From an uncultured Lutibacter sp. (GTDB taxonomy: Bacteria; Bacteroidota; Bacteroidia; Flavobacteriales; Flavobacteriaceae), in assembly GCF_947493565.1 (NCBI RefSeq), contig NZ_CANLRG010000005.1:1-64000 (forward strand): DNA of 64,000 nt, given 5' to 3'. This document shows, in pieces, positions 1-64,000 of this stretch. How positions within the stretch are numbered: position 1 is the first letter of the stretch; each line of letters opens with the position of its first letter. A model generated the notes under the pieces. The model saw nothing but the letters and a program-made list of their open reading frames with translations, had not been told where the DNA came from and did no database searches. A program made the position numbers and the translations under genes.

Positions 1-38
1 GTACTGCCACTCGGTGGGAGAGTATGTCACCGCCTTTC
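1..38 (+). rRNA. rrf: 5S ribosomal RNA, 3' end (partial)
   Basis: The first bases (GTACTGCC ... GGGAGAGTATGTCACCGCC) match the conserved 3' third of Bacteroidota 5S rRNA, including the GGGAGAGTA-GTC block of helix IV/loop E and the closing strand of helix I. The gene begins upstream of the window and the exact 3' end (about 36-38) is estimated. An immediate hairpin plus T-run supports this being the end of an rRNA operon. Confidence 0.8.
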
Positions 39-43
39 TTTTG

Positions 44-77
44 AAAACCTTCAACTTTATTGTTGAAGGTTTTTTTT
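44..77 (+). terminator. Rho-independent terminator of the rRNA operon
   Basis: AACCTTCAAC (46-55) pairs perfectly with GTTGAAGGTT (62-71) around a 6-nt loop, followed by a run of T. It sits directly after the 5S end. Confidence 0.9.
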
Positions 78-154
78 ATGCTAATTTTTTTAATTAAAGC
101 TAAAATCCATTTATTGTTTTATATTTATAGTATTCTAACTAAAATAATTAAATC

Positions 155-583
155 ATGAAGTATCAAAATTATAGAAATCATAGAAGATTTGTGGTAGGTT
201 ATCACATTGTTACTTTTTTAATAGTATTGCTTTTTATTGTGGGTTCAATTAGAAGTTTGTTAAAGGCAACAGATGACAATTTGTATTCTGCTTCTTTATT
301 AGTGTTAGTGGGGTTTATTTTACTACTTATGTTTTTTTATTTAAGAATTTTTGCGCTTAAAGCTCAAGATAGAGCTATCCGAGCAGAAGAAAAACTTAGA
401 TATTTTATTTTGACAGGAAAAACATTAAGTACTACAATAACTACACGCCAAATTATTGGATTGCGTTTTGCGTCTGATGATGAATTTGTAAGTTTAGTTG
501 AAAAAGCAGAGAAAGAAAATCTTTCAGAAAGTGAAATAAAAAGATCGATAAAAAACTGGAAACCTGATCATTATAGGGTGTAA
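155..583 (+). CDS. DUF6526-like small membrane protein
   Basis: A 142-residue protein of unknown function. The N-terminus (MKYQNYRNHRR) and the two adjacent membrane segments (about residues 16-36 and 46-64), followed by a charged cytosolic tail, resemble the Bacteroidota family DUF6526; this assignment is from memory of the family and is moderate. The tail holds a helical, Glu/Lys-rich region (about 70-142) with no catalytic motif. It stands alone between the rRNA terminator and its own terminator at 608-645. The ATG has no Shine-Dalgarno sequence, which is normal in this phylum. Confidence 0.6.
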   Translation: MKYQNYRNHRRFVVGYHIVTFLIVLLFIVGSIRSLLKATDDNLYSASLLVLVGFILLLMFFYLRIFALKAQDRAIRAEEKLRYFILTGKTLSTTITTRQIIGLRFASDDEFVSLVEKAEKENLSESEIKRSIKNWKPDHYRV

Positions 584-607
584 GAGCTAGCTTATTTTTG
601 AAAATTA

Positions 608-645
608 CTCAAATTCCTCTAAAATTTAGAGGAATTTTTATTTTT
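608..645 (+). terminator. Terminator after the DUF6526-like gene
   Basis: AAATTCCTCTAAA (611-623) is mirrored by TTTAGAGGAATTT (625-637) and followed by a T-rich stretch, before umuC. Confidence 0.75.
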
Positions 646-681
646 AAAGTATTTAAATCAAAAACTTAGTAATTTTACAAA

Positions 682-1935
682 ATGTATGGAATTTTAGATT
701 GTAATAGCTTTTATGCATCTTGCGAACGTGTATTTAAACCTCATTTAATTGGTAAACCTATTGTAGTTTTATCAAATAATGATGGTTGCGTTATTGCTAG
801 AAGTGATGAAGCTAAAAGTTTTGTTCCAATGGGTGCTGAAGCTTTTAACTATGAAAAAGTATTTAGAGATCATAAAATTCATGTGTTTTCATCTAATTAT
901 TCTTTGTATGGAGATTTGAGCTCTAGAGTGATGTCTATTTTAACTACATTCACCCCTGAAATTGAAATTTATTCCATAGATGAAGCCTTTTTTAAATTAA
1001 AGGATGTGGCATCTAGTGATATTGAGGCCTATATTTTAGATATTAAGAGAACTATTGAAAAATGGGTTGGAATACCCGTTAGTATTGGTGTTGCACCTAC
1101 AAAATCACTTTCAAAAGTAGCTAATAAAATAGCTAAGAGGTATTCAAGTAGAACAAAGGGTGTTTATGCTATTGTAACTGAAAAGCAACGTATTAATGCT
1201 TTAAAATGGACTAAAGTTGAAAATGTTTGGGGAATTGGAAGGCGTATTTCAAATAGATTAAAAATACAACAAATTTACACAGCACATGAATTTACATTAT
1301 TGTCAGATGAATACGTTCGTAAAAATTTTTCTATTGTTGGATTGCGTTTAAAACAAGATTTGTTAGGAAAACCTATTATAGGATTTGAACAAGTAAAAGA
1401 TAAGCAAAATATTGCAACTACCCGTACTTTTGAAAGTGCTTTAAAATTATATGAACCTATAAAAGAACGTATTGCTACCTTTGCAAATGCCTGTGCAGAA
1501 AAACTCCGAAAACAAGAATCTGAATGTACTTGTTTATACGTTTTTTTAAAAACAAGCAAATATTCTAAAACTTCAAGAAATGTGGGTTTAGTTGTTCATT
1601 TACCTTATGCTACTAACTCCAGTTTTACAATTTGTAAATATGCTATAAAAGGGTTAAATCAACTTTATATAAAAGGGTACAATTATAAAAAAGCAGGTGT
1701 AATTGTTATGAATTTAAAACCTGCATCAAAACATCAATTTTCTATTTTTGAAGATGAAAACCCAAAGCATCAAGTATTAATGAAAATACTTGATACGTTT
1801 AATTTAAAGTATGGCAAACCTAAAATTAAAATTGCAAATCAAGATTTAAATAAAACTTGGAAAATGAAACAAGAACATTTATCCCCAAGATACACAACGG
1901 TACTTAATGAAATAATTGAAGTAAAATGCGAGTAA
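682..1935 (+). CDS. umuC: DNA polymerase V catalytic subunit UmuC
   Basis: Y-family translesion DNA polymerase of 417 residues, close to E. coli UmuC (422). The N-terminal catalytic motif MYGILDCNSFYASCER carries the first metal-binding Asp, and SIDEAFF (about 99-105) carries the Asp-Glu pair of the palm. GVAPTKSLSKVANKIAK is the typical fingers/palm signature, and the little-finger domain follows after about residue 240. It overlaps umuD by 10 bp, so the two are translated together. The order is umuC-umuD, the reverse of the enterobacterial umuDC operon. No SOS box was recognised upstream. Confidence 0.95.
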   Translation: MYGILDCNSFYASCERVFKPHLIGKPIVVLSNNDGCVIARSDEAKSFVPMGAEAFNYEKVFRDHKIHVFSSNYSLYGDLSSRVMSILTTFTPEIEIYSIDEAFFKLKDVASSDIEAYILDIKRTIEKWVGIPVSIGVAPTKSLSKVANKIAKRYSSRTKGVYAIVTEKQRINALKWTKVENVWGIGRRISNRLKIQQIYTAHEFTLLSDEYVRKNFSIVGLRLKQDLLGKPIIGFEQVKDKQNIATTRTFESALKLYEPIKERIATFANACAEKLRKQESECTCLYVFLKTSKYSKTSRNVGLVVHLPYATNSSFTICKYAIKGLNQLYIKGYNYKKAGVIVMNLKPASKHQFSIFEDENPKHQVLMKILDTFNLKYGKPKIKIANQDLNKTWKMKQEHLSPRYTTVLNEIIEVKCE

Positions 1936-2372
1936 AAAAATTTGAAAGTAAAGTATTAACAATATATATACCAGAACAATCAAAACTTATTACAAGACCA
2001 ATTGTTAGTGAAAATATTCCAGCAGGATTTCCTTCCCCAGCTGAGGATTTTCAAGAAGTACGCATAAGTTTAGATAAAGAATTAGTTAAAAATGAAGCTG
2101 CTACTTTTTATGCTAGAGCACGGGGAAACTCTATGATTGATGCTCATATAGAAGATGGAGATTTATTGGTTATAGATAGAAGTATTGAGGCTAGAAACGA
2201 TAAAATTGCAATATGTATGATTGATGGTGAATTTACCGTTAAGAGGTTAAAAGTTGAAAGCGATTGTATTTATTTACTAGCTGAAAATAAAAATTATAAG
2301 CCAATAAAACTTACAGAAGGAAATGAATTGATTGTTTGGGGAATAGTAACCTATGTTATAAAAAAAGTGTAA
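1926..2372 (+). CDS. umuD: UmuD-like S24 autoprotease, polymerase V accessory subunit
   Basis: A 148-residue LexA/UmuD-family (peptidase S24) protein. Self-cleavage is expected at Ala33-Gly34 (PAGFPSP), with nucleophile Ser69 in GNSMIDA and general base Lys106 in TVKRL. Cleaved UmuD' dimerises and binds UmuC to form the mutagenic polymerase. It has no N-terminal DNA-binding helix-turn-helix, which separates it from LexA. The start overlaps the umuC stop by 10 bp, and a strong terminator overlaps its own end. Confidence 0.93.
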   Translation: MRVKKFESKVLTIYIPEQSKLITRPIVSENIPAGFPSPAEDFQEVRISLDKELVKNEAATFYARARGNSMIDAHIEDGDLLVIDRSIEARNDKIAICMIDGEFTVKRLKVESDCIYLLAENKNYKPIKLTEGNELIVWGIVTYVIKKV

Positions 2373-2395
2373 TTTTTAAAAATTACACTTTTTTT
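2361..2395. terminator. Bidirectional terminator between umuD and the PafA-like gene
   Basis: AAAAAAGTGTAATTTTT is followed directly by its complement AAAAATTACACTTTTTT. The A- and T-flanked stem can serve both converging genes. Confidence 0.85.
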
Positions 2396-2404
2396 ATTGA
2401 TTAA

Positions 2405-4105
2405 TTATTTTAACACTTCTAAAATTGTTTTACCTGTACTTCCGTTAGGTTCTGTTATTTTTAATAAATTGGAAAGAGTAGGAGCAATATCTACTATTGG
2501 ATAATAACGAGCAGATTTACCTTTTTTAATACCATTTCCATAAAATAATAAAGGAACATGAGTATCGTAGGCATAACCAGATCCATGTGTGGTTCCAGTT
2601 TTAGAGCGTGAAATTGTTGAAGGATATGGAATTAATAGTACATCTCCAGATAATTTTTGATTGTACCCTTTTTGTAGTATCTGTAAAATTCCTGAATTAA
2701 AACTTGTAGTTTGCAATGTATGTGCTGTAACTGTTTTATATACACTTTCAAAGTTGATAATCTCATCTGCTAAAATTTGAGATACTTCATGTACGTTTAA
2801 GTTTAATTCTTGAAGTTTTTCTTTGTTTAAAAATAGTTGATAATTGGAGATGTTTTCAACAATTTCATTTGAATTAAAATACTTGATTGTAATTTCATTT
2901 ACAAAACCTTTAAATTTCTTTGTGTTAAAATAACCTCCAGGAATTTTAAGAGAGTTTAAGTAAGAAGGTACTTGTACCGCTGCGTGATCTGCAGTTAACA
3001 TAATAGTATATTTATTTTCTCCTATTTCTTTATCTAAAAAGTCAATCAATCTTTCTAATTCTTTATCTAATCTAATATAAGTGTCTTCTAATTCTTTTGC
3101 ATTTACTCCAAATTGATGTCCTACATAGTCTGTACTCGAATAACTAATAGCTAAAAAATCGGTATAATCACTTTTTCCTAAATTTTCACCTATAATAGCA
3201 GCTTCAGCAAAATCTGTTGTAATAGTATTTCCTGAAGGTACTGCTTTTAATAAGTTATAATTTCCATTTAATTTTCTTAATTCGGCAAGGTTATAAGGAA
3301 AGGTAGGGGTTGTTTTTCCTTTAAATAAACCTTCAAACTCATTATTGTCTGGAAGTGTCTCTGTATAAGTTGAAATGTCATAATAAGTATTCCAAGTTTC
3401 ATTTAAATAAGTAGTTGCTTTTCCAGAATTGTTAAATTGTTTTACCCAATTTGGTAGTTCGTTCATATAGAATGTACTGGTAATAAATTTACCTTCGTCA
3501 CCTCCTTCAAACCAATAAGCAGCATTTGCGGTATGCCCAGCTGGTAAAATAGCAGATCGATCTTTAATAGCAATTCCTATTGTTTTTCCTTTTGAATTTT
3601 GCGCTAACTTTAATTGGTCAGTAACCGTTGTTGTTACCATCCTGTGAGGTGATTTATTACCTCCAGAATTTGCCCCTACAGTTTTATAATTATTATCATC
3701 TACACAATAAATTGATTTTTTTTCATACTTATCATACCAATTATTTGAAATAATTCCGTGATTGGTAGGTGTAGTTCCTGTATAAATTGAAGTATGCCCA
3801 ACGGCTGTGTATGTAGGGATGTAGTTATAGTGAACATTTTCTAAGTTATAACCATTTTCCATTAAACGTTTAAATCCTCTTTCTCCATATTTAGTATAAA
3901 AGCGTATTAAATAATCGTACCGCATTTGATCTACAACTATTCCAACAACTAGTTTTGGAGGAACTGTTTCATTATTTGTAATAGGATTTACAGTTATGGC
4001 TTTTTGAGTACTAATCGGACTAGTTGAAGTTGTAGATTTTGATTTAACAGCAATACATTGAGTTAAAATTGCACTTAAAAATATAAGGATAAAAAGCTTT
4101 TTCAT
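2405..4105 (-). CDS. PafA-like alkaline phosphatase lipoprotein
   Basis: A 566-residue alkaline phosphatase superfamily protein of the PafA/nucleotide pyrophosphatase type, which hydrolyses phosphate monoesters in the periplasm. The metal Asp is in VVDQM (59). The nucleophile Thr100 lies in TAVGHTSIYTG, Asn121 follows, and Lys181/Arg183 in IKDRSAI match the PafA pair that marks monoesterases. A second metal set is in TADHAA, and the last His is in TTHGSG. The N-terminus is a lipoprotein signal with Cys17 (LTQC), so the protein is probably anchored to the outer membrane. It is a single gene divergent from mlaE. A TACTTTTG element (minus strand, 4137-4144) could be its -7 box. Confidence 0.9.
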   Translation of the reverse strand: MKKLFILIFLSAILTQCIAVKSKSTTSTSPISTQKAITVNPITNNETVPPKLVVGIVVDQMRYDYLIRFYTKYGERGFKRLMENGYNLENVHYNYIPTYTAVGHTSIYTGTTPTNHGIISNNWYDKYEKKSIYCVDDNNYKTVGANSGGNKSPHRMVTTTVTDQLKLAQNSKGKTIGIAIKDRSAILPAGHTANAAYWFEGGDEGKFITSTFYMNELPNWVKQFNNSGKATTYLNETWNTYYDISTYTETLPDNNEFEGLFKGKTTPTFPYNLAELRKLNGNYNLLKAVPSGNTITTDFAEAAIIGENLGKSDYTDFLAISYSSTDYVGHQFGVNAKELEDTYIRLDKELERLIDFLDKEIGENKYTIMLTADHAAVQVPSYLNSLKIPGGYFNTKKFKGFVNEITIKYFNSNEIVENISNYQLFLNKEKLQELNLNVHEVSQILADEIINFESVYKTVTAHTLQTTSFNSGILQILQKGYNQKLSGDVLLIPYPSTISRSKTGTTHGSGYAYDTHVPLLFYGNGIKKGKSARYYPIVDIAPTLSNLLKITEPNGSTGKTILEVLK

Positions 4106-4232
4106 TTTTAAAATTTAGGTTTCATATTAACAAAATCAAAAGTACTATTTTTTTTATGCCTACTATTAATTTTATGTTACAAAAAGAATATACCTAGTTT
4201 TAATTTAATATTTTAGCAAAAATTAATATTTA

Positions 4233-4973
4233 ATGAACTATTTAGAGCATATAGGAAAGTATTTTATAATGCTAAAGCAGGTTTTTAAAAAACCACAAAA
4301 ATGGTCGGTTTTTAAAGAAATGTTATTTAGAGAAATTGAAGATTTAGGATTGAAATCTTTAGGAATAATTATGTTTATATCGTTTTTTGTTGGTGGTGTT
4401 GTAGCGATACAAACAGCGTTAAATGTAGACAGTCCTTTTATCCCAAAATACCTTATTGGTTTTGCAACTAAACGTTCTATGATTTTGGAGTTTGCGCCAA
4501 CATTTATGTGTGTAATTTTAGCAGGTAAAGTAGGCTCGTATATTTCTTCAAGTATTGGTACTATGAGAGTTACAGAACAAATTGATGCTTTAGAAGTAAT
4601 GGGAATAAACTCATTAAATTACTTGGTACTACCTAAAATTATAGCGACCTTGTTTTTTTATCCGTTATTAATTTTATTAGCCATGTTTTTAGGAATTTAT
4701 GGAGGCTATGTGGCAGGAACACTTACAGATTTATTTTTTAGTGAAGATTATGTGTATGGAATTCAATTAGATTTTAATCCTTATTTTATAAAATATGCCT
4801 TAATAAAAACCTTGGTTTTTGCGTTTGTGATTGCAACCATTCCTGCATACCATGGCTACTATGTAAAAGGAGGTTCATTAGAAGTTGGACGAGCAAGTAC
4901 ACAAGCTGTGGTATGGACAAGTGTTGTAATAATTTTACTAAATTATTTTTTAACCCAAATGTTATTAGGATAA
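4233..4973 (+). CDS. mlaE: MlaE/YrbE-family lipid ABC transporter permease
   Basis: A 246-residue integral membrane protein of the MlaE family, the permease of an intermembrane phospholipid transporter. It shows the family pattern: an N-terminal amphipathic interface helix, a first membrane helix with FFVGGVVAIQ, a conserved central block (LAGKVGSYISSSIGTMRVTEQIDALEVMGI) and a conserved PAYHGYYVKGGSLEVGRA loop near the C-terminus. The stop abuts the ATG of the ATPase gene with no gap. The MCE (MlaD) component is not within the window and is presumably elsewhere. Confidence 0.93.
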   Translation: MNYLEHIGKYFIMLKQVFKKPQKWSVFKEMLFREIEDLGLKSLGIIMFISFFVGGVVAIQTALNVDSPFIPKYLIGFATKRSMILEFAPTFMCVILAGKVGSYISSSIGTMRVTEQIDALEVMGINSLNYLVLPKIIATLFFYPLLILLAMFLGIYGGYVAGTLTDLFFSEDYVYGIQLDFNPYFIKYALIKTLVFAFVIATIPAYHGYYVKGGSLEVGRASTQAVVWTSVVIILLNYFLTQMLLG

Positions 4974-5741
4974 ATGATAGAAGTTAAAGATTTATATAAA
5001 GAATTTAATGGCATACCTGTTTTAAAAGGAGTTTCTACAACTTTTGAAAAAGGAAAAACCAATATGATAATTGGGCAAAGTGGTTCAGGAAAAACAGTTT
5101 TTTTGAAGTGCTTACTAGGTTTGCATATACCTGAAAAAGGAATTATTTCTTTTGATGGAAGGAAGCATACCGAATTGGACATTAAAGAACGCAGACAATT
5201 GCGACAAGAAATAGGCATGGTTTTTCAAGGAGGAGCTTTATACGACTCTTTAACAGTTGAAGAGAATATTATGTTTCCCCTAAAAATGTTTACTGATAAT
5301 TCGTATTCAGAGATGTTGGAACGGGTAAATTTTGTTTTAGATAGAGTAAATTTAGAAAATGCCAATAAAAAATTTCCATCAGAAATATCAGGAGGAATGC
5401 AAAAAAGAGTTTCAATAGCAAGAGCTATAGTTATGAACCCAAAATATTTATTTTGCGATGAACCTAACTCTGGATTAGACCCAAATACTGCAACTGTAAT
5501 AGATAATTTAATTCAAGAAATTACTAAAGAATATCAAATGATTACTGTTATTAATTCACATGATATGAATTCTGTAATGGAAATTGGAGAAAAAATTATT
5601 TTTTTAAAAAATGGTGTGAAAGCTTGGGAAGGATCCAATAAAGAGATATTTAAAACTGAAAATGAGAGCATTGTAGATTTTGTTTATTCTTCTAATTTAT
5701 TTAAAAAAGTTAAAGAGGCTTATTTAAATGAAACAAAATAG
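4974..5741 (+). CDS. mlaF: MlaF-type ABC transporter ATP-binding protein
   Basis: A 255-residue ABC ATPase partner of the preceding permease. Walker A is GQSGSGKT (34-41), the signature is SGGMQKR, Walker B is LFCDEP, and the H-loop His lies in INSHDM. It energises lipid movement between inner and outer membranes. Translation is probably coupled to mlaE because the stop and start codons are adjacent. The tRNA promoter starts only 8 bp after its stop. Confidence 0.94.
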   Translation: MIEVKDLYKEFNGIPVLKGVSTTFEKGKTNMIIGQSGSGKTVFLKCLLGLHIPEKGIISFDGRKHTELDIKERRQLRQEIGMVFQGGALYDSLTVEENIMFPLKMFTDNSYSEMLERVNFVLDRVNLENANKKFPSEISGGMQKRVSIARAIVMNPKYLFCDEPNSGLDPNTATVIDNLIQEITKEYQMITVINSHDMNSVMEIGEKIIFLKNGVKAWEGSNKEIFKTENESIVDFVYSSNLFKKVKEAYLNETK

Positions 5742-5749
5742 AAAAGTTG

Positions 5750-5780
5750 TTTGTTTTTTTAAATTATACCTTTATATTTG
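5750..5780 (+). promoter_or_regulatory. Bacteroidota-type promoter of the tRNA pair
   Basis: TTTG (5750-5753), a 19-bp spacer and TATATTTG (5773-5780) match the Bacteroidota sigma consensus TTTG-N19/21-TAnnTTTG exactly. This is the best promoter match in the window, 23 bp before tRNA-Lys. Confidence 0.85.
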
Positions 5781-5803
5781 CACCCGCTAAAAAGGAAAAG
5801 AAT

Positions 5804-5876
5804 GACCTGGTAGCTCAGTTGGTAGAGCACCTCCCTTTTAAGGAGGTGGTCCTGGGTTCGAGCCCCAGCCCGGTCA
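5804..5876 (+). tRNA. tRNA-Lys (anticodon TTT)
   Basis: A 73-nt cloverleaf. The anticodon stem CCTCC/GGAGG holds loop CTTTTAA with anticodon TTT at 5837-5839. The T-arm is CTGGG-TTCGAGC-CCCAG and the D-arm contains AGCTCAGTTGGTAGAGC. The acceptor stem has one T.C mismatch at its fifth pair. The 3' CCA is not encoded (CAC follows the stem). Confidence 0.96.
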
Positions 5877-5877
5877 C

Positions 5878-5907
5878 AAAAAACTTCTCAAAATAGAGAA
5901 GTTTTTT
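5878..5907 (+). terminator. Hairpin with T-run between the two tRNA genes
   Basis: AAAAAACTTCTC (5878-5889) pairs with GAGAAGTTTTTT (5896-5907) around loop AAAATA. It looks like an intrinsic terminator directly after tRNA-Lys. No clear promoter is seen before tRNA-Tyr, so it may be a partial terminator or a processing structure. Confidence 0.65.
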
Positions 5908-5920
5908 AATTTGAAATTTT

Positions 5921-6003
<83 letters not shown>

Positions 6004-6004
<1 letters not shown>

Positions 6005-6037
6005 AAAAAGCGACTCAAATTTTGAGTCGCTTTTTTT
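6004..6037. terminator. Terminator after tRNA-Tyr, shared with the converging DUF389 gene
   Basis: A long stem AAAAAAGCGACTCAAA / TTTGAGTCGCTTTTTT followed by T. It reaches the stop codon of the minus-strand gene and could act in both directions. Confidence 0.85.
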
Positions 6038-7463
6038 AGTTTACAATAAGAGTATCTAAGTTTAACCTAGTTTTAAGCCATTTTTTAAGTAGTATTTCTT
6101 GCTGATTAGTATTGGGGACAGAATCGTGCCAAACGGTGTTAAAAACCGTAATGGTATCTATAGTGTTAAAGTTTGTTTTAATTTGTTTGGCGTAACTTAA
6201 TTCTTTTAATCCATTGTAATTTATTTGAGCTTCTTTACTAATTTGCATAAATGGTATTTGAGCGTTATAATATTTAGACAATTCAATTTCTAATATTTTA
6301 ATTTTATCTTCTTTTTCTTTAATAGATTCATCTCTGTTAGTAATGATTTTTTGATTTTGAACATACAAATCTGTTAAATTCTTTACTTCATGTCTTAAAT
6401 CTGAATCATCCACACCTTGTTGAATTTCTAGTAAGGTTGATTCTAAGCCATATTCAGGCAATCGATTATTCCATTTCTCAATTTCACTTGCAGATAATTT
6501 ATTACCATAAACAAATATTTTTACACGTTTGTTGTGGTAATCAATATTTTCATCAACTTCATCTATAATGCTAATTCCATCTTTTTTGATATCATCAATT
6601 AGGTTTTGAGCAGCTTGCCTAAATTGGTTTTCCTTAAATAAATTGAAAAATAGGTAAATACTTCCAGTAAGAACTAAAAAAGCAACAAATGAAGCTAAAC
6701 GGGCAATACGTTTTCTTTTTGTTGAATTGATATATTTTAGCATTGGAAATCCTAAAAATTTAACAATTACAAAAGTTGCTAATGCTATAAAAATGGTGTT
6801 TATAGTAAACAAAAACATGGCGCCGCCAAAGTAACTTAAATTCCAAGTAGCAAGTCCATAACCAGCTGTACAAAGTGGAGGCATTAGCGCTGTTGCAATT
6901 GCAACTCCAGCAATAGTATTCGTTTGTTTACTTCTTCTACTTAAAGCAATAATTAAAGCTAAACCACCAGCAATGGCAATAAAAACATCTCGGACATCTG
7001 GAGCGGTTCTAGCTAGTATTTCTGGAGTTTCATTTCTAAATAAGGGGATTAAAAAGAAGAAGAATGATGTTGCTAAGCTTAATACTACCATTACTCCTAA
7101 ATTAATTAGTGAGCGTTTTAACGTATCTATGTCATTGATTCCTATAGAGAGTCCAACACCTAAAATTGGACCCATTAGAGGAGATATAAGCATCGCTCCA
7201 ATTACTACTGCAGTAGAACTTACATTTAACCCTATGGAGGCAATTAAAATTGAAAAAACCAATACCCAAGCAGTATGTCCTTTCATAGATATATTCCCTT
7301 TAATATCTTCAATGGTAGCTTCTTTGTCAGTATCTTTTCGAATGTCCAACAATTCAATTAAAAATTGTTTGATACTAATCCAATACCCGTTTAGATCTGG
7401 ATTAGTAGTATTTTCAGAAGTTGTAAATTTTTCTTCTGATTGATTGTTTGTGGTATTTTCCAT
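6036..7463 (-). CDS. DUF389-domain membrane protein with C-terminal coiled-coil domain
   Basis: A 475-residue protein. Residues about 50-270 form the DUF389 hydrophobic domain, recognised by GAMLISPLMGPILGVG and IAGVAIATALMPPLCTAGYGLA with about six membrane segments. Function is unknown; the family is widespread in bacteria. After a final helix (about 255-272) comes a soluble region of about 200 residues with a Glu/Lys-rich coiled coil (about 355-400), which is longer than in the minimal family. It is the last gene of the minus-strand run that starts at 12430, 12 bp after the guanylyltransferase gene. Confidence 0.8.
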   Translation of the reverse strand: MENTTNNQSEEKFTTSENTTNPDLNGYWISIKQFLIELLDIRKDTDKEATIEDIKGNISMKGHTAWVLVFSILIASIGLNVSSTAVVIGAMLISPLMGPILGVGLSIGINDIDTLKRSLINLGVMVVLSLATSFFFFLIPLFRNETPEILARTAPDVRDVFIAIAGGLALIIALSRRSKQTNTIAGVAIATALMPPLCTAGYGLATWNLSYFGGAMFLFTINTIFIALATFVIVKFLGFPMLKYINSTKRKRIARLASFVAFLVLTGSIYLFFNLFKENQFRQAAQNLIDDIKKDGISIIDEVDENIDYHNKRVKIFVYGNKLSASEIEKWNNRLPEYGLESTLLEIQQGVDDSDLRHEVKNLTDLYVQNQKIITNRDESIKEKEDKIKILEIELSKYYNAQIPFMQISKEAQINYNGLKELSYAKQIKTNFNTIDTITVFNTVWHDSVPNTNQQEILLKKWLKTRLNLDTLIVN

Positions 7464-7475
7464 ATTTAATTTGAA

Positions 7476-8552
7476 TTAAACATATTTGTTTCCAAAAGCT
7501 TTTTGAACTTCGTTGGTTATTTCTTTAATATCTTGCTCTTTATTTTTAGGACAAATAAGAATGACATCTTCTTTTTCAACCACAATATAATCATTTAATC
7601 CTTGTATTACTACTCGTTTATTATTTTGAGTTTTAACAATATTGTTGTGAGCGTTTTTAAATACAACTTTTCCTCCCACAGTTGCATTTTTATTTTCATC
7701 TTTTGAAAGTTTTGAATAAAGTGACCCCCAAGTACCTAAATCATTCCAATCAAAATTAACTGGCATAATAAATACATTGGAAGCTTTTTCCATGATACCA
7801 AAATCAATAGAAATATTTTGAGATAAAGCATAATTGTTTTTTATAAAATTAGCTTCATCAGGGGTATTATAAAAACAATTTCCTTTCGAAAAAAGTTGAA
7901 ACATTTCAGGTAAATAAGTTTTAAAGGCTTTCAAAATACTTTTTACACTCCAAATAAAAATTCCGGCATTCCAAAGATAATCACCACTTTTTAAAAATTG
8001 TTCAGCAGTTTCTAAATTGGGTTTTTCAGTAAATTTTTCAACTGTTTTTATGTCTTTATCTGAGTTTTTATACTTGATATAGCCATAGCCTGTATTAGGT
8101 GAAGTTGGTTGAATACCAAGAGTTAGTAAAGCCTCTTTTTTAGAACAAAAATTAAAAGCAGTAGCAATGTTTTCTAAAAACTCTTTTTCATTTTCAATCC
8201 AATGATCTGAAGGAGCTATCACCATAACTCCATCTGGATTTTCGGCATTAATTTTTAAAGCACTATATAAAATACAAGGAGCAGTATTTCTCATTGCAGG
8301 TTCAAGAAGTAATTGGTTTGATGAAACTTCAGGCAGTTGATTTAAAACTAATTGCTCGTATTTTTTATTAGTAGCAATTAAAATGTTTTTTGAAGGAATT
8401 ATTGATTTGAAGCGTTGATATGTATTTTGAATTAAAGTGTTTCCAGTTCCAAGCATATCATGAAATTGTTTTGGAAATTCCTGAGTACTTATTGGCCAAA
8501 ATCTTGAGCCAACTCCACCAGCCATTATAATTGCGTAGTAATTGTTATTCAT
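7476..8552 (-). CDS. manC: Mannose-1-phosphate guanylyltransferase (GDP-forming)
   Basis: A nucleotidyltransferase of 358 residues that makes GDP-mannose from GTP and mannose-1-phosphate for surface polysaccharide. The N-terminal signature MAGGVGSRFWP and the EFPKQF lysine motif are present, with APSDHW and FTEKP marking the active site. The length fits the single-domain guanylyltransferase without the C-terminal isomerase. An ATG two codons upstream (8558) is also possible. It overlaps the SprT-like gene slightly, so the two are probably co-translated. Confidence 0.88.
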   Translation of the reverse strand: MNNNYYAIIMAGGVGSRFWPISTQEFPKQFHDMLGTGNTLIQNTYQRFKSIIPSKNILIATNKKYEQLVLNQLPEVSSNQLLLEPAMRNTAPCILYSALKINAENPDGVMVIAPSDHWIENEKEFLENIATAFNFCSKKEALLTLGIQPTSPNTGYGYIKYKNSDKDIKTVEKFTEKPNLETAEQFLKSGDYLWNAGIFIWSVKSILKAFKTYLPEMFQLFSKGNCFYNTPDEANFIKNNYALSQNISIDFGIMEKASNVFIMPVNFDWNDLGTWGSLYSKLSKDENKNATVGGKVVFKNAHNNIVKTQNNKRVVIQGLNDYIVVEKEDVILICPKNKEQDIKEITNEVQKAFGNKYV

Positions 8553-9147
8553 TATCATTTTTTAAATATAAAACCTCTGCATTTTTATTAAACAAATAGG
8601 TTTTTTTACTTTGTAATTCAACACATTCAAAACGCGTTCTTCGAATGCTTCCTTTTTTATAGTTTTTATTATTAAATTTAAAAATACTTCCGTGTGCTAA
8701 TTCAAATATAAAGTTCTTTCCTGACATTTCATCATATTGTTTTAAAGCGTATGTTAAATTCACATCGGAACCCGTACTAGCTTTAGGATTTTTTAAATAG
8801 TTTGCTAAATGTGGAAGAATGTTTTCAGGAAAAATTGATGGCTGTAAAAAAGGCAACATTAAATGTTGAAAATTTTGTTTCCATTCAAGCCCATGAGGTT
8901 TGCTGTTTTGGTATTTTTTATAAGTTATAAAATGAGCAATTTCATGTATTAAAGTGAGTAAAAATTGAAATTTATTTAAATTATTATTTAATGTTATTTG
9001 AAAATTACCATTGCTAAATCTTTTAAATTCACCATGTTTAGTCCGCCTGTTGTTAACTATTTTAATATAAATTGGGTGTTCAGTTAGAATTTCTTTAACT
9101 AAAGGAATTGCTTTTTCTGGAAGATATTTTAAAAGAAGTTCACTCAT
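8545..9147 (-). CDS. SprT-like zinc metallopeptidase domain protein
   Basis: A 200-residue protein with the zinc motif H68-E69-x-x-H72 (LIHEIAHF) and a third ligand His85 in HGLEWK, the arrangement of SprT/Spartan-like domains. No signal peptide, so it is cytosolic. The substrate is unknown; SprT-like proteins elsewhere cut DNA-protein crosslinks, but this is not shown here. It sits between an SDR gene (4-bp gap) and the guanylyltransferase gene (overlap). Confidence 0.83.
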   Translation of the reverse strand: MSELLLKYLPEKAIPLVKEILTEHPIYIKIVNNRRTKHGEFKRFSNGNFQITLNNNLNKFQFLLTLIHEIAHFITYKKYQNSKPHGLEWKQNFQHLMLPFLQPSIFPENILPHLANYLKNPKASTGSDVNLTYALKQYDEMSGKNFIFELAHGSIFKFNNKNYKKGSIRRTRFECVELQSKKTYLFNKNAEVLYLKNDNE

Positions 9148-9151
9148 AAAA

Positions 9152-9832
9152 TTATGGTGTTGTTGAAGACACTTGAATTATTTTTCCATTAAAAAATTGA
9201 TTTCCTGTTAAAGCAAAATTGTACATGTAGCTTGCCATTTCTTTTGCAGAAACGGGAGCTTTATAGCCAGAAAAAGCTTCTTCTAACATTTCGGTTTGTA
9301 CAGCGCCTAAAGCTAATGCATTAAATGAAATTTGCTGCTCTTTATATTCTTCTGCAAGTAATTCAGTAAGGGTTAAAACTGCTCCTTTAGAAGAACTATA
9401 GGCTGCTAAGCCTGGGAATTTCATACTTCCCTGTACGCCACCAATGCTGCTAATAGTAACCACATGACTTCCTTTAAAAAGAAATGGAATTATTTGACGA
9501 GTTAATTCTGCCATTGCAAAAACATTTACTTTATAAACTTCTAAAAAATCGGTTGAAGTTAAATTTTCAAAAGGTTTGTTAATTAATTTACCAGCATTAT
9601 TTATTAAAATATCTACTTTTTTCCAGTGAGAAGCTATAAAATCGATTACTTTTTTTAAATCTGATTCATTAGATAAATCCACAGATAATGAAGTGATATT
9701 TTGAATATTAAGGTTGTTTAAAGGTTCAGAATTTCGAGATAAAGCCAAAACGTTATGGTTGTTTTTGGCAAATAATTGTGCCAATTCAAAACCAATTCCT
9801 CTACTGGTTCCTGTGATAATTACATTTTTCAT
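9152..9832 (-). CDS. Short-chain dehydrogenase/reductase (SDR)
   Basis: A 226-residue classical SDR. The nucleotide-binding glycine motif is TGTSRGIG (7-14), INNAG lies at 77-81, a catalytic serine is in TISSIGG, and Tyr145/Lys149 are in AYSSSKGA. It uses NAD(P)H to reduce or oxidise an unidentified carbonyl or alcohol. A 6-bp gap from the lipoprotein gene upstream indicates co-transcription. Confidence 0.85.
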   Translation of the reverse strand: MKNVIITGTSRGIGFELAQLFAKNNHNVLALSRNSEPLNNLNIQNITSLSVDLSNESDLKKVIDFIASHWKKVDILINNAGKLINKPFENLTSTDFLEVYKVNVFAMAELTRQIIPFLFKGSHVVTISSIGGVQGSMKFPGLAAYSSSKGAVLTLTELLAEEYKEQQISFNALALGAVQTEMLEEAFSGYKAPVSAKEMASYMYNFALTGNQFFNGKIIQVSSTTP

Positions 9833-9838
9833 TTTAAA

Positions 9839-11356
9839 TTAATTTTCAAAAATTATATGTTGATATGCTCCAATATCTGCAGGCATTGTTCTTTGAATTC
9901 CTAAAATATCATAAGGAACTATACTTGTTGCTTGAGTAGTTGCTTTTTGAATTCCCTTAGAATTTTCACCAATAATTAATTGATTGCTGTATGGAGCTTT
10001 AAAATCTGAGATTCCATTAAAAATATTGTCTATATAATGATTTGAATCTTCAAAATTATATGTTTCAATAGTTGTAGCGTTTTCATTTAAAAGGTCGAAT
10101 TTAATTAAGTTATTTTTAAACAAATAATTAAATTCAGTACCTTCAACTTTGTCTAAAATAAATTCATTTATATTACTTCCATCAATAATGCAATTGGTAA
10201 AATTAGCTGCAGCCAAAGTTCTAGTTTCTACAACTTGAGCATTATTTTTAAAATAAGTGAAATAATTGTTAATCAAAACGCTAGGGAATTTACGAAAACT
10301 GTTATTCCAAAAATTAGCAAATGTTGAATGAGTAAAATTATAAGTGCCGCCAATGGTACATGCTAAAGATGATTTACCACTGTTGTTTATAACGATGTTT
10401 TCTCCTTTAATATTGGTTTCTCGACCTAATAATCCAAATGATAAACTATTGTAAATTTGAGTGTTTTTTATGGTTAATATTGGAGTTGAAGAAAAACCCA
10501 ACGAATCTACAATAATACCTGCTGAAGCATTTTTAATAATTGTATTATTTATTTCATGGTGGTTACTACCAGCGCGTAACCAAATGGTTCCCCATTGACC
10601 TGGAATATTTTTATATGAAGGCTCTAACCGATCTCCTTCAATTATAACTTTATTGTTCAACTCTCCATTAATAATTAAAGAGGAGTTTTTAGAGGCAATT
10701 AATCCAGAGTTTGAATGGAAATAAAGTTTACTTCCAGCTTCAATTATAAGTTTTTTTCCTTCTGGAATTGCACAATAACCATAAATTACATAAGGTTTTT
10801 CATTAGTAAAAACAGTATTTCCATTTAAATAAAATCCTTGAGTTCGAATTTCTTCTCCCTCATCATCAACGCCTATATTGATAGTTGCTATAAATCCATC
10901 TGTATTTTTTGATGGATATAAAAAGTGAGCATCTTTAACTAAGGTAACTAACTTTACATCTTGAAGTTTTTCTCCTGCATCAAAAACAATAGAATCTGTA
11001 TAAATTGGGTTAGAAATTTGTTGGTAGTTTATAGTAGTTTCAATAAAAATATAGATACTGTCTTTGGCTAAAATTTCAACATTATCGAAATTTTTTCCTG
11101 GAACTCCATCTACGTTTAATCTATAAAATGAATTTTCACCTCGGCCTAATTTAATGGAGGGAATAGAAATAGCCTTATTGCTTTTATTGTACACTTTTAA
11201 ATTATAAGTACTGGAACCGATATTTGTAAATACCGTATCTAAATAAACAGTGTCTTTTGAAAAAGTAAGCTCTCCACTACTTAATTCTGTTGAAAAATCT
11301 TTTCTACAAGATGAAAAAAATATTGTAAAAATTAAAAAAGTAATGGTATAACGCAT
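9839..11356 (-). CDS. Beta-helix surface lipoprotein
   Basis: A 505-residue protein with a lipoprotein signal ending in FSSC (Cys17). Residues about 28-125 look like an immunoglobulin-type beta domain (LTFSKDTVYLDTVFTN). From about 190 onward, Asn/Ile-rich repeats (INNTIIKNASAGIIV, NTQIYNSLSFGLL) suggest a right-handed parallel beta-helix. The family is common but uncharacterised in Flavobacteriia. No catalytic site was recognised. It lies 39 bp after the cyclotransferase gene. Confidence 0.75.
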   Translation of the reverse strand: MRYTITFLIFTIFFSSCRKDFSTELSSGELTFSKDTVYLDTVFTNIGSSTYNLKVYNKSNKAISIPSIKLGRGENSFYRLNVDGVPGKNFDNVEILAKDSIYIFIETTINYQQISNPIYTDSIVFDAGEKLQDVKLVTLVKDAHFLYPSKNTDGFIATINIGVDDEGEEIRTQGFYLNGNTVFTNEKPYVIYGYCAIPEGKKLIIEAGSKLYFHSNSGLIASKNSSLIINGELNNKVIIEGDRLEPSYKNIPGQWGTIWLRAGSNHHEINNTIIKNASAGIIVDSLGFSSTPILTIKNTQIYNSLSFGLLGRETNIKGENIVINNSGKSSLACTIGGTYNFTHSTFANFWNNSFRKFPSVLINNYFTYFKNNAQVVETRTLAAANFTNCIIDGSNINEFILDKVEGTEFNYLFKNNLIKFDLLNENATTIETYNFEDSNHYIDNIFNGISDFKAPYSNQLIIGENSKGIQKATTQATSIVPYDILGIQRTMPADIGAYQHIIFEN

Positions 11357-11395
11357 TGAGGATGTTTTTGTAAAGATAAGAAGAATGATTCAGAA

Positions 11396-12430
11396 TTATT
11401 TTTTAATCAATTCAATTTCATACAATTTACCCCAATGTTTACCAGTAACAAAAAGTCTATTATTTTCTTTGTCAAAAGCAATACCATTTAATACTTCATC
11501 ATCATCGGTTAAATTTTGTTCTTTTAAAATATCTTCTTTTAAACTGTTTAAATTAGCAACGCCTTCCACTTTTCCTGTCTTAGGATTTATCATTAAAATA
11601 GAGTTTTGTTGCCAAATATTTGCATAAATTAAGCCATTTACATACTCTAATTCATTAAGTTTTTCAACTTTTCTATCGTTGGTATAAGCTTCAATATAAC
11701 TTTCTTCAACTAACGTTTCTGGATTTAAAAACCAAATACGTTCGGTTCCATCAGTTTTTAATAATTTTTCACCATTATTTGCAAGTCCCCAGCCTTCTCT
11801 GCTTTTGGTATATTTAAACTCTTTTTCTTTCTCAAAAGTATCTAAGTTATATACAAATCCAACACCGCTTTGCCAAGTAAGTTGATAAATTTTATGGTTA
11901 AATATGGTAATACCTTCGCCAAAATATTGGTCATCTAAATCTATTTGTTGTAATACTTTTCCAGATGTAAGTTCAACTTTTCTAATGTATGAACTTCCTT
12001 TTCTCCCTGTGCCTTCATATAAATAACCATTATAATATTCTAACCCCTGTGTAAAAGCATTTTTATCATGAGGGTATTTGTTAATTATTTTAAAGGTATA
12101 AATATCAGGTGCTGTATCAGCGGTAAAATATATAGGTTTTGTAATTTTTTTAGTTTTGCTTTCAAAAAAAACAATAGCAGTTATGGTGTGCTTACCTAAC
12201 TTATAATCTCTAATGTTTATTGTTGAAGTATTGCCTTTATTTATAATTTTATTACCATCAATAGAAAATTGAACAGAATCTATTGGTTTATTGTTTTTTT
12301 CCGAAATTGAAATGGTTAATTCTTGATTGCTTTTTATTTTTTTAGGAGTATTTAAAGTGAATTTATACTCACTTTTACAGGATATTAGTAAAATAAAAGT
12401 TAAAAAACTAAATAGAGGCTTATAGGACAT
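11396..12430 (-). CDS. Glutaminyl-peptide cyclotransferase lipoprotein
   Basis: A glutamine cyclotransferase (plant/bacterial beta-propeller type) that converts N-terminal Gln to pyroglutamate. The catalytic domain (about 100-344) has the family features FTQGLEYYNGYLYEGTGRKG, YFGEGITIF, TDGTERIWFL and LNGIAFD. I chose the ATG at 12430 over the one at 12493 because it gives a clean lipoprotein signal (MSYKPLF ... LLISC, Cys18); the longer form has a non-signal extension over the L31 promoter. An Ig-like domain fills residues about 25-95. First gene of the minus-strand run down to 6036. Confidence 0.85.
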   Translation of the reverse strand: MSYKPLFSFLTFILLISCKSEYKFTLNTPKKIKSNQELTISISEKNNKPIDSVQFSIDGNKIINKGNTSTINIRDYKLGKHTITAIVFFESKTKKITKPIYFTADTAPDIYTFKIINKYPHDKNAFTQGLEYYNGYLYEGTGRKGSSYIRKVELTSGKVLQQIDLDDQYFGEGITIFNHKIYQLTWQSGVGFVYNLDTFEKEKEFKYTKSREGWGLANNGEKLLKTDGTERIWFLNPETLVEESYIEAYTNDRKVEKLNELEYVNGLIYANIWQQNSILMINPKTGKVEGVANLNSLKEDILKEQNLTDDDEVLNGIAFDKENNRLFVTGKHWGKLYEIELIKK

Positions 12431-12480
12431 AACTTTGTTTGAAGATTTATATTTTTTATGTAAATAAAATAAATTATTTG

Positions 12481-12510
12481 TTTGAAGTTTCAAAAATATA
12501 GTTAAATTTG
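12481..12510 (+). promoter_or_regulatory. Promoter of rpmE2
   Basis: TTTG (12481-12484), 18 bp, then TAAATTTG (12503-12510), a Bacteroidota sigma-type promoter about 40 bp before the L31 start. Confidence 0.75.
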
Positions 12511-12549
12511 CAGTCTTAAAAATAAAAATAGAATTAAAACGAGTTTACG

Positions 12550-12801
12550 ATGAGAAAAGGTATACACCCAGATAATTATAGAATGGTAGCATTTAAAGAT
12601 ATGTCTAATGAAGACGTGTTTTTAACTCGTTCAACAGTAAATACTAAGGAAACTATTGAAATTGAAGGTGTTGAATATCCTTTAGTAAAATTAGAGATTT
12701 CAAGAACTTCACATCCATTTTACACTGGTAAATCTAAATTAATAGATACTGCTGGACGTATTGATAAGTTCAAATCTAAATATGCTAAATTTAAAAAATA
12801 A
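12550..12801 (+). CDS. rpmE2: 50S ribosomal protein L31 type B
   Basis: An 83-residue L31 with the conserved start [11 protein letters not shown] and [24 protein letters not shown]. It lacks the CxxC zinc pairs of type A L31, which is the C-minus form that replaces the zinc protein in many Bacteroidota. It has its own promoter and terminator. Confidence 0.96.
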
Positions 12802-12825
12802 GCATTTTTTAGTTTAAAAATATTT

Positions 12826-12856
12826 AAAATCCTCAACGAAAGTTGAGGGTTTTTTG
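12826..12856 (+). terminator. Terminator after rpmE2
   Basis: CCTCAAC (12831-12837) pairs with GTTGAGG (12842-12848) around a GAAA tetraloop, followed by GTTTTTTG. Confidence 0.9.
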
Positions 12857-12932
12857 TTATTAAATACTTAGGTTTAAGATAGATATGAATATTTTATAAA
12901 AAAATTGCTATATTGTATAAAAAATCTACACT

Positions 12933-14039
12933 ATGCCAATTTATATGGATCGTCATGATATCCCAAAAGAAATTAAAGCAGAACATGTAGCTGAGATGCA
13001 TCAAATTGATTTAAAAATTGAACACAAATTTGGCTGCAGGGGATTAACATATTGGTGTGATGAAGAAAGGAATACTGCTTTTTGTTTGATTGAAGCTCCT
13101 AATAAAAAAGCCATTCAAGATATGCATAACCAAGCTCATGGTGAATTTCCTCATAGCATTATTGAAGTTGATAAAAAAATCGTTGAATCTTTTCTAGGAA
13201 GAATTGAAGATCCAGTAAAAGCTAAAAATACGAAGTTAAATATTATTAATGACCCTGCTTTTAGGGTTATTATGGTCTTAAAAACGAGTAGTTTTTTAAA
13301 TAGATTAGAAGCCAATCAGTTTAGTTTATTTTTGCAAAAATTTCATAATAGTGTTTTAAAAACCTTTAAACATTTTAAAGGAAGTATTGTTAAAAGAGAT
13401 AATAATCACTATTTAGTATCTTTTAAATCGGTAAGTAATGCTGTAACTTGTATGTCAAAAATTCAATCAAATTTTAAATACATTACTCCAAAATTTGATT
13501 TAAAAAATAGGAGGATAAAAATTGCATTAAGTGCTGGTTCTCCAGTTTCTGAAAAAGAAACAATTTTTGAAGAAGCCATAACATTGGCTACAAGAATGTG
13601 TGATATTGTTAAAAATCAATTAGTAATATCAAACGAGGTAAGAGAGTTGTATGAAAGTGAAAATAGAAATTTGATTATTGATCGAGAATTGATAAAAGTT
13701 TTAAAACCAAACGAAGAAGTTTTTTTAAATAAATTAATGAATTTTGTTGAACAAGTTTGGAATAAACCAAGTTTTAAAGTAGCTAATTTTTGTAAAGGTA
13801 TGGGGTATAGTAAATCTCAACTTTATAGAAAATTAATACAATTAACAGGAATGTCTCCAAATAATTTTATTAGAGAATTTAGACTACATCAAGCTCTAGG
13901 ATTACTCCACAAACAAAGCCAAAATATCTCTGAAATAGCTTATGAATCTGGTTTTAATAGTCCAGCGTATTTTTCTAAATGTTTTATAGAAAAATATGGA
14001 ATTTTACCCTCAAAATACATTCAACAACATAAAACTTAG
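12933..14039 (+). CDS. DUF4242 - cyclase-like - AraC HTH transcription regulator
   Basis: A 368-residue three-part protein. Residues about 1-80 match DUF4242 (nickel-binding SCO4226-like ferredoxin fold; MPIYMDRHDIP ... HGEFPHSIIEVD). Residues about 105-245 look like a class III adenylate/guanylate cyclase fold (KTFKHFKGSIVKRDNNHYLVSF, RIKIALSAGSP) without clear metal-binding Asp pairs, so it is probably a sensor and not an enzyme. Residues about 265-366 are an AraC helix-turn-helix (ISEIAYESGFNSPAYFSKCF). It probably controls the two genes downstream (175-bp gap), perhaps through a metal or small ligand; that is inference. Confidence 0.78.
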   Translation: MPIYMDRHDIPKEIKAEHVAEMHQIDLKIEHKFGCRGLTYWCDEERNTAFCLIEAPNKKAIQDMHNQAHGEFPHSIIEVDKKIVESFLGRIEDPVKAKNTKLNIINDPAFRVIMVLKTSSFLNRLEANQFSLFLQKFHNSVLKTFKHFKGSIVKRDNNHYLVSFKSVSNAVTCMSKIQSNFKYITPKFDLKNRRIKIALSAGSPVSEKETIFEEAITLATRMCDIVKNQLVISNEVRELYESENRNLIIDRELIKVLKPNEEVFLNKLMNFVEQVWNKPSFKVANFCKGMGYSKSQLYRKLIQLTGMSPNNFIREFRLHQALGLLHKQSQNISEIAYESGFNSPAYFSKCFIEKYGILPSKYIQQHKT

Positions 14040-14214
14040 TTTAATTAAGTTTTATAAATGACCCAAAATTATACTTATTTGAATTAAATATAGAGGTGTG
14101 TTCCTTTATATATTGTTAAAATTGGTTATATAAAAGATGAACTAATTAGGTTGTTAATTTTTAATAATTAATAATCGTAAAGAATATTTATTTACTAACC
14201 TAAAAATAAAATTT

Positions 14215-15606
14215 ATGTTTAATTCAATAAATAATTTAAACGAATCAATTATTGAAGAATTTAAAGCTCAAATAAGAGGTGAGTTGGTTTTTCCAAATGA
14301 TTTTAATTATCATACTGCTCGTAAAGTCTATAATGGTATGATCGATAAATATCCAGGTTTAATTGTTAAATGTATAGATGTAGCAGATGTTATACATTCA
14401 GTAAACTTTGGAAGAAATAATGATTTGCTAGTAGCTGTTAGAGGTGGAGGTCATAATGGAGGAGGATTAGGAATTTGTGATGATGGTTTAGTGATTGATT
14501 TATCTGGAATTAAATTTGTAAGGGTTGATATTTCAGACCGTACTGTTCGAGTAGGAGGGGGTAATTTATGGGGAGAAGTAGACCATGCAATTCACCCTTT
14601 TGGATTGGCAATACCAGCAGGAATTATTTCTACAACGGGTGTTGGAGGTTTAACTCTTGGAGGTGGTGTTGGTCATCTTTCTAGAAAATTTGGGTTAACC
14701 ATTGATAATTTATTAGAAGCGGATATGGTTTTAGCTGATGGTAGTTTTGTTACAGTAAATGCCAAACAACATCCTGATTTATTTTGGGCTATTAGAGGTG
14801 GAGGTGGAAATTTTGGAATTGTAACTTCTTTTAAATTTAAAGCATATAAAGTAAAAACGGTTATTGGAGGACCAACTTTATGGCCAATTGAAAAAACTGA
14901 AGAGATTATGGAATGGTATCATAATTTTATTCAGAATGCTCCTGATGAGTTGAATGGATTTATTGCGACTATGATTATTCCTGGAGATCCATTTCCTAAG
15001 CATTTACACAATAAACAATTCTGTGGTATTGTTTGGTGTTATGTAGGTGACCCAGCTAAATTTGATAAATTGTTTGAAGCTGTATTAGAGTTAGATCCTT
15101 TATTTCAACATGTAGGTGAAATGCCATATCCGTCTATACAAACCTTGTTTGACGGTTTGATGCCTCCTGGGATGCAATGGTACTGGAGAGCCGACTTTTT
15201 CAATGAATTGGGAGCAGAAGTTAGAGAACAGCATTTAAAGTTTGGTTCAAATATTCCAACACCACTTTCTCAAATGCATTTATATCCTATAAGTGGAGCA
15301 GCAAGCAGAGTTGGGGCTCAAGAAACACCTTGGGCGTACAGAGATGCTAAGTATGCTGGAGTTATAGTTGGTGTAGATCCAGACCCTAAAAAAGCTGACA
15401 AAATTACCTCGTGGTGTAAAGATTATTGGCAAGCTTTACACCCATATTCATCAGGTGGCGCATATTCAAATTTTATGATGGATGAAGGGCAAGACCGTGT
15501 AAAAGCAAGTTATAAGCACAATTATGAACGCTTAACAAAAATTAAAAAGAAATATGATCCAACTAATTTATTTAAAGTAAATCAAAACATTCAACCAAGT
15601 AACTAA
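14215..15606 (+). CDS. FAD-linked oxidase, BBE (berberine-bridge-like) family
   Basis: A 463-residue flavoprotein of the PCMH/VAO superfamily. The FAD domain has RGGGHNGGGLG, whose His is the usual site of covalent 8-alpha-histidyl FAD, and GGGVGHLSRKFGL, where the Cys used for bicovalent attachment in BBE enzymes is replaced, so a single covalent bond is expected. The BBE motif YDPTNLFKVNQNIQP closes the protein. Substrate is unknown; relatives oxidise alcohols, sugars or amines. No signal peptide is visible. It lies 18 bp before the haemoglobin gene. Confidence 0.85.
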   Translation: MFNSINNLNESIIEEFKAQIRGELVFPNDFNYHTARKVYNGMIDKYPGLIVKCIDVADVIHSVNFGRNNDLLVAVRGGGHNGGGLGICDDGLVIDLSGIKFVRVDISDRTVRVGGGNLWGEVDHAIHPFGLAIPAGIISTTGVGGLTLGGGVGHLSRKFGLTIDNLLEADMVLADGSFVTVNAKQHPDLFWAIRGGGGNFGIVTSFKFKAYKVKTVIGGPTLWPIEKTEEIMEWYHNFIQNAPDELNGFIATMIIPGDPFPKHLHNKQFCGIVWCYVGDPAKFDKLFEAVLELDPLFQHVGEMPYPSIQTLFDGLMPPGMQWYWRADFFNELGAEVREQHLKFGSNIPTPLSQMHLYPISGAASRVGAQETPWAYRDAKYAGVIVGVDPDPKKADKITSWCKDYWQALHPYSSGGAYSNFMMDEGQDRVKASYKHNYERLTKIKKKYDPTNLFKVNQNIQPSN

Positions 15607-15624
15607 TTTAAAATCAAAATAATC

Positions 15625-16125
15625 ATGAAAACTACTAAACTAATTGTCATTTTTATAATGACATTATTCATTACAAATTGCTCGAATAAAAAGGCAGAGA
15701 AACAAAATAACTCAGATGAAAAAATAACTGAAGTTGTTGAAAGTACACCTGAAGAGGTAAGTTTATTTAATCGTTTAGGAGGTGAAAAAGGAATTTCTAT
15801 GATTGTAGATGATATTGTTCAGGCTCATTTGGACAACCCTACCATAAATGAAGTTTTTTTGCCTTTAAAAGAAAACCCTGAACACTTTGAAGCTTTTAAA
15901 CGTCACGTAAAAGAATTTTTATCAGCGGGTACTGGAGGAGAAGCCACTTATACTGGGAAAGATTTACCAGCTGCTCATAAAGGTTTAAATACCACTGAAG
16001 CTCAATTTTTGGCAGCTGTAGATGATATTTTAGGTGTTTTAAGCAAGCATAATATAGATGAGGAAACCAAAAAAGATATGCTTTATATTTTGTATTCTAT
16101 GAAAGGAGCAGTAATTGGATTATAA
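15625..16125 (+). CDS. Group 1 truncated haemoglobin with lipoprotein signal
   Basis: A 166-residue protein. After a lipoprotein signal (FITNC, Cys19) and an acidic linker comes a group 1 truncated globin (about 46-166): LFNRLGGEKGI starts helix A/B, and proximal His118 lies in DLPAAHKGLN. Truncated haemoglobins bind O2 or NO and are usually cytosolic, so an exported, lipid-anchored one is unusual. It follows the FAD oxidase by 18 bp and a DUF4242-AraC regulator, which suggests linked oxidative or NO-related chemistry; that role is inferred. Confidence 0.88.
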   Translation: MKTTKLIVIFIMTLFITNCSNKKAEKQNNSDEKITEVVESTPEEVSLFNRLGGEKGISMIVDDIVQAHLDNPTINEVFLPLKENPEHFEAFKRHVKEFLSAGTGGEATYTGKDLPAAHKGLNTTEAQFLAAVDDILGVLSKHNIDEETKKDMLYILYSMKGAVIGL

Positions 16126-16171
16126 TTATTTTTTAAATAACTAAAACCTATTTTTATAGAATATTAAGTAT

Positions 16172-16207
16172 AAAAAACCCATTGTAAAAAACACAATGGG
16201 TTTAAAT
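16172..16207. terminator. Terminator between the haemoglobin gene and pdhC
   Basis: AAACCCATTGT (16175-16185) pairs with ACAATGGGTTT (16193-16203). It lies between converging genes. Confidence 0.8.
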
Positions 16208-16229
16208 TATTTATAGATGTTCTATGTAA

Positions 16230-17495
16230 CTAAGCTAACATTGTTACAGGATTTTCAATGTATTGTTTTAAAGTTTGTAAAAATGCAGCACCAGTAGCTC
16301 CGTCAACCGTTCTGTGATCACAAGCTAAGGTAACTTTCATAGTATTTCCAACAACAATTTCTCCATTTTTTACTACTGGTTTTTGAATGATAGCACCAAC
16401 GGATAATATAGCTGAGTTTGGTTGATTGATGATTGAAGTAAATTCTGAAATTCCAAACATTCCAAGGTTAGAAACTGTAAAAGTACTACCTTCCATTTCT
16501 GCAGGAGTTAATTTTTTAGTTTTAGCTTTAACTGCTTTATCTTTTACTTCTGTGCCTATTTGAGTTAAACTTTTTTGATCTGTAAATGGAATCACAGGAA
16601 CAAGAAGTCCATCTTCAACTGCAACAGCAACACCAATATTTACATGGTGGTTTATTCTAGTTCTATCATCAAACCATTGTGAATTTACTTGAGGGTGTTT
16701 TTTAAGCGCCATCGCACTTGCTTTTACAACCATATCATTGAAAGACACTTTGGTATCAGGAATTTCATTAATAACTTTTCTTGACGCTATTGCGTTATCC
16801 ATATTTATTTCCAACATTAAGTAATAATGTGGTGCAGTAAATTTAGATTCGGCTAATCTGCGTGCAATAGTTTTACGCATTTGAGAATTGTTAGTTTCTT
16901 CAAAGCTTTCTTCTCCTAAATTGATAGGGGAAGTTACTGTAGTTGTAGCTGTAGCTGTAACAGGAACAAAGTTCTCAATATCGCGTTTTATAACTCTACC
17001 GTTTTCACCAGAGCCAGCTACTGTTGCTAAATTGATACCTTTTTCTTCAGCAATTTTTTTAGCTAAAGGGGAGGCTACAATTCTACCTGAAGTATTTACA
17101 ACGGGTGCTGCTACTTGCTCAACAACAGCAGTTTTAGGTGTATTCACTTCTTTTTTAGGCTCTTCAACTGGTGCTTTGGTTTCTTTTTTAGTAGAAGTTT
17201 TTTCTTTTACAGGAGTTTCTAAATTAAAGTTTTTTACAATATCATCTATATTTTCGCCTTCTTCACCTATAATTGCTAATAAAGAATCTACAGGAGCACT
17301 TTCACCGTCTTCTAAACCAACATATAAAAGAGTTCCTTCGTTAAAAGATTCGAATTCCATAGTTGCTTTGTCAGTTTCAATTTCGGCTAAAATATCGCCT
17401 TCTGAAACTTTATCACCTACTTTTTTTAACCACTGAGCAACAACCCCTTCGGTCATTGTATCACTCAAACGCGGCATTGTAATTATTTCTGCCAT
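16230..17495 (-). CDS. pdhC: Pyruvate dehydrogenase complex E2, dihydrolipoamide acetyltransferase
   Basis: A 421-residue E2 subunit. One lipoyl domain (1-75) with lipoyl Lys43 in ETDKATMEF, a Pro/Ala/Glu/Lys-rich linker, a peripheral subunit-binding domain (about 133-170, RIVASPLAKKIAEEKGI) and the catalytic acetyltransferase domain. The active-site motif is intact (H394-R-T-V-D398-G). It transfers acetyl groups from lipoate to CoA. It starts immediately after the pdhA stop, so the two are one transcript. E1-beta and E3 are not in the window. Confidence 0.94.
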   Translation of the reverse strand: MAEIITMPRLSDTMTEGVVAQWLKKVGDKVSEGDILAEIETDKATMEFESFNEGTLLYVGLEDGESAPVDSLLAIIGEEGENIDDIVKNFNLETPVKEKTSTKKETKAPVEEPKKEVNTPKTAVVEQVAAPVVNTSGRIVASPLAKKIAEEKGINLATVAGSGENGRVIKRDIENFVPVTATATTTVTSPINLGEESFEETNNSQMRKTIARRLAESKFTAPHYYLMLEINMDNAIASRKVINEIPDTKVSFNDMVVKASAMALKKHPQVNSQWFDDRTRINHHVNIGVAVAVEDGLLVPVIPFTDQKSLTQIGTEVKDKAVKAKTKKLTPAEMEGSTFTVSNLGMFGISEFTSIINQPNSAILSVGAIIQKPVVKNGEIVVGNTMKVTLACDHRTVDGATGAAFLQTLKQYIENPVTMLA

Positions 17496-18488
17496 TTATC
17501 TATGTTTTAAAAATGGATAATCTTCTTGTTCGTAAACTACATCATATAAAAGTTGCTTATCTGGGAATGGAGATTCTTCAGCAAACTTTTGACATTCTTC
17601 AACTTTATCTTTAACTTCTTGATCCCAGGCTTTTATTTGTTTATCAGTAGCGTATTTTTTCTCTTTAATGATATTTAATACCTGAGTAATTGGATCAATT
17701 TTTTTATATTCCTCAACTTCAGCTTTTGTTCTATATTTTTGAGCATCACTCATTGAATGACCTCTATAACGATAAGTTTTGATATCTAATAAAGTTGGTC
17801 CATCTCCACGTCTAGCGCGTTCTATAGCTTCTTCCATAGCTTCTGCAACTTTAACAGGATTCATTCCATCAACTGGGCCGCAAGGCATTTCATAACCTAA
17901 ACCTAGCTTCCAAATATCTTCATGATTTGCTGTACGTTCAACTGAAGTTCCCATGGCGTAACCATTATTTTCACAAATAAAAACTACAGGAAGTTTCCAG
18001 TTTATAGCCATGTTAAATGTTTCGTGTAAAGATCCTTGACGGGCTGCACCATCACCAAAATACGTTAGTGTTACACCATCTCTGTTGAAGTATTTGTCTG
18101 CAAATGCTAAACCTGCTCCTAAAGGAATTTGTCCACCTACAATTCCATGTCCGCCATAAAAATTGTGTTCAGGCGAAAAAATATGCATTGAACCACCTAA
18201 CCCATGCGAAGTACCAGTTTCTTTACCTAATAACTCGGCCATCACTCTTTTTGGATCAACACCTAACCCAATAGGTTGAACGTGATTACGATAAGCTGTA
18301 ATCATTTTATCATTTTTTTTCATAGCGTGCAAAGCACCTGCTAATACAGCTTCTTGACCGTTATATAAATGTAAAAATCCTCTTACTTTTTGTTGAATAT
18401 AAAGAGCCGCAAGTTTGTCTTCAAACTTTCTCCAAAACAACATGTCTTTATACCAATTGATATAGGTCTGTTTCGTTATTTTTTTCAT
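17496..18488 (-). CDS. pdhA: Pyruvate dehydrogenase E1 component, alpha subunit
   Basis: A 330-residue alpha subunit of the heterotetrameric E1, decarboxylating pyruvate with thiamine diphosphate. The ThDP motif runs from GDGAARQGS (145-153) to ENNGYAMGT. The phosphorylation-loop-like YRYRGHSMSDAQKYRTK and the helical C-terminus are typical. Upstream, TATTTTTG on the minus strand (18522-18529) with CTTG 20 bp before it gives a Bacteroidota promoter. Confidence 0.95.
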   Translation of the reverse strand: MKKITKQTYINWYKDMLFWRKFEDKLAALYIQQKVRGFLHLYNGQEAVLAGALHAMKKNDKMITAYRNHVQPIGLGVDPKRVMAELLGKETGTSHGLGGSMHIFSPEHNFYGGHGIVGGQIPLGAGLAFADKYFNRDGVTLTYFGDGAARQGSLHETFNMAINWKLPVVFICENNGYAMGTSVERTANHEDIWKLGLGYEMPCGPVDGMNPVKVAEAMEEAIERARRGDGPTLLDIKTYRYRGHSMSDAQKYRTKAEVEEYKKIDPITQVLNIIKEKKYATDKQIKAWDQEVKDKVEECQKFAEESPFPDKQLLYDVVYEQEDYPFLKHR

Positions 18489-18521
18489 TTATTTAAATAA
18501 TATATGTTTTTAGTCGAATTG

Positions 18522-18553
18522 CAAAAATACTATAATTGTGTAATGTAGCCAAG
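18522..18553 (-). promoter_or_regulatory. Promoter of pdhA-pdhC
   Basis: Minus-strand TATTTTTG (18522-18529) preceded, 20 bp upstream, by CTTG (18550-18553), near the TTTG/TAnnTTTG consensus. Confidence 0.6.
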
Positions 18554-18604
18554 TATAAGCTCTTTTTTTACGATAATGTTTTCGAAATTATGAATAGTAT
18601 TTAT

Positions 18605-18637
18605 AAAAAAAGTCTTGAAATAAATTCAAGACTTTTT
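18605..18637 (-). terminator. Terminator after gcvP
   Basis: AAAAAAGTCTTGAA and TTCAAGACTTTTTT form a strong stem with a 5-nt loop just downstream of the gcvP stop on the minus strand. Confidence 0.88.
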
Positions 18638-18655
18638 TGTAATCGATGTTCCAAA

Positions 18656-21505
18656 TTAATCTTCGATGTAATCTTCAATAGGATTACAAGAGCAAATTAA
18701 ATTTCTATCTCCATAAGCATCATCAACTCTTCTTACTGAAGGCCAGAACTTATTTTCTTTAAGATAAGGTAATGGAAAGGCAGCTTGTTGACGTGTGTAA
18801 GGATAATTCCATTCATCAGCAGTTAGCATTTCTTGTGTATGAGGAGAATTTTTAAGTGCTGAATTAGTATCACCACTTTCCATAGCATCAATTTCTCCTT
18901 TGATGTTAATTAATGCATCACAAAAACGATCCAATTCTGCCTTGTTTTCACTTTCTGTAGGTTCTATCATTAATGTTCCTGCAACTGGGAATGATACTGT
19001 TGGAGCGTGGTAACCGTAATCCATTAATCTTTTTGCAATATCGGTAACTTCAATTCCTTTTTCTTTAAAAGCTCTAAAATCAACAATCATTTCATGAGCT
19101 GCAAAACCATTTTCACCTGTATAAAGTATACTATAATGTTGTTCTAAACGAGCTTTTAAATAATTGGCATTTAAAATAGCGTTTATAGTAGCTTCTTTTA
19201 AACCTTTAGTACCTAACATTTTTATATAACTATATGATATTAATAATACTAAAGCTGATCCCCAAGGAGCCGATGAAACTCCTGTAATTGGTGTTGTTCC
19301 ACCTGTAGGAATTATCGGATTTGATGGTAAAAATGGAGCTAAATGTTTTGCCACACAAATTGGACCTACGCCTGGACCACCACCTCCATGTGGAATTGCA
19401 AATGTTTTATGTAAGTTTAGGTGGCAAACATCTGCACCAATGGTTGCAGGGTTGGTTAAACCTACTTGGGCATTCATATTTGCACCATCCATGTACACTT
19501 GACCTCCACGTTGGTGAATGATTTCGGTTATTTCTTTAATGGTACTTTCAAAAACACCATGGGTTGATGGGTAAGTAACCATTAATGCGGCTAAATTTTC
19601 TTTATGTAATTCGGCTTTTTCTCTTAAATCATCTACATCAATGTTTCCTTCAGCGGTTGATTTAGTTACCACAACTTTCATTCCAGCCATAACTGCCGAT
19701 GCAGGATTTGTTCCATGAGCAGATGCAGGAATAATACATATATTTCTATGATGATCACCTCTTGATTCATGGTACGCTTTAATTACCAATAAACCAGCGT
19801 ATTCACCTGAAGCTCCTGAATTTGGTTGTAATGAAGTTGCATAAAAGCCAGTAATTTCATTCAAAGCAGTTTCCAATCCTTTTATAACTTCTTGATAACC
19901 TTGTGCTTGTTCTATAGGTACAAAAGGATGCATTACTCCCCAGTTAGGCCAGCTTAAAGGTAACATTTCAGTTGCAGCGTTTAATTTCATTGTACAAGAG
20001 CCCAAAGAAATCATAGAATGATTTAATGATAAATCTTTACGTTCTAATTTTTTGATATAACGCATTAACTCGGTTTCTGAATGGTAGTTTTCAAAAACTT
20101 CATTAGTCATAAATTTTGAAGTTCTTGTTAAATTGGCTGGCAGCAAGTTTTCTTCGATTTCATTAAATGACACAGCTTCTTTACCTTCAGCTTCGGCTAA
20201 AATTTCTAATATTTGATTTACATCTTCCAAAGAAGTAGTCTCATTTATTGAAATATTTACAAGTTTATCTGATGGATAAAAGAAATTGATACATTTATTT
20301 TCTGCAATTTCTTTCACTTTTGAAGCGTTTGATACTTCGGCTAATAATGTATCAAAAAAGACCTTGTTTTGTTGTTTTATATTTAACTTTTCAAGCCCTT
20401 TGTTAAGAGTTGCAGTTAAATTTTGAATTTTAGTAGCAATATAAGTTAATCCGTTAGCTCCATGATACACACCATACATTCCAGCCATTACCGCTAGCAA
20501 TACTTGTGCAGTACAAATATTTGAGGTTGCCTTTTCTCTTTTAATATGTTGTTCACGAGTTTGAAGTGCCATACGTAAGGCTCTGTTTCCGTCCTTATCT
20601 TGTGTAACACCAATAATTCTACCAGGAATATTTCTTTTATAGGCTTCTTTTGTCGCAAAATAACCAGCGTGTGGTCCTCCATATCCCATTGGAATACCAA
20701 AGCGTTGAGTAGTTCCAACAACAATATCTGCTCCCCATTCTCCAGGAGGTGTTAATAAAGTTAAACTAAGTAAGTCTGCAGCAACAACAATTTTAGCTTC
20801 AACAGATGTTGCTTTTTCAACAAATGGTGTATAATCAATAACTTGTCCAGTTTTTGCTGGGTATTGTATAATTGTACCATAAAAATCTTCAGTGAATTCA
20901 AAAGACTCATGATTTCCAATAACTAATTCAATTCCTAAAGGAATGGCTCTTGTTTTTAAAACATCAATGGTTTGAGGTAAAACTTCTTCCGAGACAAAGA
21001 ATTTTATTGCATTGTTCTTTTTTTGGTCTCTTGAACGTGTATTTAACAGCATAGTCATAGCTTCAGCAGCAGCAGTTCCTTCATCTAATAAAGAAGCATT
21101 TGCTAACTCCATACCTGTTAATTCACTCACCATTGTTTGGTAATTTAACAAAGCTTCTAATCGACCTTGCGCTATTTCAGCTTGGTAAGGTGTGTAAGCT
21201 GTGTACCATCCTGGGTTTTCTAAAATATTACGTTGGATAACCCCAGGTAAAATAGTTGGATGATATCCTAAACCTATATAGTTTTTAAATAGCTTATTTT
21301 TATTGGCAAGTTCTTGAATATGTGTCATATACTCATATTCACTCATTGCTTTTGGTAAATTTAACTCGTTGGTAAGTCTAATATCGTTAGGAACAGTTTT
21401 ATTTATTAATTCATCTACTGAAGAAACTCCAATAGTTTTTATCATATCGCTAACCTCATTTTCACGAGGACCTATGTGTCTTAAAACAAAAGAATCAGTT
21501 TTCAT
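18656..21505 (-). CDS. gcvP: Glycine dehydrogenase (decarboxylating), P protein
   Basis: A 949-residue single-chain P protein of the glycine cleavage system, with both the N- and C-terminal halves that are separate subunits in some bacteria. The N-half shows [21 protein letters not shown]. The C-half holds the PLP lysine in [15 protein letters not shown] (about residue 700). It decarboxylates glycine and passes aminomethyl to the lipoyl H protein. It is a lone gene with its own terminator; gcvH and gcvT are not here. A TATTTTTG element lies upstream on the minus strand. Confidence 0.96.
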
Positions 21506-21537
21506 TTACGTATTGGTATATAAAATATTAATGTGTT

Positions 21538-21545
21538 CAAAAATA
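21538..21545 (-). promoter_or_regulatory. Possible -7 element of gcvP
   Basis: Minus-strand TATTTTTG, 33 bp before the gcvP ATG. A TTTG lies 16 bp further upstream (21562-21565), shorter than the usual 19-21 bp spacing, so this is tentative. Confidence 0.4.
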
Positions 21546-21643
21546 CTGAAAATTCCAAGATCAAAGGGTTAATAATAGTACTTATTTATGATATTTTGTT
21601 AACCAAGAAACTTAGTATATTAACAATTACTTACTTTTGTTTC

Positions 21644-22483
21644 ATGAATTCTTTAAAAAGAATAATAGATTTTTATATTTTTAGTAATATCCATGTAGCT
21701 TTAGCTGGGTTTTGTATTACAAAAATAACACTTGTTAAATTTGGTGTTTTAGGAAATTTAACTTCGCTATTTGTAGGGTTGTCAATTGTGATTTCTTATA
21801 ATTTTATTAGGCTTTACGAGATTAAAACGAATAGACTTAATTGGTTAAAAAAATGGTTTTTTGTGCATAAAAAATCATTATTAATACTTACTTTTTTTTC
21901 AATAATAGGACTTATATATTTGATGTTTTTTACAGGGTTCAATCAAAACTCAATTTATATACTTTTTCCTTTTGTGTTCATGACTTTTTTTTATGTAATT
22001 CCATTATTAAAAGTTGGTAAAATTGAGTTTTCATTTAGAAATTTCCCATTTATAAAAATTTTTAGCATTGCCATAGCTTGGGCAGGAATTACTGTTTTTT
22101 TTCCTTTACTTGAGGCTAAGTACGCTCTTACAACAGATGCTTATATAGAATTTTTTGAGAGGATTTTTTTTATCATTGCTATTACTATTCCTTTCGATAT
22201 TAGAGATGTAAATACCGATCCAAAATCTTTAAAAACTTTACCTCAGGTTTTTGGAATAAAGATGACTAAATTAATTGGTTTAGGATTACTTTTTTTGTTT
22301 GTTGTATTTGAAGTTTTTAAAAAGGAAATTTCTTTTATCGAAGTAGTAATCTCATTACTAATTTCAATAATTACTGCTGTTTTTTTATTGTTTTCAAATG
22401 ACCAAAAGTCACGGTATTATACTAGCTTTTGGGTGGAAGCCATTCCAATAATTTGGTTTATATTAGTTGTTTTATTTTTATAA
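21644..22483 (+). CDS. UbiA-like integral membrane protein
   Basis: A hydrophobic protein of 279 residues with about eight membrane segments. PFDIRDVNTDPKSLKTLPQVFG resembles the second Asp-rich motif and following loop of UbiA prenyltransferases, but the first motif (NDxxDxxxD) is missing; the equivalent place reads SYNFIRLYE. It may be a degenerate or altered family member. The ATG at 21644 is preferred over an in-frame one at 21533, because the extra 37 residues overlap the gcvP upstream region and do not fit. It runs into the methyltransferase gene with a 20-bp gap. Confidence 0.65.
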   Translation: MNSLKRIIDFYIFSNIHVALAGFCITKITLVKFGVLGNLTSLFVGLSIVISYNFIRLYEIKTNRLNWLKKWFFVHKKSLLILTFFSIIGLIYLMFFTGFNQNSIYILFPFVFMTFFYVIPLLKVGKIEFSFRNFPFIKIFSIAIAWAGITVFFPLLEAKYALTTDAYIEFFERIFFIIAITIPFDIRDVNTDPKSLKTLPQVFGIKMTKLIGLGLLFLFVVFEVFKKEISFIEVVISLLISIITAVFLLFSNDQKSRYYTSFWVEAIPIIWFILVVLFL

Positions 22484-22503
22484 ATGATAATTTTAAGAAT
22501 TAT

Positions 22504-23313
22504 ATGAGTACAAATTTTAATAAATATTTTGAAGTAAATAAAGAAACTTGGAATAACAAGGTTGCTATCCATTCTAAATCTGAATTTTACAATGTTGAAG
22601 AATTCAAGAAAGGTAAAACGTCTTTAAATAGTTATGAAATTGAGGAGCTAGGAGATGTTGAAAGGAAAACACTTTTGCATTTGCAATGTCATTTTGGACA
22701 AGATACTTTAAGTTGGAGTAGGATGGGAGCAACATGTACAGGAATAGATATTTCTGACAAAGGCATTAAAGAAGCTAAAAAATTAAATAGTGAGTTGGGT
22801 TTAAATGCAACGTTTATTGAAAGCAATTTATACGATGTACCCCAAAAAGTAAAGGGTGTATTTGATATTGTATTTACATCTTATGGAGTTATAGGCTGGT
22901 TACCAGATTTAAATACTTGGGGGAAAATTATAGCAGAGAAATTAAAAAAAGGAGGAGTGTTTTATATGATTGAGTTTCATCCCATTGTTTGGATGTTTGA
23001 CTTTTTGCAAACCCCACCTAAATTAGCATATCCGTATTTAAATAAAGAAGTAATTTATGAAGAGTATAAGGGTACTTATACCAATAGTGATGCATCCATA
23101 ATTAGTAAAGAATATGGTTGGAATCATGGATTAGGAGAAGTAGTATCTGCTTTAACTAATGCAGGATTACAAATTGAATTTTTACACGAGTTTGAAAAGT
23201 CGCCTTATAATAGTTTTCCAGATATGGAAATGACCGATGACGGTTTGTTTATTTTAAAAGAAAATCAACGAATGTTTCCCTTGTTATATTCTATACGTGC
23301 AACCAAAAAATAA
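22504..23313 (+). CDS. Class I SAM-dependent methyltransferase
   Basis: A protein of 269 residues with a Rossmann methyltransferase core. The SAM-binding region is LHLQCHFGQDTLSWSRMGATCTGID, followed by an acidic residue at strand beta-2 and the DIVFTSYGVIGWLPD strand. Substrate unknown; close relatives are annotated only as methyltransferase domain proteins. An in-frame upstream start (22429) would overlap the previous gene by 55 bp, so the ATG at 22504 is used. Confidence 0.8.
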   Translation: MSTNFNKYFEVNKETWNNKVAIHSKSEFYNVEEFKKGKTSLNSYEIEELGDVERKTLLHLQCHFGQDTLSWSRMGATCTGIDISDKGIKEAKKLNSELGLNATFIESNLYDVPQKVKGVFDIVFTSYGVIGWLPDLNTWGKIIAEKLKKGGVFYMIEFHPIVWMFDFLQTPPKLAYPYLNKEVIYEEYKGTYTNSDASIISKEYGWNHGLGEVVSALTNAGLQIEFLHEFEKSPYNSFPDMEMTDDGLFILKENQRMFPLLYSIRATKK

Positions 23314-23346
23314 AAAAAGGCTTCTATTTTTGGAAGCCTTTTTTAT
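23312..23346. terminator. Terminator between the methyltransferase and coiled-coil genes
   Basis: AAAAAAGGCTTC ... GAAGCCTTTTTT hairpin with A- and T-tracts on either side, between converging genes. Confidence 0.88.
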
Positions 23347-23364
23347 TTATAATTTCAAGCTTTT

Positions 23365-24138
23365 TTAGCTTAATAATTTATCAATTTTTTCTTTTTCTTC
23401 TTCAGCCAAAGCACCATCAACTAGAATTCTACCACTATGCTCATCAGTAATAATTTTTTTACGGCTGGCAATTTCAACTTGTCTTTGCGGTGGAATTGTA
23501 AAGAAAGACCCTCCAGATGCACCTCTTTCAATGGAAACAACAGCCAATCCATTTTTAACGGTAGCTCTAATTCTTTTATATGCTTTTAATAAATGGTCAT
23601 CAATTAATTCACTGTACTCATCAGATTTTTGTAATAAAAGTTCTTCTTCTTTTACAGTGTCTTTCATAATATCATCTAATTCAGCTGATTTATGTTTTAA
23701 CAAATCCTTTTGTTTAGCAATATTTTCTTTGGTTGCTGCTATAACTTCGTTTTTTTGTTCAATTTTTGCCTTGTATTCTTTAATTCTTTTTTCAGCCAAT
23801 TCAATTTCTAGCTCTTGATATTCACTTTCTTTACTTAATGAGTTGAATTCTCTATTATTACGAACTTTCTTTTGTTGTTCAGCGTATTTTTTTAATAAAG
23901 CTTTAGCTTCTTCAATGACTATCTTTTTATCAGAAATTTCACCTTTAAGGTTTGTTACATCTTCATCTAAATTAGAAAGTCTTTTGTTTAAACCTATGAT
24001 CTCATCTTCTAAGTCTTCAATTTCTAAAGGTAGTTCACCTCTTACATTTTTAATTTCATCTACTCTAGAGTCTATTAATTGTAAGTCGTAAAGGGCTCTT
24101 AATTTTTCTTCAACAGTAACTTCTTTATTTTTAGCCAT
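23365..24138 (-). CDS. Coiled-coil zinc-ribbon-family protein lacking zinc cysteines
   Basis: A protein of 257 residues: a long two-stranded coiled coil (about 10-180) followed by the C-terminal region of the CT398/FlgZ-type C4 zinc-ribbon family (FFTIPPQRQVEI ... GRILVD). In the family the ribbon has two CxxC pairs. Here the four positions are Ser208, Ser211, Asp232 and Ser235, so no zinc site remains. Function is unknown. The ATG at 24138 (MAKNKEV) is chosen because the upstream extension to 24219 lies inside the Nif3 gene. It begins 1 bp after that gene ends, a two-gene operon. Confidence 0.8.
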   Translation of the reverse strand: MAKNKEVTVEEKLRALYDLQLIDSRVDEIKNVRGELPLEIEDLEDEIIGLNKRLSNLDEDVTNLKGEISDKKIVIEEAKALLKKYAEQQKKVRNNREFNSLSKESEYQELEIELAEKRIKEYKAKIEQKNEVIAATKENIAKQKDLLKHKSAELDDIMKDTVKEEELLLQKSDEYSELIDDHLLKAYKRIRATVKNGLAVVSIERGASGGSFFTIPPQRQVEIASRKKIITDEHSGRILVDGALAEEEKEKIDKLLS

Positions 24139-24139
24139 A

Positions 24140-25234
24140 TTATAAGTAATAAATTGGATTTGTGTTTTTTTGCGATAAAATGATTGCAAAATTAGGAAAT
24201 TTTTTTGTAAGTATATCAACTAAAAGATTTTTTGTGAATTGTTCACTTTCAAAATGACCAATATCTGCAATAACTAATTTGTTTTCAGCTTTGTAAAATT
24301 CATGATATTTAATGTCGGAAGTTATATAAATATCAGCTCCAGAGTTGATTGCGTTATGAATTGCAAAACTTCCAGAGCCTCCTAAAACAGCTACTTTTTT
24401 TATGGGTTTATTTAAAAGTTTAGAATGTCTAATCCCTTTAGCATTCATAGTTTCTTTTAAAAAATTTAAAAATTGAAGTTCTTCTTGTTCAGTAATTAAT
24501 TCACCAATCATTCCCATACCAATCTCTTGATTTGTGTTGTCTAAAGAAGTAATTTCATAAGCAACTTCTTCGTAAGGATGTGATTTAAAAAGAGCAGCTA
24601 AAATAGAGCGTTCTTTATGTTTTTCAAAAATTACACTAATTAAAGTTTCGTTTTCAATATGAAGTTTCCCTTTTTCACCTAATGTAGGATTTGAATTTTC
24701 ATTTCCTTTATAGGTTCCATAGCCTTCTATGTTAAAACTACAATTATTGTAATTTCCAATACTACCAGCGCCTACTTTAAATAAGGCTTGTCTAACCATT
24801 TCAGCATTGTTGTTTGGAGCGTAAGTCGTTAATTTTTTTATCGTATTTTTTTGAGGAATTAATATGTTGGTGTTTTTCAACCCCAATACTTCAGCTATTT
24901 TTGCATTAACGCCAATTATAGAGTTATCTAGAGCGGTATGCATTGCATAAATAGCAATGTCGTTTTTAATGGCTTTTAAAACCACACGTTCAACATAATT
25001 TTTTCCATTTAGCTTTTTTATTCCTGAGAAAATGATTGGGTGAAAACTTACAATTAAATTGCAATTTTTTTCAATGGCTTCCTCTACAACATTTTCAAGA
25101 GTATCTAATGTTACTAAAACACCAGTAACATTAGTATTATAATCACCAACCAATAAACCTACATTGTCAAAATCTTCAGCATAATTTAAAGGAGCAATTT
25201 CTTCAATACAAGAGGTAATGTCTTTAATTTTCAT
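24140..25234 (-). CDS. Nif3-like dinuclear metal centre protein
   Basis: A 364-residue NIF3/YbgI-family protein (GTP cyclohydrolase I type 2 homologue). Conserved pieces include PLNYAEDFDNVGLLVGD, the metal ligands in VSFHPIIFSGIKK, AMHTALD, and the C-terminal VLGGSGSF ... DIGHFESEQF. The length shows the PII-like insertion found in the long Bacteroidota and Firmicutes forms (about 130-230). Biochemical function is uncertain. A minus-strand TATCTTTG (25258-25265) is a likely -7 element. Confidence 0.88.
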   Translation of the reverse strand: MKIKDITSCIEEIAPLNYAEDFDNVGLLVGDYNTNVTGVLVTLDTLENVVEEAIEKNCNLIVSFHPIIFSGIKKLNGKNYVERVVLKAIKNDIAIYAMHTALDNSIIGVNAKIAEVLGLKNTNILIPQKNTIKKLTTYAPNNNAEMVRQALFKVGAGSIGNYNNCSFNIEGYGTYKGNENSNPTLGEKGKLHIENETLISVIFEKHKERSILAALFKSHPYEEVAYEITSLDNTNQEIGMGMIGELITEQEELQFLNFLKETMNAKGIRHSKLLNKPIKKVAVLGGSGSFAIHNAINSGADIYITSDIKYHEFYKAENKLVIADIGHFESEQFTKNLLVDILTKKFPNFAIILSQKNTNPIYYL

Positions 25235-25257
25235 AATTTAAAAATAGCTTATGTAAG

Positions 25258-25265
25258 CAAAGATA
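25258..25265 (-). promoter_or_regulatory. Possible -7 element of the Nif3 gene
   Basis: Minus-strand TATCTTTG matches TAnnTTTG 24 bp before the start codon. No matching -33 TTTG is evident. Confidence 0.45.
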
Positions 25266-25332
25266 AATTTTACCTTAGAAAGTTACCATAATTATGTATA
25301 AAATTTGCTATTTGTTTGTATTTTCGCTTTTA

Positions 25333-26370
25333 GTGAATTTATTAAGAAAAATAGCATATCCATTTTCTATATTGTATGGAATTATTACAAGTATTCGTAA
25401 TTTTTTATATGATGTTGAAATTTTAAAGGCAACTAAATTTAAAACCCCAACCATAGTTGTTGGTAATTTAAGTGTTGGTGGTACAGGTAAAACTCCACAA
25501 ATTGAATATTTAATTAGGCTGTTACAGAACGATTACAAAATAGCGATATTAAGTAGAGGTTATAAACGAAAAAGTAAAGGTTTTATAATTGCCGACAAAA
25601 CATCTTCAGCAGAAAGTATTGGTGATGAACCATTTCAATATTATAAAAAATTTAAAGATATAATTGTTTGTGTAGATTCTAACAGAGCAAATGCAATACA
25701 ACAACTAGAAGCCTTAAAAGATGCTCCTGAAGTTATTTTATTAGATGATGCTTTTCAACATAGAAACGTAAAAGCAGGTTTTACAATTCTATTAACATCC
25801 TATAATAATATATATGTAGATGATATAATGCTTCCTACAGGTAATTTGAGAGAATATCCTTCTGGAGCTAAAAGAGCGAATTTAATTATAGTTACTAAAT
25901 GTCCATCAAACCTAAATGAGGTTGAACAAAATAAGATTATTGCAAAACTGAAACCATTAAGTCATCAATCGGTATTTTTTACTACAATTAGTTATGATAA
26001 TGAATTAAAGGGAGACTCAAAAATTGATTTAGAAGATTTAAAAAATAAAAAAAATATTTTAGTAACAGGGATAGCAAATCCTCAACCTTTAATAGATTTT
26101 TTAAATGATAAAGGATTGATATTTAAACATTTAAAATATTCAGATCATCATAACTTTACTTTAAAGGAAATTAAAGAAATAAAAAATGCATATCAAGCAA
26201 TTTCAACAAATAAAGGCACGCTTTTAACAACTGAAAAAGATTATGTTCGTATCTTTACCAAGATTAAGAAATTGCATTACATCTCAATAAAAACATCATT
26301 TATAAATCATGAAAATGATTTTAAAACTAGTATAACATCTTATGTGGAACAAAGTACAAGAAACCGTTAA
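25333..26370 (+). CDS. lpxK: Tetraacyldisaccharide 4'-kinase (lipid A biosynthesis)
   Basis: LpxK phosphorylates the 4' position of the lipid A disaccharide at the inner membrane. The P-loop is GNLSVGGTGKT (about 44-54), LDDAFQHR is the Walker B region, and the C-terminus has SDHHNFT and TTEKDYVR. I favour a GTG start at 25333, giving (M)NLLRKIAYPFSILYG, which matches the usual N-terminus of flavobacterial LpxK. An in-frame ATG at 25294 adds 13 hydrophobic residues and would lie within an AT-rich promoter-like stretch. It overlaps pnp by 29 bp. Confidence 0.9.
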   Translation: MNLLRKIAYPFSILYGIITSIRNFLYDVEILKATKFKTPTIVVGNLSVGGTGKTPQIEYLIRLLQNDYKIAILSRGYKRKSKGFIIADKTSSAESIGDEPFQYYKKFKDIIVCVDSNRANAIQQLEALKDAPEVILLDDAFQHRNVKAGFTILLTSYNNIYVDDIMLPTGNLREYPSGAKRANLIIVTKCPSNLNEVEQNKIIAKLKPLSHQSVFFTTISYDNELKGDSKIDLEDLKNKKNILVTGIANPQPLIDFLNDKGLIFKHLKYSDHHNFTLKEIKEIKNAYQAISTNKGTLLTTEKDYVRIFTKIKKLHYISIKTSFINHENDFKTSITSYVEQSTRNR

Positions 26371-27151
26371 ATTTTTAAAAGAAAGAGGAGTCTCAGCACC
26401 TGATTATGGTATCATTTTAGGAACTGGATTGGGCAATTTAGTTGACAAGATTGATGCAGAAATTACGCTACCCTATGAAGATATTCCTAATTTTCCAGTT
26501 TCAACTGTTGCAGGTCATTCAGGAGAACTAATATATGGAAGCATAGGTGTAAAAAAAGTTATAGCCATGCGTGGAAGATTTCACTTTTATGAAGGCTGGA
26601 CGATGGAACAAACAGTGTTTCCTGTTAGAGTTATGAAATTTTTAGGGGTTGAAAATTTAATTGTTTCAAATGCTTCTGGAGGTGTTAACCCAGCTTTTAA
26701 AGTTGGTGATATTATGTTAATAACAGATCATATTAATTTGATGCCATTTCATCCATTACATGGTAAAAATGATGAGCGTTTTGGCCCTCGTTTTGTTGAT
26801 ATGCATGAGGCGTATAGCAAAAAAATGATTGCTAAAATGGAAAGGATTGCACAGGCTATGAATGTACAAGTTCATAAAGGAATTTATTTAGCCTTACAAG
26901 GTCCAACTTTTGAAACCCCTGCAGAATATAAGATGGTAAAAATTTTAGGAGCAGATGCTGTTGGAATGTCTACCGTTCCTGAAGTAATTGTTGCAAAACA
27001 TATGAATATGACTGTTTTTGGAATCTCTGTAATTACCGATTTAGGTGTTGAAGGGATTGTTGAAGCAGTTTCTCATGAAGAGGTGCAAAAAGTGGCAAAA
27101 AAATCAGAAAAAATTGTGGGTAAATTAGTAGAGGTTTTTGTTAAAAGTTAA
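26342..27151 (+). CDS. pnp: Purine-nucleoside phosphorylase (trimeric PNP-I type)
   Basis: A 269-residue enzyme releasing purine bases and ribose-1-phosphate from nucleosides. Phosphate-binding elements GTGLGNL, HSGELIYG and GRFHFYEGW are present, together with SNASGGVNP and the purine-site GPTFETPAEYKM ... DAVGMSTVPE block. It starts inside the 3' end of lpxK (29-bp overlap), so it is probably co-translated. It converges with ppx with only 5 bp between stops. Confidence 0.93.
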   Translation: MWNKVQETVKFLKERGVSAPDYGIILGTGLGNLVDKIDAEITLPYEDIPNFPVSTVAGHSGELIYGSIGVKKVIAMRGRFHFYEGWTMEQTVFPVRVMKFLGVENLIVSNASGGVNPAFKVGDIMLITDHINLMPFHPLHGKNDERFGPRFVDMHEAYSKKMIAKMERIAQAMNVQVHKGIYLALQGPTFETPAEYKMVKILGADAVGMSTVPEVIVAKHMNMTVFGISVITDLGVEGIVEAVSHEEVQKVAKKSEKIVGKLVEVFVKS

Positions 27152-27156
27152 AAATT

Positions 27157-28047
27157 TTATAACTTATTAAAATATAGGCTCTTAACAATACCATCAGCTA
27201 AACCAATTTTAGGAACAAATATTTTTTTAGCGCCACTCCATTTCATTGCAAATAAGTATATTTTAGTAGCAGGAATAATTACATCGGCTCTATCCGGATT
27301 TAATCCTAATTCTGAAATACGTTCATCATACGTCATTTGTTTTAAGAAATGATATTGAGCTTTTAAATAAATATATGATAAAGGTTTTCCAAGTAACGTT
27401 CCGGAAAGTTTAAATATTTTATTGATATTTCCTCCAGAACCGATTAATGAAACTTTGGTTAAGTTTTGTGTATTTGCCTTAATCCATACTTCCATATTTT
27501 CCCAAATATCTTTGTTAGACTTGTTTTTATTTAATAAACGAACTGTTCCTAGCTTAAATGATTTTGAATTGATAATTTTTCCTTTTGAAAAAACCGTAAT
27601 TTCAGTACTACCCCCACCAACATCAACATAAACATACGACTTATCACTTTTTATGATATTGGTTAAATCTGTTGAAAAAATAATGGCAGCCTCTTTTTTA
27701 CCATCAATAATATCAATTTTAATTCCTGTATTATCTAAAATTTCAGTTACAACTTGAGTGCCATTTTTTGCTTCTCGCATTGCAGAAGTAGCACAAGCTT
27801 TATATTTTTGAATTCCATGAACTTCCATTAATAATTTAAAAGCCTCCATAGCTTTTAACATTCGATTTTTATTTTCTTCTGAAATAATGCCTTTAATAAA
27901 AGTATCGGCACCTAGACGTATTGGTACACGAACCAACGCTGATTTTTTAAAAATTGGAGTTTCATTTTTTTCAGTAATTACATTGGCAACTAATAAGCGT
28001 ATTGCATTTGAACCTATATCTATACCTGCAAGTTTTTCAATTTTCAT
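27157..28047 (-). CDS. ppx: Ppx/GppA family exopolyphosphatase
   Basis: A protein of 296 residues with the ASKHA phosphatase fold: AGIDIGSNAIRLLVANV (phosphate-1 loop) and YVDVGGGSTEI (phosphate-2 loop). It contains only the two-domain core of about 300 residues, without the extra C-terminal domains of E. coli Ppx, which fits short Ppx/GppA proteins acting on polyphosphate or pppGpp. The ATG at 28047 is used; an upstream TTG at 28053 is less likely. Last of a four-gene minus-strand run that begins with the symporter. Confidence 0.88.
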   Translation of the reverse strand: MKIEKLAGIDIGSNAIRLLVANVITEKNETPIFKKSALVRVPIRLGADTFIKGIISEENKNRMLKAMEAFKLLMEVHGIQKYKACATSAMREAKNGTQVVTEILDNTGIKIDIIDGKKEAAIIFSTDLTNIIKSDKSYVYVDVGGGSTEITVFSKGKIINSKSFKLGTVRLLNKNKSNKDIWENMEVWIKANTQNLTKVSLIGSGGNINKIFKLSGTLLGKPLSYIYLKAQYHFLKQMTYDERISELGLNPDRADVIIPATKIYLFAMKWSGAKKIFVPKIGLADGIVKSLYFNKL

Positions 28048-28058
28048 TTGCAATTATT

Positions 28059-28547
28059 TTATTTATAATGTTTTGGGAATTCTGTTAAAAAAGTAGTTCC
28101 GTTTTTAATGTTTTTCCAATGATTTGTTGTGAATTTAATTCCAATAACCCCACAGGTTGGTACGTGATCAAGAAATATACTTCCAAATTTATTTACAAAA
28201 TCGCTAATACCGTGATCGTGACTAAAAATAATGGCAGAATCGAACCCGTCATCTAAAGCTTTTACAGTTTTAATTAAGTAACCATCGCTAAAATTGTAAA
28301 GTGATTTACTTATTTTAAGATTTGTTAAAGGGTAGTTGAAAGTATAGCTAAAAATCATTGCAGTATGCAAGGCTCTGTTAGCACAACTTGAAATGAAAAC
28401 ATCGGGAGTGGCAACTTTTTTTGTCAATACATTTGAGACTAAGTAAGCATCATTAATTCCTCTTTTTTTTAAAGGACGGTCAATATCTTTAATTCCTTCA
28501 TAATTCCAAGATGATTTTGCGTGACGTACTATGTAAAGTGTTTTCAT
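28059..28547 (-). CDS. SixA-like histidine phosphatase
   Basis: A protein of 162 residues of the histidine phosphatase superfamily. The catalytic RHAKSSW motif (8-14) and the downstream FSHDHGI, which contains the second catalytic His, define it. SixA-type enzymes dephosphorylate phosphohistidine proteins; the actual target here is unknown. The start at MKTLYIVRHAK (28547) is chosen over an in-frame codon seven residues earlier. Only 11 bp separate it from ppx. Confidence 0.85.
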   Translation of the reverse strand: MKTLYIVRHAKSSWNYEGIKDIDRPLKKRGINDAYLVSNVLTKKVATPDVFISSCANRALHTAMIFSYTFNYPLTNLKISKSLYNFSDGYLIKTVKALDDGFDSAIIFSHDHGISDFVNKFGSIFLDHVPTCGVIGIKFTTNHWKNIKNGTTFLTEFPKHYK

Positions 28548-28580
28548 TTGGTGTTGGTTGAGGTTCAAATATATAAAAAA

Positions 28581-29228
28581 TCAAGGAGCTAATCTGTCAA
28601 TTTTCCAATCAAAATCTTCTTGAAGTTTGTATCTAATCCTGTCGTGCATTCTATTGGGTCTTCCTTGCCAAAACTCAATACTTATAGGTTTTACAATGTA
28701 ACCGCCCCAATGTTTAGGTCTTGGAATTTCTTTATTCTGAAATTTTTTTTCAAACGAAGCCAAACGCTCATCTAAATAGTTACGTGATGGTACGGGTTCA
28801 CTTTGGTCAGAAGCCCAAGCACCTAATTTACTTCCATCTGGTCTAGATTCAAAATAACCATCGGATAAGTTTTTCGATATTTTTTCAGCTTTTCCTTTGA
28901 TGATCACTTGTCGTTCAATATTGTGCCAAAAAAAAGAGAGGCAAACATTTGGGTTTTTATCAATAGCTTTTCCTTTTTCACTGTTATAGTTGGTGTAAAA
29001 AATGAAGCCTTCCCACGTATATTTTTTTAAAAGCACCACTCTGTTTTTGGGGTAACCATCACTACCAATGGTTGAAATTGTCATAGCATTTGCTTCAGTA
29101 TCTCCACCAAATTGTTCCACCTCATAAAACCATTTTTGAAATAATTCCATTGGATTGTCAGAAACTTCCTTTTTAGAAAGTTCACTTTTTTGATACACTC
29201 TACGGTAGTTGCTTAAATCCTTTTCCAT
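28581..29228 (-). CDS. pdxH: Pyridoxamine 5'-phosphate oxidase
   Basis: A 215-residue FMN enzyme oxidising pyridoxine or pyridoxamine 5'-phosphate to PLP. FMN- and substrate-binding sequences RVVLLKKY, YNSEKGKAI, FFWHNIERQVIIKGKAEKI and the C-terminal FWQGRPNRMHDRIRY are all conserved, ending in the typical RLAP. It uses oxygen, and is placed in the run symporter-pdxH-sixA-ppx. Confidence 0.96.
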   Translation of the reverse strand: MEKDLSNYRRVYQKSELSKKEVSDNPMELFQKWFYEVEQFGGDTEANAMTISTIGSDGYPKNRVVLLKKYTWEGFIFYTNYNSEKGKAIDKNPNVCLSFFWHNIERQVIIKGKAEKISKNLSDGYFESRPDGSKLGAWASDQSEPVPSRNYLDERLASFEKKFQNKEIPRPKHWGGYIVKPISIEFWQGRPNRMHDRIRYKLQEDFDWKIDRLAP

Positions 29229-29257
29229 GCCACAAAAATATAAAATCTTTTAGTACC

Positions 29258-30718
29258 TTAATTTCTTTTTTTTATTAAAAGTAACCCTAAAAATGTAAGC
29301 AATCCGTTTATAATTAAAAGTTCGTACCCAAAAACATAGCCGTTAAACCATAGTTTAGAATTGTCATTTATTAGGTAAGTTATTAAAACTGAAAGTATAC
29401 CCACAATCCATACGTACTTATCTTTTATGGTAATTTTAGTGAAAATACCAAGGGCAAATAGTCCTAATAACGGACCATAAGTGTAAGATACTACTTGTAA
29501 TAAGCTGCTAATCACATTATCTTTTAATATATATTTAAAAATTATAATGACTATAACTAATAATACCGAGATGCCAACATGTACTTTTTTTCTAAGTTTT
29601 TTTTGTTTGGATTTTTCTTTATTTTGAATGTCTAAGAAATCGATACAGTACGAAGTAGTTAAAGAGGTTAAAGCGCTATCAGCACTTGAATAAGCTGCAG
29701 CAATTAAACCTAAAATAAATATACTTCCAATGGCAATACCTAAATTATTATTTAAAGCAATTTCAGGAAATAATAAATCGGTTTTAACAACATCATCAAT
29801 TTTAGGAATTTGAATTCCAAATTTTTCTGCATAAATAAATAACAATGCTCCTAAAACTAAAAAAATAAAATTGACCAATATTAATACAAATCCTAATGAA
29901 ATTACATTCCATTGAGATTCTTTGGTGTTTTTACATGTTAAGTTTTTTTGCATCATATCTTGGTCTAAGCCTGTCATTGCAATAGCAATAAACATTCCTC
30001 CTAAAAATGATTTGATTAAATGTTTTTTATCGTTAAAATCATTAGTAAATAAAAATTGACTGTATTTATTAAATTCTTCAGAAGAAAAGAAATCTGAAAC
30101 AGACCAATTTAACCTGTTCAAAAGAATGTAGATTGTAGCTATTACAGCGAAAATCATAAAAAATGTTTGTAAAGTATCTGTCCAAACTATAGTTTTAATT
30201 CCTCCTTTATAAGTGTAAACCCAAATTAATAAAATGGAAATAATTACGGTAAGTTCAAAAGGTATTTTTAAAGCATCAAAAACAAAATATTGCAATACAG
30301 AAGCCACTAAAAATAATCTAAACGAAGCTATTAAAACTCTAGAAATAAAAAAGAAGAAAGCTCCTGTTTTGTGAGTTATTGGCCCAAAACGCTGTTTTAA
30401 AAACTCATAAATTGAAGTAATGTTTAATTTGTAATAGAGTGGAATTAATACATAGGCAATAACTAAATATCCAAACAAATACCCAATTACAATTTGCATA
30501 TAACTAAACTGAGAGCTTTGAACCCAGCCTGGAATTGAAATAAATGTGACTCCAGAGAGTGAAGCACCAATCATTCCAAAAGCAACAAGATACCAGTTTG
30601 ATTTTTTATTGGCTCTAAAAAAAGTTTCGTTACTATCATTTTCACCTGTAAAATATGCAATTAGTAATAACACTAAAAAATAGACTGTTATTAATGATAA
30701 AATATAAATGGGTTGCAT
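29258..30718 (-). CDS. Sodium:solute symporter family protein
   Basis: A 486-residue SSS-family transporter with about 13 membrane helices. The [16 protein letters not shown] block and the conserved [13 protein letters not shown] and [21 protein letters not shown] segments are typical of the family. Substrate cannot be told from sequence. First gene of the operon leading into pdxH, divergent from recR with a 77-bp gap. Confidence 0.88.
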
Positions 30719-30759
30719 CTATTAATTTTGAATTTATAAAGAACAAAGAAACTAAAATT

Positions 30760-30791
30760 ATTGAGAATTTCATTTCCTAATTGTACATTTG
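30760..30791 (+). promoter_or_regulatory. Promoter of recR
   Basis: ATTG (30760-30763), 20 bp, then TACATTTG (30784-30791). The predicted transcription start lies at about the ATG (30796), so the message may be nearly leaderless. Confidence 0.65.
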
Positions 30792-30795
30792 CTGC

Positions 30796-31407
30796 ATGAA
30801 TTTTTCATCTAAACTTTTAGAGAATGCAGTAAATGAAGTGTCTCAATTACCTGGAATTGGTAAAAGAACTGCGCTTCGTTTGGTATTGCACTTATTAAAA
30901 CAACCCGCTTCGCAAACACATCAATTGTCGGCATCTTTAAATAATTTGGTAAATGATATAAAGCTATGTAAAAAATGTCATAATATTTCTGATGTTGAGA
31001 TTTGTGAAATTTGTGCAAATCCATCAAGAAATTCTGAAATTATATGTGTGGTGGAAGATGTGCGAGATGTAATGGCTATTGAAAACACTTCTCAATTTAA
31101 AGGATTATACCATGTTTTAGGTGGTAAAATTTCACCAATAGAAGGTATTGGACCACAAAATTTAACCATTGATAGTTTAATTGAAAAGGTGAAAGAAGGT
31201 TTGGTTAAGGAAGTTATTTTTGCCTTAAGTTCTACGATTGAAGGGGATACTACTAATTTTTATATTTATAAACAATTAGAAAAGCTGGCGGTAAAAACAT
31301 CGACTATTGCGAGAGGAATTGCAGTAGGTGATGAGCTTGAATATGCTGATGAAGTTACTTTAGGTAGAAGTATCGTCAATAGAATTCCGTTTGAAAATTC
31401 TTTGTAA
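30796..31407 (+). CDS. recR: Recombination mediator protein RecR
   Basis: A protein of 203 residues: N-terminal helix-hairpin-helix ([12 protein letters not shown]), a C4 zinc finger (Cys58, 61, 70, 73) and a Toprim domain ([13 protein letters not shown]), then a C-terminal Walker-B-like GRSI region. RecR with RecO loads RecA at gaps. The ATG at 30796 is preferred to an in-frame TTG at 30781 because the latter falls within the -7 box. Confidence 0.95.
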
Positions 31408-31421
31408 TTTCCAAACGGAAT
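31384..31421 (+). terminator. Hairpin spanning the recR stop codon
   Basis: ATTCCGTTTG (31384-31393) pairs with CAAACGGAAT (31412-31421), with further inner pairing. No T-run follows, so it may stabilise the 3' end more than terminate transcription. Confidence 0.5.
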
Positions 31422-31444
31422 CGTTCAACTAAATATTTAAAGAA

Positions 31445-31480
31445 AGAAATTTACAATAAATAAATTTCTAATTTTTTTCA
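31445..31480. terminator. Weak terminator between recR and the acyl-CoA synthetase gene
   Basis: AGAAATTTA (31445-31453) pairs with TAAATTTCT (31461-31469), followed by AATTTTTTT. It overlaps the stop of the minus-strand gene. Confidence 0.5.
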
Positions 31481-33528
31481 ATTCTAATTCTAGCATCTAC
31501 TGCAAATATTTCTTCAGAGGTTCCTAAAAGAGGGTTTAAATCCAATTCAGCAATTTCAGGAGCAACGTCAACCAAATTTGAAATTTTTTCAATTATTTCT
31601 GCAAATTGATGTTCATTTATTCCTTTTTGGTTTCTAATGCCTTGTATTATTTTATAGGATTTTAAATTACGAATCATTTCTAAGGCTTCATTTTTTGAAA
31701 CTGGAGTTAGAGCAGCTTGAGTATCTTTTAATACTTCAATATAAATACCTCCTAAACCACATAAAACTAAATGTCCAAATTTATCTTCTTTTTTTGCGCC
31801 AATAAATAATTCAATTCCTTTCTTCATTGGTTGAATTAATACTGAAGTTGCACCTTTAATTTTCATGATAACATCGAATGATGCTGCTAATTTTTCTTCA
31901 GAAGTAATATTTAAAATAATACCACCCACATCACTTTTATGAACAGGACCAACTACTTTTAAAACAACTGGAAATCCCATTTTTTTGGCAGCTTTTAAAC
32001 AGGTTTCTTTAGTAGTACAAACCGCTTCATCTACCATAGGAATTTCAGCATACAATAACAATTGTTTTACCTGTTGAGGTTGTAAATAGCCATTTTTAGA
32101 ATTCTCAATAATGGTTCTAATTTTTTCTGAATTAATAGGTGTTGTTTTTTCTTTAATAGTTATTGGTTTTACTGTATGTACAACTTTCCCCAAGGCATTT
32201 CCAAACAACACTTCATCAGGAAAATTGATATTTCCTTTTGAAATAAAATAATCAATTTCATTTTTAACATTTACTACAGATGGTAAAATTGGAAAAATTG
32301 GTTTTTTACATGTTTGTATTTTTTTATGAAGTACCTCATAAACATCATACACTTCAAATAAACCAGGGCTTCCAAAGATAACTACCATTGCATCAATTTC
32401 ATCAAATTTATGCTCGCAATAATCTATAATTGTTTCTAATTGTTCAGCATTTCCTGTTGCTAAAAAATCAATGGGATTAGAAACTGATGAACCTAGATAT
32501 AATTTCTCAAGTAATGCTTTACTTTTTTTGCTTTTAATTTCTGGAACATTTAATCCATTTTTTGAAAGCGCGTCGGTTAACATTACTGCAGGACCGCCAG
32601 CGTGTGTAATAATAGCAATATTTTTTCCGTTTAATTCAGCATGCATAAAAATAGAAGCAACAGTAATTAGCTCATTTCTGCCATAACAACGAACGATACC
32701 GGCTTTTTTAAATAATGCATCTACTGCTATATCAGAATTTGCTAAAGCACCCGTATGTGAACTTGCAGCTCTACTTCCTGCGGTAGAGCTTCCTGCTTTT
32801 ATTGCTGCAATTTTACATCCTTTTTGTATTAGTGAAGTTGCGTGTTTTAATAGTTTTTTAGGATTGTTTATACTTTCAATATATAGCAATTTAACTTTAG
32901 AGCTTGTGGTTTTATCAAATGTCTCATCCAAATGTTCCAATACTTCTTCAACGCCAATTTGAGCTGAATTTCCAACAGAATATACGCTTGAAAATGTTAA
33001 TCCGGTTGCCATTGCAGCTTCAATAATAAACACAGCTGTTGCTCCAGATCCTGAAATAAAATCAACACCTTTAGAGTCTAATTTTGGAATTGGAGTGGTA
33101 AACACTCCAGTATAATTTTGATTAATTAAGCCAATATTATTAGGTCCTAATAAAGTGCCACCTACAGCATTAATTTCATCAACTATAGCTTGTTCTAATT
33201 TTTTTCCTTCGTTATCTTTTTCGCTAAAACCAGCTGAAAAAATAATAAAACCTTTGGTGTTTTTTTCTTTGACTAAAATTTTAATTGTTTCTAATGTAAA
33301 TTTAGCTGCAATAGCAATTATAGCGACATCAACAGAAGGAATATTTTTAATATTCTGAAAACACTTTATATCTTGAACTTCAGTTTCTTTAGGGTTTACG
33401 GCATAGATTTCACCTTTAAAATTGTGATCTAATAGATTTTTTAAAACCCGCCCTCCTGGAGTTTGAACGTTATTTGAAGCCCCAACAACTACAATACTTT
33501 TAGGGTTGATTAATTTTTGATGTAACAT
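31468..33528 (-). CDS. Acetate/acyl-CoA ligase (ADP-forming), fused alpha-beta subunits
   Basis: A 686-residue protein converting acyl-CoA, ADP and phosphate to the free acid, CoA and ATP. Order: CoA-binding domain (1-125, SIVVVGASNN), succinyl-CoA-ligase-like domains (about 150-440) with the phosphohistidine His258 in SSHTGALANSD, and a C-terminal ATP-grasp domain (about 465-686, GFPVVLKVVGPVHKSDVGGI). Fusion of alpha and beta chains is common in bacteria. It follows iorB by 12 bp, so its likely substrates are aryl- or branched-acyl-CoAs made by IorAB, conserving energy as ATP. Confidence 0.92.
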   Translation of the reverse strand: MLHQKLINPKSIVVVGASNNVQTPGGRVLKNLLDHNFKGEIYAVNPKETEVQDIKCFQNIKNIPSVDVAIIAIAAKFTLETIKILVKEKNTKGFIIFSAGFSEKDNEGKKLEQAIVDEINAVGGTLLGPNNIGLINQNYTGVFTTPIPKLDSKGVDFISGSGATAVFIIEAAMATGLTFSSVYSVGNSAQIGVEEVLEHLDETFDKTTSSKVKLLYIESINNPKKLLKHATSLIQKGCKIAAIKAGSSTAGSRAASSHTGALANSDIAVDALFKKAGIVRCYGRNELITVASIFMHAELNGKNIAIITHAGGPAVMLTDALSKNGLNVPEIKSKKSKALLEKLYLGSSVSNPIDFLATGNAEQLETIIDYCEHKFDEIDAMVVIFGSPGLFEVYDVYEVLHKKIQTCKKPIFPILPSVVNVKNEIDYFISKGNINFPDEVLFGNALGKVVHTVKPITIKEKTTPINSEKIRTIIENSKNGYLQPQQVKQLLLYAEIPMVDEAVCTTKETCLKAAKKMGFPVVLKVVGPVHKSDVGGIILNITSEEKLAASFDVIMKIKGATSVLIQPMKKGIELFIGAKKEDKFGHLVLCGLGGIYIEVLKDTQAALTPVSKNEALEMIRNLKSYKIIQGIRNQKGINEHQFAEIIEKISNLVDVAPEIAELDLNPLLGTSEEIFAVDARIRIEKN

Positions 33529-33540
33529 TTAATTATAATT

Positions 33541-34125
33541 TTAAGAAACAATTTCAGCGGCAACTTCTTTTCCTTTTTCAAAAGCTTCTAAATTTTTATT
33601 AACAATGCGCTCTCCTTTTCTTTCAAAAAGCGTTTGTATTGCTTTTTTTAAACTTTCATCAGTTAATGGTAATAGAGCAGAAGCAGCACCTAATAAAACA
33701 ATATTTGTTGCTCTAGAATTTCCTAAATCTTTTGCTATTTTTTTAGCATCTAATAAAATGCTATTGGGTTGCGATTTAATTTCGGTATATAATGCATCCA
33801 TTTCAGGGTAATTGGTAATGTTTACAAACGGATTTGAATCTGTAACTAAATGCCCACCTTCTTTTAAGTAAGGTAAATAACGCAATAGTTCCATTGGTTC
33901 TACCGAAATAATCATGTCTGCTTTTCCTTGTGGAATTAAATCTGAAAATATTTCTTTGTCTGAAATACGAACATGGCTTTGAACTGCTCCACCACGTTGG
34001 CTCATTCCATGTACTTCAGATTGTTTAATGTTTAAATTGCAGTCTAACGCCGCAGTATCTAGAACAGCAGCTATTGTTAAAATACCTTGTCCGCCAACAC
34101 CTGCTAATATAATATTTGTTTTCAT
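33541..34125 (-). CDS. iorB: Indolepyruvate:ferredoxin oxidoreductase beta subunit
   Basis: A 194-residue gamma-type 2-oxoacid oxidoreductase domain. The N-terminal GVGGQGILTIAAVLD and SEVHGMSQRGGAVQSHVRI are the CoA- and partner-binding signatures. Together with IorA it oxidatively decarboxylates arylpyruvates to aryl-acetyl-CoA. Translation follows iorA after 10 bp. Confidence 0.92.
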   Translation of the reverse strand: MKTNIILAGVGGQGILTIAAVLDTAALDCNLNIKQSEVHGMSQRGGAVQSHVRISDKEIFSDLIPQGKADMIISVEPMELLRYLPYLKEGGHLVTDSNPFVNITNYPEMDALYTEIKSQPNSILLDAKKIAKDLGNSRATNIVLLGAASALLPLTDESLKKAIQTLFERKGERIVNKNLEAFEKGKEVAAEIVS

Positions 34126-34135
34126 TTGTTTAAAT

Positions 34136-35752
34136 TTAGTTTAGTGTTACCTTTTTAAGTTCTTTTAATTTGTCTTTTTTTTCTTTTGGTAACTGAACGC
34201 AAGGTCTTTGTGATATAATTACAGAAACTCCTTTATAATTTATTTCGTCTCTAATTAAATTAATATTTTCATCTAAATTTTTGTGAAGGGGAGTAATTAT
34301 TTTTAAATGTTCTTCATCAACACCTAAACCTTTACAAATACTAATCAATCTTCCTGAAGCAGAAGAGTCTTGAGCACCTGTCATAGCTATAGCAGAATTG
34401 TCTGAAATTATTACCGTAATTTGGGTGTTTTCAATAACCGCGTCAAGTAAGCCAGTCATTCCAGAATGTGTAAAAGTTGAATCTCCAATAATAGCAATAG
34501 AAGGGTGTACACCTGCGTCAGCAGCACCTTTGGCCATTGTTATTGAAGCGCCCATATCAATCAAAGTGTTAATGCTTTCATAAGGTTTTAGAACACCTAA
34601 GGCATAGCAACCAATATCTCCAAAAACTTGTTGGCTGCCCATTTCTTTTCCTAAAGCGTTCACCGCATCAAATAAATCTCTATGACCACAACCAACGCAT
34701 AATTCAGGAGGTCTTCCTGCAACTACTTTTGGAACAGTTTCATTTATAACTACATCAAAACCTAATGCATTGGCTATGTTATCTGGGTTTAACTCTCCAA
34801 CTCGAGGAATATCACCACTTAATCTTCCAATTACTTTTCTGTTTTCACCTAAAAAGTCAGAAATGGCTTCTTCAATAAAAGGATAACCATCTTCTAAAAC
34901 TAGTATTTTTTTACAAGTGTTAAAAAGTTGTTTTACAGGTTTTTTTGGAATTGGGTATTGAGAAACTTTTAAAATAGGGTATGGACAATCTTCGCCTTCA
35001 AAATTTTCCATTAAGTAGTTATAAGCAATTCCTGAAGCAATAATTCCAATGGAGGTATTAGGACCTTTTTTGAATTCATTAAAATAGCTATTTTCTGAAG
35101 TTTCTAAGATATCGGACTGAATATCAACTAGATGTTTGTATCTACCTCTAGCATGCATTGGAATTAGTTGAAATTGTGTAGGGTTACTAGGTAGTTTTAA
35201 ATTTTTTTGAGGGGTTCTATTTCCAGTTTCAATACCTGCACGAGAGTGTGATAAACGTGTTACTAACCTAATTAAAACAGGAAGGCCTAAACTTTCCGAT
35301 AATTCGAAAGCATATTTAGTTATTTCGTAACATTCTTGTTGTGTAGAAGGCTCAAGTATTGGAATCATAGCAAATTTGCCATAATAACGAGAATCCTGTT
35401 CGTTTTGTGAAGAATGCATAGATGGATCATCGGCAACGACTACCACAAGTCCACCATTAATTCCTGAAACCGACATATTCATAAAAACATCAGCTGCCAC
35501 GTTTAAACCTACATGTTTCATAACTGTCATTGCTCTTTTTCCTGCATATGACATTCCTAAAGCAGCTTCCATAGCTGTTTTTTCATTCACAGACCATTTT
35601 GAATGGATTTTTAATTCTTTTGCTGTTTTTGAACGTTGTATATATTCTGTAATTTCTGTTGAAGGAGTTCCTGGATAAGCATACACACCTGAGATTCCTG
35701 CATCAATAGCTCCTTGTGCCAATGCTTCATTACCTAATAGAAGTTTTTTCAT
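34136..35752 (-). CDS. iorA: Indolepyruvate:ferredoxin oxidoreductase alpha subunit without ferredoxin domain
   Basis: A 538-residue subunit. The N-terminal pyrimidine-binding region (AYPGTPSTEITEYI) and the ThDP region (CVGCGHRDLFDAVN ... GDSTFTHSGMTGLLDA ... NSAIAMTG) are intact. Archaeal IorA continues with a C-terminal domain binding two [4Fe-4S] clusters; here the protein stops at about where it would begin (SQRPCVQL ... KKVTLN), so those clusters are absent. CVGCGH cysteines near ThDP remain. First gene of iorA-iorB-acd. A CRP/FNR-like dyad lies 68 bp upstream. Confidence 0.9.
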   Translation of the reverse strand: MKKLLLGNEALAQGAIDAGISGVYAYPGTPSTEITEYIQRSKTAKELKIHSKWSVNEKTAMEAALGMSYAGKRAMTVMKHVGLNVAADVFMNMSVSGINGGLVVVVADDPSMHSSQNEQDSRYYGKFAMIPILEPSTQQECYEITKYAFELSESLGLPVLIRLVTRLSHSRAGIETGNRTPQKNLKLPSNPTQFQLIPMHARGRYKHLVDIQSDILETSENSYFNEFKKGPNTSIGIIASGIAYNYLMENFEGEDCPYPILKVSQYPIPKKPVKQLFNTCKKILVLEDGYPFIEEAISDFLGENRKVIGRLSGDIPRVGELNPDNIANALGFDVVINETVPKVVAGRPPELCVGCGHRDLFDAVNALGKEMGSQQVFGDIGCYALGVLKPYESINTLIDMGASITMAKGAADAGVHPSIAIIGDSTFTHSGMTGLLDAVIENTQITVIISDNSAIAMTGAQDSSASGRLISICKGLGVDEEHLKIITPLHKNLDENINLIRDEINYKGVSVIISQRPCVQLPKEKKDKLKELKKVTLN

Positions 35753-35790
35753 AAAATATTGATTGATAAATTATTTTATTTATAATGCAA

Positions 35791-35798
35791 TAAAATTA
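35791..35798 (-). promoter_or_regulatory. Possible -7 element of the iorAB-acd operon
   Basis: Minus-strand TAATTTTA (TAnnTTTA, one mismatch to consensus), 39 bp before the iorA ATG. Its centre is exactly 33 bp from the centre of the dyad at 35820-35835. AT-rich DNA makes the box itself weak evidence. Confidence 0.45.
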
Positions 35799-35819
35799 CG
35801 AAAAGGTTTTCGAGTGAAT

Positions 35820-35835
35820 TATGATTTTAGTCATA
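35820..35835 (-). promoter_or_regulatory. CRP/FNR-like dyad upstream of iorA (site 1)
   Basis: Minus strand reads TATGAC-TAAA-ATCATA, matching TATGAC-N4-ATCATA shared with two other sites in the window. The core TGAC-N4-ATCA fits the CRP/FNR superfamily pattern. It would be centred near -41 of the predicted promoter, the class II activator position. Confidence 0.65.
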
Positions 35836-35987
35836 TTGTAACTTGTAACGCATTGAAAAATAATATGTTATAAATTCAATAAACTGGAAGGTAATTTGAG
35901 TAGTTTTTAATAATTATTATGAAAATCTTAAAATATGGTACTAAATTCTTTTAAAGTTTAAAGAAATAATAATTTAGATAGTGTTAT

Positions 35988-36539
35988 TTATTCTTTTTCC
36001 CAGCTATTTTTAGAGCGTATGTTTTTATACAATTTAATACCTAACATTAATAAAATTGAAAAACCAATTATTCCAACTGTACCAAAAACCCATCCTAAAG
36101 AATTTTTTAAAACCACTAAAAAAACACAAGCAAATAAAATAATTGTAGCTACTTCGTTCCAAATTCTAAGAAATGTGGAAGAGTATTTTAAATTGTTGTT
36201 TTTAATTTGATTGTACATAACTTGGCAGCTGCCATGATATATAAATAGCAACGCAACAAATGCAAGTTTAATTTGCATCCAACTTTGTTGTAGCCAAGAT
36301 GGTTGTAGTACAAGTAGTGTAATTGCAAATATGGTTGCTAAAACTGCAGAGGGCCAAGTTATGATATACCATAGTCTTTTAATCATTAGCTGATATTGTT
36401 TTACCAAGATTGTTTTTTCTATTTCGGTTTTTTCTTCAGCCTCCTTATAATATATAAATAGTCTTATGATGTAGAATAAACCAGCAAACCAAGTAGTGAT
36501 AAAAATAATATGAAGCGATTTTACATATAAATATTCCAT
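35988..36539 (-). CDS. hemJ: Protoporphyrinogen oxidase HemJ
   Basis: An integral membrane protein of 183 residues (UPF0093/CopD-like) oxidising protoporphyrinogen IX without direct oxygen use. Functionally important His10 (LHIIFITTWF) and Lys91 (MQIKLAF) are present, along with about five membrane helices. The start MEYLYVKSLH at 36539 is the usual family start; the TTG 6 codons upstream would overlap hemH. It follows hemH by 5 bp. Confidence 0.88.
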   Translation of the reverse strand: MEYLYVKSLHIIFITTWFAGLFYIIRLFIYYKEAEEKTEIEKTILVKQYQLMIKRLWYIITWPSAVLATIFAITLLVLQPSWLQQSWMQIKLAFVALLFIYHGSCQVMYNQIKNNNLKYSSTFLRIWNEVATIILFACVFLVVLKNSLGWVFGTVGIIGFSILLMLGIKLYKNIRSKNSWEKE

Positions 36540-36544
36540 AAAAT

Positions 36545-37558
36545 TTATTTGGCCCAATTGTTAATCCAGTTTGCAACTGTTGTTGCCCAAGCTTTGTCAT
36601 CATTTAAACAAGGAATTGTTGAAAATTGTTCGCCTCCCTGTTCTTCAAATGAATGTTTAGCTTCCATACCAATTTCTTCTAAAGTTTCTAAACAATCTGA
36701 AACAAATGCAGGAGTTACTATAGCTAAATTTTTAATTCCTTTTTTTGCAAAGTTTTCTATCGTTTGATCGGTGTAAGGTTGTAACCAAGGGTCTCTTCCT
36801 AAACGCGATTGGAATGAAGTGCTGTAGGTTCCTTCTTTTAAATTTAATTTTTCAGCAACTTGTTTAGTAGTCTCGTAGCATTGATGTCTATAACAAAATT
36901 CATGAGCTGGTGAAGGGGTGTTACAACAGCTACCATCAATTTTACAATGCGATTTTGTAATGTCAGATTTGAGAATATGTCTTTCAGGAACTCCGTGGTA
37001 TGAAAAAAGTAAGTGCTCAGGTTTAGTTTCTTCCAAATGTTTTTGAATACTGTTGCTTAAAACTGAGATATAGTCTTCTTTATTATAAAAAGCAGGAAAA
37101 TCTGTGATTTTGATATTAGGATATTCTTTTTTTACAATTTTATTTGCCAATACAACAATAGTTTCAGTGGTTGCCATGGCAAATTGAGGGTATAACGGAA
37201 TTAGGAAAATTTCTGTAACACCTTTATTGACCAATTTTTGAATACCACTTTTGATAGAAGGATTGCCATAGCGCATAGCTAATTCAACAGGAATTTGTGT
37301 TTGTTCTTTTACTTTTTTATGTAAGCGTTCTGATAAAACTATTAATGGAGAACCTTCATTCCACCATATTTTTTTATAAGCTTCTGCAGATTTTTTTGGA
37401 CGTGTATTTAAGATGATTCCTTTTACTACAAAAGCTCTAATTAAATATGGAGTATCAATCACTCTTTTGTCCATTAAAAATTCATCTAAATATTTTTTTA
37501 CATCTTTAACTGAAGTGCTGTCTGGGGATCCTAAATTAACTAATAGTGCTCCTTTCAT
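36545..37558 (-). CDS. hemH: Ferrochelatase
   Basis: A 337-residue enzyme inserting Fe2+ into protoporphyrin IX. The active-site His188 lies in FSYHGVPERH, LVNLGSPD marks the N-terminus and FVSDCLETLEEI the conserved acidic face. A cysteine-rich insert (Cys205, 211, 212, 222, 227) resembles those that bind a [2Fe-2S] cluster in some bacterial ferrochelatases; cluster binding here is inferred. It lies 11 bp after the AraC-type regulator and 5 bp before hemJ. Confidence 0.94.
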   Translation of the reverse strand: MKGALLVNLGSPDSTSVKDVKKYLDEFLMDKRVIDTPYLIRAFVVKGIILNTRPKKSAEAYKKIWWNEGSPLIVLSERLHKKVKEQTQIPVELAMRYGNPSIKSGIQKLVNKGVTEIFLIPLYPQFAMATTETIVVLANKIVKKEYPNIKITDFPAFYNKEDYISVLSNSIQKHLEETKPEHLLFSYHGVPERHILKSDITKSHCKIDGSCCNTPSPAHEFCYRHQCYETTKQVAEKLNLKEGTYSTSFQSRLGRDPWLQPYTDQTIENFAKKGIKNLAIVTPAFVSDCLETLEEIGMEAKHSFEEQGGEQFSTIPCLNDDKAWATTVANWINNWAK

Positions 37559-37569
37559 ATGTTTTTTAA

Positions 37570-38469
37570 TTATGACTTTGAATATTGTTTTGGAGTAATT
37601 TTATATTTTCTTTTAAACGCAGCAATAAAATGACTAGATGTACTATAACCTAAATTTATTGCAATTTCATTTACATTTAATTTTTGTTCTTGAAGTAATT
37701 TTTTTGCCAATTCCATTTTGTAATTTAATAAAAAAGTAAATACTGGAACACCATAAAACTCTTTGAAATCTGTTTTTAGTTTTTTAATGTTAAGGCCAAC
37801 TTGTTTTGCTAACTCTTCAAGTGATGGAGGATTGATCATTTCTTCAATTATTATTTCTTTAGCTTTTTTTATTTTACTAATAGTTTCTTCATTAGCAATG
37901 TATGGACAATTTTCGTTTTCAGTATTATTTTCATTTGATGGGTTAAAGTAGTAGCTTAAAAGTTCATAAACTTTACCTTTGATAAAAACAGGTCTTAAAG
38001 CTTTAGTTATTTGTTTAGAAATAAGTTGATTGAGAACAAATTGAATTGTTGGGGTTGTTTGTTTAGGTTCAATAATTGGTTTACCAACTTTAAAACTATT
38101 AAAGTTGAATAAAAAATTACCTTCAATTGAAAATAAAGAGTGGAAATATTCAATAGAAATTAAAATGGTAATTAATTCTGATTTTGGAGGAAGAGTAAAC
38201 AAAATATTCATTTGTTCATCTTTAAAATATACCATGTTAGAAAAACCTTCATCTAAATTTGTTGTACAATGTTCAAAATTAAAAGCAACTTTACAAGTGT
38301 TGCTATTGCAAAAATAAATTTGAATATAGTTGTTGGTTAATTGGTGTTTGAAGAATTCCGTTTCAGAACTTAAGTTGTTGAAATGAAATACTTTAAAAGT
38401 CTCTTTTTCATTAAAAAGTAAATGAGTACTTTTGTCGATATTTTTGTAATGATCTAAGTTGGATTTCAT
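37570..38469 (-). CDS. PchR-like AraC-family regulator of haem genes (putative)
   Basis: A 299-residue regulator. The C-terminal two helix-turn-helix motifs (about 205-297; SLEELAKQVGLN, VNEIAINLGYSTSSHFIAAFKRKY) are typical AraC. The region just before (NCPYIANEETISKIKKAKEIIIEEM) matches the linker of PchR-type regulators, which bind ferric siderophores. The N-terminal sensory part holds CNSNTCKVAFNFEHC, rich in Cys/His. It is co-transcribed with hemH-hemJ and divergent from hemA, so control of haem synthesis by iron, haem or a porphyrin is likely but inferred. Confidence 0.85.
   Translation of the reverse strand: MKSNLDHYKNIDKSTHLLFNEKETFKVFHFNNLSSETEFFKHQLTNNYIQIYFCNSNTCKVAFNFEHCTTNLDEGFSNMVYFKDEQMNILFTLPPKSELITILISIEYFHSLFSIEGNFLFNFNSFKVGKPIIEPKQTTPTIQFVLNQLISKQITKALRPVFIKGKVYELLSYYFNPSNENNTENENCPYIANEETISKIKKAKEIIIEEMINPPSLEELAKQVGLNIKKLKTDFKEFYGVPVFTFLLNYKMELAKKLLQEQKLNVNEIAINLGYSTSSHFIAAFKRKYKITPKQYSKS
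38429..38440 (+). promoter_or_regulatory. AraC-type half-site copy inside the regulator gene
   Basis: CTTTTGTCGATA, within the 15-bp GTACTTTTGTCGATA that recurs at 38709-38723. It lies about 65 bp into the regulator transcript and could serve autoregulation. Confidence 0.35.
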
Positions 38470-38503
38470 TTGATATTTTTACAAATTTTAATTAAAATCA
38501 CTA

Positions 38504-38511
38504 CAAAAGTA
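38504..38511 (-). promoter_or_regulatory. -7 element of the araC-hemH-hemJ operon
   Basis: Minus-strand TACTTTTG, a perfect TAnnTTTG, 35 bp before the regulator ATG. No TTTG is found at the -33 position, which fits an activated promoter. Confidence 0.6.
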
Positions 38512-38553
38512 CAATAAAAATTTGGATGTTTAAGATATATTTTTTTAAATAAA

Positions 38554-38569
38554 TATGACAAATATCATA
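38554..38569. promoter_or_regulatory. CRP/FNR-like dyad in the hem divergent region (site 2)
   Basis: TATGAC-AAAT-ATCATA, the same pattern as at 35820 and 52909. Its centre is 54 bp from the centre of the leftward -7 element, i.e. 21 bp further than in the other two operons, close to the class I position (-61.5). Confidence 0.65.
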
Positions 38570-38587
38570 TTTTACAACCCTTTAATT

Positions 38588-38605
38588 TACTGACATATGT
38601 CAGTA
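38588..38605. promoter_or_regulatory. 18-bp perfect palindrome in the hem control region
   Basis: TACTGACATATGTCAGTA is identical on both strands. Such long perfect dyads usually bind a homodimeric repressor. Which protein binds is unknown. Confidence 0.55.
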
Positions 38606-38655
38606 TTTTTGAATTATTTACATTATTTAGAAATGTTCTAAATTAACAAATGTAA

Positions 38656-38688
38656 CTTATGGCGATAGTAAAAGTACTTATGGCGATA
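38656..38688 (+). promoter_or_regulatory. Direct repeats upstream of hemA, probable AraC-type operator
   Basis: Two identical copies of CTTATGGCGATA (38656-38667 and 38677-38688) start exactly 21 bp apart, two helical turns, the usual architecture of AraC-family binding sites. The second covers the place where the -33 element would lie. A related CTTTTGTCGATA follows at 38712-38723. Confidence 0.65.
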
Positions 38689-38701
38689 TTTTGTGCTAAA
38701 T

Positions 38702-38709
38702 TATATTTG
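38702..38709 (+). promoter_or_regulatory. -7 element of the hemA operon
   Basis: TATATTTG matches TAnnTTTG, 35 bp before the hemA ATG. No TTTG occurs at -33; a regulator repeat occupies that place. Confidence 0.6.
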
Positions 38710-38744
38710 TACTTTTGTCGATACTTATTGGTAATATTAATGAT

Positions 38745-40010
38745 ATGAGTCAAGAGAATTTACCTACAAAGCTTTATAATGTAGGTTTGAGTTATAAAAA
38801 GGCAGATGTGAAGGTACGTGGTGCTTTTAGCATATCCAAAGAAAATCAAAAGTTATTATTAAAAGAAGCAAAACAAAATGGAATAGATGGTATTTTTGTT
38901 TTGTCTACTTGTAATAGAACTGAAATAACAGGATTTGCAAAACACCCATTTGAATTAATCAGTCTTTTAATCAAATATTCAAAAGGAAGTGTTGAAGATT
39001 TTATAAATGTATCAAATGTATATAAGGATAAAGATGCTGTAAAACACTTGTTTAATATTGGTACAGGCTTGGATAGTCAAATTTTAGGTGATTACGAAAT
39101 TGTAAGTCAATTAAAAGAATCTTTTAAACAAGCTAAACAGGTTGGAACTACAAATGCTTATTTAGAAAGATTGATGAATTTGGTTTTACAAGCTAGTAAA
39201 AATGTTAAAAATAACACCAAATTAAGTTCAGGGACCACCTCAGTTGCATATGCAGCAATTCAATATATAATTGAAAATATTGAAGATAATAATGATAAAA
39301 AAATTCTAATCTACGGTTTGGGTGAAATTGGAAAAAACACTTGTAAAAACGTGTTACAATACACTTCAAATAAGCAAATCACACTTATTAATAGAACCAT
39401 AGAAAAAGCTCAAGAGTTTAAAAAAGCACATCCTGAAATTACCATAGGAGATTATAATAACCTGACTAATGAAATTTATCATACAGATATCTTAATTGTT
39501 GCTACTGGAGCAAGTGTTCCAACAATTAATAAAGAGCATTTAAAAGAAGGGAAGCAATTATTGATTTTAGATTTATCTATGCCAGAAAATGTGGATGTTG
39601 CTGTTAAAAATGTGGAAGGAATAACACTTGTTAATGTGGATGAACTTTCAAAAATTACAGATAAAACAATAGAAATAAGAAGAAGTGAAATTCCTGCAGC
39701 CGAAAGAATAATCAATAAATATAAAGCTGAATTTAATGATTGGATTTCACATAGAAAATATGTGCCAGCTGTAAATGCACTAAAAGAATCATTAATGGCT
39801 ATTCAACATGATGAAATTGATTTTCATTCCAGAAAAATAAAAGATTTTAATATTGAACATGCAGAGTATGTAACCAACCGTATGATTCAAAAAATAACCA
39901 CACAGTTTGTGAAACACTTAAAAGACGAGGAAACTTCAGTAGATCAAAGTATTAGTGTAATTAGCAAAATGTTTAATATAAAAGAGTTAAGTTTAGATGA
40001 GAACAATTAA
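38745..40010 (+). CDS. hemA: Glutamyl-tRNA reductase
   Basis: A protein of 421 residues, first step of C5 haem synthesis: glutamyl-tRNA to glutamate-1-semialdehyde with NADPH. The nucleophile Cys56 lies in LSTCNRTEI, and the NADPH-binding stretch is LIYGLGEIGKNTCKNV. The C-terminal dimerisation helices follow (about 320-421). The ATG at 38745 is preferred over an in-frame TTG at 38715, which lies about at the transcription start. It overlaps hemC by 14 bp. Confidence 0.95.
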   Translation: MSQENLPTKLYNVGLSYKKADVKVRGAFSISKENQKLLLKEAKQNGIDGIFVLSTCNRTEITGFAKHPFELISLLIKYSKGSVEDFINVSNVYKDKDAVKHLFNIGTGLDSQILGDYEIVSQLKESFKQAKQVGTTNAYLERLMNLVLQASKNVKNNTKLSSGTTSVAYAAIQYIIENIEDNNDKKILIYGLGEIGKNTCKNVLQYTSNKQITLINRTIEKAQEFKKAHPEITIGDYNNLTNEIYHTDILIVATGASVPTINKEHLKEGKQLLILDLSMPENVDVAVKNVEGITLVNVDELSKITDKTIEIRRSEIPAAERIINKYKAEFNDWISHRKYVPAVNALKESLMAIQHDEIDFHSRKIKDFNIEHAEYVTNRMIQKITTQFVKHLKDEETSVDQSISVISKMFNIKELSLDENN

Positions 40011-41589
40011 AATTGGGACAAGATCCAGTAAATTAGCTCTTTGGCAAGCAAATACAGTAGCAAAACAATTAGAACATTTCGGATATAAAACAGAAATTGT
40101 AAAAATAGATTCTGTTGGCGATATAGTTTTAGATAGACCATTATACGAACTTGGTATAACAGGTGTTTTTACAAAAAACTTAGACATTGCTTTATTAAAT
40201 GGTAAAATAGATATTGCCGTACATTCTTTTAAAGATGTGCCTACAAATTTACCTCAAGGAATTGTACAAGCAGCAGTTATTAAACGTGGCGATTTTAACG
40301 ATATTTTGGTAATAAAAGAAGATGAAAATTTCTTTACTAATGAAACTGCTACTATAGCAACAGGAAGTTTACGTAGAAAAGCTCAATGGCTGTACCGATA
40401 TCCACATCATAAAATTACGGGTTTAAGAGGGAATGTAATTACTCGCTTACAAAAATTAGAAGATAATGATTGGGATGGAGCAATTTTTGCAGCCGCAGGT
40501 TTAAAGAGAGTAGATTTACTTCCAAAAAAAGAAAAATATCTAAAACTAGATTGGATGGTGCCTGCACCAGCACAGGGAGCAGTTATGGTAGCAGCACTAG
40601 AAAAAGATCAAGAATTACTTGAAATTTGTAAAGAAATAAATCACGAAGAAACCGCTACTTGTGTTAAAATTGAAAGAGAGTTTTTACAGGTGTTAGAAGG
40701 TGGTTGTACAGCACCAATAGGAGCCTTGGCAACATTAAAAGATGAAATTATTAAATTTAAAGGCGTTTTATTTAGCCCTGATGGAAAACATAAAATAGAA
40801 TTTTTTAAAGAAGTTGAAGCCAATAATGTTAGTGATTTAGGAGCTTTTGGAGCCAACTATATTTTAGAAAGAGGTGGAAAAAAATTGATGAGAGAAATGA
40901 TTAATATTGAAAAAGATATTAATATTTACGCTACAAAAAACCTTTCATTAGAACAAGTAAACGCATTGTCATCTCATATAGGCTCTTCTATGAGCGATTT
41001 TATAACTATTAGGAGCAATAGACTAAAACCTAAAATAGTTAAAAGCTCTATTGAGAATGTCGTTTTTACAAGCCAAAATGGAGTAGAAGCGGTGTTGGAA
41101 AATTTTTCACCAACGGATTTAGATTTTAAAAATATTTATTGTGTTGGTCGAAGAACAAAACGATTGATTGAAAAAAGAATTGGAAAAGTTACTCAAGTTG
41201 AAAATTCAGCTGAAAGCTTAGCCAATTATTTAGTTCAACAGCTACCAAATAAAAGTGTTACGTTCTTTTGTGGAAATAAAAGAAGAGATGAATTGCCTTC
41301 AATTTTAAAGAAAAATAATATTGAAGTTAATGAAGTTGAATGTTATCAAACTCAATTAACACCTAGAAAAATAGAAGATAAATACAATGCAATACTTTTC
41401 TTCAGTCCAACAGGTATCGAAAGTTTTATAAAAGAAAATAAAATAAAAGATATCGCAGTTTTTTGTATAGGAGAAACTACGGCAAATGAGGCTAAAAAGT
41501 ACTTTAAAAATGTAATTGTCTCAAAATTATCAACTGTTGAAAGTATGATAAGTTCTGTTAATGAGTATTTTAAAGAAAAAGAAAATTAA
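39997..41589 (+). CDS. hemCD: Fused hydroxymethylbilane synthase / uroporphyrinogen-III synthase
   Basis: A 530-residue protein in two parts. Residues 1-300 are HemC: catalytic Asp80 in HSFKDVPT and dipyrromethane-cofactor Cys237 in LEGGCTAPIG. Residues about 308-530 show the HemD layout: two alternating Rossmann-like domains with VVFTSQNGVEAV, IYCVGRRTKRLI, ILFFSPTGIESFI and VFCIGETTANEAKKYF. The fusion would pass unstable hydroxymethylbilane straight to the cyclising domain. HemD diverges strongly, so its boundary is approximate. No separate hemD lies in the cluster. Confidence 0.92.
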   Translation: MRTIKIGTRSSKLALWQANTVAKQLEHFGYKTEIVKIDSVGDIVLDRPLYELGITGVFTKNLDIALLNGKIDIAVHSFKDVPTNLPQGIVQAAVIKRGDFNDILVIKEDENFFTNETATIATGSLRRKAQWLYRYPHHKITGLRGNVITRLQKLEDNDWDGAIFAAAGLKRVDLLPKKEKYLKLDWMVPAPAQGAVMVAALEKDQELLEICKEINHEETATCVKIEREFLQVLEGGCTAPIGALATLKDEIIKFKGVLFSPDGKHKIEFFKEVEANNVSDLGAFGANYILERGGKKLMREMINIEKDINIYATKNLSLEQVNALSSHIGSSMSDFITIRSNRLKPKIVKSSIENVVFTSQNGVEAVLENFSPTDLDFKNIYCVGRRTKRLIEKRIGKVTQVENSAESLANYLVQQLPNKSVTFFCGNKRRDELPSILKKNNIEVNEVECYQTQLTPRKIEDKYNAILFFSPTGIESFIKENKIKDIAVFCIGETTANEAKKYFKNVIVSKLSTVESMISSVNEYFKEKEN

Positions 41590-41656
41590 TAAATAACCAT
41601 CATAATTTATAATAATTGATTTTAAAAAGTTTAAATCAACCAATAAATCAAGTGTA

Positions 41657-42622
41657 ATGAATAGAACAAGACGTCTTAGAAAAACCGAAAATATTCGCCG
41701 TTTAGTTAGAGAAAATAAACTAACAATTGACGATTTAATTTATCCTTTATTTATTGAAGAAGGTGAAAATATTGAAACTGAAATTGTTTCCATGCCAGGA
41801 ATAAAACGTTTTTCATTAGATACCATTTCAAAAGAATTGGATGAAGTAGTAGCTTTAGATATTCCAGCGGTTTTACTTTTTGGAATTCCTTCAAAAAAAG
41901 ATGCTACAGGTTCAGAAACTTGGAATGATGATGGAATTATGCAGCAAGCAGTTCGTTTTATCAAAAAAAGCTACCCAAGTTTATATGTAATAACAGATGT
42001 TTGTTTTTGCGAATATACAAGTCACGGACATTGCGGAATTATCCATGACAATGATGTAGATAATGATGCAACGTTACCAAACATTGCTAAACAAGTTATT
42101 TCACATGCCAAAGCAGGAGTAGATATGGTTGCGCCTTCAGGAATGATGGATGGAATGATTGCAACTATTCGTGAAGCGTTAGATAATACAGGGTTCACTA
42201 ACATCCCAATAATGTCGTATGCAGTAAAATATTCATCAGCTTTTTATGGTCCATTTAGAGATGCTGCAGATTCTGCACCAACTTTTGGAGATAGAAGAAC
42301 CTATCAAATGGATCCTTCTAACAGAGATGAAGGATTAAGAGAAGCAACTTTTGATGATCAAGAAGGAGCCGATATTTTAATGGTTAAGCCAGCTCTTTCT
42401 TATTTAGATATCATTCGCGATTTAAAAAATAATTTTGACCGTCCGATAGCTTGTTACAATGTAAGTGGAGAATATGCAATGATAAAAGCGGCTGCAGCAA
42501 ATGGATGGATAGATGGAGAACGTGTAATGATGGAATCCTTATTATCTATGAAAAGGGCAGGAGCCGATATAATTATTACTTACTTTGCAAAAGAGGTTGC
42601 AAAAGTATTATCAAAAAAATAA
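41657..42622 (+). CDS. hemB: Delta-aminolevulinic acid dehydratase (porphobilinogen synthase)
   Basis: A 321-residue enzyme joining two ALA molecules. Schiff-base lysines are Lys191 ([13 protein letters not shown]) and Lys244 (MVKPAL). Zinc-site cysteines 116, 118 and 126 ([13 protein letters not shown]) show it is the zinc-dependent form. It lies 67 bp after hemCD and 4 bp before hemL. Confidence 0.97.
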
Positions 42623-42626
42623 AAAA

Positions 42627-43922
42627 ATGAAATTAGAAAGATCAATAGAACTATATACCAAAGGGAAAAGAAACTTAGTAGGATCTGTAAACTCACCAGT
42701 TAGAGCATTTAAATCGGTAGGTGGAGTTCCTATTTTTATAGAGAAAGCTAAAGGGAGCAAAATATATGATGTTGATGGAAATGAATATATAGACTTTGTA
42801 TTGTCTTACGGACCAATGATTTTAGGACATAGAAATAGCAAAGTAGAAAGAGCTGTAGAAAAAGCATTAAAAAAAGGATATACTTTTGGAGCATCTACAG
42901 AGGCTGAGATAAAAATGGCTAAGTTGGTTTGCGAAGCTTTTCCGGGAATGGATAAGGTTCGTTTTGTAAGTTCAGGTACCGAAGCAGTTTTTAGTGCAAT
43001 TCGTTTGGCACGTGCTTTTACTGGTAAAAATAAGATTATAAAATTTTCGGGTTGCTATCATGGACATTCGGATGCATTGCTAGTGGCAGCTGGATCAGGG
43101 TTGGCTACTTTAAGTATTCCAGGTAGCGCAGGTGTTCCTGATGAAGCAGTTAAAAATACCCTAATTGCCGAATATAATAACATAGATAGTGTTGAAAATC
43201 ACTTAGCTAATAATAATGATATTGCAGCAGTTATAATTGAACCTATAGCTGGAAATATGGGCGTTGTTCAACCAACTTCAGAATTTATACAAGAATTAAG
43301 AGATTTAACCAAAGCTAGTGGTGTTTTATTAATAGTAGATGAAGTAATGACAGGGTTTCGCTCTAAATTTGGTGGCGCTCAAGAATTATTAGGAATTGAA
43401 GCAGATATTACTTGTTTAGGTAAAGTTGTTGGAGGAGGTTTTCCTGTAGGAGCTTATGGAGCTAGAAATGAAATTATGGAAATGGTTGCGCCATTAGGAA
43501 ATATGTATCAAGCAGGAACATTATCTGGAAACCCAATAGCTATGGCTTGTGGAATTGCTACGTTAAAAGAATTGAAAAAGCAAAATCCATACGATAAATT
43601 TGAAAAAACAGCCGCTTTTATAGAAAGAGAGTTATTAGCAGCTGCAAAAGAATATGGAATAGATTTACAAGTTAACAGATTTGGTTCTATGATTAATCCA
43701 TTTTTTACCAAAGAAAAAGTGGTTGATTTTAAATCTGCGCAAACTTCCAATACCGAACAGTTTAAAACCTTTTTCTGGAAAATGATGGAACATGGAGTGT
43801 TTTTACCTCCTTCTCAATTTGAAGCTTGGTTTTTAGGAACTGCAATGACTAAGAGAGATATCTATAAAGTTAGATCAGCCATAAAAATAGCAATGAAAGC
43901 TGTAGCTGAGAAAAAGAAATAA
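42627..43922 (+). CDS. hemL: Glutamate-1-semialdehyde 2,1-aminomutase
   Basis: A protein of 431 residues. PLP-binding Lys266 is in CLGKVVGGGFPVGA, preceded by VDEVMTGFR; VNSPVRAFKSVGG and GCYHGHSD are family signatures. It converts glutamate-1-semialdehyde to 5-aminolevulinate. The ATG at 42627 (MKLERS) is chosen; an in-frame TTG at 42585 would overlap hemB by 38 bp. Confidence 0.96.
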   Translation: MKLERSIELYTKGKRNLVGSVNSPVRAFKSVGGVPIFIEKAKGSKIYDVDGNEYIDFVLSYGPMILGHRNSKVERAVEKALKKGYTFGASTEAEIKMAKLVCEAFPGMDKVRFVSSGTEAVFSAIRLARAFTGKNKIIKFSGCYHGHSDALLVAAGSGLATLSIPGSAGVPDEAVKNTLIAEYNNIDSVENHLANNNDIAAVIIEPIAGNMGVVQPTSEFIQELRDLTKASGVLLIVDEVMTGFRSKFGGAQELLGIEADITCLGKVVGGGFPVGAYGARNEIMEMVAPLGNMYQAGTLSGNPIAMACGIATLKELKKQNPYDKFEKTAAFIERELLAAAKEYGIDLQVNRFGSMINPFFTKEKVVDFKSAQTSNTEQFKTFFWKMMEHGVFLPPSQFEAWFLGTAMTKRDIYKVRSAIKIAMKAVAEKKK

Positions 43923-43926
43923 AAAA

Positions 43927-43952
43927 ATGTTTTAGTTGTATGTTTTAGTTGT
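43927..43952 (+). repeat. Two tandem copies of a 13-bp sequence before hemE
   Basis: ATGTTTTAGTTGT occurs twice head to tail (43927-43939, 43940-43952) in the 84-bp hemL-hemE gap. No function is evident. Confidence 0.7.
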
Positions 43953-44006
43953 TTTTTTGAAAACAAATTGAACCAACAACAAATCAATAAATAACTGAAA
44001 AGTACA

Positions 44007-45032
44007 ATGATTAAGAACGATTTATATTTAAGAGCATTAAAAGGAGAAAGTGTTGAACGCCCTCCAGTATGGATGATGCGTCAAGCAGGAAGATATTTAC
44101 CTGAATTTATTGCAATTCGTGAGAAATATGATTTTTTTACAAGATGTAGAACACCTGAACTAGCTTCTGAAATTACAGTTCAACCAATTAGAAGGTACGG
44201 AATGGATGCTGCTATTTTGTTTTCAGACATTTTAGTAGTGCCACAAGCAATGAATATTGAAGTTGAAATGAAAGCTGGTGTTGGTCCTTGGTTGCCCAAT
44301 CCAATACGAACACAGAAAGATGTTGATGCTGTGTTGGTTCCTGATGTAAATGAAGAATTAGGTTATGTCATGGAATCTATTAAAGTTACCAAACAAATGT
44401 TGAACAATGAAATTCCATTAATTGGTTTTGCAGGTTCGCCATGGACAATTTTATGTTATTGTATTCAAGGGCAAGGTTCTAAAAACTTCGATAAAGCAAA
44501 AGAATTTTGTTTTACGCAACCTGTTGCAGCCCATACCTTATTGCAAAAAATTACGGATACTACCATTGCTTACCTAAAAGAAAAAGTAAAGGCAGGGGTA
44601 AATGCAGTTCAAATTTTTGATTCTTGGGGAGGTATGTTATCTCCAGTAGACTATCAAGAGTTTTCATGGAAATACATCAATCAAATTATTGAAGCATTAA
44701 AAGAAGAAGCTCCAGTAATTGCTTTTGGAAAAGGATGTTGGTTTGCATTAGAGGAAATGGCTAAATCAAATGCTTCTGCTTTGGGAGTTGATTGGACCAT
44801 AACACCTCAAATGGCTCGTAAGTTTACCAATAACAATATAACTTTACAAGGTAATTTTGATCCATCACGTTTGTTATCACCTCCAGCTGTAATTAAAAAA
44901 ATGGTTACTCAAATGATTAACGACTTTGGAAAAGATAAATATATTGTAAATTTAGGACACGGAATTTTACCAAATATTCCATTAGACAATGCAAAAGCGT
45001 TTATTGATGCTGTAAAAGAATATAAAAGCTAG
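44007..45032 (+). CDS. hemE: Uroporphyrinogen decarboxylase
   Basis: A 341-residue enzyme removing four carboxyl groups from uroporphyrinogen III. The N-terminal signature [17 protein letters not shown], the IQIFDSWGG-type Asp region ([12 protein letters not shown]) and [10 protein letters not shown] at the C-terminus are all conserved. Confidence 0.97.
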
Positions 45033-45097
45033 GTTCTAAAATTGAGGTTTTAGATTTTTAAAATCAACACTTTAGATCTCGTTATTTACTACTAATT

Positions 45098-46456
45098 ATG
45101 AAAAACTTAATTCAAAAATATAATATTCCTGGGCCAAGATATACCAGTTATCCAACGGTGCCATTTTGGGATAAAGAAGGAATTGCTTTAGAAGATTGGA
45201 AAACAACGGTTAAAAAATCTTTTATAGAAAGTAATGATATTGAGGGGATAAGCCTTTATATTCATTTACCTTTTTGCGAAAGTTTGTGCACATTTTGTGC
45301 CTGCCATAAAAAAATTACCAAGCGTCATGAAGTTGAACAACCCTATATAGATACTGTTTTAAAAGAATGGGATTTGTATTGTGATATGTTTGAAGCTAGG
45401 CCAAAAATTAGAGAAATTCATTTAGGTGGTGGTACACCCACATTTTTTTCTTCAGAAAATTTAAAAAAACTAATCAATGGTATTTTTAAACGAGCAGACA
45501 AATTTGAGGTTTTTGATTTTAGTTATGAAGGTCATCCAAACCATACTTCAGAAGAACAATTACAAACGTTATACAATTTAGGCTCTAGAAGAAACAGTTT
45601 TGGAATACAGGACTATGATCCAAAAGTACAAAAAGCTATTCATAGAATTCAAAGCTTTGAGCAGGTTAAAAAAGTTCACGACTTGTCTAGAAAAATTGGT
45701 TATGAATCTATTAGCCACGATTTAATTTTTGGATTGCCTTTTCAAACAGAAGAAAGTATTCGTACTACTATTAAAAATACCATAGCTTTAAAACCAGACA
45801 GAATAGCTTATTACAGTTATGCACATGTACCTTGGATAAAAGGTGTAGGGCAACGTGGTTTTGACGAAAACGATTTGCCTAAAGATGATGAAAAACGCTA
45901 TTTATATGAATTAGGAAAACAGCTGTTTTTTGATAATGGTTATGTTGAAATTGGGATGGATCATTTTGCTTTGCCAAGTGACTCGCTTCATAAAGCTATG
46001 GAGCAAAAGAAACTGCACAGAAACTTTATGGGATATACGGCAGGAAAAACAGAATTAATGATTGGTTTAGGAATGTCATCTATTAGTGATTCTTGGTATG
46101 CATTTGCTCAAAATGAAAAAGATGTTGATACTTATACCCAAAAAGTGAATAAAGGAGTTATACCAATATTTAAAGGACATTTATTAACAGATAAAGATTT
46201 GATTATAAGAAAACATATTTTAAATTTAATGTGTAATCTTGAGACGGAGTGGAATGTTGGTTTAGATGCAGAAACAAAAGCTGGAATTGTTGAACGCTTA
46301 CAAGAAATTATTGATGATGGGTTAATTGAAATATCAGAAAATAAAATTTTAGTTAAAGAAGAAGGAAGAATGTTTGTGCGAAATATTTGTATGGCTTTTG
46401 ATTTGCGCTTGATTGAAAATGCTCCTGAAACAAGAGTTTTTTCTATGACTATTTAA
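45098..46456 (+). CDS. hemN: Oxygen-independent coproporphyrinogen III oxidase (radical SAM)
   Basis: A 452-residue radical SAM enzyme. The [4Fe-4S] cysteines are Cys60, Cys64 and Cys67 in HLPFCESLCTFCACH, where the extra Cys69 is also typical of true HemN. LGGGTPTFF and SFGIQDYDPKVQKAIHRIQ fit coproporphyrinogen oxidase and not the HemW chaperone, as does the full length with the C-terminal domain. It works without oxygen, like HemJ. Last gene of the rightward haem run. Confidence 0.95.
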   Translation: MKNLIQKYNIPGPRYTSYPTVPFWDKEGIALEDWKTTVKKSFIESNDIEGISLYIHLPFCESLCTFCACHKKITKRHEVEQPYIDTVLKEWDLYCDMFEARPKIREIHLGGGTPTFFSSENLKKLINGIFKRADKFEVFDFSYEGHPNHTSEEQLQTLYNLGSRRNSFGIQDYDPKVQKAIHRIQSFEQVKKVHDLSRKIGYESISHDLIFGLPFQTEESIRTTIKNTIALKPDRIAYYSYAHVPWIKGVGQRGFDENDLPKDDEKRYLYELGKQLFFDNGYVEIGMDHFALPSDSLHKAMEQKKLHRNFMGYTAGKTELMIGLGMSSISDSWYAFAQNEKDVDTYTQKVNKGVIPIFKGHLLTDKDLIIRKHILNLMCNLETEWNVGLDAETKAGIVERLQEIIDDGLIEISENKILVKEEGRMFVRNICMAFDLRLIENAPETRVFSMTI

Positions 46457-46471
46457 TAAAGAATATAGCAT

Positions 46472-46503
46472 AAAAAGCCCGAACAGTTTGTTCGGGCTTT
46501 TTT
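46472..46503. terminator. Terminator between hemN and the cytochrome operon
   Basis: AAAAGCCCGAAC ... GTTCGGGCTTTTTT is a GC-rich perfect stem. It lies between the two converging operons and can end both. Confidence 0.92.
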
Positions 46504-46526
46504 ATATCTAATATTTTATTGGGGGG

Positions 46527-46925
46527 TTATTCACCCATTGTTCTCATATAATGAACAACTAACCACATATCTTCTTCACTCATTTTCTTTTCATAATTTG
46601 GCATATCTAAGCGTCCAATATAACTTTTGTAAAATAAAGCACCATCAGATTGTGCTTGGAATTCTTTAGAAGTGAAGTCTCCTAAATCACCATCTACTTC
46701 ATCTGCTTTTGGACCATCTCCTTCGCCATTTTTTCCGTGGCAAGATTTACAGTGTTTAGAATATAAATTTTTACCCAAAGAAATATTTTCATTTGAGGCT
46801 TCTTCTGGATTGGTCATTTTTTCATATTTAGCTGGAACTTTCCATTCTTCTTGAGTTAATTTAGAGAATGAAACTAGTGCAAAGCTTATGACCCCTAAGG
46901 TGAATAAAATTTTAAGTGTTTTCAT
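46527..46925 (-). CDS. Small exported monohaem cytochrome c
   Basis: A 132-residue protein with an N-terminal signal segment (residues 3-20), one haem site CKSCH (59-63) and a probable axial Met in RLDMPNY. It resembles class I cytochromes of the cytochrome cbb3/electron-shuttle type. It ends the operon that starts at 52846 and may carry electrons in the periplasm between the NrfD module and a terminal acceptor; that is inferred. Confidence 0.88.
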   Translation of the reverse strand: MKTLKILFTLGVISFALVSFSKLTQEEWKVPAKYEKMTNPEEASNENISLGKNLYSKHCKSCHGKNGEGDGPKADEVDGDLGDFTSKEFQAQSDGALFYKSYIGRLDMPNYEKKMSEEDMWLVVHYMRTMGE

Positions 46926-46986
46926 TTTTAAGATTTATTTATTAATAATTAGTAATCAAAAACAGTACCATAATGTATATTTACGA

Positions 46987-47895
46987 CTATATTTCTTGTT
47001 TTTTGTTTTCTGTTATTTTTTTTCCTTCTTTTTTAATTTTGAATAAATAAGATATAGTATATGCATAATTTGCCCAAACTCCTAATAATAGAATTGTTAA
47101 AACAATGTACATCCACATTGGAGCCGCTTCAGACCAAAGTTTATTCCCTTCTTCTTTTACTTGTTTATTAAAGGTACCCCAATTTACAGTTTTCTTTTGA
47201 AATACGTTTCCAAAATCATCATTATCTTCAATTATTGAAAAAATTGTTATTTCGCCGTTTTCATTTCCTGGAATATCATTTGGGAATTCAAATTCATATT
47301 CTCCATCTTCAATATATTCTTCTTTAAGTTTCATTTTTGAAAGCATACCTTGTATAGAAATAATAACATCAGCTTCTTCCACAGGAGTTTTAACGCCAAC
47401 ACTATCAATTGTAAATGCTTTAACCAAAACAGTTTTTACACTATCAATTTCTTCAAGGTTTAATTCTAAAATTAAATCTTTTATAGAGATTTCATCTTCT
47501 TCTGCATCTATAGCATCAGAGCCTTCAAATTTGGCTATTAAATTTATGAGTCCATCATCATCAATTAAATATTTTTGCGAATTAGGAACTGTAATTTTAG
47601 CAATACCTTCATAAGAGGTCTTTGCAGTTCCTAATAAAACTTCTTCTTCATTCAAAATATTATAAAAACTAATTTCTGCATCAGCTACTGGAATTTTATC
47701 TTTTCTATCTTTTTTATTCTGACCAATAAATTCGACTTCAAGTAAACGTGAATTATCGGCTTGTTTAACTGTTTTAAAGTTAAATCTCATTTTATAATTA
47801 CTTGCATCAAGCTCTTGGGCAAATCCATTAAAACTGAACGTTATTACAATAATAAGAGAAGTAATTAAATAATGTTTAAATATATTGTATTTCAT
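46987..47895 (-). CDS. Exported beta-rich protein anchored by a C-terminal helix
   Basis: A 302-residue protein not assigned to a known family. Signal peptide (1-26, ending near FAQ), an acidic beta-rich region of Ig-like repeats (about 30-245; two similar units around 75-130 and 155-215), then one membrane helix (about 265-290, MWMYIVLTILLLGVWANYAY) and a Lys-rich cytosolic tail. No haem or cysteine motif. Its place between nrfD-like and cytochrome genes suggests a structural or docking role; this is inference. Confidence 0.7.
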   Translation of the reverse strand: MKYNIFKHYLITSLIIVITFSFNGFAQELDASNYKMRFNFKTVKQADNSRLLEVEFIGQNKKDRKDKIPVADAEISFYNILNEEEVLLGTAKTSYEGIAKITVPNSQKYLIDDDGLINLIAKFEGSDAIDAEEDEISIKDLILELNLEEIDSVKTVLVKAFTIDSVGVKTPVEEADVIISIQGMLSKMKLKEEYIEDGEYEFEFPNDIPGNENGEITIFSIIEDNDDFGNVFQKKTVNWGTFNKQVKEEGNKLWSEAAPMWMYIVLTILLLGVWANYAYTISYLFKIKKEGKKITENKKQEI

Positions 47896-47913
47896 AATTT
47901 CTAATTTATTATG

Positions 47914-49263
47914 TTATTCAGTAATCGTTTTTTTAAACCTTCTTTTCTTCTTATTCTGGTCAGTTTCGTTATCTATAATTCCAGACATTGGAATAACTGG
48001 CACAAATTTTATTAAAAGCGTAAATAATAAACAAAAAGCTGCAACACCTGTAAAGGTTAAGGCCCATTCTACCCAAGTTGCGGTGTAATGCACATATTCT
48101 GGGCGTGTATCTTGAATTGGTAAATACGGTGTTTCTAAGGTTGGAATTATAATTAAATACCTGTTTAACCATAGGCAAAATATTGCAATAACAGCAGTTA
48201 ATGTTATTAGTTTTATTGTTCTTAATTTTTTAAAACTTATAATAATTAATGGTAGTAAAACAGCTCCGTAGTTAGCAATTATAAACATCCAAAAATAATT
48301 ACTAAATAAGGTGTTTAATAAATTAGTATCTGAAGCTTTATGACTGAACCATTTTGGAAAATATTCACTAAATGTAAAGTACCCAAACAGTAACGATAGT
48401 ATTAGTAAAATTACTCCAGCAAAAATAAAATGTACTTTTCTAATGTGTTTTTCTAGTTTTAAGTGTTTTCTAATTAAATACATTACTAAAATAATTACAG
48501 CAACACCAGTATATAAACCAGAGACAATAAAATATGGTGCAAAAATGGTACTATTCCAACCCGGCTGTAGTGTTAAACTAAATACCCAAGCTAAAATTGT
48601 ATATGCAACTATTGCAAGTGCAATTACAATTACAGACATTGTTTTGGTTATTTTATGCAATTTTTCTTTTTGTTCATCTGTATTTTGATAACCAATTGCT
48701 AAATATCTATACATTTTCTTTTTCCATTTAGGCACTTTTAAATTGTCACTATCTCTTAAAATTGCCAAATCAGGAATAAATGTTAGGTATAAATATAAAA
48801 TACAACCTATTAAATCTGTTATAACTGCAATAACATCCCAAGTAATTGGTGATTGAATTCGTGGATACATAAATAAATAATGTAATCTATCTAGTCTATA
48901 AATACATAATAAAATAAATACAGGGCCTATAACTATAGATAAAACAGTTGTTATTTCTACAATTCTGGATACGGAATTTTTCCAAGGAGTTTTTATAAAA
49001 TGAAGTACACTAGATATAAAAGCGCCTGCATATCCCATTCCAAGAAAAAATATAAAGTTTACTGTATAAATACCCCAAACTACATTATCTCTCATTCCAG
49101 TTACACTTTGCCCTTCATATATTTGAAGAAATAGGGCGTAAGCACCAACTAAAATTATTGCTACAAGCGACCAAATCCAAATTTTTGAAAGGGTACTTGT
49201 TTTCTCTAACATAGGTGAAAATTCTTTAACTAATTCACTTTTTCTACGAGTTAAATTCATCAT
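47914..49263 (-). CDS. nrfD: NrfD/PsrC-family quinol-interacting membrane subunit
   Basis: A 449-residue membrane protein with about ten helices, of the NrfD/PsrC/ActC group that exchanges electrons with menaquinol. The early TM block (VVWGIYTVNFIFFLGMGYAGAFISSVLHF), GPVFILLCIYRLDRLHYLFMYPR and LTFTGVAAFCLLFTLLIKFVPVIPM fit the family. It follows the FeS subunit gene by 8 bp. Molybdopterin catalytic subunits that usually partner such proteins are absent here, so the electrons probably go to cytochromes. Confidence 0.88.
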   Translation of the reverse strand: MMNLTRRKSELVKEFSPMLEKTSTLSKIWIWSLVAIILVGAYALFLQIYEGQSVTGMRDNVVWGIYTVNFIFFLGMGYAGAFISSVLHFIKTPWKNSVSRIVEITTVLSIVIGPVFILLCIYRLDRLHYLFMYPRIQSPITWDVIAVITDLIGCILYLYLTFIPDLAILRDSDNLKVPKWKKKMYRYLAIGYQNTDEQKEKLHKITKTMSVIVIALAIVAYTILAWVFSLTLQPGWNSTIFAPYFIVSGLYTGVAVIILVMYLIRKHLKLEKHIRKVHFIFAGVILLILSLLFGYFTFSEYFPKWFSHKASDTNLLNTLFSNYFWMFIIANYGAVLLPLIIISFKKLRTIKLITLTAVIAIFCLWLNRYLIIIPTLETPYLPIQDTRPEYVHYTATWVEWALTFTGVAAFCLLFTLLIKFVPVIPMSGIIDNETDQNKKKRRFKKTITE

Positions 49264-49271
49264 AATTAGCT

Positions 49272-50255
49272 TTAAAGTTTACCTTGTTTTTTTAATTCTT
49301 GTACGTAAGGAACATCTTTATAACGTTCTATAATTTCCTCATCAATATCAAATCCACGTTCTAATGGGAATTGCTTGTTGACAGGTGGTAAATAATAAAC
49401 GTTTGGTTTTGTTCCTAAATGTTCTAAATGACGATATCCAGCTCTATCTTTTATTAATTGCGAAAAACGAACAGTTTCTTCTCCGTTTGTTACAATATCT
49501 TCATTTTTATCACCAAAATAAATTACTCCCATTGGGCAAGATTGTGCACAATGTGGTAATTTTCCTTGACGTAACATATCTGGACAGAAGTCGCACTTTA
49601 TTACAGTTCCTTCCGCACCTGGAACAGATGTTTCTGGAGAATATGGTTGACTTTTATCATCGTATTTAGCTTTGTGCTCCCAATTAAACTGTCTTGCAGA
49701 ATAAGGGCAACTTGTAATACAAAATTTACAACCAATACATCTGTCGGTATCTACTAAAACAATATTATCATCACGTTTAAAAGTGGCACCTGTTGGGCAA
49801 ACTGTTACGCAAGGAGGTTCATCACAATGCATACAGTTTTTTGGAAACCAGTATGGTTCAGCTTCAGGATTATCTTGAATTAGCTGTACTTTCATAAATT
49901 CTTCACCATGGTCTAGTTTATGTCCTTTTTGGCAGCCTTCAACACATTTTCTTGCATTTTTACATTTAGCTAAATCTATTACCATAACAAATTTTCTGTT
50001 AGGGATTCCTTTTCTAGCTTCTGCTGGAGTGATATGTGCTTCAGGATAGTTGTTAATATTAGTAGCATCAACCTCAACAACTTTGCCATCTGGTGTTAAT
50101 AATCTAACTTTTTCTCCGGAAGCTTTTAATTCTTCTTCTGATGCCAAATTTGAAATTAATGAAGCACCTGCAACAGCAGTTACACTAGACATTAGTCCTA
50201 ATTTTAGGAAGTTACGTCTGTTGGTGCTACTTTTTTCATTTTTATTTTTTTCCAT
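49272..50255 (-). CDS. Tat-exported 4Fe-4S ferredoxin-type subunit (NrfC/PsrB-like)
   Basis: A 327-residue protein starting with a twin-arginine signal (RRNFLK, residues 13-18), so it is folded before export. Four cysteine groups follow: KCKNARKCVEGC, NCMHCDEPPCVTVCP, RCIGCKFCITSCP and KCDFCPDM ... HCAQSCP, giving up to four [4Fe-4S] clusters. It is the electron-wiring partner of the NrfD-like subunit directly downstream. Fusion or substrate domains are absent. Confidence 0.92.
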   Translation of the reverse strand: MEKNKNEKSSTNRRNFLKLGLMSSVTAVAGASLISNLASEEELKASGEKVRLLTPDGKVVEVDATNINNYPEAHITPAEARKGIPNRKFVMVIDLAKCKNARKCVEGCQKGHKLDHGEEFMKVQLIQDNPEAEPYWFPKNCMHCDEPPCVTVCPTGATFKRDDNIVLVDTDRCIGCKFCITSCPYSARQFNWEHKAKYDDKSQPYSPETSVPGAEGTVIKCDFCPDMLRQGKLPHCAQSCPMGVIYFGDKNEDIVTNGEETVRFSQLIKDRAGYRHLEHLGTKPNVYYLPPVNKQFPLERGFDIDEEIIERYKDVPYVQELKKQGKL

Positions 50256-50293
50256 GATTATCCTTGTTAAATAAATTTAAGGCTTAATTAAGT

Positions 50294-50355
50294 AAAACAG
50301 ACTAACAAATTTTAAAAAATCAATTGGGGTGATTTATTTGTTGTTAGTCTGTTTT
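50294..50355 (-). terminator. Long-stem hairpin between the barrel and FeS genes
   Basis: AAAACAGACTAACAA (50294-50308) and TTGTTAGTCTGTTTT (50341-50355) are a perfect 15-bp inverted repeat with a 32-nt loop, inside the minus-strand operon. On that strand a short TTTTACTT tail follows. It may be a partial terminator or attenuator setting subunit ratios. Confidence 0.6.
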
Positions 50356-50371
50356 TAATATCTAATTATTG

Positions 50372-51226
50372 CTAAAAATTGTAGATTCTTGTAATATTAA
50401 AACCAATTAAGAAATCGCCATTAAAGAAATCATTTTGGTTATACATATAGTTCTTTTGCGCAACAATTCCATTATTATTAGTTAAGAAAATTTGAAACTC
50501 ATGAGCTGAGGTTGCAAATTCTGCTCCTATACTAAATAGCGGTTTAGGCTGCATGGCATCAAATTGTGTAATTGGTTGACTATAGTCAATTAAAATTGAT
50601 GTTTGAGGGCTTATTTTAACTCTACCACCAATTGCTACAGAAACCAAATCATTTTCCATATCTGGATGCACTAAATTGTAATGAGATACACTTGGTGCAA
50701 TTTGAAATGATACATTTGGACTAAATCTTTTAGCGATAATCAATTGGTTAAAATAAGAATATCTATCTTGTTTTAAATTGAACTTATCTTTTTTACGTGC
50801 ATCAATAGTAAAGTTACCGTAGTAAGAAACACTAATAGGCATACTATTAGAACGTGTTTGTCTTAATAAAGCTACTTTCCAATTAAAATCTTGTAAACGA
50901 TTGAATTTTGTGGTTCCATATCCAATAGTAAGCCTTTCATGAATTCCATAAGATAAACCAATTCTTATGTTTGAATCGCCCCAAAAACCAGCCAAATCAT
51001 TACCAGCTTCACTATTAATTAATCCAAATCTGTGTTGCATTTGAACTTCTAAAGCGTCTTTGCTTAATAAAACGTTGGTTGGATTATCTATAATATTTGA
51101 ACTATCAAAGGCGTCTCTTTCAAGTTTCTCTTTCACTTTTTTTTCTTTTGTAGCACCTTCTTCTTGAGCTAAAGAAACAAAAGGTACTATTAAAAGAAGT
51201 AAAAGTAGTTTTATGTAATTTTTCAT
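50372..51226 (-). CDS. DUF5777-family outer-membrane beta-barrel protein
   Basis: A 284-residue protein with a signal peptide (1-20, SLAQ) and then alternating amphipathic beta strands to a C-terminal aromatic residue (GFNITRIYNF), the outer-membrane barrel pattern. It matches the Bacteroidota family DUF5777 (NVLLSKDALEVQMQHRFGLI). Function is uncharacterised. Its position among exported cytochromes suggests a porin or cytochrome-embedding partner; this is inference. Confidence 0.83.
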   Translation of the reverse strand: MKNYIKLLLLLLIVPFVSLAQEEGATKEKKVKEKLERDAFDSSNIIDNPTNVLLSKDALEVQMQHRFGLINSEAGNDLAGFWGDSNIRIGLSYGIHERLTIGYGTTKFNRLQDFNWKVALLRQTRSNSMPISVSYYGNFTIDARKKDKFNLKQDRYSYFNQLIIAKRFSPNVSFQIAPSVSHYNLVHPDMENDLVSVAIGGRVKISPQTSILIDYSQPITQFDAMQPKPLFSIGAEFATSAHEFQIFLTNNNGIVAQKNYMYNQNDFFNGDFLIGFNITRIYNF

Positions 51227-51243
51227 ATTTAATATCTTAAAAA

Positions 51244-51627
51244 TTAGTTATCTAGCGCACCTTGGTTTATCCAAGCTTTAATTAATTCAAGTTCATCAGG
51301 AGATAAGCCACCGTGTCCATTTTTAATAAATGTGTAAAACGAACTATTTTCTGCGCTATTTTCTGTAACAAATTCAGGAATTAATGCGTCATAAGATTTA
51401 CCTTCTCTTAAATCTGGATCTCTATTGTCGCTATGACATCCAATGCAATTTGCAGTAAATAAAGGTTGAATATCGCTACTTAATTTTATTTCAACATAAT
51501 TTGGATCATCTGGATCTGTTGGGATTTCAGGTGGATTTAATATATGTTCAGGAATTTCATCATAATAACATGAAAAACACAATAAACTTAAGCTGCTTAT
51601 TAGAACTATTTGCAATAGTTTTTTCAT
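51244..51627 (-). CDS. Monohaem cytochrome c lipoprotein
   Basis: A 127-residue protein with a lipoprotein signal (Cys20, or possibly Cys17), an acidic Pro-rich linker and a single haem motif CIGCH (61-65) in the family pattern ADIQPLF-type (SSDIQPLFTANCIGCH). The C-terminus ELELIKAWINQGALDN is typical of planctomycete/Bacteroidota-type cytochrome c domains. It lies 17 bp before the barrel gene, so the pair may form one outer-membrane unit. Confidence 0.87.
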   Translation of the reverse strand: MKKLLQIVLISSLSLLCFSCYYDEIPEHILNPPEIPTDPDDPNYVEIKLSSDIQPLFTANCIGCHSDNRDPDLREGKSYDALIPEFVTENSAENSSFYTFIKNGHGGLSPDELELIKAWINQGALDN

Positions 51628-51738
51628 TTGTTTTGTATTTAATAGTTAATTATTAACTTATACTTAAATTTATCAGATAAGAAATTTTAAGTTAATAGTA
51701 ATGCATTCTTTTGCAGCAAGAATATAATTAGTTTAAAC

Positions 51739-51764
51739 TCAGGAGCTATTTTACTAACTCCTGA
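51739..51764 (-). terminator. Weak hairpin after the hexahaem cytochrome gene
   Basis: TCAGGAG (51739-51745) pairs with CTCCTGA (51758-51764), 15 bp downstream of the gene on the minus strand. The T-tract is poor, so readthrough into the rest of the operon is likely. Confidence 0.45.
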
Positions 51765-51778
51765 ATTTATATAAATAT

Positions 51779-52846
51779 CTAATTATCTTCTAAGGCTTTA
51801 AGTGCATTTGTAATTAAAGCTTTTGTGTATGTAGGGTTGTGTACACCGTGGCTACCATCTTTATATACAGTAACATAGTTCCATAATGCTTGTACTTGTT
51901 TAAAAGGAACCTTTTCTGTTTGTTTAGGAGTGTTTCCAGCTTCATCTAAAAGACCAAGTGCAATTAATTTAGCTTTTAATACTGCCATATCATCTGCTAA
52001 TCCTGCAACTTCTGTTGGAGGTGTTGCTCCGTGACAATCTGTACAACTATCTAAACTAACTTTAAAAGTATGCAATCCTTTTTCTGCGTCAGTTGACGTA
52101 CCCATATGGCAAGAAGTACAAGAAGCGCCAGTTCTGTGAGCTGAAGTTCCAATTGCAGGAAGTTCAACTGCACCATCTACTTCAATATAAGAACCTTGAA
52201 TACCTTCTAAGACTGTTGATTGTCCACCGTAATGAGGGTAAAATCTTGAGTTTGCTTGTAAATACATTCCAGTTCCATCATCAACCGGAGCTTTAGATCT
52301 TGGTTGGTGACAAACTAAACAAGAGTTACTAGCGTTTCCATAATCAATTGTATAACTGTCATCTGTGTCTAAAGTTACTGCTTCCATAGTTCTTAACGCA
52401 TAATCGTGACCGTCATTTTCAAAATCGAATGTGCTATGTTTACTGTGGCAAGTTGTACAAGAAACACCTGAAGGCATTTCGCTTTTTACTGCTGGTTTTC
52501 CTTCTATGTAATTAATATACCCTTCGGATGTGTGGCATTTAGTACAAGAAGCAGAGACTCCATTTGTGTAGTTAGCTAAATCTTGACCAGTATACATAAT
52601 TGTTTGGTCTGAATGGCTAGATTTTGCGAACGAATTTATGATTGGAGTTCTATGGCTTTCAGAGTGACAAGCAATGCAACTTGCAGTACCGTCAACACCG
52701 TCAACTCCATCAACACCGTCAATACCATCTGTACCATCAATCCCAGCTTGTCCTTGAGGTCCCGCAATAGGTTCGCTAGTACATTGAATAAACATTAAAC
52801 TTGACACCAAAATCATCAAGAATCCTATTAATTTTAAATTTTTCAT
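51779..52846 (-). CDS. Hexahaem cytochrome c lipoprotein with collagen-like linker
   Basis: A 355-residue lipoprotein (FIQC, Cys22). After the lipid Cys comes a collagen-like Gly-x-y tract (about 29-53, mostly GVDG/GIDG units), then six CxxCH haem sites starting at Cys57, 101, 130, 176, 243 and 268. Many free His residues can act as second axial ligands. It lacks a recognised nitrite or sulfite reductase motif, so I read it as an electron carrier displayed on a flexible stalk. First gene of the operon, preceded by a CRP/FNR-like dyad. Confidence 0.9.
   Translation of the reverse strand: MKNLKLIGFLMILVSSLMFIQCTSEPIAGPQGQAGIDGTDGIDGVDGVDGVDGTASCIACHSESHRTPIINSFAKSSHSDQTIMYTGQDLANYTNGVSASCTKCHTSEGYINYIEGKPAVKSEMPSGVSCTTCHSKHSTFDFENDGHDYALRTMEAVTLDTDDSYTIDYGNASNSCLVCHQPRSKAPVDDGTGMYLQANSRFYPHYGGQSTVLEGIQGSYIEVDGAVELPAIGTSAHRTGASCTSCHMGTSTDAEKGLHTFKVSLDSCTDCHGATPPTEVAGLADDMAVLKAKLIALGLLDEAGNTPKQTEKVPFKQVQALWNYVTVYKDGSHGVHNPTYTKALITNALKALEDN
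52690..52760 (-). repeat. Short tandem codons encoding the Gly-x-y tract
   Basis: Repeated 9- to 12-bp units (GTTGACGGTGTT-like on the minus strand, seen as ACACCGTCAAC on the plus strand) encode consecutive G-[VI]-D triplets of the hexahaem protein. Such repeats can change length by slippage. Confidence 0.7.
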
Positions 52847-52879
52847 AATATTAGATATTTGTTTGTTTTAAATCTTTTA

Positions 52880-52887
52880 TAAAAATA
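52880..52887 (-). promoter_or_regulatory. Possible -7 element of the cytochrome operon
   Basis: Minus-strand TATTTTTA (TAnnTTTA), 33 bp before the hexahaem ATG. Its centre is exactly 33 bp from the dyad centre at 52916.5, the same spacing as at iorA. Confidence 0.45.
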
Positions 52888-52908
52888 AGAACAAGAAGAG
52901 AGTAATAT

Positions 52909-52924
52909 TATGATTTAAGTCATA
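52909..52924 (-). promoter_or_regulatory. CRP/FNR-like dyad upstream of the cytochrome operon (site 3)
   Basis: Minus strand reads TATGAC-TTAA-ATCATA, differing from the iorA site at one position of 16. Position fits class II activation near -41. Confidence 0.65.
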
Positions 52925-53218
52925 GTTCTTGAATTTTTAAAAACCTGAAAATTAGCTATATAACCTCTATTTAGAATGAGTAAAAGTAATTTAATTAAAT
53001 TTTTCTGCAATAATTGTTACTTATGCTTGTAAATATTGTTACAGATTATAATTTTTAGCTATTTAAGTGATATTTTAATTAAGTATTTTATAATTTTTTT
53101 GAATTTAATTGAGCTAATAAATAATTTAGGAGGTTTTATAAATAGGTTTGTTATTAAATTCGTATAATAGATGCGTAGAATAAAATCCTACATATTTAAT
53201 ATAAGGTTATATTTTTTG

Positions 53219-53226
53219 TAAATTTG
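53219..53226 (+). promoter_or_regulatory. -7 element of the E2 gene
   Basis: TAAATTTG, 20 bp before the ATG at 53247. The -33 TTTG is not well matched at the expected distance. Confidence 0.5.
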
Positions 53227-53246
53227 CAAAACTTAAAAAAATCATA

Positions 53247-54566
53247 ATGGCTAAATTTGAAGTTAAACTTCCTAAAATGGGTGAAAGTGTTGCTGAAGCA
53301 ACCATAACATCTTGGTTAAAAAATGTTGGAGATAGTGTTGAACTTGATGAAGCAATAGTTGAAATTGCGACAGATAAAGTGGACTCAGAAGTTCCGAGTG
53401 AAGTAGAAGGTACTATTACAGAAATCTTATTCGATGTTGATGCTGTTGTAAAAGTAGGTGAAACCATTGCAATTATTGAAACTTTGAGTGATGATTCTAA
53501 TGAAGAAAGTAGTAAAACTGTAGAAGTGGCCGAATCTGTTATTGAAGAAATTGAAGAAGAAGTAGATAAAATAATTGAAACTACTACAATTAGTAAAGTA
53601 TCAAATTCAGGAAAATTTTATTCACCATTAGTTAGAAATATTGCCGAAACTGAAGGTGTTACTATGGATGAGTTAGAGGCAATAGTTGGTACAGGAAAAG
53701 ATAATAGAGTTACAAAAAATGATATTTTAGCTTATTTAGAAAGTGACAGAAATGTTGCAAGTAAGCCAAAACCTGAAGCTAAAAAAGAACTTGTTGAAAA
53801 TCAAACTCCAAAAATAGAAAAGAAAGAAGTTGTTAAAACTCCTGTTTCTGTTAATGGAAATGATGAAATAATTGAAATGAGTCGTATGGGTAAATTAATT
53901 GCCCATCATATGGTAGAGTCGGTACAAACTTCAGCCCACGTTCAATCTTTTATTGAAGTAGATGTTACTAATATTGTAAATTGGAGAAATAAAATTAAAG
54001 AGCAGTTTTTTGCTCGAGAAGGAGAAAAAATAACATTTACTCCAATTTTTATGCAAGCTGTAGCAAAAGCTATTAAAGATTTTCCTATGATTAATATTTC
54101 TGTAGATGGAGATAAAATTATTAAAAGAAAAGCAATTAATTTAGGGATGGCAGCATCCTTAAACGATGGTAATTTAATTGTTCCAGTTATTAAAAATGCA
54201 GATCAACTAAATTTAGTAGGAATGACTAAAGCGGTTAATGATTTAGCAAACAGAGCAAGAAAAGGCCAGCTGAAACCTGATGAAATTCAAGGTGGCACAT
54301 ATACAGTAACTAATGTAGGAAGTTTTGGAAGTGTTTTTGGAACACCAATAATAAACCAACCACAGGTAGCAATATTGGCTTTAGGAGCTGTTCGAAAAGT
54401 TCCTGCTGTAATAGAAACTCCAGAAGGAGACTTTATTGGGATTCGTCATAAAATGTTTATTTCACATTCGTATGATCATAGAGTGGTAAATGGTGCGCTA
54501 GGAGGAATGTTTATTAAAGCGGTAAAAGAAAGTTTAGAAGCTTGGAATGTAAATGCCGAGTTTTAA
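53247..54566 (+). CDS. 2-oxoacid dehydrogenase E2 acyltransferase (branched-chain type)
   Basis: A 439-residue E2. One lipoyl domain (1-78) with lipoyl-Lys in ATDKVDSEVPS, an acidic linker, a subunit-binding domain (about 126-163, FYSPLVRNIAETEGVTMDELEAI) and the catalytic domain. ATDKVDSEVPS and IEVDVTNIVNWR resemble branched-chain/2-oxoglutarate E2 more than PdhC. The active-site motif reads H411-R-V-V-N415-G, with Asn where HxxxDG has Asp. It is a single gene with its own terminator; E1 partners are elsewhere. Confidence 0.87.
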   Translation: MAKFEVKLPKMGESVAEATITSWLKNVGDSVELDEAIVEIATDKVDSEVPSEVEGTITEILFDVDAVVKVGETIAIIETLSDDSNEESSKTVEVAESVIEEIEEEVDKIIETTTISKVSNSGKFYSPLVRNIAETEGVTMDELEAIVGTGKDNRVTKNDILAYLESDRNVASKPKPEAKKELVENQTPKIEKKEVVKTPVSVNGNDEIIEMSRMGKLIAHHMVESVQTSAHVQSFIEVDVTNIVNWRNKIKEQFFAREGEKITFTPIFMQAVAKAIKDFPMINISVDGDKIIKRKAINLGMAASLNDGNLIVPVIKNADQLNLVGMTKAVNDLANRARKGQLKPDEIQGGTYTVTNVGSFGSVFGTPIINQPQVAILALGAVRKVPAVIETPEGDFIGIRHKMFISHSYDHRVVNGALGGMFIKAVKESLEAWNVNAEF

Positions 54567-54584
54567 TTGATAACTAATTTGTAT

Positions 54585-54618
54585 TAAAAAGAGGCTTTTT
54601 TTAAAGCCTCTTTTTTTT
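54585..54618 (+). terminator. Terminator after the E2 gene
   Basis: AAAGAGGCTTT ... AAAGCCTCTTT hairpin followed by a run of T. Confidence 0.9.
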
Positions 54619-54630
54619 ATAAAAAAAAAT

Positions 54631-54659
54631 AGTTTATACTATAGTAAACTCTAAATTTG
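54631..54659 (+). promoter_or_regulatory. Operator-like dyad and -7 box before the MscS gene
   Basis: AGTTTA-TACTATAG-TAAACT (54631-54650) is an inverted repeat that ends 1 bp before TAAATTTG (54652-54659). It covers the place of the missing -33 TTTG, so a regulator could act there. Confidence 0.45.
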
Positions 54660-54683
54660 TGTTTAATTAAATTTTAAATAGGG

Positions 54684-55955
54684 ATGAAACTTCAGAATGC
54701 TGATAAGTATGTTTATTTAATTAAAAGTACTTTAATTGATAAAGGAGTAACGGAGTTTTGGGCAGGGCTCATAAACTTGGTGGTGGTTTTGTTTTTAATT
54801 TTAGTTGTTACCTATATTATTGATCGAATTTTAAGGAGAATTATAATTAAAGCATTTGATGTTTTTTCAGTTAAAACTAAAACTACTTTTGATGATTTTT
54901 TGGTGCAAAGTAAATTTTCTAGGTATTTTGCGCATATCATCCCTTTATTGTTATTAAAAATAATAGTTCCAACCGTTTTACAAGACTTTCCTTTTTTATT
55001 AAAAATGTTTCAAAATATTATAAACATTTATGGAGTTATTTTATTTGTAAAAATTATACGAAGTTTTCTAAGATCTACTCAAAGATATTTAAGAACTAAA
55101 GAGCGTTTTAAAGACAAACCTTTAGAAAGCTATGTGCAAGTAGTAATGATTTTTTTATGGGGGCTCGCCATATTTTTTATTGTTTATCAATTAACTGGGA
55201 GAGATATTTTAAGTTTTGCAACATTAGGAGCAGCTTCTGCAGTAATATTATTAATTTTCAAAGATACTATTTTAGGTTTTGTGGCTTCAATTCAAGTTTC
55301 AGTAAATGATATTGTGAGAATTGGAGATTGGATTACTTACGAGAAATTTGGAGCAGATGGTACTGTTACCGATATTAATTTAGCCACTGTTAGAGTGCAA
55401 AACTGGGACAATACTTTTACCACAATACCAACGTATAGCTTAATTTCAGATTCTTTTCAAAATTGGAGAGGAATGGAAGAATCTGGAGGAAGAAGAATTA
55501 AAAGAGCGGTTTTAATACAACAAAATTCTATAAAGTTTTTAACAACTGAAAAAATTGAAGAATTTAAAAAAATACAACTAATTAGAAATTATTTAGACGC
55601 TAAATATCAAGAAATTACAAATTATAATGAAAAGAAAGGTATAGATAAGTCTGTTTTAATTAATGGAAGAAATTTAACTAATTTTGGAGTTTTTAGGAAG
55701 TATGTAGATGCTTATCTAGAGCAAAATTCTTCCGTTAGTAAAGAACTATTTACCATGGTAAGGCAATTGGCTCCAACTCCAAAAGGGATTCCTCTAGAAA
55801 TATATTGTTTTAGCAGCGATAAAAAATGGGTGAATTACGAGGCAGTTATGTCCGATATTTTTGACCATATTATAGCTGCCGTTCCCTATTTTGATCTTGA
55901 AATTTTTGAAGAGCCTACAGGTAAAGACTTAAATTATTTTGTTACTAAAAACTAG
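54684..55955 (+). CDS. MscS-family mechanosensitive channel (YbdG-like)
   Basis: A 423-residue membrane protein. Four to five helices precede the pore-lining helix ILSFATLGAASAVILLIFKDTILGFVASIQV, followed by the MscS beta domain (VRIGDWITYEKFGADGTVTDINLATVRVQNWDNTFTTIPTYSL). FQNWRGMEESGGRRIKR and the C-terminal domain match the YbdG/MiniMscM branch. It releases ions during osmotic downshock. Confidence 0.9.
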   Translation: MKLQNADKYVYLIKSTLIDKGVTEFWAGLINLVVVLFLILVVTYIIDRILRRIIIKAFDVFSVKTKTTFDDFLVQSKFSRYFAHIIPLLLLKIIVPTVLQDFPFLLKMFQNIINIYGVILFVKIIRSFLRSTQRYLRTKERFKDKPLESYVQVVMIFLWGLAIFFIVYQLTGRDILSFATLGAASAVILLIFKDTILGFVASIQVSVNDIVRIGDWITYEKFGADGTVTDINLATVRVQNWDNTFTTIPTYSLISDSFQNWRGMEESGGRRIKRAVLIQQNSIKFLTTEKIEEFKKIQLIRNYLDAKYQEITNYNEKKGIDKSVLINGRNLTNFGVFRKYVDAYLEQNSSVSKELFTMVRQLAPTPKGIPLEIYCFSSDKKWVNYEAVMSDIFDHIIAAVPYFDLEIFEEPTGKDLNYFVTKN

Positions 55956-55992
55956 TCAATAATTTATAGTTTTAAGAACTATATGATATTAA

Positions 55993-56046
55993 ACTTGTTT
56001 CAGTTTTTTACATAATTTAACCACTATTAAAAAAACTGAAACAAGT
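55993..56046. terminator. Terminator between MscS and the HMA-protein gene
   Basis: ACTTGTTTCAGTTTTTT (55993-56009) and AAAAAACTGAAACAAGT (56030-56046) form a perfect 17-bp stem with a 20-nt loop between converging genes. Confidence 0.7.
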
Positions 56047-56092
56047 AAAAATTTATAATTTTACTTCAAAAAATTAACAATAATCTTACAAG

Positions 56093-56446
56093 TTAATTGT
56101 GTCCATATTGCGGGTTCACTCGATCATACTTACAGCAATTATGCAAGTTGTTATAAGCTTTGTCAGTAGCTTTTATTTTATCTGTGTCATGACCAACTGC
56201 GGCAATGTTTTTATGAATTGTGAGTTCATCAACTTTCCGTTCATCCATAATTAAAGACAATTGATGAGTTTTGATATTCCAATTGCAAAATTTTACACCC
56301 TTGGTTTTTAAAACAGCTTTTTCAATACGTTCTTTACACATTTCACAAATACCATTTACTTCAAAGGTAATTTTGGCATTTTTCTTTTGTGCGTGTGTTG
56401 TAATTCCTATAAAAAGTAAAGCAATAATTAATAGTGTTTTTTTCAT
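56093..56446 (-). CDS. Exported heavy-metal-associated (HMA) domain protein
   Basis: A 117-residue protein with a signal peptide (cleavage after HAQ, residue 20) and an HMA ferredoxin-like fold: metal site NGICEMCKERIEKA with Cys34/Cys37. A C-terminal HNCC (102-105) may add ligands. Exported HMA domains bind Cu+ or related soft metals. It follows the TonB receptor by 15 bp, which points to metal acquisition or handling in the periplasm. Confidence 0.88.
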   Translation of the reverse strand: MKKTLLIIALLFIGITTHAQKKNAKITFEVNGICEMCKERIEKAVLKTKGVKFCNWNIKTHQLSLIMDERKVDELTIHKNIAAVGHDTDKIKATDKAYNNLHNCCKYDRVNPQYGHN

Positions 56447-56461
56447 TTTTTTAAATTTTAG

Positions 56462-58690
56462 TTATTGAATGTTATATCTTATTCCGGTATAATACATAGC
56501 ACCAAGTACTGAAGAATAAATAATACTTGTGTCAAAATTTTCTCCAAAAGGATTATCTGCTCCTAAAATTGGAGTTTTTTGTTTGTGGTTTGTTAAATTT
56601 TCACCTCCAAAATACCATTCAAATTTGGGTGAAAATACTTTTGTAATTTGGGCATTCATACTAACGTGCGCATCGGCATAATTAGGTAATTGATAGTTGG
56701 ATGCATAAATGCTTGTATCTGGTAAGCGTTGTTCACTTTGCCAATTATATGTATAGTCAAACTTCCAATTTCCACCTTTGTTAGTTTGATGTGTTTGAAA
56801 TGATAGATTGGTGAAAAAACGATTTTTAGGCTGTAAAGGAAGTTGTTTTTCCCCTAACATATAGGTATTTGTAATATCTTGGTGTTTGTAAGCCGTTTTA
56901 ATACTAAAATGTATAAAAGGGCTATAGTTTATTTCAACTTGAAAGCTGTTTGCTTTACTTTTAGCAGGAGCATTATAAAATGCGACTTCAGAAGGATTTT
57001 CAAAATCTACAATAATTTGTTCGTTAAAACTTGTTTTGTAAAAATCAAAGGTAACATCTCCTTTTCTATTTAATAAACTAAATTTTTGAGTGAATGATAC
57101 TCCATAGTTCCAAGCTATTTCAGGGTTTAAACCATAAAATTGACCATTTTCATCAATAATTTTTATGGTTCTGTTCGTTCCAAATAACCATTGATTTTCA
57201 GCAAAAATAGCCGTGCTTTTTTTCCCTCTTCCTACTGAAGTTCTAAATGTTCCTGTATCCCATGGCTTGTATTTTATATGTAGCCGAGGCGTTATAAATG
57301 TTTCAAGTAAGTTATGGTGATCTATTCTAATTCCAGCAGATAAATTTAAATTATTTAAGTTGTCATAATTGTATTCAAAAAATGCGCCGATAGATTTTTC
57401 GTTTCGCTTATAATTTGAGGCTAACACCAATTCATCAATCTTATCAAAAGAAGTATTTATTCCTGTAACAAACTTGTTTCGAGTATCTGAGATTATTGAA
57501 TTGTAAATAAAATTAGCGTAAAGGCTTTTGTGATTGATAGTGTAGTCTTTTAACCCAAAATAAGAGTCTTGATTGTGGTAACTGTAAGCAAACTGTAATC
57601 CAAAGTTTTTATAAGGTAATTCAGGAAAAACATAGCCAATTTTTGCCGAGGTTTCAAAGCGTTCAGTTGTTATTTGACTTCCCCAAAAAGTAGTTGTTTT
57701 TTTATGAATATCAGGGTCGAAATCTTTTTCCCCTAAAGTTTTCTCATCGTTTAAATAACGAAAATTTATAAAGCTCACCCAACCTTTTTCTGTATTGGTA
57801 TATTGCCAACGGTTCATAATATTTACTTGTTTTGTAAGTGGCGTATCTAAAAAATGATCATTATTATCATCGATTTTTTTGTTTCTCATATTTCCATGAA
57901 TATACAATCCAGTAGCCCATTTATCAGAAATTTTTGTATTTATATGAGTGTTTAATTCCAACCTTCCATTTAGTGAACTATAAGCGTTTATAAATAGCTT
58001 TTTATCAGTTAAGGGTTTTACCAACTCGGTGTTTATTAATCCGGTAATGCTCTCGTAACCATTAACTACGCTTCCAGCACCTTTGGTAATTTGAATACTT
58101 TCCACCCAGGTTCCGGGAGTAAATGTTAACCCGTAAGTTTGTGCTGCGCCTCTAATATTTGGAATATTTTCTTGAACTATTTGAATGTAGGGGCTTGTTA
58201 ATCCCAACATTTTTATTTGTTTTGTTCCTGTAAGAGCATCGCTATAATTTAAATCTATTGAGGGGTTGGTTTCAAAACTTTCAGCTAAATTGCAACAAGC
58301 TGCTTTTAAAAGTTCTTCTTTGCTTATATTAATTATGTTTTTTACTTCGTATGTAAGTTTATTAGAACTTTTTTTTCTAGTTTGTATTTCTATTTCGTCT
58401 AATTGATTTTCTGCAATTAAAATAATATCTACCTTTTTAATATTATTTATTTGAAGTTTTTGAGTTTTGTAACCAATAAAACTAATAACTAAACTGTTGT
58501 TGTTTGCTAAAGTTTTAATTTCAAAAGTTCCGTTTTGATCAGAGTTTGTTCCTAATTGAGAATTTTCCCAATATATGTTTGCTCCAAAAATAGGAGAATT
58601 GTTAGTATCTAAAATGGTTCCTTTAATAGTTTCTTGACTAATTGCTATAAAGGGAAATAGCATTAGTAGTAATATTATTTTTGTATTCAT
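56462..58690 (-). CDS. TonB-dependent outer-membrane receptor, probable metal type
   Basis: A 742-residue receptor: signal peptide (1-18), carboxypeptidase-regulatory-like domain (about 20-95, IKGTILDTNNSPIFGANIYW), plug domain (about 115-225) and a 22-strand barrel. The plug begins with an unusual Cys pair (Cys132-Cys133 in KAACCNLAESFE). Flanked by HYC_CC_PP and HMA genes, the likely cargo is copper or a copper/soft-metal complex; this rests on context. Confidence 0.88.
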   Translation of the reverse strand: MNTKIILLLMLFPFIAISQETIKGTILDTNNSPIFGANIYWENSQLGTNSDQNGTFEIKTLANNNSLVISFIGYKTQKLQINNIKKVDIILIAENQLDEIEIQTRKKSSNKLTYEVKNIINISKEELLKAACCNLAESFETNPSIDLNYSDALTGTKQIKMLGLTSPYIQIVQENIPNIRGAAQTYGLTFTPGTWVESIQITKGAGSVVNGYESITGLINTELVKPLTDKKLFINAYSSLNGRLELNTHINTKISDKWATGLYIHGNMRNKKIDDNNDHFLDTPLTKQVNIMNRWQYTNTEKGWVSFINFRYLNDEKTLGEKDFDPDIHKKTTTFWGSQITTERFETSAKIGYVFPELPYKNFGLQFAYSYHNQDSYFGLKDYTINHKSLYANFIYNSIISDTRNKFVTGINTSFDKIDELVLASNYKRNEKSIGAFFEYNYDNLNNLNLSAGIRIDHHNLLETFITPRLHIKYKPWDTGTFRTSVGRGKKSTAIFAENQWLFGTNRTIKIIDENGQFYGLNPEIAWNYGVSFTQKFSLLNRKGDVTFDFYKTSFNEQIIVDFENPSEVAFYNAPAKSKANSFQVEINYSPFIHFSIKTAYKHQDITNTYMLGEKQLPLQPKNRFFTNLSFQTHQTNKGGNWKFDYTYNWQSEQRLPDTSIYASNYQLPNYADAHVSMNAQITKVFSPKFEWYFGGENLTNHKQKTPILGADNPFGENFDTSIIYSSVLGAMYYTGIRYNIQ

Positions 58691-58771
58691 TATTTGTAAT
58701 TCTTAACAATTGATAAATAGCCTATATCAATACATAAAGGCTTCAATATTCTTTTTATAAAGAAATTATTA

Positions 58772-59182
58772 TCAGATTAAAAAGGTTTGAAAAAGTATTT
58801 GTTTATTTAATAAACGTGAAGGAGGGAAAAAATTTTTAAAATTATTTTTTGATGTATTAACAATAGTTATTTTTTGAATAAAATTGTAATAAAATGAAGT
58901 TAAAAATAATACTTGACCTTTGGTTATTTTAACCGTATTTGTATAATCAAAATGTAGAATATCTTTAATCGAGGCTTCGTTTTTACAGCAATTTTGTTCA
59001 GAAAACTTAACTTGGTTTGATGATTTTATTTTTTCAGTTTCACAACAACTATCAAATTTTTCTGTTGAGATAGCTACTAAATTACCTTCGCAAAAATGTT
59101 TGTAAACAGAAAATGAAGTTGTTGAAAACAATAAAATTGTTATCATTAAAATCGCGGTTATTTTCTTAAAAACATCTTTCAT
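58772..59182 (-). CDS. HYC_CC_PP family protein
   Basis: A 136-residue exported protein with the family marks: HFC in place of HYC (Cys31 after the hydrophobic segment 9-25), paired cysteines at 46-47 and 65-66, and a C-terminal FPPSR. Function is unknown; the name describes the motif. Six cysteines in three groups suggest metal binding. First gene of the trio with the TonB receptor (81-bp gap) and HMA protein. A -7-like TATTTTTG lies just upstream on the minus strand. Confidence 0.82.
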   Translation of the reverse strand: MKDVFKKITAILMITILLFSTTSFSVYKHFCEGNLVAISTEKFDSCCETEKIKSSNQVKFSEQNCCKNEASIKDILHFDYTNTVKITKGQVLFLTSFYYNFIQKITIVNTSKNNFKNFFPPSRLLNKQILFQTFLI

Positions 59183-59187
59183 TATTA

Positions 59188-59195
59188 CAAAAATA
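59188..59195 (-). promoter_or_regulatory. Possible -7 element of the metal-uptake trio
   Basis: Minus-strand TATTTTTG matches TAnnTTTG 5 bp before the ATG, which implies a nearly leaderless message if used. No good -33 TTTG is seen. Confidence 0.4.
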
Positions 59196-59234
59196 CAATT
59201 TAGGTTTTATTCTAAAAGTTAAAACTGTATAAAT

Positions 59235-60269
59235 TTAACGCTCACTTACTTTAAGTCTTGCGGTTGCCGAAGTTGGTTCTTTTAAGAAGCTACCGTTTAA
59301 ATATTTTAGATAACCAACAATTGCTATCATAGCAGCATTGTCTGTGGTGTATTCAAATTTAGGGATATAGGTTGTCCATCCAAATTTATTTTCAGTTGCT
59401 TTAAGTGCTTTTCTAATTTCAGAATTAGCACTAACCCCACCTGCAATAGCAATGTGTTTAATTCCTGTTTGTTTTACGGCATTTTTTAGTTTGTCAAACA
59501 AAATTTCTACAATGGTATGTTGTATAGATGCGCAAATGTCATTTAAGTTTTCTTCAATAAATGTAGGACTTTCTTTAGTCTTTTTTTGAATAAAATAAAG
59601 AATACCTGTTTTTAAACCACTAAAACTAAAATTTAATTCATCAACCTTAGGTTTGGTAAATTTGAATGCTTTTGAATTTCCAAGTTTAGCATATTTATCA
59701 ATTAAAGGTCCTCCAGGGTAAGGTAGTCCAAGTATTTTGGCAGATTTGTCAAAAGCTTCTCCAACAGCATCATCTAAAGTTTCACCAATAACTTCCATTT
59801 CAAAATAATTATTGATTTTTACAATTTGTGTATGTCCACCGCTAATGGTTAAACACAAAAAAGGGAAAGGAGGTTTTTGTTGATTTTCTTCTTCAATAAA
59901 ATGCGCTAAAACGTGTCCTTGCATATGATTTACTGCTATTAAAGGAATGTTTAAAGCTAGGGACAAAGACTTTGCAAACGAGGTTCCAACCAATAATGAA
60001 CCCATTAATCCAGGTCCGCGAGTAAAAGCTATGGCATTTAAGTCTTTTTTGTCGATATTTGCTTGTTGAATGGCCTGTTGAATTACAGGAACTATATTTT
60101 GTTGATGTGCACGTGATGCTAATTCAGGAACTACGCCGCCGTATTTGGCATGAATTTCTTGATTAGCCACAACATTTGACAGTATTTTTCCGTTGCAGAT
60201 AACAGCTGCACTAGTATCATCACAAGATGATTCTATACCCAGTATGTAAATAGGTTTATTTTTAATCAT
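59235..60269 (-). CDS. tsaD: tRNA N6-adenosine threonylcarbamoyltransferase TsaD
   Basis: A 344-residue Kae1/Qri7 family protein making t6A37 in ANN-decoding tRNAs. Metal ligands His115 and His119 lie in NHMQGHVLAH; GIESSCDDTSAA, GGVVPELASRAH and SGGHTQIV are invariant family signatures, and AGGVSANS with DNAAMIA completes the active site. It is divergent from tamB. Confidence 0.97.
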   Translation of the reverse strand: MIKNKPIYILGIESSCDDTSAAVICNGKILSNVVANQEIHAKYGGVVPELASRAHQQNIVPVIQQAIQQANIDKKDLNAIAFTRGPGLMGSLLVGTSFAKSLSLALNIPLIAVNHMQGHVLAHFIEEENQQKPPFPFLCLTISGGHTQIVKINNYFEMEVIGETLDDAVGEAFDKSAKILGLPYPGGPLIDKYAKLGNSKAFKFTKPKVDELNFSFSGLKTGILYFIQKKTKESPTFIEENLNDICASIQHTIVEILFDKLKNAVKQTGIKHIAIAGGVSANSEIRKALKATENKFGWTTYIPKFEYTTDNAAMIAIVGYLKYLNGSFLKEPTSATARLKVSER

Positions 60270-60322
60270 TAATTAACAAATAAAGGCATAAAAATTGCCA
60301 TTAAAATGCAAATTTAGCGCTT

Positions 60323-63300
60323 ATCAAACGAATTAAAAAAATAGTTGTCAAATTTTTACTAGTATTAGTGCTATTCATAGCACTAATAAGTACGCTATTG
60401 TCTATACCTGCTGTACAAACCAAGTTAGGTAAAATGGTAACTAATTATTTACAAAGTGAATTTGATGTTGATATAACTATTGATAAAGTTGATTTGGCTT
60501 ATATTGGAGATGTGCAGCTAAAAAAAGTTTTTGTAAAAAATCATCATGCAGATACGTTAATTTATATCAATGATTTAACAACTTCCATATTTAGCTATAG
60601 AAATTTATTAAAAAGTAAGCTAGAGTTTGGGCAAATTTCATTAAACAATTTCATACTTAATTTAAGAACTTATAAAGGAGAAAATGATGATGCATTAACG
60701 GTGTTTGTTGATAAATTTGATGATGAAACCGTGAGTGATAAACCTTCAGGATTTTTGCTTACATCAACAAACTTGAAATTAAATAAAGGGTATGTTGAAT
60801 TATTTGATGAAAATAAAGAAACTGAAAAACCATTATTTTTTAAAAATATAAATGGAGATGCAGAAAATTTTAAAATAGAAGGGCCAAACGTATCTACAGC
60901 TATAGATAAATTAAGTTTTACCGAAAATCATAATGTTGAGGTTTTGAGTTTGTCTAGTAATTTTTCATACTCAAAGCAACAGATGAGTTTTTTTAATACA
61001 ATATTAGAAACTGAAAAATCAACAATTTCCGCAGACATAGTATTTAATTATAATAGAGAAGATTTTTCAGATTTTAACAATAAAGTAGCTATAGAAGCTA
61101 ATGTTGAAAGTGCAAATGTTTCATTTTTAGATTTACAAAAATTTTATAATGAGTTTGGAACGGAAGATATACTTCATTTTTCAACCAAAATAACAGGGAA
61201 TTTAAATAATTTTACCACACATAATCTTCAATTAAAAACAGATCAAAACGCCATAATAAATGGAGATTTGAATTTTAAAAATGCATTTAATCAAGAAAAC
61301 GGTTTTTCATTAGATGCATATTTAACCAATTTAACATCGGATTATATTCATTTAAAAAAACTATTACCTAACGTTTTAGGAAATAATCTGCCATCTACAT
61401 TTAAAAAATTTGGAAGATTCACTTTAAGAGGAAATACATTTATAACCGAAAATTTAATCAATGCCAAGCTAAATTTAAATACAGCTATTGGTTCTGCTAT
61501 CACTGATTTGGAGTTGACAAATATTTCCAACATTGATAATTCATCTTACATTGGACATATTAAAGTTGTGGATTTTGAATTGGGAGAAATTATTGGAGAT
61601 CCTTTAGTTGGTCAAATTTCTTTAGAAGCTGATATTGAAGGAGAAGGGTTTACCTTAGAAAAAATAAATACTGCAGTTAAAGGGCATGTTTCAAAGCATC
61701 AATACAAAAGTTACACCTATAAAGATATCACCATAGATGGAGTTGTAAAAAACAAGCATTTTGATGGAAATATGGAGGTAAATGACGCTAATATTAAATT
61801 AAATTTTAATGGTCTGGCAGATTTTTCTAGTGCAATTTATACGTTCGATTTTAAGGCAATTGTAGATTATTGTGATTTGAATAAAATAAACCTTTTTAAA
61901 CGTGATAGTATTTCGAATGTAAAAGGAGATATTGAAATTAAAGTTAAGGGAAATACACTCGATGACTTGGTTGGAACAATTGATTTTAAAAATTCTTCTT
62001 ACACCAATCAAAAAAATAATTACTTTTTTAAAGATTTTAACATTACCTCCTTATTTACCGATAGTATTAGAACCATAACAATAAATTCAACTGAAATTAT
62101 TGATGGAAGAGTAAAAGGAAATTTTAAATTTAATGAACTAGGGAAACTAACTAAAAACTCTATTGGAAGTATATTTACCAATTACAAACCTTATAAAGTA
62201 AGCAACAACCAAAATTTAGATTTCAGATTTAATATTTATAATAAAATTGTTGAAGTTTTTTATCCTGAAGTTACACTTTCACCCAACACTATAATTAGAG
62301 GTAACATTAGTTCTAACAATAACTTATTTAGATTAAATATTAAATCGCCTAAAATTGAAGCATTTTCAAATATTATTGATGAGTTAAGCCTACAAATAGA
62401 TAATAAAAACCCAATTTTTAATACGCAACTTAAAGTTGATAAAGTAGCTACAGATTTGTATGATATTTCTAAATTAAACTTGGTAAATATTACATTAAAT
62501 GATACCTTATATTTTAGAACAGAATTTTTAGGAGGTGAACAAAATACTGAAAAATTCAACTTGTCTTTTTACCACACATTTAATGAAGATAATAAATCTG
62601 TTTTTGGGTTAAAAAAATCAGATTTTACCTATAAAAATAATGTATGGGAAATCAACCCTGAAAATGATAAAATGAATAAAGTTGTTTTTGATGGAAAAAC
62701 AAAGATGTTAGATTTTAAACAATTTTTAGTTAGCTCCAAAAATCAAAAAATAGAATTTTTTGGAAAAGTAAATGATTCCATTTCAAAAGATTTAAAATTT
62801 AAATTTGAAAATGTTAAACTTGCCAGTATTACACCAAATATTGATAGTTTAAAGTTAAGAGGAACATTAAATGGTAATCTAAATTACAGGCAAATTAACA
62901 AAAAAATAGAACCAACAGCCAATCTATCTATTGCAGATTTTAACATCAACAATTCGCATCAAGGAAATTTAAATATTGCTATTGAAGGTAGAAACTCATT
63001 AAAACAATATGATATAGATGTTGCATTGGTTAGAGAAAATAACAAAAGTTTTTCAGCACTTGGTGAGCTTGATTTTACTTCAAACAACCCAACACTAGAT
63101 GTACAAGTTGGTTTTGAAGAGTTTAAATTAGATGCTTTTAGTCCTTTAGGAGAAGACGTTTTCAATAATATTAGAGGTTTTGCCTACGGAAGTGTACATG
63201 TTTCAGGTTTGCTAAAAAATCCAAAAATGGATGGAGATTTGTTTTTAGATCAGGCAGGCATGTATTTTCCATACTTAAATGTAGATTATAACTTTGATGG

Positions 63301-64000
63301 CACAAGTATAATTAGTTTAAAAGATCAAACATTTACTTTTGAAGATGTTACTTTAAAAGATACTTTTAAAAATACTAAAGGAGGATTATCAGGAACTCTC
63401 AGTCATAAAAATTTCGATAATTGGTTGCTAAACCTCAATATAAACACAAAAAATTTACTAGTTTTAAATACTGTTGAAGATGAAAATTCTGTGTATTATG
63501 GAACTGGTTTAATAGAGGGAAATGCAGTAATTAATGGGCCTACTGATAAATTAGTGATTGATGTTGTTGGGAAAACTAAAAAAGGTACCTATTTTGTAAT
63601 TCCATTAAGTGATGTTAAAACGGTAGAGTCTTCTCAACTAATCAGATTTATAAATAAAAATGAATCTGAAAATGATGATGAAATTCGCAAAGCATTTATT
63701 TCTGAAAAGCTAAAAGGATTATCGTTAAATTTTAATTTAGAAGTAACTAAAGATGCTGTAGTTGAAATGGTGTTAGATAAAGCTACTGGCAGTTTTTTAA
63801 GGGGGAGTGGAACAGGAAATTTACAAATTGAATTAGACACCAAAGATAAATTTGATATGTATGGCGATTTCATTGTTGATAATGGAATTTATAATTTTAA
63901 ATATGGTGGTTTTATCAACAAGCCATTTACTGTTAAAAAAGGAGGAAGTATTAGTTGGAGTGGCGATCCGTTTACGGCCATTTTAAATATAGAAGCAGTT
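60323..64000 (+). CDS. tamB: TamB-like translocation/assembly protein (partial, 3' end beyond window)
   Basis: One open frame runs from 60305 to the last base. The N-terminus has a basic stretch and a single membrane helix (KRIKKIVVKFLLVLVLFIAL), followed by IPAVQTKLGKMVTNYLQSEFDVDI, the AsmA-like start of TamB. About 1,200 residues of beta-rich sequence follow, and the end of the window (GSISWSGDPFTAIL-like) lies in the conserved C-terminal DUF490 domain. No ATG, GTG or TTG precedes the basic stretch; AUC at 60323 or AUU at 60332 are the likely starts, so 60323 is an estimate. TamB spans the periplasm and moves lipids or barrels between membranes. Confidence 0.85.
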   Translation, partial: MKRIKKIVVKFLLVLVLFIALISTLLSIPAVQTKLGKMVTNYLQSEFDVDITIDKVDLAYIGDVQLKKVFVKNHHADTLIYINDLTTSIFSYRNLLKSKLEFGQISLNNFILNLRTYKGENDDALTVFVDKFDDETVSDKPSGFLLTSTNLKLNKGYVELFDENKETEKPLFFKNINGDAENFKIEGPNVSTAIDKLSFTENHNVEVLSLSSNFSYSKQQMSFFNTILETEKSTISADIVFNYNREDFSDFNNKVAIEANVESANVSFLDLQKFYNEFGTEDILHFSTKITGNLNNFTTHNLQLKTDQNAIINGDLNFKNAFNQENGFSLDAYLTNLTSDYIHLKKLLPNVLGNNLPSTFKKFGRFTLRGNTFITENLINAKLNLNTAIGSAITDLELTNISNIDNSSYIGHIKVVDFELGEIIGDPLVGQISLEADIEGEGFTLEKINTAVKGHVSKHQYKSYTYKDITIDGVVKNKHFDGNMEVNDANIKLNFNGLADFSSAIYTFDFKAIVDYCDLNKINLFKRDSISNVKGDIEIKVKGNTLDDLVGTIDFKNSSYTNQKNNYFFKDFNITSLFTDSIRTITINSTEIIDGRVKGNFKFNELGKLTKNSIGSIFTNYKPYKVSNNQNLDFRFNIYNKIVEVFYPEVTLSPNTIIRGNISSNNNLFRLNIKSPKIEAFSNIIDELSLQIDNKNPIFNTQLKVDKVATDLYDISKLNLVNITLNDTLYFRTEFLGGEQNTEKFNLSFYHTFNEDNKSVFGLKKSDFTYKNNVWEINPENDKMNKVVFDGKTKMLDFKQFLVSSKNQKIEFFGKVNDSISKDLKFKFENVKLASITPNIDSLKLRGTLNGNLNYRQINKKIEPTANLSIADFNINNSHQGNLNIAIEGRNSLKQYDIDVALVRENNKSFSALGELDFTSNNPTLDVQVGFEEFKLDAFSPLGEDVFNNIRGFAYGSVHVSGLLKNPKMDGDLFLDQAGMYFPYLNVDYNFDGTSIISLKDQTFTFEDVTLKDTFKNTKGGLSGTLSHKNFDNWLLNLNINTKNLLVLNTVEDENSVYYGTGLIEGNAVINGPTDKLVIDVVGKTKKGTYFVIPLSDVKTVESSQLIRFINKNESENDDEIRKAFISEKLKGLSLNFNLEVTKDAVVEMVLDKATGSFLRGSGTGNLQIELDTKDKFDMYGDFIVDNGIYNFKYGGFINKPFTVKKGGSISWSGDPFTAILNIEAV

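Follow-up and report, generated by a model that had tools for sequence, protein, structure and literature searches.

Which electron transfer pathway is coded by a block of seven genes in an uncultured Lutibacter sp. that places an NrfD-type quinol subunit next to lipoprotein cytochromes and an outer-membrane barrel? The block occupies positions 46527 to 52846 of the window, the whole stretch of 64,000 nucleotides that was analysed. All seven frames lie on the minus strand, separated by gaps of 151, 17, 116, 8, 18 and 61 bases, the compact one-strand layout described in the original prediction, which had read the block as a possible electron conduit from menaquinol to a surface or soluble acceptor, devoid of a catalytic subunit.

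The seven-gene arrangement is a conserved Bacteroidota gene set and no chance order. Conservation of gene order, put forward originally as a check on the conduit idea, is borne out by 80 related loci from named genomes, with counts limited to loci that have enough flanking DNA. The Fe-S protein gene lies at most 200 bases upstream of the NrfD gene in 75/75 loci with more than 1 kb upstream, and the gene of an anchored beta protein follows NrfD within 300 bases in 71/75 loci with enough downstream DNA. DUF5777 and monohaem lipoprotein genes precede the quinol module in 45 of the 49 loci with more than 8.5 kb upstream, and a relative of the small cytochrome c is coded near the set in 46 of the 49 with full upstream flank. 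Two or three quinol modules are found in 13/80 loci. Many Bacteroidales versions add a heptahaem/cytochrome b561 pair, fused in one locus (L123), for which no solved relative was detected at E 0.01. The carriers are Lutibacter (cultured species included), Maribacter, Seonamhaeicola and others, as well as many uncultured lake Bacteroidales. A search of openly available papers found none on DUF5777 and none naming the seven-gene set.

The quinol module starts with a Tat-exported Fe-S protein of the NrfC/DsrO type (49272..50255, minus strand) with an RRxF leader and Fer4 domains. The four Cys clusters originally ascribed to it are present, with 15 Cys and not 16; these are invariant in 85/85 relatives and RRxF is found in 84/85. 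The protein matches the NCBIfam DsrO model (1.1e-48) under the model's cut-off. The NrfD-type subunit (47914..49263, minus strand; PF03916, E 1.6e-31) has ActC as closest solved relative (profile against 6f0k_C, 1.9e-70). Its residues S138, D143 and R368, invariant in 14/14 sequences, align with ActC S164, D169 and R395, and two further ActC residues named in the accessible part of PMC8076601, H139 and D253, are not kept in the alignment. The quinone-site Ser (ActC S164) is called strict in quinone-reactive NrfD-type members in that part of the same paper. By retention of the quinone Ser and Asp and of the central Arg of ActC, the Lutibacter NrfD is predicted to be a quinone-reactive subunit. 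The anchored beta protein (46987..47895, minus strand) features a signal peptide, a C-terminal membrane helix and no Cys. It is coded by one copy in the genome, has no Pfam or NCBIfam match and gave only two chance-level matches to solved structures; it is probably a docking subunit of the quinol module. The small monohaem cytochrome c (46527..46925, minus strand; PF00034, 1.5e-12) is a candidate periplasmic shuttle.

At the other end of the block, the hexahaem lipoprotein (51779..52846, minus strand) has 355 amino acids, six CXXCH motifs, a lipid Cys22 and a collagen-like GXX stalk; such a stalk, with at least five GXX, is found in 42/44 hexahaem relatives. A wide profile of 36 sequences is led by OmhA (6qvm, 3.1e-18) and OcwA (6i5b, 2e-14), and a narrow one of nine sequences puts ONR first (8rv0, 1.7e-13) and OcwA second. 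Matches among multihaem proteins are in general partly owed to their CXXCH motifs. The AlphaFold model is mostly helical (pLDDT 76.4) and matches OcwA in Foldseek with E 7.6e-7; VIA Z scores are 14.6 and 14.4 for OcwA and OmhA and at most 12.5 for NrfA and ONR. The best fold match of the model is therefore OcwA/OmhA, ahead of NrfA, and profiles and predicted fold (pLDDT 76) together assign the protein to the NrfA/ONR/OcwA multihaem superfamily.

The alignment with ONR (8rv0) reveals CXXCH in place of the catalytic CXXCK, Arg183 at the active-site Tyr position and loss of the QHPE His. The CXXCK haem, the Tyr and the QHPE His presumably carry the catalytic roles in NrfA and ONR, and a protein missing these residues would not be a nitrite reductase of the NrfA/ONR kind. 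Six near-conserved His outside CXXCH (H237 kept in 23/29) make bis-His haems possible, and H336 and N337 of a C-terminal HN(P) motif are invariant (29/29). No known catalytic subunit is encoded in the block, as first stated; membership of the NrfA/octahaem nitrite reductase superfamily means, however, that the terminal reductase may sit inside the operon, and the hexahaem lipoprotein is a candidate surface terminal reductase, beyond a mere conduit part. OcwA of Thermincola potens and OmhA of Carboxydothermus ferrireducens share with it an NrfA-type haem fold without CXXCK. Both are surface terminal reductases, with 9 and 11 haems respectively, of Gram-positive metal reducers, while the Lutibacter protein has six haems, a lipid anchor, a collagen-like stalk and a diderm host. 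OcwA is described as a characterised surface terminal reductase in the accessible part of PMC6703420, and OmhA was located on cells and on biogenic magnetite according to that of PMC7829351.

The monohaem cytochrome lipoprotein (51244..51627, minus strand; one CXXCH) is a candidate outer-membrane electron carrier whose gene, in the cluster, always adjoins DUF5777. The alignment places a His where some relatives show Met-Pro-Pro. The idea, drawn from 12 sequences, that a Met ligand of this protein is set by its partner lipoprotein was dropped because Met-Pro after the haem is absent in 39/42 with any partner. Surface lipoproteins of Bacteroidota have an export signal after the lipid Cys (PMC5080379, accessible part). 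Of the two starts in the block, C-Y-Y-D-E of the monohaem lipoprotein fits this published signal partly and C-T-S-E-P of the hexahaem protein fails to fit it; positions +2 to +6 include two acidic residues in 21/42 monohaem lipoproteins.

The DUF5777 outer-membrane beta barrel (50372..51226, minus strand; PF19089, E 5.8e-77) is a candidate anchor, small channel or translocator. Its AlphaFold model (pLDDT 89.6) has 12 strands. The best VIA matches are FapF (Z 18.3), KdgM (17.8) and a COG4313 channel (17.1); no MtrB-type barrel is among the matches listed, which by itself excludes nothing. No solved DUF5777 relative was found by sequence at E 1, and MtrB_PioB (PF11854) has no match in the barrel's own genome. 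The window codes no periplasmic multihaem cytochrome that could be embedded in the barrel, its periplasm-side partners being all monohaem. The 12-strand model and its likeness to small channels and translocators make it unlikely that DUF5777 sheathes a multihaem cytochrome in an MtrAB-type arrangement, and with only 12 modelled strands no haem wire across the outer membrane is evident. The originally proposed outer-membrane part, barrel plus two lipid-anchored cytochromes, keeps its lipoprotein cytochromes and probably loses its MtrAB-like organization. A Cyc2-like DUF5777-monohaem fusion was absent from the long frames of 30 loci in a partial search.

Several known systems come close to the gene set. 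Its barrel and outer-membrane cytochromes recall MtrABC, OmbB-OmaB-OmcB and PioAB (as defined in the accessible part of PMC6344600). With a modelled 12-strand barrel and no embeddable periplasmic multihaem cytochrome in the window, however, it is not, judged by that model, a porin-cytochrome complex of large barrel and embedded multihaem cytochrome. The ActC-like NrfD, the Fe-S protein aligned to ActB and a monohaem cytochrome resemble alternative complex III, but ActA, the Mo-type half of ActB, ActD and ActF are missing; the set does not have the ActA-F complement of that complex, and the genome encodes a separate full one (L053). NrfABCD and DsrMKJOP have in common with it a Tat Fe-S protein and NrfD (the NrfC/NrfD and DsrO/DsrP pairs), yet NrfA and Dsr partners are lacking and the NCBIfam models score under cut-off. 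The Bacteroidales heptahaem and cytochrome b561 are alike in make-up to the CbcL/MtrH/MtoC quinone oxidoreductase family, described in the accessible part of PMC6295460, and are fused in L123 as in CbcL; the pair is missing from the window's operon. A Bacteroidetes cluster from a bioanode MAG, for which the accessible part of PMC8258643 guesses a role in extracellular transfer, combines barrel and cytochrome genes (seven genes, six of them multihaem). Set beside the Lutibacter operon by description only, it is possibly, though not necessarily, a relative.

The hexahaem gene is preceded, at a distance of 76 bases, by an FNR/Crp-type box (TGACTTAAATCA on the sense strand; 52911..52922, minus strand). 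The motif TGAYN4RTCA occurs within 300 bases before the cluster in 43/50 cases, compared to 143/5000 shuffles (2.9%) and 35/149 control genes; over the whole window it is seen 7 times versus 3.5 expected. In the window's genome the box also precedes the nos genes, the pair coding FNR and ccoI, and ActA, and an FNR-like protein with CxxC is encoded beside ccoI. The enrichment of these putative boxes suggests low-oxygen control of the cluster by an FNR-type regulator. The 116-base gap between the DUF5777 and Fe-S genes folds at -21.0 kcal/mol and holds a hairpin with a 15-pair stem (50294..50355, minus strand), possibly a terminator or processing site, so that the two operon halves may not form one uniform transcript. 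Stems of 12 to 18 pairs with differing sequences are present in all six further Lutibacter loci inspected and are weak or short in most of the other genera. The consensus terminator scan did not report the hairpin, and neither promoter nor terminator consensus scans gave anything exceeding shuffles.

There is about an even chance that the operon codes a low-oxygen chain exporting electrons from menaquinol to the cell surface, with no evident haem path across the outer membrane. Menaquinol would be bound by the ActC-like NrfD, whose quinol site would deliver electrons to the Fe-S protein in a module held together by the anchored beta protein. The small cytochrome c would shuttle them across the periplasm to the monohaem lipoprotein and DUF5777 barrel, which would form the outer-membrane unit, and the OcwA-like hexahaem lipoprotein on its surface collagen-like stalk would pass them to an acceptor outside the cell, for instance ferric or manganic minerals, humics or flavins. 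The gene set and its order, the homologies, the modelled size of the barrel, the stalk and the upstream box are observed; we infer the electron direction, the surface position, the shuttle role and the acceptor. The chain is favoured by the conserved set, the OcwA/OmhA-like fold and wide-profile matches, the possible bis-His haems, the ActC residues of NrfD, the Bacteroidales heptahaem/b561 genes, the FNR-type boxes and the multiple quinol modules. Against it stand the 12-strand barrel, the narrow profile with ONR first, the partly CXXCH-driven matches, the model with pLDDT 76, lipoprotein starts partly off the export signal, the box before 35/149 controls and a NosZ co-occurrence that also fits a periplasmic role. 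The outline of the original conduit survives through the conserved module, the likeness to OcwA/OmhA, the CbcL-like pairs and the FNR boxes; the hexahaem protein now figures as a possible reductase as well.

The NosZ co-occurrence is the core of a rather unlikely alternative, in which the small cytochrome c, reduced by the quinol module, supplies NosZ or another periplasmic reductase and the outer-membrane genes serve something else. NosZ (matches with E < 1e-40) is present in 12/12 cluster-positive genomes of the family sample versus 61/137 others (Fisher p 1.2e-4), and the FNR-type box before the window genome's nos genes agrees with such a supply. NosZ is, however, above cut-off in only 18/50 cluster-bearing genomes reached through the loci, it is absent from Lutibacter agarilyticus (L056, G538) despite a full cluster there, and 30/38 non-flavobacterial cluster genomes, many of them fragmentary MAGs, lack it; this alternative also gives no reason for the linkage of the hexahaem, monohaem and barrel genes. 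NosZ is also common in genomes without the cluster. An always co-inherited reductase, named originally as one outcome that would speak against the conduit, did not emerge: NrfA (3/12 positives, 19/137 others) is ruled out in that role, and NosZ, missing in 32/50, is ruled out as an obligate partner and stays a rival in the looser sense above. It is improbable that the chain runs inwards, from an external donor such as Fe(II), reduced humics or a partner cell to menaquinone. NrfD complexes work both ways, Qrc and Nhc reducing quinone (PMC8076601, accessible part), and the best PDB profile match of the monohaem lipoprotein is the iron oxidoreductase FoxE (5mab, 1.1e-6); FNR-type control and anaerobic Bacteroidales carriers suggest instead respiration of an acceptor, and OcwA and OmhA are reductases in the papers cited above.

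More improbable still is a dedicated reductase system in which the hexahaem lipoprotein would convert some small substrate containing nitrogen or sulphur. Its superfamily, a Pfam NrfA match to the hexahaem gene of a second cluster in one genome (G047, 5.2e-9), the weak activity of OcwA on nitrite and hydroxylamine (PMC6703420, accessible part) and the correspondence of the second haem of the hexahaem protein to the open haem 5 of OcwA, counting from the C terminus, agree with an enzyme. The substitutions relative to ONR argue against it, as do the six conserved His that could ligate all six haems, H237 being less well kept. A further reading, compatible with the export chain and possible though doubtful, is that DUF5777 is an anchor or export channel placing lipoprotein cytochromes at the surface, with no conduit function. 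Its VIA matches include the FapF polypeptide transporter and 12-strand autotransporter translocators; a monohaem frame accompanies it in 21/30 loci drawn from the whole phylum, sharing its strand in 18, and it is present in 153/395 genomes, far wider than the hexahaem protein among surveyed loci. Fold likeness proves no function, though, and the sugar porins KdgM and NanC score as high.

The export chain can be taken, tentatively and with more doubt than for the Lutibacter operon itself, as a phylum-wide extracellular respiration of Bacteroidota. A 12-strand barrel and a monohaem lipoprotein, without a porin-cytochrome wire, would join a stripped-down complex-III-like quinol oxidase to a stalked OcwA-like reductase, with up to three quinol modules per outer-membrane unit. 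The claim of electron export is testable since cultured Lutibacter species carry the gene set. If true, extracellular respiration would be a trait of a marine group that is large and looks mostly aerobic (Lutibacter, Maribacter, Seonamhaeicola and others) as well as of many uncultured lake Bacteroidales. It would also provide a defined gene set searchable in metagenomes and raise a sharp question: by what path can electrons traverse an outer membrane that has no large porin-cytochrome wire?

The original prediction of a seven-gene set at 46527-52846 on the minus strand is borne out by the reading frames, haem counts and domain scans. In order of transcription the genes code for a hexahaem lipoprotein, a monohaem lipoprotein, a DUF5777 barrel, a Tat-type Fe-S protein, NrfD, an anchored beta protein and a monohaem cytochrome c. 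A 15-pair hairpin lies 3' of the DUF5777 gene, where the stems of Lutibacter relatives differ in sequence. The host genome has one copy each of DUF5777 and of the beta protein, and five NrfD-type genes. Among the other NrfD genes the nearest in kind belongs to a separate alternative complex III adjoining oxidase genes (L053); next to a molybdenum-enzyme operon with NrfD (L052:10484-14858), the same genome encodes a 629 aa protein with 12 haems. The cytochrome operon is adjoined at 36545-46456 by haem biosynthesis genes (ferrochelatase, glutamyl-tRNA reductase, a hemC/hemD fusion, ALAD, a HemL-like aminotransferase, URO-D and a radical-SAM HemN-like gene), with three FNR-type boxes around the glutamyl-tRNA reductase gene start (38556, 38591 and 38741).

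NrfD of the operon kind, defined by a match at E 1e-69 or better, is found in 12/149 family genomes. Identity is 65-100% in five of these positives and ~39-40% in three, while four have only a second type (34-36%); nearly all remaining family genomes reach only ~26%, the level of complex III. A scan of named genomes gave at least 584 relatives, of which the best 80 were retained; these include loci of Lutibacter, Yeosuana, Seonamhaeicola, Maribacter and others, alongside numerous MAGs with a Bacteroidales or Bacteroidetes label. Gene order, proposed as a check of the operon, is conserved: the Fe-S gene lies upstream of NrfD in 75/75 loci with flank and the beta protein downstream in 71/75. DUF5777 and the monohaem lipoprotein precede the quinol module in 45/49 loci; the same 49 carry a hexahaem-type gene in 35 cases, a heptahaem gene in 26 and an EB_dh lipoprotein (PF09459) in 3. 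Two or three operon-kind NrfD genes occur in 13/80 loci, mostly in tandem behind a single outer-membrane unit, and L083 has multiple NrfD genes on opposite strands.

Several variants accompany these loci. EB_dh-domain lipoproteins with CX3CH stand beside or replace the hexahaem lipoprotein in L044:4053-5288 (for which the PF09459 assignment is shown), L045:1707-2957, L046 and L047. A ~90 aa protein with a Tat-like start precedes the second-type Fe-S gene (L045:4549-4839 and relatives), and two genomes have a separate tetrahaem/Fe-S/NrfD trio beside the cluster (L038:12360-14769, L039:12127-14541). The titles of L119 (Alphaproteobacteria MAG) and L060 (Labilibaculum MAG) are at odds with their cluster type, through mis-binning or transfer. 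Many Bacteroidales loci code for two extra proteins, a cytochrome b561 (PF01292) and a heptahaem protein that has membrane ends; in L123 the two are fused. This build is shared with CbcL-type quinone oxidoreductases (PMC6295460). Motif-based picking gave 14 Crp-family genes with a conserved Cys.

The best solved-structure match of NrfD is ActC of complex III (6f0k_C, 1.9e-70). NrfD S138, D143 and R368 align with ActC S164, D169 and R395; conservation in the alignment does not extend to H139 and D253 (roles of ActC residues are treated in PMC8076601). In the Fe-S protein, 15 Cys are invariant across 85/85 relatives and RRxF is present in 84/85; its cluster content is possibly like that of ActB, for which one [3Fe-4S] and three [4Fe-4S] clusters are listed (PMC8076601). 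The direction of electron flow is not readable from the sequence of this module.

The DUF5777 model is a 12-stranded barrel of high confidence (pLDDT 89.6). Its top match by VIA fold comparison is FapF (Z 18.3, rmsd 3.3, 208 aligned). KdgM, the COG4313 channel and NanC come next (Z 17.8, 17.1 and 16.9, respectively), and autotransporter translocators rank lower. MtrB has about 26 strands, whereas the DUF5777 model has 12, so a multihaem cytochrome is unlikely to be housed inside the barrel. The MtrB_PioB domain had no match in the host genome. Across the phylum DUF5777 occurs in 153/395 genomes; a monohaem frame lies within its 1.5 kb flanks in 21/30 loci, in 18 on the same strand. A YceI gene, Pfam-confirmed in one case, sometimes accompanies these loci; in L134, L142 and L152 a monohaem lipoprotein, a YceI-like protein and DUF5777 are encoded consecutively, the quinol module being absent from their short flanks.

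Two reductases encoded elsewhere were compared with the cluster for co-occurrence. NrfA is found in 22/149 family genomes (3/12 positives, 19/137 others). NosZ, at E below 1e-40 with seven weaker matches excluded, is found in 73/149, with 12/12 positives versus 61/137 others (p 1.2e-4). The same cut-off is passed in 18 of the 50 cluster-bearing genomes reached through loci, many of them incomplete MAGs (flavobacterial 10/12, others 8/38), and Lutibacter agarilyticus has the cluster without NosZ. NosZ is therefore associated with the cluster, yet not required. The hexahaem lipoprotein itself is a candidate terminal reductase. Its nine-sequence profile ranked octahaem nitrite reductase (ONR) first (1.7e-13), then OcwA (1.2e-8) and NrfA; a 36-sequence profile placed the surface cytochromes OmhA (3.1e-18) and OcwA (2e-14) on top, with NrfA (1.1e-10) and decahaem proteins of the OmcA/MtrC family (2e-10) behind them, all scores that CXXCH motifs raise between multihaem proteins. 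Its predicted model (pLDDT 76.4) compares best with OcwA (Z 14.6, rmsd 3.8, 235 aligned) and OmhA (Z 14.4, rmsd 3.6, 233 aligned), with NrfA and ONR at Z 12.5 or less. The catalytic CXXCK of ONR aligns with CXXCH in the hexahaem protein and the active-site Tyr and His of ONR are not conserved. OcwA works at the cell surface as a terminal reductase; two of its haems are open, and it acts weakly on nitrite and hydroxylamine (PMC6703420). OmhA was located on cells and biogenic magnetite (PMC7829351). Outside CXXCH, His 78, 205, 259 and 336 are conserved in 29/29 sequences, His 137 in 28/29 and His 237 in 23/29, which would allow bis-His ligation of all six haems; by analogy with OcwA the second may be open. 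A collagen-like stretch of at least five GXX follows the lipid Cys in 42/44 relatives, the exceptions being L078 (truncated frame) and L116 (two GXX).

The FNR-type box TGAYN4RTCA of the operon is at 52911-52922. Such a box lies at most 300 bases from the first cluster gene in 43/50 loci (those with fewer than 300 bases upstream left out), versus 143/5000 shuffles and 35/149 control genes of the same loci, a Fisher p of 3.5e-15 that is optimistic because the loci are related. The whole window has 7 boxes versus 3.5 expected, a number reached in 9/100 shuffles. In the host genome the box is also found upstream of the nos genes, of ActA, and of both an FNR-like gene and its divergent ccoI-type neighbour.

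Literature searches did not turn up a description of this gene set; published work hints in general terms at porin-cytochrome genes in MAGs of Bacteroidetes (PMC6344600, PMC8258643). Most likely, the operon would carry electrons outward at low oxygen, taking them from menaquinol and delivering them at the cell surface, where the hexahaem lipoprotein is the putative terminal reductase.
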